Origin: Sipunculus nudus
Lineage: Eukaryota; Annelida; Sipuncula; Golfingiida; Sipunculidae
NCBI GenBank assembly: GCA_026874595.1
Contig: CM049306.1
Span: forward strand, 47,864,019-47,928,018
Reading direction: 5' to 3'
Length of the DNA stretch: 64,000 nucleotides
A model generated the notes under the pieces. That model made no database searches. It was not told the DNA's origin and saw nothing but the letters and a program-made list of their open reading frames with translations. The position numbers and the translations under genes were made by a program. Shown in pieces: positions 1 through 64,000 of this stretch. How positions within the stretch are numbered: position 1 is the stretch's first letter; each line of letters starts with the position of its first letter.

Positions 1-1602
1 GGGGAGTGTATATAACATAATTACAAGTGTCTTTCTATGGATATATGCTGTATCCTCCGATATCAAACCCTGCTGATATGTAAGCCAAAGGGTCTGATCT
101 TCTTTACATTAATAAGAGATTAATATAGCAGTATACAAAATTTGACAACTTTCATAATTCTGGTGTCTGAATGTTTTTGTGTTTATCAGCTTTCTTCATA
201 ATTCCTTGTCTTGTTCAAAATACGATTGACTGAAACCTAATTAATGAAAGATTGAGTGGTCATAATAATAAAATCTTGTTTCCAGTTGAGTGCCCATGCA
301 AGGAGATCTTATCCCTTGTTCCCGCAGCAGTGACATGGCTTGCATCATTGAATCAATCATTTTCTTCATTTAACCTCTTTTTGGGTTGTAACCTCATTGT
401 CCTGTTTATCACCAGAAGAAACTTTAAATTATAGAATTATTTGTTTTTATCCCTGTATTTATTGGTGCATTAGTGCTTTTGGCTTTTATTTTTTTTTTAT
501 AAAGAGTTAAACTTTGATGAAGTGGTGGTCTAGGGTAGTCAGTTCACCCATTTCCATTGGTTTAGGCGTTCTGCCTTGCAAGGGGTACAGGACATTTTTC
601 ATGTGCTCAAGCAGGTCCAGATCTTTCACTGTTCTGGTAGCCAGTTTGACTTGTCACAAGATGAATTAGCTTCTCTGGAGCCAGCAGGGACAGTAATCTG
701 TTGAAAAATGACCATGCTCATGTGAGGAGATCAGTATTGTTTTATAAACCCATTACAGGGTAAGTTAATAGATTTCCATTCAGAAGTAAATCATTACTGT
801 TGGTTTAGGCCTATTGAGTTAGCCGGCAGGCACAGTCTAATCAATAACTCTAGTGCCCACCGTTATAGCTAAAGGGACAGCGAAGATATTCATATCTCCT
901 CGTCATTTACCATCCATCCTGCCACCAGATAATACCTGAATGGCCCGAGGAAGTATCACAATTCTCACTCAATGTGCTGCCTGAGTAAATTTGCAACTAT
1001 TCATGGGTCTTCGGTTCTGGCAGGAATATTGGATCCATGACCCTAACCGTCTTCTCATTTGTAAACGAGTGTTAGAACACGGGGATCAGAGGGTCAGAAG
1101 AGCCACCTGGCCATGAATAAACACGCGCAGCAAATCCTGAGTGCTGCCATTTGTTGATTCTCACCAGAAAAACCCAAAGCTGTCTAATACCGTAGGGCAT
1201 GGTGGCTCTGCGCATGAATTCCTCCAACATTTGGCCTTCACAAGATTATCTTATGCATTTTCTGCCAGTTCTGCTAATTAATCCTTTGGGGTAATTATTA
1301 TGGAACCACAAGATGCCCTGCTGAGCAAAAAAAAAGGTTCTTTTCCGAAAGAAGACTTGTTTGATGGCAGACTCTTGTCTTGTTTGATTTGTGTTGTTTA
1401 TCTGCGTTTTGCAGCTGCTGTGCATTATCACCAACTATTCCATTAAATTAACATGAACACTGAAACAGATGCAAACTTTTTAAAGTATCTACAAGAGTTT
1501 CTGTTGTCTTTGAAGGGAATATTGTATAAGGGAATACAGTATAATGTCATGATTTATTTCATGATATAGACAATATTTGAAATTTATCACTTTATTTTTA
1601 CA
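1..1602. other. AT-rich non-coding stretch, nothing recognised
   Basis: Both strands show only short open frames (60 to 62 codons) with no recognisable domain. There is no clear tandem structure, no inverted-repeat pair and no RNA gene that I can see. The sequence looks single-copy compared with the repeat-laden blocks further on. Confidence 0.6.
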
Positions 1603-1610
1603 TTTGATTT

Positions 1611-1750
1611 AATTTGAGTGCATATGTACACTATTTATGCATATTTTCATATATTCATATATTATAATATTCATATATTATTCTTTTGATGTAATTTGAG
1701 TGCATATGTACACTATTTATGCATATTTTCATATATTCATATATTATAAT
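1611..1750. repeat. 82-bp tandem duplication in AT-rich DNA
   Basis: A block beginning AATTTGAGTGCATATGTACA at 1611 recurs at 1693, an offset of 82 bp. About 58 bp (1611-1668 and 1693-1750) are essentially identical, ending in ATATTATAAT. The spacer between the copies is TA-rich. The near identity suggests a recent local duplication. Confidence 0.85.
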
Positions 1751-1760
1751 TTCATATATT

Positions 1761-2504
1761 ATTTATTTTGTTAAAATTCTAAATTTATATTGGAAAATGA
1801 AAATGAAAAGTGAAATTTAAGTAGATGAACAGTTGTTGGTTTTGACTCAAGGGTATAATCATGATTCTAGGTTGTCCAAGCTTTATTGTGATGAACCACT
1901 ATCAGCCAGCCTTCCATTTGATCTTCTGTTAACAGAGAGTATTATATAACCAAACCGTTGATCTTGCATATATCTACAGTTTTGCATCCATTTAGTTCAA
2001 TTAATTGGGTTAAAGTCATGCAGCTAGATTCACCTACCTTCCCTGTAGAATTTATGTGAATTTTGGCTTATTCTGCAAAATATTAATGAATTGTAGGTAA
2101 TTAATTCATCTTTAGGAATATCATGAAATGCAAATGTGATGGAGGTTTGAGCCTGTTTATCTACAAGCTGTTTGTAAACATGGTACATACACCAATGTTG
2201 ACAAACAGAAAAAACATGGAAGCTAATGCATGGTTGCATATGTGAAGAATTTTAAAGGTCACCAGTTGCAAAACACTGTGTACAAAACTCTGGTTCATCT
2301 GAGTTGTCAACTACATCTTGACTTGGTTAAGCATTTCAAAGTCACTTCTTTGAACCACACATATTTGATATAATTATGTTCACAAGATTATAAAAGAAAT
2401 CTAGGATACTAGTGCTTCTTTGGGTGGAGCACATAAACAGGAAACCTCCAAGGTCAAGTGAAAGACTACTTACTTAGCAAGTGATTATCTGCCCACATAT
2501 TTAC
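1761..2504. other. AT-rich non-coding stretch, nothing recognised
   Basis: No repeat, RNA or coding feature can be supported here. The longest frame, 2030-2239 on the minus strand (69 codons), has no recognisable domain. Confidence 0.55.
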
Positions 2505-2629
2505 ACATATGTCAAGGACCAGATCTGAATCTTTACCAAACAGTGATTGGTCCAGCTCAGTTCCTGACGAGAATTTGGACCAATCCCCAAATGGTTCAGA
2601 TCAAGATTTTGGCCTTGACATATATATGT
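2505..2629. repeat. Small inverted-repeat (foldback) element
   Basis: The outer arms are CATATGTCAAGG near 2506 and CCTTGACATATATATG ending near 2628. Inside lie a second pair, GATTGGTCC (2545-2553) against GGACCAATC (2577-2585), and an imperfect AGATCTGAATC / GATCAAGAT pair. Nested arms in about 125 bp fit a short MITE or foldback element. The outer motif GTCAAGGCCAGAT recurs at 7482, so this is probably related to the palindromic block at 7.48-7.79 kb. No target duplication was resolved. Confidence 0.55.
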
Positions 2630-3675
2630 ATAGTGTACACTTTTTAAGTTTTTGATAGCTTTATTGTATGTATTATTTTGTAAGTAATTTACCTTTACAA
2701 CAGCATAGGTTGATGTTTTTATTTCTTTGTGTTTAATTCAATGTGACACTCAGTGTATTTAAATATATCTTCTGTTAGCCTAATCTTTGTCATGAAATGT
2801 CCTCACCAAATTTCTTTAGCTGGTAATAATAATCAAGACATTGCCTACTACCAGAAGCATCAGAGGGGAGCTTCACTGATTTTTGCTGTAGTAAATATAA
2901 ATATCTCAAGCTGAAATTGTCATTTTTTCTTTTCAGACTCCATTTATATGAAACTAAAGCATTCTTTATCTTTTTATGTACATTGTTATGGATAAACTAC
3001 ACATTGAGTTTTACTCCTTAACATGTCTTTGTATACCAGCCACTGAGGGAAGTGTTGTTTTGATTAACCTGAATTGTGTACTTAAAAAGCTACATCTACA
3101 TTTATATGATATGTGTTATCCTCATGTGCCACTGCTTGTGTGGGCTGGCTATGTTGGCCAGGAAGGCTTTGAGCATATGATGTGTCATTTAAGCCATATG
3201 TTTATAAACATAGGGGGTCCACATGTGACTAAACTGAAGGTTACCTGCTATGATTCAGCACATGTAGGGGGTTTAATTGACACATTAAATATGCAAGTGT
3301 CAGTGGTGGGACCAGAAAATGAATCCCCAGGCAGCTTTTACCACAAAGGGCACAAAATGTGTATTTCTTCTGGATTGCTGCTCTTGTTTTTAGCACATTA
3401 AAATTTTAGTTAGTGAATGAGTTCCAAATATTTGATAATGTTTCTATCTGATGCCCTTACCTTAATACCAGCTGAGAATTAAACCATTATTTGATTTCAT
3501 TCCCAAAAGTATAATTGAAAATAGATTAGACTTTGTGTTGTTTAGGTTCACCAATTCTGTGAATGAGTCGCATGCATGCAGTTTTGTGTCCTTTCTGGAA
3601 TTGTGTAAAATTTTATTTCTGTTCTCTCAAACATGAAAACAAGGGACCTGTTGGTCACATGAAATTGATTATGAG
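2630..3675. other. Non-coding stretch with one chance-length ORF
   Basis: The only notable open frame is 2976-3401 plus (141 codons). It shows no signal peptide, domain or motif that I recognise. Its length is compatible with chance over a window this size. No repeat structure is visible. Confidence 0.5.
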
Positions 3676-6470
3676 AATATTTTTAGCAAACCTGTGAGCT
3701 TGTGCGATCGAGTGGCATCGTAAGGCATCCATTGGCTGGCGTCCGGCGTCTTTCATCTGTACGTTAACCTATACTATCTTGAAAACGGCAAGAGTTAGCA
3801 TCACAAAATTTTATGCAAAAAATTAGTCATCTAAAAAACTCTATCGGTTTTTGCTTATTTTCTGGTTAACTGCATTTTCTTAGATTTTATAGGGAAAAAG
3901 TTAAAAATGCTTTAAAAATCGTTTTCCCTGAAACTGTTCAGCCAAATTGTCCAATATTTCACAGAAATGATTCCTGGAACAATCTCTCTAGTTTGTTTGA
4001 ATGGTTTAAGTTCGGTGGTTTTTTGCCGAGTTACAGGAAGTTGAACTTAGTCATCTGTCCAAAAAAGCATACTAAAATTACAATCTCAGAAATGGCTGGA
4101 GCTATCATCACCAAATTTTATGCCAATGTTGGTCACATGAGTCATATCTGAAATTGAGGTATTGGTGGCGCCACCTGCATCAGCTTTTTTGTACGGGGGT
4201 CATCAGTGCCTGTATCATACTGACGGATACAAAAAACTTCTTCTCTGCAACCATTTGGCCAAATTGTTTAATTTCGCACAGAAATGATCATAGGGTAGTG
4301 CTTTCTGAAGTTTGTTCAAATGGTCTCAGTTCAATGACTTTTGGCTGAGTTATGGGAAGCTGAATTTAGTCCTATGCCATAACAGCCCATTTTAGCTCAG
4401 TGGCTACAAAGATCTTCTTCTCAATAACCACTGGGCCAAATTTTTAAATCTCACTCATTAATTATCCTTAGATGTTGATAATTAAGTTGTTCAAATGGTT
4501 TTGGTTCAGTGATTATTGGCTGAGTTATGGGAAGCTTAACTTAGCCATTTTGCTGTATTTTCCCATATGAGTTGTAAACCTGCAAAACATTTTTTGACTG
4601 ACGCCACTGAGGCTAATTTGTTTAATATTTTACAAGAATAATCCCCTGAATAATTCTTATAATAATTGTCTTTTATGGTTCCAAAGAATGAATTTTGGCT
4701 GAATTATAAAGATTGAATTGAGTCATTTTACCATATATGTTAGCTGTGTGAAGCAGATACATCTAGCCTGGCACCAGTTTATAAGCATGCGATACATCAT
4801 GCCTCCAGACAATTAGATTTCAGGTTATCTATGGTTAATATTGACAAGAATGTTTTTAAAAGCTTTTAAAAAATGTAGATTTATGATTTTAGATATTCCT
4901 GATGCCAGGCAATGTTTACAATCACAGGTATACAGCTCTCTGTGGGTATACAAAGACAGCTGTACATGGATTATAAATAATTGGTATCCATACTTAACTC
5001 AGTTCAAGATTTTGCCATCAGTGAGATGTATCTGAATTATAATTTTGCATTCAATATGCATCTGTAGTAATATTTAGCGAACCTGTGAGCTAATGCGATG
5101 GTGTGGCAGCGTCCTTAGTCCATAGTCTGTACATTAACCCATACTATCTCGAAAATAACTGGAGCTAGCATCATGAAATTTAATGCAAAATATTAGACAT
5201 CTGAAAAACTCTGCATTTTCTCAGATTTTATAGAGAAAAAGCTAAAAAAAAACTTTAAAAACCTTCTCCTTCATAACTGTCAAGCCAAATTGTTCAATAT
5301 TTCACAGAAATAATCATTTATACCATCTCTCTCAAGATTGTTTGAATGGTGCAAGTTCAGTGAATTTTGGCCGAGTTACAGGAAGTTGAACTTAGTCATC
5401 TGTCTAAAAAAGCATACTAAAATGACAATCTCAGAAACAGCCAGTTCCATCATCACCAAATTTTATGCCAGTGTTGTTCACATGGGTCATATATGAAATT
5501 CAGGTATTGGTGGCGCCACCTGCATTGACTTTTTTTGTAAGGGGGTCATTGGTCATCTGTACATTAACCCATAATTTCTCAGGAATAGCAGGAGCTACCA
5601 TCCCTAGATTTTATGCAATTATCTGTCACATATCAAATGTTGTGGGATTCAGCTTATTTTTTTTGCTTTCTACATTTACTTAGATATTATAGGGAAAAAG
5701 TTGAAAAACCTTTAAAGTCTTCTTGTGAATGGTCCAGCAAAATTATTCAATATTTTACAGAAATGATCCCAGAGGCAAGCCCTCTCAAGTTTGTTCAGAT
5801 GGTTTGCATATGATTAATTTTAGTTGCATGAATTTGAACGTAGTCATTTTGCCAAGCAAGCATACTGACATTGTAATCTCAGAAATGACAGAAGCTAGCA
5901 TTACCAAGTATTGTGCAAATGTTGGTCACATGACTCATTTGAAGTTGCAGATTTCGTGGTGCCACCTACATTGGCCTATTTTTTATGGGCAAAAACCTTA
6001 TAATTTTAGCCTCTTTCAGCTTAAAATGATTATGATGAAACTGTGAAGTTGAATCGTTCAGTTTTTCAAAAGAATTATCCTAGGACATGTTTCTTTCAAT
6101 CATATCAGAATAGATTGAGTTTGTTGATTTTTGGCTGAGTAGTGAAAAGCTTAAGTTGTTCTTATGGCCATTATTATGTCTATTTCACACTAAGGACTGG
6201 AATAGTGTTCTTCTACAAAATTATTGATTCAATTATAACTTCTTTAACATTGCACAAAAATTATTCCTAGGTGGCCTTTGTTCAAGTTTACTTGAATGAT
6301 TTTTGGTAGAATTATTGGACCTTTAACAGTGAAGAGACCATCTTTTATTATTCTAGATATTTTGATAAAAAGTTTATTAATATGTCAGCTTGAAAAAAAA
6401 AAGCATTTTAGCCAAATGTGTTAACAGATTTTATCAACAGGCCATGATTGTGTCTGTATCTTTACAAGGT
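3676..6470 (+). repeat. Repeat family X, copy 1, left part with internal tandem modules
   Basis: The copy opens with an AACCTGTGAGCTTGTGCGAT block (near 3690). A very similar opening recurs near 5079 and a partial one near 6736, so the region contains repeated starts. Internal modules share lines such as GCCAAATTGTNCAATATTTC (near 3952, 5284) and weaker versions near 4258, 4434 and 4612. Two units contain the exact palindrome GGTGGCGCCACC (4164-4175 and 5509-5520), each 80 bp after a TCTC motif. The same order of modules recurs at 10.1-11.4 kb. Frames of 60 to 105 codons inside it are repeat-derived and carry no domain. It is probably a non-autonomous mobile element with a tandem core; its class is not proven. 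Confidence 0.7.
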
Positions 6471-6474
6471 TGAG

Positions 6475-7475
6475 AAACTGCCAACTGTTTCAGATTCGGC
6501 AACAGATCAAGAGTTCATTCAGTACAGCCAGATATATGTCAAGAGTTCAATCAGTGCAGCCAAACAAAAGGCATGTGATCACCTCATGGGTGACATGTGA
6601 ACACCTCATGGGCACCTTGTGATCACCTCTTAGGTAGCATGTGATCACCTCATGAGTATCATGTGATCACCTCATGATTGATTGATTGATTGATTGATGG
6701 TGTCATGCCCCTCAGGGCTGCGTGTGGAGCCAATCTGTGAGCTTGTGCAATGGTGTGGCTACTATTTCAGATTTGGCAACAGGCCAAAGGTCAGTCTGGA
6801 TCTATTTATAGCTTTGGCAGACTGCCAACTGTATCAAATTAGGCAACAGGTCAAGAGTTCACTCAGTGCAGCCAGGTATAGGTCAAGAGTTCACTCAGTG
6901 CAGTAGCTGCATTGTATTTATAGCTTTGGCTGCATCAGATTTGGCACCAAAGTTCAGCCTGGATCTATTTATAGCTTTGGCAGACTGCCAACTGTGTCAG
7001 ATTATGCAACATGTCAAGATTTCACTCAGTGCAGCCAGGTACAGGTCAAAAGTTCACTCAGTCTAGCCAGGTGCAGGTCATGAGTTCACTCAGTGCAGTA
7101 GCCTGAGCAATTTGTCACAGTTCACCTTGGGCAACTGCCTTTCTCACCTAAGCCTGGTCAGCCCCATGCATCAGACTCAAGGTAAGTTTGATGTATTGGC
7201 CTGATATTTTGACCTGTCTATGTGTTTTTATGGTTTTCTCGTTCACAAGGTAGGTGTCACCACATACAATGACTTATGCACAGTGTATGTGCCTGCTTAT
7301 TTCTACAGAGAAAGTTGATCTATCAGCCTGAAATCGGGCATATTTATTTATATCAAATAGCTTTGTCATATACAAGACTGGTGGTGCCACCTACAATAAT
7401 TTTTGCACAGTGTGTGTCCCTGCTTATTTCTCAGGAGGGGTTTGATATATCAGTTTGAAATTTGGCATATGTATA
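6475..7475 (+). repeat. Repeat family X, copy 1, right part with 163-bp direct repeats
   Basis: The phrase CTGGATCTATTTATAGCTTT starts at 6796 and again at 6959, a 163-bp period. Around it the phrase GTTCACTCAGTGCAG recurs several times between 6850 and 7100. The last part (7200-7470) holds two modules that end in the degenerate palindrome GGTGGTGCCACC (7380). The same order (CAGACTGCCAACTG, then TTCACCCAGTGCAG, then the palindrome modules) recurs at 11.53-12.08 kb, which links this to copy 2. Confidence 0.7.
6572..6698. repeat. 22-bp minisatellite followed by (ATTG)n
   Basis: Five units based on CATGTGATCACCTCATG start near 6572, 6594, 6616, 6638 and 6660. Most units contain the perfect 8-mer palindrome GTGATCAC. 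The array runs straight into about five ATTG steps (6676-6698), which suggests slippage at the end of the minisatellite. Confidence 0.85.
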
Positions 7476-7481
7476 TGTCAA

Positions 7482-7790
7482 GGCCAGATTAAAAAATGGC
7501 CCAATTTTAAACTTGGCCAGCCCAGATCAAAATTTTGATTTGGACTGGCCCAGATCAAAATTCTAATCTGGGCCAGACCATTTTAAAATGGGTCAGCCCA
7601 GATTAAAATTTTGATCTGGGCCTGTCCATATTACAATCCTGTGGTGAAAACTTCAGGATTTAGATCTGGTCTGGCCTTATTTTAAACTGGGCCAGCCCAG
7701 ATTAGAATTTTGATCTGGGCCGGTCAAGTTTACAATCCTGTGGTGGACTGATTTTAAACTAGACCAGCCCAGTTCAGAATCCTAATCTAC
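7482..7790. repeat. Palindrome-rich block of GGCCAGCCCAGATCAAAA units
   Basis: Units of the type GCCCAGATCAAAATTTTGAT alternate with their own complement (ATCTGGGCC). The core CAGATCAAAATTTTGATCTG approaches a perfect palindrome and appears in several variants between 7520 and 7730. A direct step, ACAATCCTGTGGTG, occurs near 7632 and again near 7733. The block would form several cruciforms. The entry motif GTCAAGGCCAGAT matches the small element at 2.5 kb. Confidence 0.7.
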
Positions 7791-8744
7791 TCCTAGACTA
7801 GCTTCAGTTACACTATATTTACCTAGCTAGCCTTTAATCAATTCAATGAATTTGTAAAACATTGTAAGTCAATAATAATTAATATTTAATGAATTTATTT
7901 CATATTCTATAAAAATATCTTTGGTTGGGCTCCTGTCATATTAATATTGTAATTTTACATTTTATGTGAATATCTAAAATATAATAATAAAATATTCATG
8001 TTAAACATTGGTATTTTACAGCTAAAAACTACCAATATAGCTTGCTGAACATGTACATTAATTCAACAAACTAAAACAAAATTAATAAATAATTATTAAT
8101 ATACATGTTACTAAGTGTTGACTTGTGATCCAAGATCTTTAAATTCAAAATTTTATTTGTTATTTAAGGTTATTTATAATAAGTTGGGGTTTTTGGTCAG
8201 TGATCCCCCCCCCCCCAGTCACCCCTTAAAAAATGTGCACATATTGTAACATTGGATCTAGAACTTATAACATACTTCATATTATTATTAAGGAAAGAAG
8301 GCCCTGAAACATCTGTTAAGATACCTGAACTTAAGTCATTGCAATTAGGTGACTGAAATTTAGCAAAATAGAAAAATGTGTATCTAGTGTACATAAATTA
8401 GGTTGATATTGGCTAATTTGTGTGAATTATTAACAAGATCATAATGGATTAAGATAGAACAGTGGGGAAAATATTCACCAACTCAGCATTTTAACTATTA
8501 AAGGTAGAGGATATTTGTATTGCAGCATTTAACTATCTTCAATTTAGATTAGTTATCAGTTATAAGATTAGCTTTGTTTATGTTATTAACTGGAAAGTGA
8601 AACCTCCACCATGTTTGTCACCCTCTGAAATAAAATTCTAAATTCAATTTTCTCGCATGTTCACCTCTTTTTTTTAGACTTGTATATTTTTTATTGACCT
8701 CCCTGTATATTCATTTACAGGTTTCTCAGTCCAACAGTGTAAAA
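7791..8744. other. AT-rich stretch with a C12 run
   Basis: The sequence is very AT-rich with many TAATAAT steps and no coding or RNA feature. A run of 12 C lies at 8205-8216. Nothing else can be supported. Confidence 0.55.
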
Positions 8745-8822
8745 ATATGCCAGTGTAACAGACAGATAGACAGACGCTGGATGGAGACCAATCACTATAG
8801 TTCAGCTATAAAACTGAGCTAC
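8745..8822 (-). repeat. Decayed 5' end of the AGCTCAGCTGAC family, reverse strand
   Basis: Read on the minus strand, the segment gives a TAGCTCAG start, a second half-hairpin near TAGCTGAACTATAGTGAT, then a GTCTGTCTATCTGTCTG run. This is the order seen at the starts of the elements at 13381, 20009 and 24712 (minus). Only the first 75 bp or so can be recognised. Confidence 0.5.
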
Positions 8823-8970
8823 AAAACAAAATTTGTTCTTGAAAACCTTAAAAGGAGTTGAAAAATGAAATCCAAAACTCTGTTGAAACACTGGCCTACT
8901 TTTTAAAGCTTTCCCACATTTTCACAATTCGTTGAGAATTGTGGTGAAATTTTTCCTAAAGAGATGTAAT

Positions 8971-9060
8971 TACAGTGAAACTCCTCTAAGCCAGACACTC
9001 AAGGGACTGGGGGATTTTGTCTGTATTAGTGAGCTGTCCTGTTTAGAGGAGTTTGGCATA
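8971..9060. repeat. Short inverted-repeat segment with a CAGTGAAAC start
   Basis: After TA, the sequence CAGTGAAACTCCTCTAAGCC (8973-8992) is mirrored by TTAGAGGAGTTT at about 9045-9056. CAGTGAAAC with a CTCTAAG continuation is typical of pogo/Tc1-like terminal repeats, but no clean second end with TA was found. It is called only as an inverted repeat. Confidence 0.4.
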
Positions 9061-10110
9061 ATGCATCAATTCTTCATGGAATGTTACTGATATCCTCTAT
9101 TTTGATTATGTTTACGCTTAATTTGAAATATATAAATTTTATTTTAATCATTTTCAAAAGATCTTAAATATGCATTTGAAATTGATAAAATATAATTATT
9201 AAAAAAGGAAAGACAAACACATTCTTTCTACTTTATCAGCTAGGCCTCACACACTAATCTAGGTTGGATGATTGCACTAGGTTTATAGATGATTGATTAT
9301 TGACAGCATTCTGACCGCATGATTATTTGTTAAAGGATAGTCTTCACAACCCATTCACAATAACAAAGTTCAAACTGTCACTAACTAGTTAAGGCTCTCC
9401 GGGCCGTACGCCGATCAAAATGCAAGAACTTTAGTTTTTATGGTGGTTTTTGTCAAATGAAAAGCTGTTTGAAAGCTTAGTTTTAATTTTGATTGGCCAG
9501 CCAATCTTAATAAAGTAATGATTGTGATATCTACACATTTATTGAAATAACAATTTCGACTGTATATTCACATGTAGGTTCACCAAATTTAGCTTGTCCT
9601 CGGGCTGTCCCCCAGCAGATATATGAACAAAAAAATATAACTTGTGATGTCTGTCCGCTTTAGACGGTCGAAATATGTATACTGGATACACAGGCGGGTC
9701 AGGAAATTTTTTCCATTGTCCAGGACAGTGAGTGGTCCACTTTACTGAGATTATGATGAGATCCTGATTGGTGAAAATCCTGATTCAGGCAATTAATAAA
9801 AAAAAGTACTGAATTAATATAAAACATACTTATGATTTTAGTCTCACCAGTGTTTGGCTACTTTATATAAAACTTAATACTTTTGATACATATTTCAACG
9901 AATGACTAGATACAATGAATAACTTTTGTAGAACATGGCAGACACCTGACATGAAGAATAAATCAAGTCTTTCATGGCACAACAAAACTTTTGTCTAAAC
10001 TAAAATATGCTTAACTTGTGAACTTGTGAGTTCATGATGATGGAAATTATCCTGATTGTCAATCAGATAATGTTATATAGGTATTTACTTTGTATACCTT
10101 TGTTTAAATA
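9061..10110. other. AT-rich non-coding stretch
   Basis: No feature can be supported. A short GC-rich island with CCGGGCCGTACGCCGATC lies near 9399 and a GACGGTCG motif near 9663. Both are isolated and unexplained. Confidence 0.5.
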
Positions 10111-10116
10111 TGAATT

Positions 10117-12085
10117 AACTGTCAAGGCAAATTGTTCAATATTTCAAAGAAATAATACCTGAAACAATCTCTCATTTGTTTGAGTGGTTCAAGTTCATTG
10201 ATTTTTGTCCAAGTTACAGGAAGCTGAACTTTGTCATTTGACACTATATAAGCATACTAAAATAACACACTAAAATCTCACAAATGGCAGGAGCTATCAT
10301 GACTAAATTTTATGCAAATGTTGGTCACATGAGTCATATTTGAGATTGTGGTATTGGTAGTGCCACCTGCGTTGATCTTTTTTTTTTGTATGGGCATCAC
10401 CAGTCATGAGTACATTAACCAATAATTTCTCAGGAACAGAGGGAGCTAGCATCACCAACTTGTATGCAAAAATCAGTCATATGTTAAATGTTGAAATATT
10501 GAGCTATTTTTGTGGCGCCACCTGCATCAGTTTACATTTTACAGGGAAAAAATTAGAAAAAAAAAGAAAATTTTCTCCTCCGAAATCATTGAGCCAAATT
10601 GTTCAATATTTCAGAGAAATGATCCCAGAGGAGCTCTCTCAGGTTTGTTCAAATGGTTTGGGTCTGATGAATTTTAGCCGAGTTTCAGGAATTTGAACTT
10701 AGTCATTTGGCCATGTATAAGCCTACTAACAAAACAATCTCAGAAATGGCAGGAGTTAGAATCCCCAAGTTTTGTCCAAATGTTGGTCAAATGGCTCATA
10801 TTTGAAATTGAGATTTTTGTGTGGCCACCTGCATCAGACTCATTATTATGGGCAAAAAAAACTAGTAATTTAAGCCTTTTTCATCCACTACATTAGATAT
10901 ATTTGAATGGTGAAACTCAAGCTGAATCAGAATCAGTTCAATTTTTCACAAGAATTATCCTAGGACAGGGACTCAAATGTTGAAGAACAGATTGGGGTCA
11001 CTTGATTTTTGAAAGATTCTAGACAGCTGAATAGGCCAAATAAGCCTTTTTCAAACTGAGGGCTGCAATAGTCTTCTTCTGCAAAACTGTTGTTTCAAAT
11101 TCTGTATCATTGCACAAAAATGATTCTGAGGTGACCTTAAAGTGTGGTGTTAAAGATGGTGTTTAATTTTACTTAAATGAATTTTGTTTGAATTGTTGGA
11201 CCTTTAACAAAGAAAGGACTGTGAGATACTTTGATAAACAAAGCTAGTAGATTTATTGAAGGAACAAGTGGAGCTGTGTGGGTATATAAGCAAAGCTGTA
11301 CAGGCAACATAAATAATTGGTGTCCATTTCCAATTGATGTGTTAGATAAATCCTTGAATAACATTTATCTGTATTCTGATTTTGCTTTCAATAGGCATCT
11401 GTTATTATTCTAAATGTTTTGATAAAATCAATCTTATGAATATTTCAGCTTGAAAGAAAAGCATTGTAGCCAAAGTCTTTCTGTATGTATAAACAGGCAA
11501 AGATTATATCTGTATTATAAATTATTAGCTTGGCAGACTGCCAACTGAATCAGATCAGGCAATAGGTCAAAAGTTCACTAAGTACAGCCAGGTTCAAGCC
11601 AAGAGGTTCACCCAGTGCAGTAGCTGCACCTGGCATTTGTTTCGGTTCACATGGGGGCCACTGCCTTCCACGGCTTAGCTTGGTCAGTGCAGTGCACATG
11701 ACTCAAGAGAAGTTTGATGTATTGGCTTGAAATTCTGAAATTGTGCCTTGTCCATGCATTTTTTATGGCTTTTTCATACACAAGACTGGTGTTGCCACCT
11801 ACAAAGATTTTTGCATAGTGTATGTCCCTGCTTATTTCTCAGGAGGGATTTGATATAATAGCCTGAAATGTGCATATGGATACATTTCAGATAGCTTCAT
11901 CGTATACAAGACTTGTGGTGCCACCTACAATTGTTTTTAGGTTTAATGCATGCATCTGTGCACATAGTTCAGAAGTGGTATCTGCCTGAAGTTTTACATG
12001 TATATACATCTTTGATGGCATTCTCATACACAAGACTGGTGGCATCACCTAGAATCACTTTTGTTTGTGTACATCCATGCCAGTA
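10117..12085 (+). repeat. Repeat family X, copy 2
   Basis: It is collinear with copy 1. AATTGTTCAATATTTCA-type lines lie at 10131 and 10598. A palindrome cassette at 10276-10367 (degenerate form GGTAGTGCCACC, 80 bp after TCTC) is followed by TGTGGCGCCACCTGC near 10512. CAGACTGCCAACTG is at 11535, then TTCACCCAGTGCAG, and palindrome modules follow at about 11796, 11912 and 12038. The opening block seen near 3690 is missing, so this copy is 5'-truncated or rearranged. Open frames inside (60 to 96 codons) are repeat-derived. Confidence 0.7.
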
Positions 12086-12089
12086 TTTC

Positions 12090-12845
12090 AGGATTGACTT
12101 TTATGTAATTGGTGCTTGTACTCAGGTGCAAAATGTTCAGTACTTGCATTGTACATTTACATATCATATATACTTGAAAAGTAATCAAGCACTTTACAAA
12201 TAATGGTCAAGCATGTTAACATTGCAGCATTAGACTTGATGTATATCCCATTACACAGGTTTTCATTTGGTCCGTAGGCCTAGTACTTATTTAGCTAGAA
12301 TAACTTGCAACTTTGAGAGTGAGTGCGGTTTTGTCATATATATTAAATCAGGTTATAAAATTCAACTAAAAATACCTACCGGGTAGATAATTTTGTAATA
12401 AAAAAATTTTTATAATAGATAATATTGACAAAAGACAAGTGATAGAATATAATGCAGCATATAATTGCAACTTTACATACATGGAATTTTTGTAAACTGT
12501 AATTCTAAAACAAAGAAAAAAAATCATTTAAGAAAATGAAACCTTTTAATATTAATCTGATAACTAAAAGCCACTTTGTGGACATGAAGTTAACATGCAG
12601 ATACAGTCATGAGCTTGATTAGGGGTATAGGCTCATGACCATATCTATGAACACTACAGGAAGTTTTATACCTTTTGAAGATTCTTTTTTAATGAAGATC
12701 ATTTTTAAGAGAAGCTGTAAAGGGTCTGGTCTGATAGGTCCAGATCAGGATCTGGGCCTTGTTATGGGGGCATTAAATAACTAGTAAAGCTTGATACCAG
12801 ATGTTTATTGATAATTGCCTCTATTGATAAAGAATAATAATGAAT
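12090..12845. other. AT-rich stretch with one hairpin
   Basis: The only structure seen is a perfect 9-bp hairpin, GTCATGAGC (12606-12614) against GCTCATGAC (12631-12639), with a 16-nt loop. Near 12720-12765 a GGTCCAGATCAGGATCTGGG phrase resembles the palindromic block at 7.5 kb. No gene is seen. Confidence 0.5.
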
Positions 12846-12849
12846 TTTT

Positions 12850-13374
12850 AGCTCAGCTGACTATAAGTCATCTGAGCTATAGTCGTGGTCCATTGTCCGT
12901 CGTCCGTCCATCTGTCCGTCCGTCCGTAGATGTGGCACGTTTTGAAACCGTAAGACCTAGGAATCCAAAATTCAGCATAATGTTAGATGTCCCCAAGATC
13001 TCCTACCAAGCCAAAAACTGGGTCTTTGCGACTTCGTTCCTTTGAGAAATTAAGGAAAAACCTCAATTTTTTTATTAAAATCCTATTTTCACACTTCAGA
13101 CCTGCCTAATATCAAAACCACTCATCTGTTTTTTCTCATATTTACCGTAAATATTCTTATATATAGTTCCTATGTACATGCCAGAAATTAAGTCTGTTAA
13201 GTATAAATTCTTTAAGTACTGGCCCAAACATAATGGACTTTGTAAAAAATCAGGAAAAATATTTACTCACTTAACATGAAAAATTTTGAAACTAGAGTCT
13301 ATTTTCCCAAGTATATAACTATGTTTAATTAAGGTTATAATTGTTTACCCAAAATTAGATCTGAATTTTGTAAA
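12850..13374 (+). mobile_element. Helentron/HINE-like element, 5' fragment
   Basis: It begins AGCTCAGCTGAC after a run of T, then a mirrored half, GTCATCTGAGCTATAG, so the first 30 bp can fold into a hairpin. GTCCGTCGTCCGTCC repeats follow near 12895-12930. After about 120 bp it diverges from the neighbouring element, so it is a different subfamily. No 3' end is found before the next element starts at 13381. The element is either truncated there or was interrupted by that insertion. Confidence 0.65.
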
Positions 13375-13456
13375 TTTTTTAGCTCAGCTGACTGAAAGTC
13401 ATCTGAGCTATAGCGATCACTCTTTGTCCGTCGTCCGTCTGTCCATCTGTCCGTCC

Positions 13457-15780
13457 GTTAACCAGGCACAAATCGTAACCGCTGGACCTAGAACCTTGTA
13501 ACTTGGGATTCTGAGAGGTCCATAAAAAATCTCCATGGAAACCAGAAATTAGGTCTCTGTTACCCATATCCTTCCCGCTATGGGGCCCCAAAGTACCCCC
13601 CAGAAAAGTCAAAAATTTCATACAAAAACTTCAATATCTCATTAACTACTTGACTGATGGTCTTGATTTTTGGCATACATATTGATCATGAGATGTGTCA
13701 TCACTTCCTGCAGACTGGTGGCGCCACCTGTATTGTTGGAGTTTTTATGAATTTTTTTCTCTATTTTTGAGACCTTTCAAAATGTGAACATCTGTTAACA
13801 AGGCACAAATCGTAAAGACTGGACCTAGAATCTTAATTCTTAACACACTGAGAGGTCCATGAAAAATATCCTTGGAAACCAGAAATTAGGTCTCTGTTAA
13901 CCATATCCTTCGAGCTATGGGGCCCCAAAGTACCCCCCAGAGTAGTAAAAAATTTTATACAAAAATTTCAATATCTCAATAACTACATCACTGATGGTCA
14001 TGATTTTTGGCATACATATTGATTATGAGATGTTCCATCAGTTCCTGCAGACTGGTGGCGCCACCTGTATTGTTCGATTTTTCACGATTTTTTCCTCTAT
14101 TTTTGAGACCTTTAAGGATGCTGTCATCTGTTAGCGTGGCACAAATCGTAACGACTGGACCTAGAATCTTCATTCTCGACACACTGAGAGACCTATGAAA
14201 AGTCTCCATGGAAACCAGAAATTAGGTCTCTGTTACCCATATTCTTTGAGCTATGGGGCCCCAAAGTACCCCCCAGAAAAGTAAAAAATTTCATACAAAA
14301 ACTTCAATATCTCATTTACTACTTGACTGATGGTCTTCATTTGTGGCATAACTATTGATCATGAGATGTGTCATCACTTCCTGCAGACTGGTGGCGCCAC
14401 CTATATCGTTGGCTTTTTATGAATTTTTTTCTCTATTTTTGAGACCTTTCAAAATGTGAACATCTGTTAACAAGGCACAAATCGTAAAGACTGGACCTAG
14501 AATCTTAATTCTTAACACACTGAGAGGTCGGTGAAAAATCTCCTTGGAAACCAGAAATAAGGTCTCTGTTACCTATATCTTTTGAGCTATGGGGCCCCAA
14601 AGTACCCTCCCAGAGTAGTCAAAAATTTCATACAAAAACTTCAATATCTCAATTACTACATCACTGATGGTCATGATTTTCGGCATACATATTGATCATG
14701 AGATGTTCCACCTGTTCCTGCAGACTGGTGGCGCAACCTACATTGTTTGATTTTTTTTACGATTTCTTCCTCAAATTGAGACCTTTAAGGATGCTGTCAT
14801 CTGTTAACGTCGCAAAAATCGTAAATACTGCACCTAGAATCTTCATTCTTGACACACTGAGAGACCTATGAAAAGTCTCCATGGAAACCAGAAATTAGGT
14901 CTCTGTTACCCATATCCATCGTGATATGGGGCCCAAAAGTACCCCCCCGAGTAGTCAAAAATTTCATACAAAAACTTCAATATCTCAATAACTACATCAC
15001 TGATGGTCATGATTTTTGGCATACATATTGATCAAGAGGTGTTTCATCAGTTCTTGCAGACTGGTGGCGCCACCTGTATTTGTTTGGGTTTTTTTTTACG
15101 ATTTTTTCCTCTATTTTTGAGACCTTTAAGGATGCTGTCATCTGTTAGCGTGGCACAAATCGTAACGACTGGACCTAGAATCTTCATTCTCGATACACTG
15201 AGAGACCTATGAAAAGTGTCCATGGAAACCAGAAATTAGGTCTCTGTTATCCATATCCTTTGAGCTATGGGGCCCCAAAGTACCCCCCAGAGTAGTCAAA
15301 AATTTCATACAAAATCTTCAATATCTCAATAACTACAACACTGATGGTCATGATTTTCGGCATACATATTGATCATGAGCTGTTCCATCAGTTTCTGCAG
15401 ACTGAGTGCGCCACCTCTATTTTTTCAAATTTTTACGAATTTTTTTTCTCTTTTTTTGAGACCTTTAAAGATGTGGTTATCTGTCAACAGGGTACAAATT
15501 GCAATAACTGGACCTAGAAACTTCATTCTTGTCATGCAAGGAGGCCCATGAAGAGTACCTGTGGAAACTTGAAATTAGGTCTCTGTTACCCATATCCTTC
15601 AAGCTATAGGACTCTGAAGTATCCCTCAGAATAATGGACAATTTGATACAAAAGCTGAAGTATCTGAACAACTAATGTGGAGATCACCATGATTCTTTGC
15701 ATGGATATTGACCATTAAGTGTTTTTATTAGTTTCTGCAGACTGGTGGAGCCACCTGTATTTTTGTATCCTCCAAAACAA
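13457..15780 (+). repeat. 337-bp tandem array, about 7 units, dimeric organisation
   Basis: Unit starts, marked by GTTAACnnGGCACAAATCGT or close variants, lie at 13457, 13794, 14130, 14466, 14803, 15144 and 15483. The spacings are 337, 336, 336, 337, 341 and 339 bp. Units 1 and 3 share TACTTGACTGATGGTCTT and GTGTCATCACTTCCTGCAG. Units 2 and 4 share ACATCACTGATGGTCATG and TGTTCCA plus CTGTTCCTGCAG-like text, and 5 and 6 follow the second type in this part. The array therefore grew partly as about 673-bp dimers. The last unit is the most diverged, as expected at an array edge. Exact palindromes GGTGGCGCCACC lie at 13717, 14054, 14390 and 15063. Confidence 0.9.
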
Positions 15781-15981
15781 AGTTTTGCAGATACTATGTT
15801 TTTGACCGGGTTCCTCCGCCGCCGCCACGTTTGTTTCCAGAGAGCTCCTCTGAGAAAAATGGACCGATTTTTCCGAAACTTACACCAATTATCTAGTCAC
15901 ATGTGAACCAATTTGTGTTGACCTCTGACCTTTCCCCTCTATCCAGCATCCATTTGTGCATCTGTTTCCACACATAAACCC

Positions 15982-16800
15982 TCATATCTCGGGAACCAAT
16001 TGACCAGTCAGGAAATAAAATTTATACAAATGTAGCCCTTGGATTGCTTTATAACATACACAAAAATGGTGGCGCCACCTGTAACCATGTTTGCACAGTG
16101 TCCATCTGTTCAAAAGCCTTGGGTTAAAATCACTCATATCTCTGCAGTGAATTGACTAATTCACCTGAAATTCGGCATGCATATACATCCAGGATAGCTT
16201 TCTTGATTTTATGGCAGATGGCACCACCTACATTCACGTTCAACTGATCACATCCAAGCTCATATCTCAGGAACCATTTGACCGATTGGGCCAAAATTTT
16301 GCATGTGTATAGATATCACTTAGCTCTTTATCATACGCAAAACTGGTGGCGCCACCTGCAACCATTTTTGCACAGCGTCTGTCTGTTTTCTGCCGTGGGA
16401 TAATGTCACTCATATCTCGGCAGTGGTTTGACATATCTGCCTAAAATTTTGCAGTTTTATACATCCTGGAGAGCTTTCTTGATTTTATGACAGGTGGCGC
16501 CACCTACATTCTAGTTTACGCTGCAGACATCCAAGCTTATATCTCGGGAACCGTTTGAACGATTGGGCCAAAATTTTGCATGTGTATAGATCTCACATAG
16601 GTCAACTGGAGGGGCCACCTGTAACCATTTTTGCACAGCGTCTGTCTGTTTGTCTGCCGTTGGCTAAAATCACTCATACACATGTAGTGGTTTGACTTTT
16701 CTGCCTAAAATTTTGCATATGTATACAACTTGGACATCTTTCTGGATTTGTGGTAGGTGGCACAACCTGCATACACATTTAGGCTGCAGACATCCATGCT
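15982..16800 (+). repeat. 277-bp tandem array built of two roughly 138-bp modules
   Basis: TCATATCTC-type module starts lie at 15982, 16134, 16260, 16410, 16537 and (weakly) 16674. They alternate longer (about 150) and shorter (about 127) spacings, giving a composite period near 277 bp. One module type continues with GGGAACCnnTTGACC, the other with GCAGTGnnTTGAC. Each ends at GGTGGCGCCACC or a variant (exact at 16068, 16345 and 16493). The two module types evidently duplicated as a pair. Confidence 0.85.
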
Positions 16801-17103
16801 AATATGCAACATACCTCACTCTATTTCCCCTTGCCACTCAATCCATGCCTCACTTCAACTGTTCCACTCTGATTTTGGCGGATACAAGTGGTCACTTGTG
16901 GGCTACCCGTATTCTAGTTTTTAAAGTTTACACATTTTTTCTCTATTTTTGAGATATATAAATAAAGACTAAATCTTGGCCTGTTGGTTAATCTGTTTGA
17001 TGCTTCAGTTGAATGGGTATATACTACCATTCTGATGATAAAATTTCCTTTAGCGAATCTCTTCCCTGTCAGCTGAGCGACATGACCCATGGGTCACTTG
17101 TTT

Positions 17104-18019
17104 CCTGTAAGTACTGTGGATTTAATTTTCACAGCATGTAAACATAAATATTTAGTTTGTTTAAAACTGAAATTTGGAAGTAAAAGCTTGAAAATTAAGC
17201 TAGTTATTGATTTTTTTCTTGAGGCTCTATTGTAGTCATTTGCTTTGATTACAGATTACAGATGCAGGGTCCCACTCCAGGTCACTGGAAGTCAGCTATG
17301 CCAGGGTTTCTGATTTGTTACAGTAACTGGGGGAGATCCCCTGCTGTGACAGGTGTACAGTTATTCTCATATCACCACCCCAATCTACCCCCCCCCCCCC
17401 CCCGCCTCCCCCCCCCTGCAAACCCAACCCACCAAGTGTTATGCAGTATTGTTATTGTTTTCACTGTATCTCCTTAATTGTAATGCTGTTTCCACTCTGA
17501 TATGCAAAAACTTTCCTTGAAAAAGTAATTCAAGGTGTAATCCAGAAGATGCAATGTTGTGTAATGTAGCATTTTTAAAGAAATCATTTTTCTTTTAAAT
17601 GATTTTACCAATCATAATGAAACCCATCAGTATGCTTAAATTATGATAAAATATGAAGCACATTATGGATAAATAAAGACACAATTAAAAATTGTGAAAT
17701 CTAAATCAAGTATTTTTTTTAGATATTTATTGTTTTGCAGATTTAAAAGATATATTTTTGTGGTAAAAAATAAATAAACATTTGTATTTAGATTGAGATT
17801 TATGATGATGCAATTGAGAATTATGAATCAACTTTTATATTCAGATATATATATTATATTGAAAATGTATAGAAATATAAACTTAAATTAAAAAAAAATT
17901 GATGTGATAAAAAAATGAGGATTTATTACAAACATTTGTTCATTATTTTCCTGCATCAGCAGAATTTGAGATCAGGCTTTGTTTGCCATGTTTTATGTTG
18001 TTAATTAGTTATATTTCAA
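17104..18019. other. AT-rich stretch with a C-rich tract
   Basis: A pyrimidine tract of 16 C, G, CC, T and 9 C occupies 17388-17416. The rest is AT-rich. A 71-codon frame across the C tract (17262-17477) is proline-rich only because of the homopolymer. No gene is called. Confidence 0.6.
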
Positions 18020-18334
18020 ATGTATACATTTCATAAAAAAAACATATTTATTATATATATTATACAAAAAAAAGATTTGATTGAACAAATGTGTAAACTA
18101 CTGAAATGTCAACAGTTAATCGAAAAGCCAACTAATTATCATGGTAATTGTACAGATCATTTGTTCACAAACTGCTCACATGCTTCAGTTTCAACATTAG
18201 GAAACACATGGTCAGGTCACAAAATATTATTTGCAACAATTTCTTGCTCATCAATACAAACCAATCATATAAACCAACCATGGCCTTTGTTACCTCTTCC
18301 TCTTACACTTTATCTCCATTTGATATTATTTTAG
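18020..18334 (+). pseudogene. Relic of an APE-like endonuclease (EEP) domain, C-terminal part
   Basis: Translation from 18020 gives a 104-residue frame whose residues about 19-74 look like the C-terminal half of an exonuclease-endonuclease-phosphatase domain from a mobile element. QLIEKPT (32-38) matches the common QLIxxPT strand, TDHLFTN (45-51) the IDHxxxN strand, and WSGHKILFATI (64-74) the final SDHxxI motif. The catalytic Asp of SDH is Gly here (residue 66), so the domain would be inactive. Upstream, the frame is AT-rich and no earlier catalytic motif is seen. The frame ends about 20 bp before a Helentron-type 3' end. In Helentrons such a domain sits at the C terminus of the Rep/helicase protein, and the position fits. 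It could instead come from a LINE; the adjacent 3' end argues against that. Confidence 0.5.
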
Positions 18335-18354
18335 ATTTTTACCTTCAAGGTTAA

Positions 18355-18391
18355 CATCAGCTGAGCACAGTGACCCATAGGTCCCTTGTTT
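18355..18391 (+). mobile_element. Helentron/HINE-type 3' terminus
   Basis: It carries ATCAGCTGAGC, then TGACCCATAGGTCC (a decayed form of the 14-bp palindrome at 17083), then CTTGTTT. This is the same 3' end as the element ending at 17103, on the same strand. It lies directly downstream of the endonuclease relic. Confidence 0.75.
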
Positions 18392-19999
18392 GTATAATCT
18401 GTTTAACTTGAGATTGACAGTAATTATCAGTAAAATGTAAATTGAAAACTATCCATGGATTGCAATTTTTGACAATATCTTAATAAATTTCACAGATAAC
18501 TAAGTTGAATTTGATTGCAACAAGTATCTCTTAATTTTACATACCTGATTAACTTTCAATTACAAAAGATTGAAATTGTTAGTTCTGTAATTACAATTAA
18601 TGGCTAATATATTATTCAACTTAAATTTTCAATGTTAGAAGCATGAATGAATAATAGGGAATGCCAAAAGTCAGTACATATATTTACAGTATTCCTTAGC
18701 TGTCAATAAAATATAGCTAAGTGCAAAAATTTGTTTAAGCATATAGAAACGAAAATCTGCATTCTAAGGAATGCAAACATCTGTGATGGGGGGGGGGGGG
18801 CCTTTTCTGGAATGCTCCACTAAACTATATTTGCATTCAGTAATTTGGCCCTTCCAGGGTTCATTCATGCATAAGTAGCTGTACTTTTGTCAGTTTCCTT
18901 GATGACCTTTCTTGAATCAGGATCATTTACTAGATCCACACCAAACTCTAATTGATTCCTCATTCCCTAAAATGCCCTGTTAAAATTCATGAAATCCCAT
19001 TCAAGAAAGCGTGAATTATTTTGTGAATGTACCCACACATACTTGAACTAGGGGATTAACGCATACGTACCCTCCTCTGAAAAAAAATTATTCCTGTAGC
19101 TCATAGAAAACATGTAAGTGAAGATTAATTAATTAATAATGTCATTCAATAAACTATTCACTATTAAACCAGAGTTTTCAAATCTGTAAATACCTCTGAA
19201 ATTTGTGTGTGACAATGCTCCTTAATATTTTAAAATGTTTAGGAAAAATCATTATTCACTAAAGAAGGCTAGAATTAAACATCAAAGGTCTTACTCTATT
19301 GTTATGTTCTGTATACATAAATTAGCTGACTATCAATGAAATTGTGTTAGGCTTTTGAAATACGACAAAAGGTTTAAGTTATCAGTATCACAAACTACTT
19401 CACTTTTGTTTCTTTTGTTACAGAGGCTTTTAGGATAGGATTACCCATTAGCTGTCAGGGAACTGATAACCCTCCTATCAGGGTCACTGGATTTTTGTGA
19501 AGAATTAAATGTCTTCCACTGCAGGAATACATTGTGGACTTACAACAAACTGGTGGTGGGAATTTGCGAATCTTGATCATATCTTGTTTATCTTTTGGAA
19601 TTAATGTTTTCACAAGTGTCTTTTTTCAAGGGAAGTTCATGAACTGTGAAATCATTTGTGGTCCTTATGGTCACCGGAAGAACTAGTTTTAAAAGTTCCA
19701 ACCCCACAACTTGTTTGTAACACATGCTGTCTGTTAAATGGTGATGGAGGTAACTGTTTGATGAGAATAACATCCTATATAATTAATTCTACAGATTTCA
19801 GGTTTTAAATGCATAGGTGTAAAAATAATCCAAGAGACGACCTGTCATTAAGACTTCAGACTGAACCTCTGAGGTTTAATTTTGCATAATAATTATGTGA
19901 ACGGAAAGACATTTTTATCTTGTACCAATCTTTTGAAAGGTGAATACCTATAGTATGTATTTCGAATTATTTTACAGGTGGACTTTCACCGACTCCCTC
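18392..19999. other. AT-rich non-coding stretch with a G13 run
   Basis: A run of 13 G lies at 18788-18800. No repeats or coding frames above 61 codons were noted. A TTTCTTTTGTTACAG acceptor-like string ends near 19422, but nothing that looks like an exon follows. Confidence 0.5.
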
Positions 20000-20008
20000 A
20001 ATTTTTTT

Positions 20009-20962
20009 AGCTCAGCTGACTCGGAAAGTAATCTGAGCTGTAGTGATCAGTCCATCTGTCCATTAACCAGGCACAAATCGTAACAGCTAGACCTGGAATC
20101 TTCTAACTTGACATCCAGGGAGGTCCATAAAGAAAATCTCCTTGGAACCCTGAAAATAGGTCTCTGTTACCCATATCCACCAAGCTATGGGGCTCAAAGT
20201 ACCCCCCAGAATAATTCAAAATTTGATACAAAAGCTCCAGTATCTGAACAATTAATGTATTGATCACCACAATTTTTTGCATGCATATTTATCATGGAGT
20301 GTGTCATCAGTTCCTGCAGAGTGGTGGTACCACATGGATTTTTTCTCGAATTTTTACACATTTTTCTTTATTTTTAAGACCTTCAAAGATGCAATGTTCC
20401 GTTAACAGGGTACAAATCATAACCATTCAACCAAGAATCTTCTTATTTATATTCTGGGAGGTCCATGGAAAATCTCTTTGGAAACCTGAAATTAGATCTC
20501 TGTTCCCAATATCTATTGAGCTATATGGCTTGTAAATACAACTCAGTTTAATTAAAAATTTGATATACAACCTCCAGTTTTTTAACAACTAACGCATTCA
20601 TCACCGTGATTCTTTGCATGCACATTCATTATGGAGTGTTTCATAAGTTCCTGCAGACTGGTGGCACCACCTGGATTTTTTCTTTTAATTCTTTTTTTTT
20701 TGGGACCTTCAAAGATGCAGTCTTCCATTAACAGGGCACAAATAGTTACCATTGCACCTAGAATCTTCTAACTTATCATCCAGGAAGGTCCATGAAAAAT
20801 CGCTTGGGAACCTGAACTTAGATCTCTCTTGCCCATACCCTATGAGCTATGCTTCAGTTGAATTGGGATACCACCTACAAAATTTGGCATTCATGTGATA
20901 AAATTCCTTTTTTGAATGTCTTTCTAGACAACTGAACGTCATGACCCCTGGGTCACTTGTTT
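20009..20962 (+). mobile_element. Helentron/HINE-like element, 0.95 kb
   Basis: It starts AGCTCAGCTGAC (20009) after seven T and ends GGGTCACTTGTTT (20962). The core has about 2.5 units of the 337-bp type, with starts near 20070, 20401 and 20726 (spacing about 325-331). The 3' palindrome is slightly broken (TGACCCCTGGGTCA). It is shorter than the 13.4-17.1 kb element because it has fewer core units and lacks the 277-bp array. Its 3' part was later duplicated (see 20532-25575). Confidence 0.75.
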
Positions 20963-22270
20963 CTTATAAAAAAATGGTCTATACTTTCTGGCATTGAGTT
21001 CATTATCTCCTCTATTTTCCTGTTTTTTCACTGCACAATCTAAATCTGATATAACAGAGTTACTATTGAAAACATTCAGTTCTTTATGTATGCAAGTGTG
21101 TGTGTAGGATGGCATATAAAATGGCAGAATCAAGTTTACACTAAGCAAAGTGTGGTTGAACGTTTGATATGGTAGGATGCATCTTTAGCGGAAAAGCAAA
21201 TTTTTATGCAAAAGGCAAACCTGTATTAATGCCTTCCATTGGAAATGTGAAAATTATTTCAATTCCTGATTATGGTGTATCCATTATCCCTAGATCTTTA
21301 CGTGTTGCCACGATAACTTAATTACTAGGGCTTTGATGGATTTACACGAAACTCGCCACAACTACTTAGAAATAGATTGTCTCACCTGAGGTTACAAGAC
21401 ATATAGTGGGCATATTATGCACATTTGCAGTGCACTTTTTAAAATTTGGTTTAACCTTCTTGATGAAGGTACAGGATTGACTCATCTCATATCCACTGCA
21501 AAGTCCTTTAATCCAAGCAGTTTTCACCCGAGGGCATGGGTATTTTGAAGGAGAAAAAAAGTTAATGAAGAAAAAATGAAGTTCTAATGAAATGCAGTTC
21601 TCCTGTGGTTAGTTTGTTAGTTAGTAGAAGCATGGGCACTGGACCATAATATCAGTTCAGGAAGTGGTTTATTTTTCTAGTGTAGATGGCTTCCCTTACA
21701 GAAGTCAGTTGTACCTAAAAAGTACCTATTGTGAACCTATTCTGTACCTTGAATGCAAATTTGTACCCACAAAGAACCAAAAATATACTCCAGAAAAAGG
21801 TAGAAAAATTATCTGACCATTTGAATTTAAAAATTTTGTAAATACAACTCAGTATAATTAAAAATTTGATATACAACCTCCAGTTTTTTAACAACTAACG
21901 CATTCATCACCATGATTCTTTGCATGCACATTCATTATGGAGTGTTTCATAAGTTCCTGCAGACTGGTGGCCCCACCTGGATTTTTTCTTTAATTCTTTT
22001 TTTTGAGACCTTCATAGATGCAGTCTTCCATTAACAGGGCACAAATCGTAACCATTGCACCTAGAATCTTCTAACTTGTCATCCAGGAAGGTCCATGAAA
22101 AATCTCTTGGGAACCTGAACTTAGGTCTCTCTTGCCCATACCCTATGAGCTATGCTTCAGTTGAATTGGGATACCACCTACAAAATTTGGCATTCATATG
22201 ATAAAATTCCTTTTTTGAATGTCTTTCTAGACAGCTAAACATCATGACCCCTGGGTCACTTGTTTCTTAT

Positions 22271-24715
22271 AAACAAGTGACCCATGGGTCATGACGCTCA
22301 GCTGCCAAGCATGACCTGTGACATCATGGACTGAGATTCACAACTTTCAGTCAAATTTTGAAGAACCAATTTGCCAATTAGTTGAAAATTTTCTATGACA
22401 ACAGAAATATATATCACCTATGTCTGGTTAAAACACAGTGAATTGATGGTCTGAGGAAAATGCATGATTGTTAAGCTATCAGGAACCATTCCAACAGCTT
22501 GCTTGAAACCTGTCAGTCTCAAAAGGAACACCACAAAGGGCAAATATAAGATCAAAATATATAGCAAAAATCAAGGAAATACATGCAAGAATTTTTGAGA
22601 AACAGGTGCTTCTGTATGAATTTTCATTCAATACAGGCCAACTGTACTGCACTTTTATAAATAATGGTAATATTTATTCAGAAATATTTGACCCAATCCT
22701 TTACAAGATTACATAAATATACATCCAACTGCATTCACTTTAACTGTTTTTGAGATAATATGATCAAAAGGAATTAAAAGATGGTTGCCTGGTGGCCATA
22801 TTGGACTTCTGACAAGTCTGAAATCAGACAACAAACATTCTCTAAATTGGACCAAACATTAAAGAAAAATTACTGAAACTGCCCTGAAGAAAGAATTTCT
22901 AAGGTGGCTAACTGGCAGACATAATGGATTTCTGACAAGTATGACATTTGATATCCCACATTCTCCAATAAGAGACCAAACTTGGGGCAAATTATCGAGT
23001 AATAAATGCCCAAAATAATTCAAAAGGCATGTCCAGGCCCTCATATCAGATTTATAGATATGCAATTGTAAAAAGTGTAAGTCCAATATTTTTTATTATC
23101 ACACTGCTTTTCAATGGGGTCAGCAGGGTAGGTAAACTGCCAAACCTGAAAGAAAAGAAATGCAGAAAGCATGACTAAGAGTCTTGAAATAAAACAAAAA
23201 GCCATCCTAAATCAAGGTTCACATCCACATATTATGAGAACAAACACTTGCTTTTATATGTGGTGATATATATTAAAATATTCAAATATCTAGGAAACTA
23301 AGTTTATTGCTAGGATTCCATAAAATAAACTGCAAAATTTTCCCATCATCTTATAAATCAGTAGCTAAACCTTAATACTATACTCTCATAGTCTTAATGC
23401 CTGGCTGAAGCATTCTGACAACAGTGTTTTTGTTATGAAGTAACGAGGTACTTATCACTGACCCTTTTACTTAATAGGCTGATACAAAAGGGAGTCATAT
23501 GTCACCAGTGTCACTCACAATTACAGCCACACAGGGAGATGTACCAGCTGGAGTGGGATGGTTATATATACAAGAAAAATAGAGATGGTCTATAAAATAA
23601 GTAATTGTGAACATCCCTGACCTATGACCTTGGCCTTTTGCCCATATATCAACTGGATTCTTTCTAAATGATGGGTAACTACTGACCACTTAAATCTGGT
23701 GTAATTACTTGGCAACCAATGGGTGAATACCTTTGACCTGCAACCTTTAACCTGCTGACCAGCTGACCCCAAAATCAATAAGTTATTTATTCAAGCAAAA
23801 AGACCCATAAATATGAAGTTTGAGTCAAACTGAGTGATGCATAGATGTGGCATATGTGAAAGACTGAAGGTTTGGGTTGAACAGTTACACTTGAAATATG
23901 CTCACAAGCATTTAGAACAATTAAATATTGTGACCTTGACCTTTGACTTTTTGACCTCAACATCAATAGGCTTCTTCCCGTACTGGTAGGTAAGCCATAT
24001 ATGACAGATGGAAGGTACAGATTGAAAAGTTTGCCTGAAAATGACTCCACGCAAGAAGTGGGTGCTGTGAACTTGACCTTTGACCTCAAAATCAACAGGT
24101 CTTTTCCCCTGTTGGCAGAGAACCGATATCAGTGCTGGAAGGTTTGGAATGAAAAGTCTAGCTTGAAATGTGTCCACTGCCTTTTCAAAGAAGTGGATCC
24201 TGTGACCCTGACCTTTGACCTTGTGACCTCAAAATCTATAGGATTCTTCTCCAACTTAGTAGGTGAGCTATATGTGAAAGATCAAAGAATTGGGATGAAA
24301 GGGTTGGCTTAAAATGCATCCACAGGCTTTTCAAAGAAGAGGCTCCTGTGACCTTGACCTTTGACCTTTTGACCTAAAAAAAATTATGGTTCTTCCCCTG
24401 TTGGTAGGTGAGCTGTATGTGAAAGATGGAAGGTTTGGGATGAAAATTTTGTCTCAAAGAGTTATTTCTGGGAGGTGCAAACACACCCCATAACTTCGAG
24501 AATATAGGTCACAGTGACCTAATTTCAGGTTTGCAAGGAGATCTTTTTATAACCTCTAAGACTGCATAGGGTTCATGGCCCTAGCCCCTACGGTTACGAT
24601 TTGTGCCCTGCTAACGGACGGACAGCCGGCCGGACGGCCGGACGGACAGACGGAAGGACGCCGGACAAAGACCCATCGCTATAGCCCAGCATGACTGAAA
24701 GTCAGCTGAGCTAAA
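22271..24715 (-). mobile_element. Reverse-strand Helentron/HINE-like element, 2.4 kb
   Basis: On the minus strand it begins AGCTCAGCTGAC (ending at 24712 in plus coordinates), followed by its hairpin partner and a long GTCCGTCCGGCC-type run. It ends with CAGCTGAGCG, the palindrome TGACCCATGGGTCA (22278-22291) and CTTGTTT (22271). The 5' third carries a 135-146-bp array with TGACCT steps (on the plus strand). The remainder (22300-23900) is not obviously tandem. It sits in the T run (A run on plus) of the second copy of the tandem duplication, so it is younger than the duplication. Frames such as 24001-24312 plus arise from the repeats. Confidence 0.8.
23925..24480. repeat. About 140-bp tandem array with TGACCTTTGACCT steps
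   Basis: Units marked by GTGACCTTGACCTTTGACC or close variants start at about 23930, 24067, 24202 and 24348 (spacings 137, 135 and 146). Each continues with CAATAGG-like text, CTTCCCCTGTTGGTAGGTGA, then GATGGAAGGTTTGGGATGAA. The reverse complement of the same unit forms the array at 62.8-63.4 kb. Exact AGGTCAAAGGTCA sites (minus strand) lie at 24074-24086, 24209-24221 and 24355-24367. Confidence 0.85.
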
Positions 24716-25575
24716 AAATGGTCTATACTTTCTGGCTTTGAGTTCATTATCTCCTCTATTTTCCTGTTTTTTTCACTGCACAATCTAAATCTGATATAAC
24801 AGAGTTACTATTGAAAACATTCAGTTCTTTATGTATGCAAGTGTGTGTGTAGGATGGCATAAAAAATGGTAGAATCAAGTTTACACTGAGCAAAATGTGG
24901 TTGAACGTTTGATATGATGGTAGGATGCATCTTTAGCGGAAAAGCAAATTTTATGCAAAAGGCTGACCTGTATTAATGCCTTCCATTGGAAATGTGAAAA
25001 TTATTTCAATTCCTGATTATGGTGTATCCATTATCCCTAGATCTTTACGTGTTGCCACGATAACTTAATTACTAGGGCTTTGATGGATTTACACGAAACT
25101 CGCCACAACTACTTAGAAATAGATTGTCTCACCTGAGGTTACAAGACATATAGTGGGCATATTATGCACATTTGCAGTGCACTTTTTAAAATTTGGTTTA
25201 ACCTTCCTGATGAAGGTACAGGATTGACTCATCTCATATCCACTGCAAAGTCCTTTAATCCAAGCAGTTTTCACCCAAGGGCATGGGTATTTTGAAGGAG
25301 AAAAAAAGTTAATGAAGAAAAAATGAAGTTCTAATGAAATGCAGTTCTCCTGTGGTTAGTTTGTTAGTTAGTAGAAGCATGGGCACTGGACCATAATATC
25401 AGTCCAGGAAGTGGTTTATTTTTCTAGTGTAGATGGCTTCCCTTACAGAAGTCAGTTGTACCTAAAAAGTACCTATTGTGAACCTATTCTGTACCTTGAA
25501 TGCAAATTTGTACCCACGAAGTACCAAAAATATACTCCAGAAAAAGGTAGTAAAATTATCTGACCATTTGAATTT

Positions 25576-28321
25576 ACTTGGTTTGTGTCTAAATAATACC
25601 CTAAAAATCTCTATTAGATTTTTAAATTATAGTAATCATTTATCATAATTACCTTTCTCTGTTGTGTTAGCGTAGGTGCTGTCTGCAATAAATTTGTTTT
25701 TATTTCTGTTGTAACAATATTTTTATCATTGTAGGTGACTGGACCATTGATTTTACTTCCCTGTGTTAAGGTATGAAAATGTTTCATTCTACTTTTCTTG
25801 CGATCCATATATCCTTGAAATTAGGGATGACCTGTGATATGAGTTTCACTTTGTCTAGCAAGCAAGAATCAGGGAATTTAAGAAACAACCCTCACATAAG
25901 GGTACAGTCCAGGGAGTTTGATTAACCGAAAATAGAAATTGGTCTGTACTTTCATATTTTTTCATATGTAGAAACAAAGAGTATTCATGGGATGATATGC
26001 TGTGGTGGCTTTTAATTTTGTAAATCCTTGCAATTTATAGCAAAACATTTCCAGGAATTATCAAAATTGATCAAGGAAAACACAAGGGAAAAATCAATTT
26101 TAGATTTCTTATGGGATGCTGCAAAACCTCTCTTCAACTGTTTAGCTGTCTTATGAGCAGTTTTCTGCATTCTGATTCTGTAAATGATGACACTTTAACA
26201 TAAATCATCAGGTCATCATGATGACCTTCAGATTGAAGTTTAGCTCTGTAATTGACACGTCAGTTATAATTTTCAATTGAATGTCAGTGACTTTAATGTT
26301 GACTTTAATCATCTATGCAGTCTTTCAGCTTTAAAACATGCCAGAAAAATATTCATAGATCTCAGCTTAAAAATATGATTAAAAAATAATAGTCTTTCAA
26401 CTTAAAAACATGCCTATTCAGATATGAGCTGCTAATGTCCTCTGGCAGTCTTCCTCACTTAATTTATAAAAAATACAGACCATTTTACATATTTTGTTCA
26501 CACTTTTATCACCAGTCAATGCCTGGATTTATATTTTGTTAGCAGCACCTTGGACATTTAATAATAGAGTGACATTGACTGAAAAGACCTGTCAGTGCGC
26601 CTTTTTATTTCAACAGTGATGCCTGCATCAAAGTAGCTACAGTTTATTATTCAGTGTGTGATGGAAAGTTATTATTACCATAGTAACCATTGTTAGGTGT
26701 TTTAATGGCTTTTCTGTTAATCCTTATTCCAATAAATTGACACAGCTTCTCATGTAATTTCACATTCAGTTCTGGGTATTATTGTTTCTGGTTGGTTTAG
26801 CAGCCTAATGGCAGCTTGTGAACCAGCTGTCAGACGGAACATGTATCTTTTCAGGGGGACCTAAATGGGTGCTCACGATATGTACAGCCGTAGGTGATGC
26901 TGCTTTACTGCATGAGGCTGATAATAAATTGACGCCAGCAACAAGAGAACCCAGGTTCTATTACCTCTAGGATCAGATCCCTGTCACAAATGGAGTTGCC
27001 CATGCTCTGCTAGACTTTGATAGATATCTGATGGCAAAAAAGTCAACTTTATTGCCCAGTTGGCTTGCCATAGTTGCAAGGCCTTCATCTGTCTTGGGGA
27101 CCTGCAGCTAATCTAACTGTGGTTGGTAGATGATTGAATCAGACCAGCAGCTTTGTGTTTTCGCTCAGATTTGTGTTCAGTAATACTGATAAAGCAATTT
27201 GCAAACTGCCAAAGAAACCACCAAGTAAAGTGAAGGGAATTAATCAGACTGGGTGGGGAGCCTATTGAGTGGTAAGCAGGCACTCTGCGAGGCCTCCGGT
27301 GACTTTCTTAGCCAACATCCTCACATTTAACAGACAAACCCCCATCATCTATGGTTTTATGGCCATGGCTGTGTCCATCATATCTAAACTAAGAAAGCCA
27401 CCACTCTTTCAGTTCATATTAGCAGAAGTAATTGCTCTATTTTTTTATTGATTGAAATATGGTTCTGCCTTGCATAAAGTTGCCTCTGTAATTTACAGAT
27501 ATATCTGAAGGACCAAGGGTATAGTTCTCTGAGGAGGGTGATTAATTGAACATACATTGACCCTGTACCATAACATGTGCTTCTCTTCAATTTACAGAGA
27601 TTTACAGATATATCAGGGAGATCTATGGTGGTGCTTGGAGTAGAAAATCAATTCAGAATGCAAACAGAAAGATATATTTATGGCTATACACGAAACTGGT
27701 TTGTCTATTTGACTCAGATTTTGATACTTGTCTGTCACCCTTTGTCCATTTGTCAGCAACTATTCCCAGGAATGAATGGATGAAGTTTTATGGAATTTTG
27801 TACATGTGCATTAAGTATTCCACATAACAAAATGTCTGTCTTTTGCACTTATGCATCTGGTATAACCAGTCAGAAAATGAAAGGATATTCATCCTCCAGC
27901 TTATTTTTTCAACTTAACCTCATTAACCTGCAAAATTGAAAGAAAAAATGCCTTATATTAACCAGTTGTTCAGAAATAATCTAGACCTATTTGTGAAATA
28001 GACTGAATGCCAACTGATTGACTTTCATTGATTTTGGACATACTTCACTTGAAATAATAAGCCTGTATCTTCAGTAGTATATATAAATATAGTCATTGTA
28101 CCCAATAACACGTGTGTTAGTAATGTCAAAACTTAAAGCCTGTATCCTCAATAGTCATTGAGATATGGAAACTTTGGGGAAAAAAAAGATGTTTGCAGTA
28201 AAATAAGGGCCATCCCCACTTTTTTAGAGTAAAAAAACAAACATTTTAATTAAACATAACACTTTTTCTTCAACTCTAGAATGACAATAAAGGGGCCTAA
28301 TGACCTATAAAGCATGTTGAA
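25576..28321. other. Single-copy-looking non-coding stretch
   Basis: No tandem, inverted or element-derived signal was seen beyond two short related phrases (GCCTGTATC at 28061 and 28138). Frames reach only 68 codons. The sequence has more balanced composition between 26.7 and 27.3 kb, but no exon can be supported. Confidence 0.5.
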
Positions 28322-28771
28322 TTAACACGAAAAATAGTCTCTTCTTTGAAAAAAATGGGTACATGCCAAAATATTGCCCTCAAACAGTTGGTTTATATTA
28401 CTCCTGCACAGGAGTGTTAAAAAAGGTGGATCTGGCTCCTTTACAGGCATCAACATAAACACAGCATTTCTTGGGCCACAACACCTGTCAATCAGGAGAT
28501 GTCCCGACTGACCTGGCCCAAAAAATGTAATTTCTTTTCCTACTGGCTGAAACATTACATAATGTGGTGACTCAGGCCTGAGACCTGATGCATGACCTGT
28601 GCTACCTGTGTCATTTCCTCCAAGGCTTCTGGACCTATTGTACAAATCTGTTGCAACAGTTTCTACAATAAATTTACATTTGGCCCATGGACCATAATGT
28701 CCATCCTGCAGAGATATATCAGAGGACATGAAGGTCCATGTATGGACTAGTTTCGAAACTTTGGACAACAC
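28322..28771 (-). other. Longest open frame in the window, 149 codons, unrecognised
   Basis: The minus-strand frame encodes a cysteine-containing protein with no signal peptide, transmembrane stretch or domain that I recognise. It begins MLSKVSKLVHTWTF and has a region rich in G, P and S (residues about 50-95). A frame this long is expected occasionally by chance in 64 kb. I see no polyadenylation signal, splice context or repeat unit that would support it. It may be a repeat-derived or accidental frame, so it is not called as a gene. Confidence 0.2.
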
Positions 28772-29379
28772 TTTGTTCGGGATCTGTCATGCATGCGCAA
28801 AATGGGACCTTCTGTCACTCTTCCTTGTTATTGTAAACAAACACACATGCACTGGATTTACTCACATGCAAAACCATTACAAGGTGTTTAACAGCTCAAA
28901 GGGAGGCACTGAGACTGTATGCTGGGATTGTTTTGCCTGGAGACTTTTGTATAAAGTAAAAGTGAACTGATAGTGTGAAAGAGTAGGCATAATATTTCTC
29001 CTGATTATGTCCCTTTAAAATCATTGAGAACAACATTTAACAAAAGTAGCTTAAGATTATTTCAAGAAAGATATGATTTAATAATCATGGGTAAGGAAAT
29101 ATTCCTTGGCATCTGTTGGGCTCAATAATTAAAATGAAGCTCTTCTTCAAAAAGGTGCAGATAGTCATCCCACCAAAAGTTGTGGAGTCACCAAAAACCA
29201 TTTCAGCAATCCCAGTGAAATTCATTAAAACTAACACACAAACATCAGTAAAAAATACTTGTTAAAAGAAGTAAAAAATTTACCTTCCATTTATCTACTT
29301 CTTAGCTGTGTAATACATGGCACACACTAGTAAAGCAAAAATTATGAGTGTAGGGAGGTTATATACATTGCCAGTGTTT
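28772..29379. other. AT-rich non-coding stretch
   Basis: Nothing beyond short frames is seen (80 codons at 28728-28970, overlapping the opposite-strand frame). Confidence 0.5.
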
Positions 29380-29470
29380 ATTTCAGCTCACTTTCAGCCC
29401 ACTGAGCTGTAATAATCATAGCCCATCTGTTGTCTGCCCTCTGTCTAGAAAGACAATTTACAAGGCACCT
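29380..29470 (+). repeat. Decayed 5' end of the AGCTCAGCTGAC family
   Basis: CAGCTCACTTTCAGCCCACTGAGCTGTAAT-like text (read in two halves around 29386 and 29400) mirrors the hairpin start of the elements at 13381 and 20009. It is followed by an ATCATAGCCCATCTGT phrase. Only the first 80 bp or so are recognisable. Confidence 0.45.
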
Positions 29471-29574
29471 TTTTGGATAGTTTGGCTGTAAACTGTTAAT
29501 TTGGCATCCAAGACTTTTCTGGAAAAAGTTTCCCTGGCTTGTGAAATCAGCTAGGTCACTATGGAAGTGACAGC

Positions 29575-29640
29575 CCTAAAATATGACCAGGTTAAAACCC
29601 TAAAATATGACCCAAGTCAGAAGCTTAAAATATGACCAGC
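29575..29640 (+). repeat. Three short direct repeats
   Basis: The phrase TAAAATATGACC recurs three times within 29576-29640, at intervals of about 24 bp. It is a small local array with no other feature. Confidence 0.7.
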
Positions 29641-29967
29641 CACCATTCAAAGCCTGAGTCACATTCAGGGTCGGGATTAACTCAGAGACTGTAGGAATAC
29701 CCAGTGAACGTGTTTCTAACAAGTATGGTTCTTTCTTGGCTCATTGTGCTGAATTACAGTGAAGTTCCTGATGTCACATTTTAGGCACTATTATTTGCAT
29801 CACAGAAAACATGACACTATGGAAAATATTAACCTTGACAAATGGACAGGTATTGATGCATCCTGATGGTAAGGGCGCATAATATTAGAACTGATGGTTC
29901 TGTTTCAAACTCCAGTCGTCCAAGGCAAAATTAAGAACAGAAAGTTAGCTTACCTAACATAAATGTC

Positions 29968-30420
29968 ATGCTCAGCTATAGCAATCACCCTTTTTCTGGC
30001 ATCCTTTATAGTGCTGCCTGGCCATCTGTTAGCAGACACAAATCATAACTACACTTTTAGCTACATAGACACTAAATGAATAGTCAGGGAAGTCCTTAAA
30101 AACCCCCTGTGAAACCTGAAATGAGGTCATTACAAACTATATATTCTCTGAGTTATAGGGGTTATTTGAGCATCCCAGAAAATTAAAAATTTTGATACAA
30201 AGCATAAATATACAAACGCTCCAATATCTTAATAATTAATGCTTGGATTACCATGAATGTTGGCTTGCATATTGATCATTGACATCAGCTACTTAAGACT
30301 GGTGATACCACTTTAATTTTCATCTAGTGTCCTTTAACCATGTATATTAATTGATCATAACTGGTTTTATCATGAAGACTCGTGGAGCCATCTGAATTTT
30401 TTTCCATACTGAAAAATTTT
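29968..30420 (+). repeat. Decayed HINE-like fragment
   Basis: It starts with GCTCAGCTATAGCAATCACC. It then follows the order of the 337-bp unit: GTTAGCAGACACAAATCATA, TGAAACCTGAAATGAGGTC, TTTGATACAAA, CAATATCTTAATAATTAATG, TGCATATTGATCATTGA, and GACTGGTGATACCACT as the worn palindrome. About one unit is present and no 3' end is recognised. Confidence 0.6.
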
Positions 30421-30424
30421 TTCT

Positions 30425-31535
30425 CTGCCCAAATACATCAATGATGTCAAAGCTTATAAACTGTGGGTTTATCTAGTGTCCTGAAATCTAGTGTATTTTT
30501 TTATCATAAATGTTTCATCAGTTGCTGCATATATATTTTTTCTGTTTTTCACACCTTTTCAGCATTACTTCCCCGAGCATTCTCAGACTCTCTAAAAAAA
30601 AAATAAAAACAAAAATTGAGATTTCTACATTTAAAACATTTTCTTGTGCCTTAAAGGAAATTCATGGGCCACCTGGGCCCTATTTTGGCTCTGCTGTGAT
30701 GTACCTGCTGACCCCCCCCCCCCCCCATAGGGCCTTGTGACCTATGTTGTGTGAGCTAAATGGTGAAAAATGTTTTTAGCACCTTCAAAGTAAGACTCTG
30801 TTTAAGTGTTTCAAGTATATTGCAGATTTTTCTCACAGATTTGATACACAAATTGTTTCAACCATTACCTCTGATGAGCTTGAAAACTGGTGACCTTGAA
30901 GGTGATCTTCAAGTTCATGTCTGTGGAAATTAAAGTATTTTTCCCTCAGTTTTTTGGATGGGGGACCATTGGTAGACATCTGCAAGTTTTTGCAAGGAAA
31001 AATAATTCCAGTTAACATGGGTATCCTGGTCAGCATGCATAACCGGCCAAATCAGTTCTTCAGAATTCTTATTCTTCTCTCTTACAACCTGTGTAAACCA
31101 GTGTTCCATCACTTAAGGAAGAACCTTGTCAACTGTAGTGTCACTGGCAGACTGAAATCTCTTAACCCCCATAATTACAAATAATTGTGTATTCTTTTTG
31201 TTTATGTTAAAATGCAGTAAGGATCAGGACATTTAAAGCTGTAAATAAACCTGTGTCTTTGAAGGCCAGTTAATTACTTGGTCATCCTCATCCACAGGAT
31301 CCAGGACCTCTAATGACCCCCTTCAGGTTTGACTGTTTGATAGGTTATTATAGTCATTAGCAGTTAACAGACATACCCAGTGAGGATGGTGCTTTAACTG
31401 TCTGCAGTGATGACCAAACCAACATGGGTTCCTGGGATCAGCAAGGGCAAACAAACATGGAACTATTTAGTCATGTCAGCGTTAGGGATATAAGGTTGTA
31501 ATTTATTATAAAGTCTACTTGTGTAATAGGTCTTG
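30425..31535. other. Non-coding stretch with a C15 run
   Basis: A run of 15 C lies at 30712-30726. Frames of 60-76 codons on both strands overlap each other and look accidental. No other feature is supported. Confidence 0.5.
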
Positions 31536-31539
31536 CTTC

Positions 31540-33025
31540 TTCAGGTCACACTACATTCCATGAAATAGACAATTTCGAAGTCTTACTGCTCAATGTCACC
31601 ACATTCCAGCATTTGGACAATTTCCAAGTCTGACTGCTCAAAGTCACATCACATTCCAGTATATGAACATTGTCCATTCTGGTCATTCAAGGTCACATCA
31701 TATTTTGTTATATGGACAATGTCCAGGTCTGACTGCTCGAGGTCATTACATTACAGGATATGGACAATGTCCAGGCCTGACTATTCCAGGTCACACCACA
31801 TTCAAGGATATGGACAAGCATATGGACAATGTCCTTTCTGGTCACTCCATGTCACAGCACATTCAGTGAGATGGACAATGTCCAGGTATGACTGTTCCAG
31901 GTCACACAGATATGGAAAATATCCAGGTCTGACTACTCCAGGCGCATAATATTCAATGATATGGACCATGTCCAGGTCTGGCTGCTCCATGTCACATCAT
32001 CCAGGATATGGCCAACATCCAGGTCTGACAGCTCCAGATCACAACACATTACAGTATATTGGCAATACCCATTCTGGTCATTCCAGGTTACATCATATTT
32101 CATGATAAGGACAATGTCCAGGTCTGACTGCTCCAGGTCCTTACATTCCAGGATATGGACAATGTCCAGGTCTGAATGCTCCAGATAACACCACATTCCA
32201 GGATATGGACAATGTCCATTCTGGACACTGCAGGTCACATCACATTCCAGGATATGGAAATTTTATTGTCCATTCCAGTCACTCCAGATCACATCACATT
32301 CCATGATATGGACAATGTCCAGGTCTGAGTGCTCCAGGTCACACCACATTGCAAGATATTGACAATTTCCAAGTCTGACTGCTCCAGGTCATATCATATT
32401 CCAAGTCTGACTGCTCCATGTCATATCATATTCCAAGTCTGACTGCTCCATGTCATATCATATTCCAAGTCTAACTGCTCCATGTTTCTTCATATTCTAG
32501 GATATGGACAATATTCAGGTCTGAATACTCCAGGCCACATAATATTCCGTGACATGGACCATATCAAGGAATGGCTGCTCTGTCACATCATCCAGGATAT
32601 GGACAATATTCAGGTCTGAATACTCCTGGCCACATAATATTCAGTGACATGGACCATGTCAGGGTCTGGCTGCTCCATGTCACATCATCCAGGATATGGA
32701 CAATGTCTAAGTCTGACTGCTCCAGATCACACCACATTCCAGGATAAAGACAATGTCCATTTTTTTCACTCCAGATCACATCACAATCCTGGTTTGGACA
32801 ATGTCTAGGTCTTAGTGCTCCAGACCACACTACATGCCATGATATGGACAATGTCCATTCTGGTCACTCCAAGTCACATCTCAGTCCAGGATATGGACAA
32901 TGTCCAGGTTTGACTGCTCCAGGTCACACCACATTCCAGGATATGGACAATGTCCATTCTGGTTACTCCAGGTCACATCACAATCCAGGATAGAGACAAT
33001 GTCCATGTCATGCTATTGTCCATAT
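31540..33025. repeat. Roughly 50-bp minisatellite, about 30 units
   Basis: The unit is GGATATGGACAATGTCCA plus a variable middle plus CCAGGTCACACCACATTCCA, repeating every 48-50 bp. Two middles occur: GGTCTGACTGCTCC and TTCTGGTCACTCC. They often alternate, giving an irregular roughly 100-bp higher order. Units near 31811, 31905 and 32390-32470 are shortened or partly duplicated. TGGACAATGTCCA is an inverted repeat (6-1-6). Stop-poor frames on both strands (118 codons plus at 31593; 101 codons minus at 31933-32238) result from the unit composition. Confidence 0.9.
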
Positions 33026-33029
33026 CTGT

Positions 33030-33690
33030 GCATGTATGAACCATTGGATGAACATGCAAAATATTTGGTTGATACTCTGAACCACTCATGAGAAAAGGGC
33101 ATCAGTGAATTTTATGAAAATGTGATGGTATGTGGCTTCAAAAGTCTGTTCTAAGATAAAGCTATCCAAGATGGATAAACATGTAAAATTTCAGGCTGAT
33201 ACATCCATCCACTATTTAGATAAATGCAAGTTTCACCCAAAACAGATGTTTGAATGGACACTACATGAAAACAATCATAGGTGGTTCCACCAGGCTTGTG
33301 TATGAGATTCAGAGATCAAAGATATATAGACATGCAAAATATCAGGCAGATATGTCAGACCACTCTTGGGAGAGATGCATGGATGTATTCTATAAAGACA
33401 TAAGAACTGGTGGTGCCACCTGTCATGTATGAGAAAGCTATCCAAGATGGATGGACAAGCCAAATTTGAGGCTGATACATTGAATCACTCATGAATACAA
33501 GACGAAGGTATCCAGGATGTACGGACATGGACAAAAATCAGCCAAATACAATGAACCAATCATGAGATATGTGCTATTATCACTAAAAAAAGATGCACAG
33601 ATGGACACTGCATAAAAAGGATTGAGGTGGCACCACCAATCTTTGTTAGAAACAAATTCTCCATGAATCAGACACATTACCCCAGTAGTT
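33030..33690 (-). repeat. Reverse-strand array of the roughly 138-bp palindrome modules
   Basis: Read on minus, the segment gives repeated order: CAGCCTGAAATTTTACATG-like text, ATCCATCTTGGATAGCTTT, CATACACAAG-like text, and GGTGGCACCACC-like palindromes (plus positions about 33409 and 33625). This matches the 277-bp array at 15.98-16.8 kb and the modules at 7.3 and 11.8 kb. At least four worn modules are present. No element ends are seen. Confidence 0.6.
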
Positions 33691-36600
33691 ATGCCTAGTT
33701 TTGAAAAGATTTGTCCAATGGTCTCAGAGGAGCTTTACATGGATGAATGATTAGTATAGTACAAATGATTATCATAAATTTACGTATTTATTAAGATATG
33801 CTAATATTATTTTATCCATTGTCATTGGTTAAAAGGTATTTTTATATACATTTCATCTAAAGCAACCCATGGTAAATATAAAGTTTTTTCTTTTGTTGAA
33901 AAAACCTGCATCACTGTTAATTGTCAGCAGCAGTTTGGCTTGCTTAGAAACCTGGGAACAGCAGCTATGCTGCACAGGGTATCTTAATGGCTGAAATACA
34001 GATGATTTTAAAGTGGCCTAATCTCGTTTTGGAGTTTTTAACATTATTGTGAGTCATTTCTATCGGGAATTTCTGGAACGGTTAAAAAACTAATGGGTTT
34101 ATGTAATTTTGTCGCTACATAGAAATGCTAAATGGAGGCAGGATGAAAGAGATATGCTCCTAAATAATCCCAGATGAGTGTTCCAGTAATAATTGTAGCA
34201 TGTGGTGAGTTGTCCTTCATGATAGCTTCCGTCATGGCTAATTGAGAGCACCAGTCACAAGTGATATTGATGCTGAATGCTTTTTAACATTATAATTTTA
34301 CATTGAGATAATACACTCTTGTGGAAATAATTAATCTTTATGACTGGTTTGTCATGCTAAGCAGTTAATATTAAGAACTAATCAGATTCAAATCTTTTTT
34401 TATAGATCTGTGTTGGGTTGTGGTTTGCAGCTGGGTGTTGGGATGACATTCCAGCCTTGAGAGTGTGCATGAACCATTAGGACACATGCGCAGCATAAAC
34501 ATAAACTGTTCCCTAGTGATATGAGTGATAACATTGTGACTGTCTGTGGGTGCCAGTGATGGCAATGTGGAATGACCCTGATGGGTGCTGGTCTTTGTGG
34601 CGCGTGTCAGCTGTTGTGCAACTTAGCATCGCCTTGTGCTGCAAATCCTCTGTGTGGAGTGACATGGCTCCATGGAGCCGCATCATACAATTTATAGGAA
34701 AAGGGGGCTACACATTCCAGGCAACCACAGGAGGTTGCTGCTAATTGAGGAGCCCATAGAAAGCTGTGTAGGAAAGAGCAGGCGTATCATTTCAGTGATA
34801 ACAGCAGAGGCTTATGGAACAGGCCAGGTCCTGCTACTACACATGCCAGAAACATTTTCAAGCACTTGGATTCTCCCCAATTGCTCCTGCAGCTCATGTT
34901 TTTGAAAAAGAATAAGGGTTTCTGACTGATCAGATCCTGACCTTGTACAGTCTGTGAGGCACTGGTGCCCTGGTCTTTAGTGGTTAGGGCTGACTTGGGA
35001 TGAACTAGTTGATGAGTTTACCGTCATCAGTGGTCACTGGCAGGAGGGCTGCAGGGGATCCTGGGACTGCCTGCGAGAGATAGTCTTCGCCTGTGGGCAC
35101 AAGTTGCATACCAGTTGATTAGTTTACTGTTAAGTTACTGTATAGCTACCAGACTTTGTTGTGACCTGTCACACCCCTACCAGTTCTTGAGTGCAATTGC
35201 CTGGAACAGAATTCAGCCGCACAGGCCATAGAGTGGTGAGTGACATCATATGTTGTGCATGCTACATGATCTGAATAGAAGACTGCTGAGTTGATATTTA
35301 TACCGGGGCTCTGTAAAAGGTTAGTAACTTTTATACCTCATGACTTTTCTCTAGTGTGGGACCAGATTGACTTGTCAGGGTATGCTAGTGTTGGGATGGA
35401 AGGATGATAAATTGATGACTTTGTCAAGGCATTGTGCATGACAAGCTGCGTGCTTGCCAGTCATTAAAGACACCACAAGACAGAAGTGTGCTGGCCTGAG
35501 TGGCATCCATAGTCCCACTAAGTCAGCCACTTTTTGTGTTAAACACAGAGGCATCCAAGGGTAGGAGGGCTCAGCATGGGTGTCAGTTTATGTAGTGCAG
35601 TGGAACATAACATGTGCAAGATGACTCCTGCGGACAAAAAAATTACAGAAGAAATCTGGAGCATGTGTAGCTAAAAAACAGAGTGCCAGGAACTGTGTAT
35701 TGGTGCCGTAACATGCTGTCTGATTGCTTTTTTCAACAGATGAACTCCCTAATCCCATCAAAGCATTTATTGTTCCCACAGTTTGGTCCAGAGACAGTTG
35801 TACGTGCTGGATCATTCAGCTTATAGTGAGCTTTCCCCACTATTTACTAACATGCTCAGTATATATTAGATGAGTTTTTTTTGTTCAGGGCAGACGGTTC
35901 ACCCAAAGCAACTAGTCTATAGCAAACTTGCTTCACATATATGCAGAAATTAAGATAGAAAGATTTGGAAGATGTTGAAAAGATAAACAAGGTTGTGTTC
36001 TTGTGTGCAACATAGATATTACAGTAGTTTCTGTGCAGGCTACAGGGAAATATAAAACACCAGGATGAATTATTTTAACAAATCAACAATATTCATATGA
36101 CATTTAAACATACAAGTGAAGTCATGAGTAGCAAAAAATTATGATTGACATATATGGAAATCTACCTTTGCGTGCCCATAAAGGTGATGAAATATATAGC
36201 CACATCAGTTGTGTGAAACATTGAATTTCATGTTTAGTATTTAAATAATCTAGAACATCAGAAGACACACAAGGAAAATGACAATATATACAGCCATTAT
36301 ATGAATGAAGGCAATTAATGTAACCTGTTGGCTGGCATGGAATTCAGTACATTTAACATTGCAGATATTTTTCAAGCATCACCTCCTATGACACTCAGGA
36401 AATGAGTCAGCAGAAGTCTGTAGTTGCGCTGCCTCTGCACCTGTATGTACTTGGGTTGTGTATTAACTTTAAAAGTTGTTTTTGACCCTTAAACAGTAAT
36501 TCATTCATTTGTCCAGCCTTCTGTCTATCCTACCCTTTTTAGTTCACAATACATGCTGTTTGCATTGTTTTGATGTAATAAGTATATATTCGGTTGAGGG

Positions 36601-36950
36601 TGATATGTCACACAATAAAAACTTGTTTGTGTCAAATCTGAAGGACATATTACAGAAATCTCTTACATACCCAAGGTTTCACACAAACAAGAATAATAAT
36701 TGAACAATAGCTGGTTGAATTTCAAGTGGGAAATTGGGTTTTCAACTTTTTGAGGAGTACAACAAAACATTTTTTCCTGTGTTTGTGTTATAGCCAGCAA
36801 CCGGTTTTCAGAGCCTGTGTACACAAGTGTTATGTCAGTGTATGTAAGATAAATTGCCCCTGTTTAAATTCTTTTAATCTTCGAGAGATTGTGTATTTCA
36901 TCAGCTATGAAAGTACCTGTAAGATTTGCACATGGGTACTATTATGACGA
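33691..36950. other. Single-copy-looking stretch, no gene recognised
   Basis: No tandem or mobile feature was noted. Composition is more balanced at 34.4-35.6 kb, where frames of 64-77 codons occur on both strands without recognisable domains. This stretch would suit a conservation search for exons or enhancers. Confidence 0.5.
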
Positions 36951-36953
36951 AGG

Positions 36954-37010
36954 ATATGTGATATATATGTATATATATTATATATATATATATAATATAT
37001 ATAGATAGAT

Positions 37011-37049
<39 letters not shown>
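36954..37049. repeat. (TA)n tract with TAGA interruptions
   Basis: About 95 bp of nearly pure TA steps are broken by a short ATAGATAGATAGA segment. It is a microsatellite, and frames through it give only alternating I and Y residues. Confidence 0.95.
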
Positions 37050-37052
<3 letters not shown>

Positions 37053-37515
37053 TCCAACCTGTCTGAACGACCACCTGTGAAATTGGGGCAACTGGCTGTA
37101 ACAACCACTGGATATCAGTCTTTTTCAAAATTTGTTATATTATCTGTAGATGAAACCTGTGAAATATGACCACCTGGCTATTACAGATCAAGGGCAGTTT
37201 TTCCTGACCGAAGTGATATATAGACCTGTCGGGAACTCATTGAGCTACTCACTGATTAGTGCTGACCTGTTGTTTGATTGACTGTGCGTGAAGCTGTGTA
37301 CATTTGCACCGCTGTTTATTTTACTGGAAGTCCTTTAGGAGGACCCTGGGCCGACCCTGGGCCAGGAGGCCTGGCTAGGACCCATTAATGGCTCACAGGA
37401 CCACACATGAATGGAGGTCCCCCCAAAGTTAATCTTTGACCTGTGCCCCTGAGGTTTATCTTTGATCTATTCAGTGTGTCATGAAAGGCATTATTACAAA
37501 GAGTGGTTAATCTAT
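37050..37515. other. Possible element end and a short GC-rich duplication
   Basis: Directly after the TA tract is TACAGTCCAACCTGTCTGAA, which resembles the CAGT-start terminal repeats of pogo/Tc1-like elements. GACCACCTG recurs near 37068 and 37169. No second end was found. Near 37343 the phrase GACCCTGGGCC is tandemly doubled. Confidence 0.35.
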
Positions 37516-38232
37516 GATGTTCCTTACGCTTCCGAGGCAGTGGAAATCTTGCGCTTCTAAAGAAGCGACTGATTTTCACGCTGCCAGCTTTGACTGTTTA
37601 TGAAATATAAAGACACCAGATGGCAGTATGTTGTCCGCTGAAAAAAACATGCGTATGATGTGACAAGCAGCCAACCAGATGCCAATAAACTAACACTTGA
37701 CAGGCATCCTGGCTCTGCCCATAGCCGCACTTCAAGCGCCATTTGATGACAGTTTACAATTGAATTTTAATTGCTCCCTCTGCATTCTCGCATCATCGAC
37801 CGATTCGATTCTGACAGTATGACTGTGTTTGTGTAGCCATGTATCTGTGGTCTGCAGAACTGAAACCAGCCAGCGAGGTGTGCACGCAGCCTTTGTTGTT
37901 ATGTTTCGTTTGAATTACAGCTCACCGGCTCGGCATCCTATGTGCCCAAGGCCCAAAGCAAACCATGTCTGGGGCAATTCTCTCTGAGCCTGTGGCCTGT
38001 TCAGATGGTTACTGGGGGGATGAGCTGTCACTCAAAACAAAATGAACATGAATGGCTCTGTGTATTCCTCGCTTGGCTGTGCCTTCCAGCCCAAGGTCTC
38101 ATTGGATTTTGACAAAAATACAGTGCTCCCCTCTGGTGTAGCAATTCAGGATACAAGGCTCTTTACACAGCGCTTACAATATAGGTAGTAGGCCTATAGT
38201 TAAAGCACTGTGTAAAGAGCGTAGATGTTCCT
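37516..38232 (-). mobile_element. 699-bp non-autonomous DNA transposon with 9-bp target duplication, copy 1
   Basis: The element is 37525-38223, flanked by the perfect direct repeat GATGTTCCT (37516-37524 and 38224-38232). The ends are TACGCT and AGCGTA, part of imperfect roughly 18-bp terminal inverted repeats. Near one end is a strong hairpin, GCTCTTTACACAGCGCTT against AAGCACTGTGTAAAGAGC (about 38158-38220). Near the other end is CGCTTCTAAAGAAGCG. A 9-bp duplication is typical of Mutator-like elements. There is no transposase frame, so it depends on an autonomous partner. Copy 2 at 44565 has the opposite orientation and the same length. Confidence 0.85.
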
Positions 38233-38522
38233 ATGAAACAAGTGATGTCAGTAACCAGTCAACCTGAATAAGCTATTGGTTTCCGCGACTTCAAATAATA
38301 TTTTCTTTTATATCAGTATTACAGATTTACCAAAGATGTGAAGTTGACTGACAGAGTGTATCATTGCCTTTTCATGTTAATGTTGACAGAAATTATTTGA
38401 AACGGAGTTGTTTTAATCTGTGGACATGGCAGGCCTATAAATATACATACTTCAGTCATACATGTCATCTAAATTTGGGCAGTTCCTAAATTTTCAGAAC
38501 CTGTTTAATATGATCACCTGTC

Positions 38523-38525
<3 letters not shown>
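38233..38525. other. Short AT-rich spacer
   Basis: Nothing is recognised between the transposon and the following TA tract. Confidence 0.5.

Positions 38526-38618
<93 letters not shown>
38526..38618. repeat. Pure (TA)n tract, 93 bp
   Basis: Uninterrupted TA steps run for 93 bp. This is the longest pure microsatellite in the window and likely to be length-variable. Confidence 0.97.
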
Positions 38619-38620
<2 letters not shown>

Positions 38621-41600
38621 TGTAAGGTTAATTTTCAGGGACTTGCTCATGTAAGACAAGAAAATGAATACATTAATATATTAATGCTAAAAAGAAGTCA
38701 TGAAGAGTCTGTTTCTTATTAGTAAAACTTGTGTAAAGTATACATAGCCAGGAGATGTTTCTGTTCCTGAGCTGGAACACCCAAGTTGTCAGGTATGTTT
38801 ATAACATATTGCTTATGATGAAACCCAGGGTCCTGTGCAGAAATGAGTCAGGTGATGGGCTTGAGAGATGACAGAATTAGCCTGGCTTAGTATGCTGTGC
38901 ATCATAAATGTGGGAGATAAAAACATCACATGGTTTATGCTGGTCAATGCTGACATGCCATATACATGTAGTTTAAATACATGAAAAGTCTGGCATTTTA
39001 ATATGCAAGGTAATTTAGTATCATCACAATGTTTGTTATGTCTGCTTATAGCCTGATTGGATGATGAGGTACAAGTTTTGTTAATGTCACCCTGATACAA
39101 ATAGCTATTTGTGTTTGGGACGTTTTATCTTAGTGATTCAGTTGATGTTTATAATGTGTTTTTATGATAATGATTGAGAATGTTGTTAAACTCTCATTTA
39201 TCTTGAAAGTGCCAAATTCAGTATCCCTGTGAGAATATCATGTGCCCAAATGAATTCATATGTGTAATATGGTGTATACATTTACAAGTTAAAAGACTTT
39301 AATTATATTACAGATAAATATATACTTTGTGTTTTTGAAACTATGAATGAAAATTTTATTATCATTTCCAAAACTTCAACTTGGAAAAAAAATTAAAATG
39401 GAACTTAGAAGTGTTATTAATTAAAAAGTATCTGCAAATAAATAGCACCATTTTGGTTTAATGTATTATTATATTTTATAAACATTTAAGGAATATGTAA
39501 AATGATACAGTTGCATGAACTTTAATAAATTCTTTTGGAAAATACAGTCCTTACCATAAAGACTCACTGGCAGATACTTAACTATAAAAAAAGCAACATT
39601 TGAGTCTTCTTCCATTTATGGAATAACCATAAGCTCACAGGAGCTACAAGACTCCAGATTTTATTTATTTTTCAAGTGATGAAAAATAACGTGGTAAAAT
39701 AACACCTGAGGAATAATCACTAATCACATGCAAATCCACCACTTCCATTCTGCTCAATCAAACACTAAGTAGGTAACAGTTGTTGATTATTGTCATGCAT
39801 TAGGCTATTATAGTGAATTACTCTTTTATTTCCTCTGCTTGTGGCTACAAGACATGGGGATCTTTGAGGCTGTGTCTCGGGAAGGAAGCTCCCGGTTCAG
39901 CCTGGTCCCTTTACCCTGCAGGCATTTTTGTTCATGTTGATGTTGGTTTTACACAGGCTCTCTCTCGGATGTGGCTGTTTGACCAATTTACCCATCCTGA
40001 TAAAGAATTTGCTTCTGTAATTCATGGTATTGATGAAAGTCCCAAAGGCAGGCAAGACTTCAGATTTCATATTCGGCCAGTAAATCAGGCAGAATAATGT
40101 CAGGCTGTCCCACAGGGGTGTTACTCCCCGGCCCCTGATTGAATGTAGATAGACTTTCATTAGGTGAATTGTGCAAGACTGCACTGTCCAATCAGTGGGC
40201 TGCATTTCTTCAACAGTTTAGCCCAGCTCTGGTGGCAATTAGCTGGTCTGGCTACAGTTTACTTGATTGAGTCCTGATCACCGGCTCCTGTTTTGGGCGT
40301 GTGAAGTATGAGAGCCCTTTATGCTTGATGAGCCATGAAAGCTCGGTAATATTTGTTAGGAGGATTGATCTTCCATCAGAAACCAAACATGCTTTCCCCG
40401 GTAGTTAAGTCACATAAGTTAACTTTTTTGTCTCCGATGGGCTTTCTTCTGTGATGGATGTGATGTGCTTCCAACCAGCCATGAACGAGTCTGGTCTGGA
40501 GGCATGGGTGTGGGAGAAAGCTCCCAGAAAACTGATTGATGAGTCTTGTGAACCTGGTTCTGTACTTTGCAGAATCTAATACACTCTTCCAGCTTCATAC
40601 AGCACAAACGACAGTGATTGGTCATCCAGTGATGTCCACCTAACAAACTGTCCCACAACTTCTCGACTTCAGTATTAAGGAATAAATTAACCTGCCTTCA
40701 CTCAAGTATTTTATTTAACTGAGTTATGTTATCTGGGTTGATTGAGGTCAGTCTGGTTATCATATAGCCAGTTGCATGAAATTAAAATAGGTAGATAAGT
40801 CATACAGTTAATTATTATTAAATTGAATTCAAGATAACATATATGCCATCAGTCTGCTATGCCTTGGCCATGTAATTTCTTGCGTTATTACCCTAGCAAC
40901 CTGGCTTAATCAGAGCCTGGCTTTTTAATCCCTTAATTGAATTAAAAGTGAATAAAATATGAGAATTATGCAAACCTTACATTTATAATAAGGCTGCAAA
41001 AAAATATGGAATAGCTACATTCAGTATATGGCATGAAAAAGAGAACAGATGTACATTAATAAATAAGGGACATATAACACATATTTTTCCTATTTCATGG
41101 TTTACCAGGTTCAGATAAGACTTTTTTATTGTTCAGAGGGAAGTTATGTTTTTACCTGGGTCTTTGTTTGTTTTATGTTTGTCTGGTTACAATATCATTG
41201 AAACAAGGCTGGATCAGTTTGTCCAAAATTTTTCGGAGGTGTGAGGCATGCCCAGTGTATGGGCCAAGGAAGTTCCCATTGAATTGCAGATTCTAATAGA
41301 GGGAGGAACAATTATAATTGATTTGTCTTGGCAGAGGATGTGTCCAAATGAGTGATACACTTATTGTAGAAAGAATTTGGCAATTAAATTGCTAGATATT
41401 TTTTGTTTTCTTTTTAAAATATATAAAACCAAAATTTTCTTCAGTTTGCTTAGGCCATGTGTCTCTGCAGCTAAGCTTTTATTTTTCATGAAGAAGACCT
41501 GGCTCAAGGTCTCTCTTACTCAGGCCAACATTTGAGATTGTTAATTTTACATTCACTGGGGAATCTATACCCAGCTCACTGTGCACTGCCATCATCTGTC

Positions 41601-44555
41601 CAGGTATATACAAGCTACCCTGGATTTTCTCTGCAAGTTTTCACTAACCTTGTAACTGCTGTTAAGAAATGCTACTAGTTGTGAAAATTGGATGATTTAT
41701 ATTAGCTCCTGACTGGATCCCTTTTATCTCGGCATTGTCCCTTTTTAAAATTCATCTCAATGTTGCTTGCTTAAATACCATGAATTGATTCTTGTAAAAA
41801 AATGTTTTTCAACATGTAGGACACATTTATACCTGTCTTAGGAAATGGGCTGGATTGTAGATGGTAATATGTATGTAGCAGATAAAACCCAATGATAAAA
41901 ATACACTTGCACAAAAACATTATCTCATACATCATGAAATATTTTAAGCAAAAATAGGAAAAGGAGTTATTTCTGACTTACTTAAACTGGATGGATATTT
42001 ATGTATATAAATATTGGTGTATGCATGGTTTCACCGTGATGACTGTTTGTTTCACTGGATGATTGCATTTGTTCAGGATGCCATTACAGGTCTATTTATG
42101 GCACCAAGTTGTCGTGTCAATATTTAGATAAAACAAATAGAAACACTTAGTCTGCCCAGTATGCTGTACAGTAAATAAATTTGTAATATACGGTTGCTTG
42201 AGTACAGGCATATCTCTATATAAATGGTGGTCTGTAGCCTTATCTGAAAGGCCTGCACTGGTGGCTGTACTAGACCTACTCATATTGTTTTATCAAAGGG
42301 ATCAATAATTATTCTGAAGACCCAGGACAAACAGAACGAATAAACAAAGCAAATATCTTGATGTTGTATATTTGAACATTGCAGCACTTTCTCTGATATC
42401 CTGTGGGATTCTACCGCTGGGAAATATTGAATTTCACAGATGCTGCTGGCTGGTGGTATTGACAATAGAGGGCAAAACATTTACAAATATCTTGTAAGTG
42501 GCTGCATCTGTTACTGTTTACTATAAAAAGGGATTATGCCTTTTCTTTTAATACTGACATTGCATTAGGATATGAAAATAAACTATCAGTGTCAGCTTAG
42601 AAAGATACATCAGGGTCTGATGCAAAGAATGGGAGGAAGATATACTTTTTATAATATCAGTCACAAGTTCAGGGTTCATAAATAAATCTGTTTATTTGTA
42701 GGAATATTTTCTTTCAGACAAAGCACCTGACTAGTATAGCTTTCAGCTTATGGTATTATGCTGTCAAATTAAGTAATTCTATCTATAAGAGCATTTTTAT
42801 CATCAGGGCATGGAACACATAAAAATGGAATAACAGACTAATAAGCTTAATTTTTTTGAATAAATAATGTATTAAATTAGATAACAATAACTATTAATAC
42901 TGTAAACAGTAGATTACTTTGAACACAGCCTCTACTTAGTAGCATCACTGCTTTATTCGTGGCTCAGAATCTTAACATTTTATTCTTTTCCTTTGAGTTT
43001 CAGCAGGTATGATGTTAAGATATTCATAGCTTTATTAAATTCACATGCTTCATATCCATGTAGATCACCATATAGCCCCTCATGCTAAGGGATTTGCTCT
43101 TGGGCTCTCTTAATTATGTGACAGTTGTATGATGTGAGATTAGGTTTAAATTGTAATTGCTTCTAAACTTTAAACCTCTTTGACGAATATTTCTGAGTAT
43201 TTTAGAAACCAGGTACTTGCTCTGGTAATTAGGTCTATTGGCTTTTCATATTACATTTACCAATTGCTGTGTTCTGAGGGCAGTGAAGATTGAAAATGTA
43301 TGAAAAATACTGAGGAAGGAAAAAGGTATATGCGGTTATGCCAGACAAGATGTGATGTTAAACTGATGTTTTATGAAACAGAGCGTGTGGGTTTATGTCA
43401 GTCATTAAAAACAGACTGTGTTAAAAACATTTGGTTTACTAGCTACCAACATCTTGGAAAAGTATTCTTCAAAATATAACCCAGTATAAAATGCTTAGAA
43501 CTAAGAGCTGCCGCACAGTTAAGAAGCTCATGTTGTCAGATATACAGCCTCATATAACATCCGATTAACGCATAAGTAACATCAAAGAAGTGGAGATAGC
43601 ACATGCTGACTCCTGCGTAATGTCATTTCTTGGTTTCTTTGTCTTTTACCCACACCTAGGTGTACTAACAGGTATTTGTTGAGTTGTTATGACCTGGTCA
43701 GGATCTATCACCCTCAGGGAGGGCTGGTAGTAAAAGCAGGCATCCCCATCATAGGGGTAACATGGGAGGCTTACAAAGGCTCCTGGGTATGCTCTTCCTG
43801 GCTTCCAAATGTGCAATAACATGATGGAAATAATGCCACCAACACGTGAGCTGTGCCGAGGTTCCTCTGAAGCCGAACAGCTGGGTGGCGGTGAATGCAG
43901 TGGGACATGTAACCTATCACACTCTTACTCCATATAGTGGATACTATTTGTGGCCAGGAAGGGAGAAGCCTGTTCTTCATGAAGAAAATATGTCAGCTGG
44001 TCAGCAGACTCTTGTTCTTACAGGAGGCCTCACATGTACAGATGTTAAGGTCACCACAGAAGACTGGTTTTGGTTCCAATGTCACTGCTTATTTTTCCCT
44101 GCTTTCGAATTTTGGAACACTTGACTCAGCCATGTCTGTCTGTCAGTCTTTCTGTCATGTTTGGTAATTTTTTTTAATGTTAATTGTATTCAGATTCTAG
44201 GTACAATGGTTCCTTTTCTAGGAATATATTTTGCTTGCTTAGGATTACTTTTGGACGGTCTGTCTCTCAAAATCCATTATACATTGGTTTCTGGATGATA
44301 ACTTACCATCTTCGATTTCATTCAAATTTGAAACAATGGTTGTCTTTAGAAGTACCTTTGATTTGATGGCTTTTGGACTGTCTGATTGATTTTCAGTCCA
44401 TCAACCAAAACCTACTTCATATTGCCCTCTGGATAATAACTTGTATGTATGTACAGCTTACAAACTATATGGATTTCTTGTGTAATAAGAAAAACGTGTC
44501 TGGCAAATTAATGAAAATCTCTGCTTCACTAGAATTTGTTTGTATTCTGTTACTA
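38619..44555. other. Long single-copy-looking stretch, no gene recognised
   Basis: Both strands were read for repeats and domains. The longest frame is 102 codons (39897-40205 minus), overlapping a 94-codon frame on the opposite strand in a locally GC-richer patch (39.85-40.65 kb). Neither is recognisable. No tandem or inverted element was seen. It separates the two inverted 699-bp transposons. Confidence 0.45.
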
Positions 44556-45272
44556 CTATTAAGTTACGCTCTTTACACAGCGCTTTACCTATAGGGCTAC
44601 TTCCTATATCGTAAGGCGCTGTTTGTTATGACCTCGTATCCTGAATTGCAACACCAGAGGGGAGCACTGTATTTTTGTCCAATCAGATGAGACCTTGTGC
44701 TTGAAGACAAAGCCAAGCGAGGAATACACGGAGCCAATCATATTAATTTCTTTTTGAGTGACAGCTCATCCCCCAGCGTAACCGTCTGAACAGGCCACAG
44801 GCTCAGAGAGAATTGCCCCTGACGTGGTTTGCTTAGGGCCTTGGGCACATAGGATGCCTGGTTGGTGAGCTGTAATTCAAACGAAACATAACAACAAAGG
44901 CTGCGTGCACACCTCGCTGGCTGGTTTCAGTTCTGCAGACATCAGATACATGGCTACGCTAACACAGTCATAATGTTATAATCGAATCGGTCGATGATGC
45001 GAGAATGCAGAGGGAGCAATTTAAATTCGACCGGAAACTCTTCAAGCGGCGCTTGAAGCGCGGCAATGGGCGGAGCCAGGATGCCTGTCGAGTGTTTGTT
45101 TATTGGCGTCTGATTGGCTGCTTGTCACATCGTACGCACGTTTATTTCAGTGGACAACAAACCGCCATCTGGTGTCTAAATATATCATAAACGGTCAAAG
45201 CAGGCAGCGTGAAAATCAGTTGCTTCTTTAGAAGCGCAAGATTTCCGCTGCCTCAGGAGCGTACTATTAAGT
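44556..45272 (+). mobile_element. 699-bp non-autonomous DNA transposon with 9-bp target duplication, copy 2
   Basis: The element is 44565-45263, flanked by the perfect direct repeat CTATTAAGT (44556-44564 and 45264-45272). The ends are TACGCTC and GAGCGTA. About 14 of the first 18 positions match between the two ends after reverse complementing. It is the inverted counterpart of 37525-38223, same length, noticeably diverged. In this copy the inner arm of the terminal hairpin has decayed (GGCGCTGTTTGTTATG). Internal CCAAT/ATTGG motifs (CCAATCAG, CCAATCAT, GATTGGC) and GGGCGG (45069) are seen. A 61-codon frame inside is not conserved in copy 1. Confidence 0.88.
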
Positions 45273-47375
45273 ATAGACATTTACTATATTGCTTTATTTA
45301 AGTCCTCATTCTTTACTGACCTGAAGCATTTAGACCAACAGTTCAGTGTTTCATATAAATACATCTAAAACATTTTAAGATGATCTACACAGACAAAAAA
45401 AGATTTGTAATTATGGAAATTCACAACAGGAAACCAATGACTGCGAGGACCATTTTTAGTTTAGATAATTATTATCTTATTCTTCATGTCATTTTAATTT
45501 TAATTTGAGGATAAATGCACAAAGGCAACAATAAAATGTCAGCTACTGTCAGTGGGGTAAATAACAGTTATAAACTTGATGTGTCTGCCTTTGGACGTGT
45601 ATGTTATGCATTTCCCTCATGTTCCTGCTGAATCAGCAAAAATTTCAATCTAACATATGCAGTGCATCTATCCCAGTAACATTTATGCATAAAAATAATT
45701 ACTGGTTGGTTGTATGATTTTTTTCAGATAAGGGAAAACACAGGTAGAAAATTGACAATAGGAAAAGGGGAGCTATAGTTATTGTACCCATGTTTAACCA
45801 GTGAAAAAATATATACATAAGTTCATTAGTTTTTCCAGTATTACATATTAATACATTCACAAAATATGCACACATACTGAACTGGCATACATTGAATCAT
45901 TTGCTGGTATCCTCTGGAAACTTTTGCAAAGTTTCACATATTGTTCATTATTTCATGATGCAATGTGGGAGAGAGGGAGCATGGATACTTTGTTATGAAG
46001 ATTTGAAATCCAGAGGTATAAAGAAAAGAAACAATTGTTGACTAGCAGTGCCACTGGCGCATTTGCTGATTGGATTGGCCAGTATAAAGGTTTTGTGCAA
46101 TTTGTTACACACAGTGAACTTATGGCTGATTGTTAACCAGTGAGCCTCACAGGAATTTTCAGGGAGAATGAATAGAAAAAAGACAACTTATGTCTGGCAA
46201 ATTGGAAAGGAATCTAGCTTTGTTTTTTTTTGCGTCATCCAGTAAGTTGTCTGTGATCTGGCTACTGTCAGTTATCTGTACTGGTGTGAAGGAACCTGGT
46301 CCTGTTATTCGAGGGCTGCAATGCTTTGGTTGTTCAGCTAGAATTATGGGAATTATGCTGCACAGTGAGAACGGTAATAATACACTTTGATCAGTTCATT
46401 CCTGTGTAATTATTTAGTGGGGCCATTTTTAAAAATCTACTGTTTAATTTGTTCATTGAGACAAATATTAAATTATCTGTATCTGTTTTGTGAAATGGTC
46501 ATTGCTCACAGGCTCTTTATATGAAAACATTACAAGTCAGATGATAAATGTTTAATTAAAACATGTTACATCCGGATATAGAGACACAGTGCACAAAAAT
46601 AAACTGGATTGATTTATATAATAAAACAAAAAATTTGACACTATAGCTGGTCTCAATACATTTGATGCTATCAGGATAAGTTTTATACAATTCATGAAAA
46701 AGTATTCTTAAAAAGAATCACTGCAGCTTCTACTAATTCATTCAGTTGGAGGTGTTTGTACTCTATGATACCACTTTTATATCCATTTAATATAAAAGTT
46801 GTCTGCTGTTTCCTAATAACTATTTGAAAATATTATCATGATTTCTTCAACTGAACTACAAAGTCATCATTATTCTGTGAAAGTAACTGAATCTCAATTT
46901 AAGGGACAGTTTTCTTAGTTGTTTTTTTTTTTTGTTAAGAAAATGAGATAAAAGACAAACTTGGAATCAGCTGTTTAGAAAGGCAATCATGTTAGCAAAA
47001 GAAGGTTTGCAAAAGTACTTTAAAGTGAAACTATTATAAACAAATAATGAATGAATAAATGAATGATAGTGATATAATTTTATGATTAGCTGTGATATAA
47101 AATAGCAGGGCAGCTGATGGCTCCTGAAAAGAAGAGATAATTATTACATAACACCGCTAGTAACTCAGTAGCAGTTATTACGTAACAGCAGTGGAGGTGA
47201 TAATGGCAGTAAGTCAGTAGGATGGTGATACTGAACAGCACATGCAGGTCTGTGACATTAGTGTTCAGCACATGACACTTACTGATGATTGAAATCGTAT
47301 TTCTATATGCCATAAGTAAAGCTTCCTCTTATAGCATGTGCACATCTGTGTTTTGTAAAAAGCAGGAGCTGTGTC
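45273..47375. other. AT-rich non-coding stretch
   Basis: Frames reach 75 codons only. No repeats were noted apart from short A and T runs. Confidence 0.5.
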
Positions 47376-47376
47376 A

Positions 47377-47440
47377 GTCAGTTCAGGGTTAGATCAGGGG
47401 GGGGGGGGGGGGTTCTGTCAGTTCAGGGTTAGATCGAGGG
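47377..47440. repeat. 40-bp duplication with G16 run
   Basis: GTCAGTTCAGGGTTAGATC occurs at 47377 and again at 47417. A run of 16 G (47397-47412) follows the first copy and a shorter G run the second. The offset is 40 bp. Confidence 0.85.
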
Positions 47441-47500
47441 GGGGAGGTCAGAGTATTTAAACCCTTTTTACTAGCTGGAATTACATTGTTTTGACATGTT

Positions 47501-47620
47501 TTCACAAATTGTAAGGCAATTTACCTTTCCTGTTATTGTTTTCACAAATTGTAAGGCAATTTACCTTTCCTGTTATTGTTTTCACAAATTGTAAGGCAAT
47601 TTACCTTTTCTGTTATTGTT
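47501..47620. repeat. 40-bp tandem triplication
   Basis: The unit starts TTCACAAATTGTAAGGCAAT at 47501, 47541 and 47581. The copies are almost identical (one C to T change in the third). This is a very recent local expansion. Confidence 0.95.
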
Positions 47621-50600
47621 AACTTTTTGTTTTTAATTTGGGGGGTGGGTGGGTGGGTATTAGTCCCTGGATATCATTAGAAAACTTTCCATGATAATAA
47701 CTAGCTGGATCAACCCCAGTGATAAAATTATGCCTTTTTTGTATGATTATATTGTATACTACAGTTTTCTTTGATTTTAAAATCTAACCAAATTAAGAAA
47801 AATCTATTACAGTCACTCTGATCTGTTTAGGTGATCTGATGTCATTGTTGGTTTGAGTCAAACTGCAACCATCCTTTCTTAGGAAGTGCTGAAATTTAAT
47901 AAGTGGCATTGTGTATGCTTGGAGCCAAATAAACATTTGCTCATTAACACAGATCACAGGAACTGGATTTCTTAGCAAGCAGGAAAAAAACAGAACAGTT
48001 TTCATAATTAGACTGATGGATGAACTGGTGTGGTATAAATTTGAAAGGTATTCATGACAATATGTTCAGGCATCTAGATACTGGTAATTACTGTTAGACA
48101 GGTCGCTCTGAGCAACTTGCAATTATCCATAACTATTATAATGTAGACTTTGGATATATTTGGATATGTTTGGATTTGTAAAGTGAAATTCAAAATTAAC
48201 AGTATTCCATGCCTGTCATATTTCATATATTTCTCAAATGAAAATTGCTGTATCTTTTTATCTTAGATCACTTATATAAAAAAAATTGACAAGCTGGGAT
48301 TGGAAATTTTTTTTATATATTTAGTCACATATACAAATAAAAAAATTCTTAAGAATCAGGCTGAAGAAAACAGTGATTGAATTGGGAGTCAACAGATGCT
48401 GCTGTGTAATCTTTTTTCACCGTTACCTCAAATTAGCTGCATTATCTAGGGTTGAACATTATGATCGAAATAAAATGAATTGAGAAATTGAACAAAAAAA
48501 TACCTGAACATGCCATCTGCCTTGAATGCAAGCTTTGTTGTCCAGAGACAGACTGTCTGCCCACTGACTGGGCCAGCTATCCAGAGAACTGTTGATTCTA
48601 CAAGAATTTATTTAATCTAAGGTGGCTGTAACATTGTAATAAATGAAAAGAGAGGTGATCCACTTAAGTGCATACATCAGCCAGACTGTAAAAAATGACC
48701 TTTTATATTAATAATGCAGTGCTGAAAGATGGGCAAATTTGTATTCTGTAATGTTGATGCATTGATGTGGATCTGTGTTAGGTAAATTTTTTTTTGTGTG
48801 TGTAGCCTGTAGCTATTTTAAAATAGGAATAGTTCCATATTGCAACCCAGCTCAATTTTATTGCCAATATGTAAATTAGCAGCCATAATGATTTTGGACT
48901 TGATAATTAAACATTCAAGTTAACATAAAACAAATAATTGGGACTTGTATACATGGAAACACACCAATTATCACACAGCATAATGTACACATTAATCTAT
49001 ATACAAATATGTTAAGATTTGAATGAAAATGTTTAGCAGGAACATTTTTGTTTATGTATTTAGAATCAACTTGAACTTTAAAGACCACTCATGGGTCTGA
49101 ATCTTCATCTGAAACGATCAATACCATGCTGTATTTACTGAATTATCCAGTCCACATATCCATATATAACCAACCAACCACAAAGAGACTAACTCACTAA
49201 GTAAAGTCCTATTTTAACAGGTCTCAGGAGAAATATACCAAGCCATACACAGATTGATCCTTGCGTTTACTAAAGAGGCCATGACATAGTTCATTGCTAA
49301 GTGTCAGGGGCCGTATCAACTTTATGATGCTGGCAGGGCTGAAGGAGAACTGGTGAGTTTCCAGCAGGCTGCTTGTTCAGCTGGAAGCGTGCTGCCGGGG
49401 TGTCATCAATAAGATGTTGGGGAGCCAGGTTTGGATGCAAGACCTGTGTTTTGTTATTGGTATAGCGGCTGAGATAGGTTTGAGAGCCACCCGGCAGGTA
49501 CAGGTGAGTGTTCAATAAAGTCTCTGCAGGAATCCCAGACTGACATCACTCCATTCTTCGTATTTTATGATATCATCTGCTTGGATTTAACTCCTCTTGA
49601 GCATCTTAGTTAGAGATATTTGCCATGGTAATTGGATATCTACCAGTGAAGGATATTCCCCTCTCCACATGAGCACACATTTCCTTCCCAACCACAGGTT
49701 TTGTGGTGTGAAGATGCAAGGTTTGCATGTTTTTCTTTGGGGCCTATGAAGTTATCTTACAGTTGATGATTCAGATGATTTAGTTAACCCGGGATGGAAG
49801 CAGATTTTTTGTAAAGAGTCACTCATTCATAGGGATGACATCAGTTTGGTGTGAATAATGCCTGGATGAACTTAAGCGGATTAATGTGGTCCCCCCAGCT
49901 TGGAGGAAACAGGACTTCAGTGTCTCAGTCTTTTTATTAAAGATCTTACTCATCTTGTATAAACCAAAGCCTACATCATCTTTTATTATTACTATATCTG
50001 TAACTTGGCAACATGGACAATGTTAGAACCCAGCCAATTTATCAGCTTAGGGTTGGACAGGTTATTGGCTTGTGATACATGCATAACAAGTATACTATAA
50101 GCTTAACAGACTTAACTTTTGATAAACTGTAGTTGACCCTCTGTACTTCAGAGCCAGCCCGTAGTGATAAAATCAATATAAATTAACAAGGGTGATAATC
50201 ATATGTGATTGTGAGTAGATTCCAGGGATTTGCAGGAAGGCCAGTAACTTCTTGTTGTGTGCACTTTTTAGCCACTGGATTTACATCATACCTATATTAC
50301 AGTTTACCAATGGCAGTATTTAGAAGTAGACTGCTTGTACCTTTTCTGGACATGTCATAGACTTAATATACAGCTGAAGAAGTCATATTTAAGGTAGTAT
50401 GAATCATTAGCTAGTGTGTTAATTGTAAGATCAGTATATGTATCCAGTAGGCTAAAAATGCAATCCCAGGATTAAAACTTATTAAATCATTTCCATAAAA
50501 CCTTATTGTGTTACACTTCTTCATAAATTTACCTTTTGTCTTCAATAATATGTAATTAACAATGGTCTGTTACATGTGAATCTGTGCAAAAGCTGTAATT

Positions 50601-52040
50601 GTATTTATTATATAATATCTTTATTAAGCAGGTATGAATAAACATGAATATGGAGTTACTTATATGAAAACACAAGAATGAACTGGAATCCGTCCGAAAG
50701 AAAATGGACATATGATATGTGATATGAAAAAAACTGTGTGTTATAAATGTTGTAATTTTTTATTAGGTATTTATATTAGACTAAGTGATCTTGAAATATA
50801 AGATGTTTAATATGTCTTTTTATTCATCTCCCTCAGGTTCTTTCTTCACATAATTAATGTTACAAAGTAGAGCTATATATGTTTCCAGTTGTGTCTGTTT
50901 TATTTTAAATAGAAAAACATCCAGATTATATTTTACAGCAGCTTGTCTTTGTCTGTTCCCTTGTTATTGCTTAACCATTAGAAACTGAATACCTTAAAGT
51001 CTAGGGCTTCATTTCCCATCTGTCAGCTACTTTAGGAAAGACATCTATCCAAGGTGATAAAGAAATCTGATTAAAAAATTTCTTTTATGTTATTTTATTT
51101 TCATTTACTTGATCTAAACATTTTGCATTGGGGAGGTAATTTGCTCTCTGGTGAGTACCATCTAGTTTGAGATGTGATAATGATGGACCAATGGCAGCTG
51201 TGAAAGTAGAGAGAACTGTATAATCAAAGCACAGGTCACACTTGAGCAGAGATGTGTGAAGAATGTTGCACCTCACAGGATCAGGTAATCCCGTGTGCTA
51301 TATAAAAAACAGCTGATGTAGTGATGTACCAGTTACAGATCAAAAGGAGGTCCTTTTTTCTGCCTAGTTTCCCAAAGGAGTCATAACATTTTATTTCTGA
51401 TAGAGAAAGGGAGATTATGGTGGCCCCTTTAGTATATGGTCATGAGTTCCCGGTTGGTAGTTCTGGGGAGTCTGCAGGGATTCATTCTGGGGCTGAGTTA
51501 TATGCAGCATGGCTTTAGTGTATGTCCATTGAGAGTAGGGCATGACAGGTAAGTGGAGTAGCTAAGATTCTGTCATGGGAGACATCCCTGGTCCAGTTTA
51601 TGGTCACAATCATTCATGAAAGGATCAACAAAACACTCAAGGGCTTATCGCATTGTTGAATCTATGGTCATAACTTTGGATCCACTCATGCACAGAGCAC
51701 TGGATCATGGTTATATCATTGGAGCTGCACCAAGTTAACTGTTTACGCTGAGCAGTTTTATGTGTTTTGACCCAGACAAAGATACATCTACTGGCTACTC
51801 CCTTCTCTAGTCCTCTCTGAAAGTGCACAACAGAGTGAATTATATGACCAACTCTAAAAGTATAGAAGAATGAATTGAGTCAGCTGTAAAGAATGTTAAT
51901 GATATACTGTATCTTTAACTAACTTTGTCTTTTCCTTTCAAAGAAATTGATAATTATGAACCCTGCATGAGGCAATGACAGGCTTTTCTTTTAAGTTAGT
52001 TCTGTATTCAGTAAATTACAAACTTTTAATGTCCTATTGA
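47621..52040. other. Single-copy-looking stretch, no gene recognised
   Basis: A short GGTGGGTGGGTGGG run lies near 47646. A GC-richer patch at 49.3-49.5 kb has a 72-codon minus frame without recognisable features. No element or RNA gene is supported. Confidence 0.45.
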
Positions 52041-52046
52041 ATTATA

Positions 52047-52220
52047 CAGAAAATATACTGAGAAGTACAGAAGAGTATACAAAAAAAAATTACTTAAAAG
52101 CATACCAGAAAGTGTCACAAGTATACTTTTCGGTACTTTTCAGATTTTTTGTATAATTTTTGGAACTTTCTGTACTTTTCAGTACTTTTCTGTATACTTT
52201 TTGGTACTTTTTGGTAATTA
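52047..52220. repeat. Inverted-repeat cluster of GAAAAGTACAGAA units
   Basis: GAGAAGTACAGAAGAGTATA on the left faces its complement on the right, TATACTTTTCGGTACTTTTC and TTTCTGTACTTTTCAGTACT, up to about 52215. Several hairpins are possible. It looks like a small foldback element. No target duplication was resolved. Confidence 0.6.
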
Positions 52221-55200
52221 TCAAGACCTGTAAGATTGTGTGTCAGCATAATTTCTGAAAATGAATGGATTGGTTTTATTAAAGGTTACATTTAGGTCAG
52301 GAGTTTAAACATATGATAGTTATTTAATTTTGTAATAAATACCTACAAAGAAAATAATCCCAGGATGGGCTTGTTAAGATTTTGCCATCATTAGTTATTT
52401 GTAGGTATCAGAAAATGAGATCATACCTCCATCTATGCAGTATGACATGTGAATTTACCTATCCATGATCTCTATGTGACCTTAATCGCATATTCATTCA
52501 ATGAATAATCATAGGTATTGGCCTAAAGAGCAACCAGTTAGATGACCATTTGCATTGTAAACCATCAATCATCTGACAAGCACAAAGTTTGCATGATTTT
52601 GCAGATTTCTGCCAAACAGAACACATGTAATCTGTACCAGTACCCATGTCTGCATGTTTATGGGATATTTTTTTATACAAAGGAGACATTATTAAAATTT
52701 CTAGGCCATAGATTGTAGGAGCCACTCCTCCCACTACCGAGTGAATAATAATGTCTCACCTGGCACGTTATTCGTTTGAGACATATAATCCAAAATATTG
52801 CAAGACAGTTCTCAATGACAGCGATATATTCATCGGTGGAGCACAGCAGTTCCATGAAGTTGATGATGTAAGTCAATGCAATGTCATTCGTCATCAACTT
52901 TTGTTACATCATTGTTTTGTAACATCTCTGGCAACAATGGGCATGGAAGACCTGTCTAGGAGCATTTTGGGGGTTCATTATAATCAAGAGGTTAAAAAGG
53001 CAGTGCATATGGGGTGTGATGGATAGGTGAACTGTCAACAATGAACATAATGACATCATATGAAGTGGTGCTCAGTGAAAGGTAAATGTAGGTTGATCAT
53101 ATACATCATTATGATGAGTGTCATTTTTCGTATAATCCAGTGCTTGACTTTTTATATGCAGGGGCCAGGTTTTCAGACATTTCCATCAACCATCCCTTTC
53201 AAAGATAATGATAGCAATTTCTTTTTTACCATATTCTACCTTTTCCTTTGCTGGCTATTATTTCCATAATTATTTTCAGAAGTTCAGTGACATGCTATGG
53301 AATTATATCCTAATGAGGGAAAAAGCCCTGATAACGTAATTGAAAAGTGGTGTTCTGAAGTTCTAGGAATGGTCTTGATTGTACCCAGCTGATGTTCTGT
53401 TTGAGGCCTACTGTGTTATGCAAAAACTAATCAAATTGCTAGTACTGAGAAATGCCATTGACCTTCACTCAGTAATAAAACCCCAGGGGAGAGCTTTGCC
53501 TGATCTATAAATGATTTTCATGAATAATGTATACCACAGCCTTGTAATTAGTGTGTTAATTGTGTATTTCACAAAGAATACCTTGAAAACACTTTTAACA
53601 TTATTGCTGGAGGCTAATTTTGGAGGAACAGATTAGATTGAAAATCAAGAAAAAAAGGTACACAAATAATCCATTGTTTGATGAGATACCAGATTCTTTA
53701 TTGCTAGTCTGTTTTATTACCTACATGAACTATATATTGGAATGTTGACCAATAATACCAAATCCCCACTGAAAATGTGATTCAATTTAATAGCAATTAA
53801 TTAATACAAACACAAGAGACTGAAATAAATCAGAATGTGAAATATTTTTGTGGGAGTGATATAGTTGTAATATCAAAAGTCCTGTATATTTATGTGTCTC
53901 ACAGCTTGGTATGTTGACATATAATATGATCAACATATGGCAACACAGGTTGTTGATACACAACATTTGTTAGATAAGTGATGTTTTTGTCAAGGGGGAA
54001 AAAAGAAGTAATGGTGTGGATATATAACAATAACAAGATTTAACACACATATACGGATTTATTACATCCTAAATTGTGTGATTTTTTAAATAACACCATC
54101 ACTTTCATCATGTGGCCAGCATCCATGCATTAATACTATTTGTTTCTGTATATATATGATGATGACTTCACCCCATCTGCAGTTATTTATATCACCTTGT
54201 GACACATGATGGGGATGCCTGATGTCTCGTCACTGGGTCACCCCATATATATAAACCGTTCTGGTGACTATTTGGGTTTTATAAAAAACAGTAAATGTGT
54301 GGTTCACATGGCTGAGTATTACATGTTGAATTTCAGGGCTGTGATTGTTTACTCTGCTGATATGTGCATCCATGCACCCATGGGGATTGACTTCCATCTT
54401 AATGAGGTGTCATGTTTGTGTATGGACCGGTGCCTATGAATGGTAATAACCACTTTACAAGGGTGTATCAACAATGTAGATACACACAATATGCATGCAA
54501 AAAATATATATTCACAACATACCGGATGTATGCATTAAGCTTGTTCAAGCTTAGAACCCAGATTTTGTGTGTTTGTGTGAGTATGAGGGGGACTTCTATT
54601 GCTAAATTATTTAAGTGAATGAAGAAAATGAATTGTATCTGAATTAAACTTGTCCACTCCACAATGAATTATTATCTGTGTAAAACTAGCTATCAAGCCT
54701 CATATATCATTTTCAAGTAAAAGTGACATAAACTTTAAACGAAAATATGTAGTTACTCCTTTTCCAAGATTTCATGAACATATTTCATTAATTCTGTTTC
54801 ATTCTGAAGAACCAATTTGAATGTGTTATATTTAATTAAAACTTGTAATTGTCTTTGAGTTATTGAAAATAATTAAAAATCACTGCTTGTTTGTAGGGGA
54901 AGGGGGGGGGGGGGTTAGAGGCAGGGAGAACCCAAAAGAAAAGATTCTTTCCTAAAGATACACACAATGGAAGGCAGGGATGCTAACAAGGGTGAGATAC
55001 TGAATGAAAGCTAGGTTTTACAGCATCCCTATCAGTGAGAGATAGCCAGGTATAATCAGTAACAAGCTGTACATGTATAGAGAGAAGATGCTTTAGTGTA
55101 TACCTACAGGAACAGAGGTACTGGGGCCATCTCCTGGTGCCTTCAATCAGGCACCACAAGGAAGTGGCAGCCTGCTTCAATCAAGGCTCCAAGAATTAAC

Positions 55201-56750
55201 AGGGCGCTGACAGCTAGCCCCAAACATTGTGCTCAAGCCATCAGGCCCACCCCCACATACAAGCCTGCCAGCCATTAATAGAGAAATATCATACATGTCT
55301 TGGGAGACCCTTGGGACTTAGCATTCATTAACTACAACCTATACAGTTTCTGGTGTTTACTTCACAATAGTGTGGAAAAACACAACTGACTTGTGTGTTT
55401 GTTATTGAGGGAGACTGTCACGTGTAGCATACTGGCATGTTTTGGCACCGGTAAAAGCCACAGATGAGGTACAATAAGAGCTCTATTTTGACCATGACAT
55501 AGCAAACCCGGTGCCTGAAGTAAACTTCCTGCAGTCTGGGATTATGGTTTAGGTGGACTGGTGGGGAGTGCAGTGCTCTGGTCATGTTGGATAGATTACC
55601 ATCAGCTGTAAAGGGTAAATAACAAAGCAGTCGACAAGCTTTGATCCATCTACCTGGGGGGAATTATTAACTTACCATATATCCCCATTATATGGCTAAC
55701 ATATTCTCTTCTAAGAGCTTGCAGTGATATACCTAAACAAAGAGGTTATTAATGATCAGACCCATTGGGATTGTATTTAGATAACAGGTATGTTAACCTC
55801 CTTTCTATCTTATAAGCCTGCTAGGGTAATGGCTATCAGCCTGGTATGTTGTGAGGACTGTTGGATCATCAGACTGATAAATGACAGCCTACTGCAGGGC
55901 TGAGTGATTTCTATGATTTGCATGTATTCTCAGTGATCCCAGGGGGACCTGCTGTGTTCTTCACTCACAAGTACCTTCTGGTTGATGAATGCAAACAGCT
56001 TCCAGGGGATCGGTTGAAAATTTGGATCACTATTCACACACTGTTTTGCTGTTAGTATGATGCCTCTGGAAGCTCATATTGGATGTATTGTCCATGTAGC
56101 ACACTGTATTATTGGTTAAATCACATTGGGTTAGATCACAATTCACGGACCATATTTCACCGTGTATTTAGTGAAAGCTCACATTGGTTGTTGTGAATAT
56201 GTATTGTATGGAACATGGATAAACCGCTCCATCTGTTTGTTACCCTATCATCTTAAATTCATGTACCAGTCACAGACTGGCATTTAACTGATTGTAAAAA
56301 AATATGAAGGCAAAATAGCTTAAACAAGTGTACATACTATATTAATTGACATATTTAAGTTCAAATAATGGTGATACTACATTTGACAGCATATACCTAA
56401 TTTTGGTTATTTTGCTATAGAAGTATAGAAAGATACCAGTTTTGTAAAAACTTAAATGTAGAGTCAGCTCCACTTTAATGAAAACTAATAAGTTGAAATT
56501 TCCATGTCATGTAAACAATTTTTGAAGTCAGGAAAATATCATTTATGCCCTAAATTGTCTACTTTATCAAATATGTTTCCAAAACTTATGGATATTTGAC
56601 AATAAATTTTAGGAGCATTGGCTTGTTGAAAACATCTGCTGATACCTGCATCTTGGTAGATGGTGCAAACATTGGTCACACATTTGTTACTCTGCTGACA
56701 AAGGGTGTTAATACAGGACAACAAATGAGCAAATTATGAACCCAACTGAC
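52221..56750. other. Single-copy-looking stretch with a G13 run and one hairpin
   Basis: A run of 13 G is at 54902-54914. A perfect 8-bp hairpin, TGGTGCCT / AGGCACCA with a 6-nt loop, is at 55135-55156. Frames reach 91 codons (52751-53026 plus) without a recognised domain. Confidence 0.45.
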
Positions 56751-56754
56751 TTTG

Positions 56755-56890
56755 ATTGAGTCCGGACTCGAGTCCACTTTTCTAGGAACACGGACTTGGA
56801 CTCGAAGGTTCTGGACTCAGACTTGTACTCAGACTCAGAGGTAAGGGCTCCAGAAATCAGACCAAGACTTGGGAGTCCACCTTGAGTCAA
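56755..56890. repeat. GACTC/GAGTC-rich block
   Basis: Multiple GACTC and GAGTC pentamers on both strands, including GAGTCCGGACTCGAGTCC (56759-56776), are spread over about 135 bp at intervals of roughly 6-18 bp. The block contains overlapping short palindromes and reads as a degenerate minisatellite. The 60-codon minus frame over it is a serine- and glutamate-rich by-product. Confidence 0.7.
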
Positions 56891-58765
56891 GTAGAATTAA
56901 AGCTCTGTCACATACTTTAAAGGCTAATATACATGAGCGAAGTACCAGCAGAATATTAGGCCTATAAAATTAGACTGTATTTGCCAAATGTCAGTGCAAA
57001 TTGGGAGCTAAAGCTAATTTAAAATTCACTGATAAACAGCCTTCATTTATATTTGTTCCCTTTCATATAATCTCTAACCCTTCCTCGATGTAATATAGAT
57101 ATTCATTGTAGGAAAGATCCAGTAGAGTATGGTATTAAAATGTATCACTTTGTTTTATCTCTGTTAAAAAAAGCTCTACGTCAATCCTCTTTTTTCCCCA
57201 GTATGATCAAATATCAGAAATGTTTAACAATATATCAGGTAATTTACTAGAAGGCATAATAGTAGAGGCACAGGTGTTTTGAAATGTAAAAGTGGAAAGT
57301 AAGATGACATAGACCTCAGGTGTGTCCCCTGCTGGCGAAGCATCACCTGTCTGAAGGTGACATGAAGCATCGGCTTGCTTATCACAAAACAAGAGTGGTC
57401 CTTCTTATAATTAATGAACCTAGGACATAAGACAAGTCTGTAATGAGATGATTCCCTGTCACAGCTGCTGATGTGTTAACTGTTTGTCAGGCCAAGAGGG
57501 GCAGGGACATTTTTAGACTGATACAGCAGTTGCAGAGTTTCATTATGATGGATGGTTTGTTTTCTTTCCTGGGCAATAGGGGCTCTAGTCAATGATCTAT
57601 TTGCTTGTTATATAGAATGAAGGCTAGGAACAAGGCCTGCTGTTGTTGTGCCATTTACTTGCCACTGGAATTAATGTGCACATGGGGAATAAATTGTAAT
57701 TGATTGCTACCATCTCTGCTGATCACAGCCAATTAATGCAGAAGTACAAACATCTTGATCACTTGTTTTGATGTACCCCTGCAGGAAATAAGCTGAATAT
57801 AAATCATTTTTACCCTGACCCAGATCTTTTTCAGAGACATATTTTTTAAGTGAATTGTATTAGTCATTTCTTTTAAAATCACTTACATAGTCTGGCATCC
57901 TGCCTGTAAATAAATGTAGTTCTATTCACCACAAAATTGCAGGTCCCTCAGATATCTAAAGTTATAGCATGTAAAGTCTTTATTTAAATAAAAAAAAAAT
58001 GAATTTCAAAATTGATTTGAAGTATATCAGTTAAGATGTAATTTGTGTCTGTTGGACAAATGAAGTAAATCTGTCTTTAAACAATTAACATGTAGGTCAG
58101 TTCTACATTTTAAAATGAGAAATTGATTGATAGTGTTATAATCTATCAATAATATTGTTAATATTAACCCTTTCTTGCCTAGGGACATGTGTATATGATT
58201 TTACCAATGGATGTTGATTTTCATGGGTCGAGATTACATAGGTTAAGTTGATATAGTGACACTTCAGATAGATGGCACTGTGATATAACCTTGGCAAAAA
58301 ATGTCAAATTTTCACAATTTATTGGAGAAAATGAAAAATTATACCACTCCCATAGGACATACATTGCATCTATCCTGACAATTCAAAATGTGCGTTTCTG
58401 AGGTGTGGCCATGGAGGAGTTGCGTGATATAAATATATGTTAATATGTTTATATCCAGACATAGTACTATGGAAAAACACCTCACATTTGCAGCCAGTGT
58501 ACATAGCTGCTTGAAATGTGAATCTATAGGACAAGACAGCCTTGAACATTTAGGAGGAGTGGAGCTCATACCTCTGCCAAGGTGAACTATCCTACTGTAA
58601 TTGTCCATCCTATTTGGATCTGCACTAGAATTTACTGATAGGCGGCATTGGGTTCATCCTTTAGCCATGCCCCACCCTTCCACAAATTACATTGAAATAT
58701 GCACAATCATTTTTGTGTAATTGTGTTAGATATAAAAAAACAGTGAAAAGAAAAAAAACAACAGA
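56891..58765. other. Non-coding stretch, nothing recognised
   Basis: Frames reach 89 codons (58339-58608 minus) with no recognisable domain. No repeats were noted. Confidence 0.45.
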
Positions 58766-58766
58766 C

Positions 58767-58912
58767 GGGGGGGGGGGGGGGGGAGTGAAAACATAACCAC
58801 ATTCAGACAGGGGTGAAAACATAACCAAATTCAGACAGGGGTGAAAACATAACCACATTCAGACAGGGGTGAAAACATAACCACATTCAGACAGGGGTGA
58901 AAACATAACCTC
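58767..58912. repeat. G17 run followed by a 28-bp minisatellite
   Basis: A run of 17 G (58767-58783) is followed by GTGAAAACATAACCACATTC units starting at 58785, 58813, 58841, 58869 and 58897. The period is exactly 28 bp and the units are almost identical. Minus-strand frames here are repeat translations. Confidence 0.95.
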
Positions 58913-59676
58913 ATAGATTGTGGTGAAAATCCAGTTTCCACTTGGTACACATGCCAATATAAGCTAGAGTTACGAGTGATGTAACCCCGGGTGGGGCTCT
59001 GGAATATTCTGTGTACAGTATGGTTAATTGAGTAATTCCCCCATGCAGTGGCAAACCCAGGCTGATGAGTGAGTATATTTGCTAGGTTCCATATCTGATA
59101 AGGCACGAATCATCTGTGAAATGCCTATCTACTGCCCTTTAATATCCTGTGTAGTAAGAATATATATGCAGTACGGTGCCAGTACCCCCACAGCATGTTT
59201 GTGGAATGCTACCAGTATCACTGAGAGCTGTCAGTGTATTTTGTACATTGGTGCCAGACCTACTTCAACATAAGTACAGTAAGTAACATTAGGTTTGTTG
59301 AACAACAAAGCAGAACAACAAGTGATCATATATATTCTCAAGTTATCCATTTTCTATAATATTCAACACTGTCAATGTCAACACTAAGTTTAATAGGATA
59401 AAATACTGTTTTGAGCATCTATCAGGAACCAGCAGTGTTTTTGGCATCTATTAGTAACCCACAGTGTATAGAACATCTATTTATTGCCAAAAGTGTTTTG
59501 AGCATCTATTTGGTGACAGCATTGTTTTGGGGCAGGAACAGATTTATTGGGTACGTGAAATGTGGTTGGTGTTTAGGTCATTTATGGCAGTAATCACTGA
59601 ATTTAATGCACTTTATATGCATTGAATTTATGATTTTTTTTTTTATTTATACAATTTTAAATTAACATCTGATATA
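58913..59676. other. Non-coding stretch with short worn direct repeats
   Basis: Near 59407-59525 the phrase GAGCATCTAT or AACATCTATT recurs with TGTTTTG steps at about 45-50 bp intervals, suggesting an old small array. Nothing else is seen. Confidence 0.45.
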
Positions 59677-60268
59677 TACAGTGGTCCCTGTTTTGAGCAA
59701 CCACACTTAATGCTAAAGAAAATGGTTGGTAAAAATTATTGCAGGTGGTAGTTTGATCAAGGGACATGAAAACTGATTAGCATTTACATTCTGTTACAGA
59801 TTAATGAGTAGGAAATCTATTTAAAATTAAAATAATCTGGTACATCAGTGGTACATTAATTTTATGCACATCAAACTTTAAAGATTGTTTTATTCAAATA
59901 TTAAATTACTATTCAATATTTAGCACTAGCTGTTTGAGTTATAATCTGAGTATTTTCCAAATTATCTGGTACATCAATGGTATATTTATTTTATGCACAT
60001 CAAACTTTAAAGTAAAGATTGTTTTATTTAAATATGTAAATTATTAATTTATATTTTTCCACACAAAGGGTAAGTTGACCACCCTCCAGTCGATTTGTCA
60101 GGTCCTTTGCCCACAGAAACAGCTGTACTGTGCAATGCATTTTAGGTTGACTCAAGTATGGTAAGTAGTTGCTTGATCATTTTAATTTTAAAACTATCTG
60201 TGCAAGGGAAAACTGGAGGATAACAACAGGTGATTGTTTGGTTGGGTTGCTCAAACTAGGGTCCACTG
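59677..60268. mobile_element. Non-autonomous pogo/Tc1-like element, 590 bp
   Basis: The left end, CAGTGGTCCCTGTTTTGAGC (59679), and the right end, GCTCAAACTAGGGTCCACTG (ending 60268), are inverted repeats with about three mismatches in 24 bp. CAGTGG ends and a TA before the left end fit the Tc1/mariner-pogo group. The right flank is CA rather than TA, so the duplication may have decayed. Inside, ATCTGGTACATCA occurs at about 59836 and 59964, an internal duplication of about 128 bp. There is no transposase frame. Confidence 0.7.
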
Positions 60269-62644
60269 CAATCTGATTAGTCATGTTAACGATTCCGTTA
60301 TTGTAAAAATATACATATGAAATATTCATGATGAGTCATCCAAAATAACCTATTAAAAACCATGAATCAGCATTAAATTAATATCTGAGTATTGTGGTCA
60401 CAGTAGGGGTGGGCTGCTTTGTGGTTCTTTTCTGACCCTAATGCTGGTCAGTTTGATGTTGATTGATGAAGCAGCAATCCTGGTGCCTATTGAAGAGGGA
60501 TTTAGTGACTTCCTCAAGTGCTGCAGCAGGCCTTTAAATCGGATGTACAGTGGTCAGTGGGGCCATTTAGACACCTCCAGACACCACTAAATACTCCTTT
60601 TTGTGCAGAGCTGGGTGGTATATCCAGATGGAATTTCCACAACTCCACTGAGATAAGCTCTCTTTATCTGCAAACTAAGCCACTAACAAGAAGTCAGTGT
60701 TTCAGGGTATATGTTTCAGGTTAGTTGCCTGTACACAGAGTGTGCAATTTATTTGCATGTGTTTTGTCATACAAATTGGTGAGAACTTGATGAAATGTAT
60801 ATGTAATATCAGATTTTTAAGTTACCTGGATGGTATCAGAAAAATTAATTAACTTGCCCAGGTAAGATTAAAATCCATTGATTTTAACATATGTCTTTTG
60901 TCACAGTTGAGATTGAATTTCAGGCTAATTTCTGAATGACATTGTGATTGTGATCTCCCCTAGGTGGGAATGTAATATGTTCTAGCCATGAGTTTTAAAT
61001 GGGTCTACAGCACGCACGTAATGATGGTAATTATACACCAAAGTATCTATTTCTGCAGGTTTTAAAGCTTATTGGTAATAATGATACTTGAACATGTGTA
61101 ATATTTAATGTGTAAAATGTGGAAGCAACATCAGATCACAAATTCAGTAGTAGCCTATGGGCAGGTATGATTCCTCTTGTATGCAGGACTGAGTATTTAC
61201 ACCATTCACTCCTGATTTTAAGTTAATTAATAAATTGATTCAATTAAATACAATGGTTTTGAGCTTTGACCACGTCCAATATAATATATCCTTCACTATA
61301 TATAATCTTAGCTTCTCCTGGGACCTGCTTAATTATACCAGAATGTGCTAATTAAGATGTATTGATGTTAATGTATGGCCTGGGATATTAAAAAGTATTT
61401 TGCTTGATGTAAAATGAGGTTTTCTAGTTAACATTGATATTGACATGGATATGGCAAGAGCTATTAAAAAGTATTGCTCTATAAATTTTTTTCCACCTTA
61501 CACAAACAGATGTTGACCTCATGACTGGTATAACATACAGCATCAATTGTATGCTTAATGATGAAGGTATTAGAGATGAATAGGTATATCATACAAAACA
61601 ATGCAAAAGTCATCCGTCAGTCTGTATTAACCTCACACAGAAATCCTCTTTATATAGTAAAGACCAAGATTACTGTGTATTAGTTTGTAGGAAACCTTGG
61701 TGTCTAGTTCTTGCTGTAAAGCTTGAAATGTTAAAATGGTTGTGCAAAGAATAAAGTAACCTATACTCACAGTGAATTAGGGTGCAGCAAAAGTTAATTA
61801 AATATTAACTTATTTACAAGATTTTCTCTTTGATAAATAAAATGATAATTTATCACTAGAGCTGCTTTTTAATCAGTAATTATAATCTTTTTACCCATTA
61901 TTGTTCAGTTTAATATTAGATTTAGGACAAATCTGGACACTCTTTAAAATAATTTACATTACCTAGGTTATATCTTGCTCAGCTTTCATTGTTTCTTTCC
62001 CATTGATTTAAAAGATGGTTTGCTTTAGGTCAGTGTAAAAAAGTAGAATTGTAAACAAGTATATAATATGTTTGACCTCAGAAGGTCTTGCCAAATCAGG
62101 GAGTTCTTGCTCTCAATCTCATGTGGTCCTGAGAGGTCCAGGATAATGTATGAACCTCACCAACACTCTCCAGCTATGGCTGTGTATTTATAAATTGATC
62201 CAAAGCATCTAAGAATGTGGTAACTTCACCTTATATATTTGATATATTATAGAATTATATGCAAGACAATATTTAGTAAGATAAATAAATACAATAAATG
62301 ACCTGGTAGAATTCCCCCTTTCCTTCAGGTTCTTATATTGCACATTTTAATTTGACCTTAACTGTAATTTTTCGGTGAGATTTCAGACAAATACTAAAAT
62401 TCTTTAAATTTACACTACATGCAGTACCTTTAGTTTTTTTGGTATCTTTACAAAATTTTCAACAATTACTACAGAGAGGGTTTGCTTTTAGTCTTTTAAT
62501 CTTTGAAAATATAAATAACCAAGCAATATGTTACACATGCAGAGAATCTGGTTACAAGAGGGAGTTCTATTTGTCAATTTCAAGTGCACTTTAGTGAACC
62601 ACGTAGAAGTGTAGATATTGTGCATACTTATCTACTGGTCATTT
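60269..62644. other. AT-rich non-coding stretch
   Basis: One 68-codon frame (60518-60724 plus) shows no recognisable feature. No repeat was noted. Confidence 0.45.
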
Positions 62645-63495
62645 TTCATTAGGGCCCCACTTCAATAGAAGCTCTTGCCCTATAGTAATCACCCTGTCCG
62701 TCTCTCCGTCTACAAATTCATTTCCGGATGATAACTCCAGTTTCGATTCACATATGGATTTCAAACTTAATATATTAATGGCCCACCACTAAAGCAAGAA
62801 CCCTATTGATTTTGGGGTCATGAGGTCAAAGGTCAAGGTCTCAGGACTCACATTTTTAAAAACTTTGTGGATGCATTTTAAGCCAAATTTTCCATGCCAG
62901 TCTTTCCATCTTACACATATTGTACACCTGCCAACAGGAAAACATTTCTATCAATCTTGGGGCCACAATTTCAAAGGTCAAGATCACAGGAGCCATCTGT
63001 CCACAAATTCATTTCCAGATGATAACTCCAGGTGGGATTCACATATGGATTTCAAACTTGACTGTTATATGGCCAGCACTAAACAAACATCCTTTTTAAT
63101 TTGGTGTCACAAGGTCAAAGTTCAAGGTCACATCTTTCAAAAGATTGTGGATGCATTTTAAGCAAAACCGTTCATACCAGAGGTTCCACCTTACAACTAC
63201 CATTCACATGCAATAGGCAAATATCCCTTTCCCTATTGGGGTCACAAAGTCAAAGGTCAAGGTCACGGGAGTCATCTGCCCACTCATTAATTTAAAAAAC
63301 ACTTTTATGAATCCAGTTTGGATTCACATATGGATATCAAACTTAATATATATATGGCCCACTAAAAAAGCAAGAACCCATTTGATTTTGGGGTTGTGAG
63401 GTCAAGGTCTCAGGGCTCATATTTCTAAAAAGTTGCAAATGCTGTATAAGCCTAATTTTATTTGCCAGTCTTTCCATCTTGCTTCAGTATTTAAA
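62645..63495 (+). repeat. AGGTCA-type tandem array, about 5 units of roughly 140 bp
   Basis: It opens with TTAGGGCCCCACTTCAATAG and GCCCTATAGTAATCACCCTG, a 5' end type different from AGCTCAGCTGAC, then GTCCGTCTCTCCGTC. Units marked by GGTCAAAGGTCAAGG-like text lie at 62823, 62971, 63112, 63249 and 63398 (spacings 137-149). The unit is the reverse complement of that at 23.9-24.5 kb. A 113-codon frame (62820-63161) is a repeat translation. The right boundary is unclear and no 3' end was identified. Confidence 0.8.
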
Positions 63496-64000
63496 TACTG
63501 TTTGGCTCAGTTTCCTTTGTCTCTGCAGGTAATCAGGTCTTTTATTACATTTTTCCAAGCATCACTCAGCCCACACTAGAAGTGTGTGGGCCTTTTGCAG
63601 GGACTTTCCTGACCTGTCAGTATTCATCTAGTATAATGTGTATAGCTCCTTTGGCAGCTATAAAACTGTATGAATGTTCCTTAAAAAGAGGTTGGTATTT
63701 TTAATTGATCAATTGTGAAGCGGGATCTCTTAATAAATGTGTAACTGATGCACTGAACTTCGATTGTTCTGCTGTGGTTGATCTGTGATAGCTTGGATTA
63801 CACCACAGATATGAAATTGGAACTCTATAAACCCAAGATCATCAGACACACTGATGCAACAGAATTAGGTTGTTCACATTGGTCCTTTGTTTAAGTGGTT
63901 AAGGCTGTGGTTTGTTGTTTATGCTGTCACATAAACGGATAAAAATTAAGAAAACCACATGATCAGGTGAGTGTTACATAAGTAAATTCAGTTTCTAGAT
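63496..64000. other. Non-coding stretch to the window edge
   Basis: A phrase AAGTGGTTAAGGCTGTGG near 63893 resembles the A box of a tRNA-derived SINE, but no B box follows. Nothing else is supported. Confidence 0.4.

What the first reader, a model, noticed from the sequence alone, without database searches (positions are those of the whole stretch)
4084..16504. A cassette with an 80-bp spacing is shared by three different tandem repeats
In family X (4084 to 4164; 5429 to 5509; 10276 to 10356), in the 337-bp units (13637 to 13717; 13974 to 14054; 14310 to 14390; 14983 to 15063) and in the 277-bp units (15987 to 16068; 16265 to 16345; 16415 to 16493), a TCTC motif is followed after 78-81 bp, most often exactly 80, by GGTGGCGCCACC or a close variant. 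Between them sits a loose common order: a (G/T)xAAC-like step, TTGAxx, then a TTTTGGCAT-ACATAT-like step. The surrounding sequences do not align by eye. Either all three arrays descend from one ancestral module or this spacing is selected, as binding-site pair, nucleosome phasing or RNA fold.
Basis: seen in the sequence. Interest (0 to 1): 0.8.

Follow-up and report, generated by a model that had tools for sequence, protein, structure and literature searches.

The report
Shared core in nested jumping-DNA repeats
Several different tandem repeats in this animal DNA share one short, diverged module ending in the palindrome GGTGGCGCCACC; two of the arrays sit inside non-coding rolling-circle-type jumping elements, one nested in the other, so the fixed spacing mostly reflects common descent, while the palindrome itself looks like a preserved protein-binding site.

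Summary
All ten listed pairs are present; GGTGGCGCCACC occurs 9 times exactly and 32 times with up to 3 mismatches (3.2 expected), with TCTC exactly 80 bp upstream in 11 of 32. With the palindrome excluded, spacers of the 277-, 126- and 337-bp arrays still match, mostly in register, so the cassette is one diverged module; the link to family X is weak. In the 337-bp array the spacer shows no indel deficit once a T-rich tract is set aside, so selection on the distance is not shown. RNA structure is not supported. The palindrome itself looks constrained: outside its CpG it varies 1.8-4.4 times less than the spacer in five of five families. The 337-bp array lies in an element with HINE (non-autonomous Helentron) ends; the 277-bp array lies in a second HINE-like element inserted into a T-run of the first. 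A third related element has a paralogous empty site. Such elements are known from bivalves. Family X is not shown to be a HINE. The genome-wide test could not be run (genome search did not complete). Open: what binds the palindrome.

The parts
4067..4195 (+). X-family cassette (TCTC 4084, palindrome 4164-4175)
5412..5540 (+). X-family cassette (palindrome 5509)
5858..5986 (+). X-family cassette with decayed palindrome CGTGGTGCCACC at 5955
10259..10850 (+). X-family cassettes with palindromes at 10356, 10511, 10818
7160..7490 (+). 126-bp-unit array with cassettes (palindromes 7253, 7380; truncated third copy at 7420-7483)
11690..12066 (+). 126-bp-unit array with cassettes (palindromes 11788, 11914, 12038)
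13380..13444 (+). Left end of element E1: subTIR and its inverted copy (13380-13393 / 13397-13410, 3 nt between arms), then GTCC microsatellite 13426-13444
13457..15765 (+). 337-bp tandem array of E1; cassettes with palindromes 13717, 14054, 14390, 14727, 15063, 15404, 15744
15763..16922 (+). Nested HINE-like element carrying the 277-bp array: 5' subTIR TTGTATCCTCC (15763), 3' subTIR GGCGGATACAA (16877-16887), 3' palindrome ACAAGTGGTCACTTGT, end in CTAGTTTTT; in the T-run after the last 337-bp palindrome (ends uncertain by a few bases)
15970..16790 (+). 277-bp (dimeric) array; cassettes with palindromes 16068, 16217, 16345, 16493, 16608, 16756
16923..17066 (+). Resumption of the interrupted E1 (parts align to element E2 at 16927-16954 and 17000-17110)
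17067..17103 (+). Right end of E1: 3' subTIR TGTCAGCTGAGCG and stem-loop TGACCCATGGGTCA, ending TTGTTT
20003..20965 (+). Related element E2: same left end, 2.4 copies of the 337-bp unit (palindromes 20323, 20660), decayed right end
21836..22279 (+). Second copy of the right half of E2 (95.7% identical; palindrome 21966), part of a segmental duplication
22271..24718 (-). Related element E3 on the - strand: left end 24700-24712, right end 22271-22307; absent from the duplicate copy at 20969-20976
30210..30410 (+). Decayed 337-type cassette(s)
33109..33730 (-). Four further cassettes on the - strand, three of them closest to the 126-bp type

Best explanation
The cassette is the core module of the central tandem repeats of several non-coding mobile elements. 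SHOWN: the modules are homologous between the 277-, 126- and 337-bp arrays (X weak); the 337-bp array is bounded by HINE-type ends; the 277-bp array is in a second element nested in the first; the palindrome varies less than the spacer. INFERRED: the elements were moved by an autonomous Helentron's Rep/Helicase (rolling circle, T-rich targets); arrays grew and shrank by unequal exchange, giving units of 126 to 337 bp around the same module; the 80-bp spacing was inherited, not separately selected. INFERRED and less sure (about 0.35): the palindrome was kept because a protein binds it, as a dimer site or as two overlapping copies of a zinc-finger core, so that each array works as a cluster of binding sites, either helping the element (transcription, replication or open chromatin for insertion) or acting in the host as an insulator-like or regulatory cluster. 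CpG decay of the site to TG/CA in older copies would then inactivate it.
For: Masked-palindrome cross-hits: the 277-bp profile finds four 126-type copies at E 4e-8 to 5e-5 and the 126-bp profile finds 5 of 6 277-bp copies at E 7e-9 to 7e-5, with shuffled-window maxima of 14.3 and 8.8 bits against hits of 19-29 and 18-31 bits. The 277-bp profile puts 10 of 10 337-bp copies at shift 2-3, 0 of 5000 resampled null means being as high. Consensus spacer identity 0.51-0.71 against palindrome 10-12 of 12, the palindrome differences being at the CpG. T at +12 in 27 of 27 copies and A at +15 in 26 of 27, positions not used to pick the copies. Non-CpG palindrome columns less variable than spacer in 5 of 5 families. 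HINE ends: inverted arms, GTCC microsatellite, 3' subTIR plus stem-loop, T-rich boundary as described for oyster Cg_HINE (PMC7492417) and DINE-1/HINE (PMC4067079). Nesting: left and right flanks of 15763-16922, joined, align to intact 337-bp units. Paralogous empty site for E3.
Against: In one search five family pairs are not significant (X to 337 P 0.31, X to 126 0.40, 337 to X 0.80, 337 to 126 0.25, 126 to X 0.10), and the 337-bp profile puts only 2 of 6 277-bp copies in register although its mean score is high. In one search the 337-bp profile finds 2 of 6 277-bp copies at E 0.04-0.08 (9-10 bits, not above the shuffled maximum of 10.5), and the 277-bp profile finds 1 of 10 337-bp and 1 of 6 X copies at E 0.5-0.7. 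No subTIR/IR pair was found at X's conserved head. Palindromes were chosen by similarity (up to 3 mismatches), which favours low variability; for the 337-bp (E1) and 277-bp arrays every array unit is included, but the decayed copy at 30210 is not. No Rep/Helicase was found, but only 10 of 100 stop-to-stop frames of 70 aa or more were tested. The nested element's subTIR was picked by eye from one copy; one other place in the window (48) matches it with 1 mismatch. No animal sequence outside the window could be compared.
Confidence: 0.8

Rival explanations
1. The 80-bp distance itself is selected: a pair of binding sites (TCTC motif and palindrome) held on one face of the helix or by a nucleosome.
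For: Spacing within 3 bp of 80 in 17 of 32 matches while unit length ranges from about 126 to 337 bp; raw gap rate in 337-bp units is lower in the spacer (0.015 per mismatch against 0.055); in 5 of 6 X copies aligned, 1 gap interval in the last 92 columns against 5 in the 166 upstream.
Against: The 337-bp difference comes mainly from a T-rich tract: outside it, 2 events in 189 columns against 1 in 94. Spacer sequence is no better conserved than the rest of the unit (79% against 80% identity). Copies with shifts of about +9 and -12 bp persist.
Confidence: 0.15
2. The cassette is a structured RNA or ribozyme.
For: Palindrome could form a 4-bp stem with a GCGC loop (by reading).
Against: RNAalifold predicts 0 pairs on 23 cassettes; folding z-scores -1.11 to 0.69 in 7 of 7 cassettes folded; no Rfam family in the window at gathering cut-off.
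Confidence: 0.03
3. X joined by convergence or by local gene conversion of a short palindrome tract, not by descent of the whole module.
For: X spacer similarity is weak (z 0 to 2.6); three X-type modules lack the palindrome (implied sites 3857, 5227, 5657, read).
Against: 277-bp profile hits 6 of 6 X copies in register (shift 0-5); X has TCTC at exactly 80 bp in 4 of 6 copies and the downstream T in 6 of 6 and A in 5 of 6.
Confidence: 0.3
4. The palindrome is a CTCF-like insulator site spread by the elements.
For: Reverse strand reads TRYAGGTGGCGCC; the guide oligo for a human CTCF site upstream of EGR1 contains AGGTGGCGC (PMC6344568, one passage seen). [quoted passage not shown]
Against: Only about 10 bases of the core match; the CCA part of the consensus (recalled) is absent. 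Short G+C-rich matches are weak evidence; E2F-type GGCGCC sites (recalled) fit as well. That the species is a mollusc is not shown.
Confidence: 0.15

Closest known systems
Cg_HINE elements of Crassostrea gigas with central satellite-like repeats (PMC7492417; passages and section 7 read)
   Same: Left end with subTIR, complementary inverted repeat and, in several elements, GTCC/GTCY microsatellite; central tandem array; right end with subTIR and palindrome; some elements with two arrays; some monomer clusters sharing only two conserved segments.
   Different: Monomers there are mostly 140-180 bp; here about 126, 277 (dimer) and 337.
BIV160/Cg170 satellite family, pearl and DTC84 elements of bivalves (PMC5139131, passages and section 15 read; original papers not read)
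   Same: Diverged monomers that share two conserved motifs; DTC84 is said to hold a conserved palindrome near the repeat junction; Cg170 arrays lie in Helitron-superfamily elements.
   Different: Sequence identity of the motifs untested.
DINE-1/HINE of Drosophila and mites (PMC4067079; abstract and passages read)
   Same: Structure, T-rich targets, boundaries confirmed by paralogous empty sites, optional tandem repeats.
   Different: Animal group (inferred) and repeat sequence.
CTCF-site clusters spread by transposable elements in mammals (recalled; PMC3368268 seen in search listing only)
   Same: Idea of binding sites amplified by mobile elements.
   Different: No binding data here.

Membership tests
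HINE (non-autonomous Helentron): element E1, 13380-17103 | 5' subTIR with complementary inverted repeat a few bp away | tested here: met
   14-nt arms, 93% complementary, 3 nt apart
HINE: E1 | microsatellite (GTCC/GTCY type) after the left end | tested here: met
   GTCCGTCGTCCGTCTGTCC at 13426
HINE: E1 | 3' subTIR (inverse of 5' subTIR) followed by a palindrome near the 3' end | tested here: met
   TGTCAGCTGAGCG at 17067, 2 mismatches to the inverse of the 5' subTIR, then TGACCCA/TGGGTCA. It ends about 24 bp from the presumed 3' end, closer than the 38-60 bp given for mite HINEs
HINE: E1 | insertion at TT / T-rich target | tested here: inconclusive
   T-runs at both boundaries; no empty site for E1 itself
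HINE: E3, 22271-24718 (-) | subTIRs, microsatellite, 3' palindrome, T-rich target with paralogous empty site | tested here: met
   the duplicated copy lacks the insertion at 20969-20976. The occupied site has 9 As where the empty one has 7, so at most a 2-bp duplication or two terminal Ts of the element (read). Its inner inverted repeat is degenerate by reading
HINE: nested element with the 277-bp array, 15763-16922 | subTIR pair, 3' palindrome, T-run insertion | tested here: met
   TTGTATCCTCC / GGCGGATACAA, 1 mismatch; ACAAGTGGTCACTTGT; joined flanks align to 337-bp units
HINE: nested element with the 277-bp array | inverted repeat beside the 5' subTIR and a microsatellite in the left end | tested here: inconclusive
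   Only a partial GATAC match and a short CCGCCGCCGCC run by reading; one copy only
HINE: family X elements | subTIR plus inverted repeat at left end; subTIR plus palindrome at right end | tested here: not met
   Conserved head at 3689, 5080, 6732 but in 3600-3800 and 5050-5150 only 6-9 nt self-palindromes; right end not identified. X is therefore not filed as a HINE
Helentron superfamily | autonomous partner with Rep/Helicase and endonuclease | not tested
BIV160/Cg170 satellite family | the two published conserved motifs | not testable with these tools
   Motif sequences did not appear in the text I read; they are in additional files
CTCF binding site | bound by CTCF in vivo | not testable with these tools
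   Only a core-string resemblance

The most novel reading that the evidence does not exclude
One palindromic protein-binding site, TGGTGGCGCCACCTRYA, has been kept for a long time as the only constrained part of otherwise fast-diverging satellite-like repeats in several distinct rolling-circle element families, so that these elements spread ready-made clusters of an insulator-type (possibly CTCF) site that is later switched off by CpG methylation decay.
Probability: 0.15. Interest if true: 0.75.

Novelty: new member of a known kind. Interest (0 to 1): 0.42.

Why it matters
Bivalve satellite-like monomers of different Helitron-type elements have been reported to share short conserved motifs (PMC5139131, PMC7492417); no reason was given in the parts I read. 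Here the shared part can be pinned to a specific palindrome that resists change while its spacer drifts, which turns the question why motifs are conserved in such repeats into a direct binding experiment. It also shows how two arrays that look like neighbours are one element nested in another.

Tried and rejected
Structured RNA: not supported. Selection on the distance: suggested by raw gap counts, gone when the T-rich tract was separated. The 337-bp unit as a decayed dimer of about 168 bp: five weak profile hits near the half-way point (E 0.25 to 7.9), but comparing the two halves of the unit gives nothing above shuffles (192 of 300 shuffles as good; 277-bp consensus against the first half, 124 of 300); rejected. 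Protein-coding origin: the window has 2 start-to-stop frames of 120 aa or more, neither in the cassette arrays; 10 of 100 stop-to-stop frames of 70 aa or more were scanned against Pfam and gave two weak matches (DUF5036 E 0.014, Methuselah_N E 0.004), both under Pfam's cut-off.

Relatives elsewhere: the viral contigs pattern TATCTC-gap-palindrome gave 13 stretches with gaps 62-83; by reading the sequence around each match I saw no other part of the module in any and take them as chance. Two further viral contigs patterns and two genome contigs patterns gave 0. These collections hold viral contigs and prokaryote genomes, so this says nothing about animals. Papers: the 12-mer and an 11-base part of it were searched as text and appear in 1 and 2 papers, by title unrelated; CpG-decayed forms and spacer-like strings appear in 8 papers, by title unrelated; GTCCGTCCGTC with mollusc, 0 papers. 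This does not show that the motif is unpublished: supplementary files and most journals were not searched. Searches for CTCF in molluscs with transposable elements, BIV160 and Helentron with conserved motifs listed papers of which I opened only those cited.
Full report
WHAT WAS CHECKED. GGTGGCGCCACC is a perfect palindrome; the window has 32 + strand matches with up to 3 mismatches against 3.2 expected. TCTC lies exactly 80 bp upstream in 11 of 32 and 77-83 bp upstream in 17 of 32 (significance and its limits). For later counts I used 27 of the 32; dropped were 29181 and 30381 (three mismatches each) and 33280, 33409, 33626 (region of - strand copies). The profile used 26 of the 27 (7253 left out) and alignment A1 used 23 of the 27 (7253, 10511, 12038, 16608 left out).

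ONE MODULE. Aligned on the palindrome, copies of the arrays show the same order: TCTC, a variable stretch, an AAATTTTGCAT-like step, TAT, and the palindrome followed by T-R-Y-A; X fits least well. To avoid circularity I masked the palindrome and built profiles from the spacer of one family at a time. The 277-bp profile found four 126-type copies at E 4e-8 to 5e-5 (one of them the truncated copy at 7420; 11788 only at E 0.2; 7253 not listed), and the 126-bp profile found 5 of 6 277-bp copies at E 7e-9 to 7e-5 (16068 not listed). Of the 8 such hits that have a palindrome, 6 imply it within 2 bp and two are off by 7 and 12 bp, at 12038 and 16608, which carry indels. The 337-bp profile found 2 of 6 277-bp copies at E 0.04-0.08, in register but not above the shuffled maximum; the 277-bp profile found 1 of 10 337-bp copies and 1 of 6 X copies at E 0.5-0.7, in register.

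A gapped log-odds comparison of 90-bp spacers against 300 background stretches is more sensitive. 277-bp profile: 10 of 10 337-bp copies at shift 2-3 and 0 of 5000 null means as high; 4 of 5 126-bp copies at shift 0 (the fifth at 9), 0 of 5000; 6 of 6 X copies at shift 0-5, P 0.0036. 126-bp profile: 277-bp, 0 of 5000; 337-bp P 0.0002, 7 of 10 at shift 2-3. 337-bp profile to 277-bp: 0 of 5000, but only 2 of 6 in register. X to 277-bp: P 0.037, 4 of 6 within 2 bp. Not significant: X to 337 0.31, X to 126 0.40, 337 to X 0.80, 337 to 126 0.25, 126 to X 0.10. Copies within a family are related, so these P values are optimistic. Consensus spacers are 0.51-0.71 identical (z 2.0 to 10.5 for nine pairs, 0 for X against 126), while palindromes are 10-12 of 12 identical.

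WHAT IS CONSTRAINED. T follows the palindrome in 27 of 27 copies and A stands three bases further in 26 of 27, although neither was used to pick copies. The two CpG positions decay mostly to T and A (6 and 6 of 27), as expected where CpG is methylated; window CpG observed/expected is 0.226. Leaving the CpG out, mean variability in palindrome against spacer is 0.083/0.147 (X), 0.050/0.148 (337), 0.033/0.144 and 0.067/0.136 (the two 277-bp halves) and 0.100/0.206 (126); 25 of 332 ten-column spacer windows are as quiet as the palindrome of their family. Choosing copies by up to 3 mismatches to the palindrome biases this downwards, least in the 337-bp and 277-bp arrays, where every array unit is included. 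The distance, by contrast, shows no sign of its own selection in the 337-bp units. X has 1 gap interval in the last 92 columns against 5 in the 166 before, in 5 of its 6 copies, too few to decide.

THE CARRIERS. At 13380 a subTIR and its inverted copy are followed by a GTCC microsatellite; at 17067 the inverse subTIR is followed by a stem-loop and TTGTTT. These are the parts listed for oyster Cg_HINE (PMC7492417) and DINE-1/HINE (PMC4067079). Related elements lie at 20003-20965, 22271-24718 (- strand) and, as remnants, at 12845 and 29945. The 277-bp array is not part of this element by origin: sequence 15763-16922 has its own subTIR pair and 3' palindrome, and its flanks, joined, align to intact 337-bp units. 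The subTIR pair was noticed by eye; in the whole window one other place (48) matches it with 1 mismatch. The - strand element has a natural control: 20530-21829 is duplicated at 21836-25576, and only the second copy holds the insertion, in an A-run (T-run on its own strand). The X and 126-bp arrays occur together twice (5274-7490 and 10116-12066), so they look like one composite, but X lacks recognisable HINE ends.

HOW IT PROBABLY WORKS. Rolling-circle elements without genes carry central arrays. The arrays change length and unit size; the elements scatter and nest. Through this the spacer drifts but the palindrome is kept, which is most simply explained by a protein that binds it. Which protein is unknown. 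The reverse strand AGGTGGCGC occurs in a guide oligo for a human CTCF site (PMC6344568, one passage); E2F-like factors (recalled) are an alternative. The binding step is inference.

LIMITS. The species is not known to me; a mollusc is likely from the oyster-like element ends, but that is inference. No genome-wide count was possible because the genome search did not complete in 14 tries. The bivalve monomer sequences needed for a direct comparison were not in the text I read.

Noticed in passing
20530-21829 and 21836-25576: Segmental tandem duplication (97.9% over 865 bp and 95.7% over 447 bp); the second copy is interrupted by the - strand element, giving a paralogous empty site.
   Followed up: yes
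31528-33009: Large array of about 30 copies (68% matches) of a roughly 50-bp unit, directly beside - strand cassettes at 33.1-33.7 kb.
   Followed up: no
6572-6676 and 7009-7098: Short 22-bp and 32-bp tandem arrays between the X and 126-bp arrays.
   Followed up: no
18355-18391: A second right-end-like sequence (CATCAGCTGAGCACAGTGACCCATAGGTCCCTTGTTT); the subTIR scan (up to 3 mismatches) shows no + strand left end between it and E1.
   Followed up: no
23600-24450: Repeated GTGACCTTGACCTTTGACCT-like steps (by reading), with a 146-bp period at 24161-24445, inside the - strand element: another tandem type carried by the same element family.
   Followed up: no
47497-47620 and 58785-58914: Very homogeneous (98% and 97% matches) 40-bp and 28-bp tandem arrays, presumably young.
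   Followed up: no
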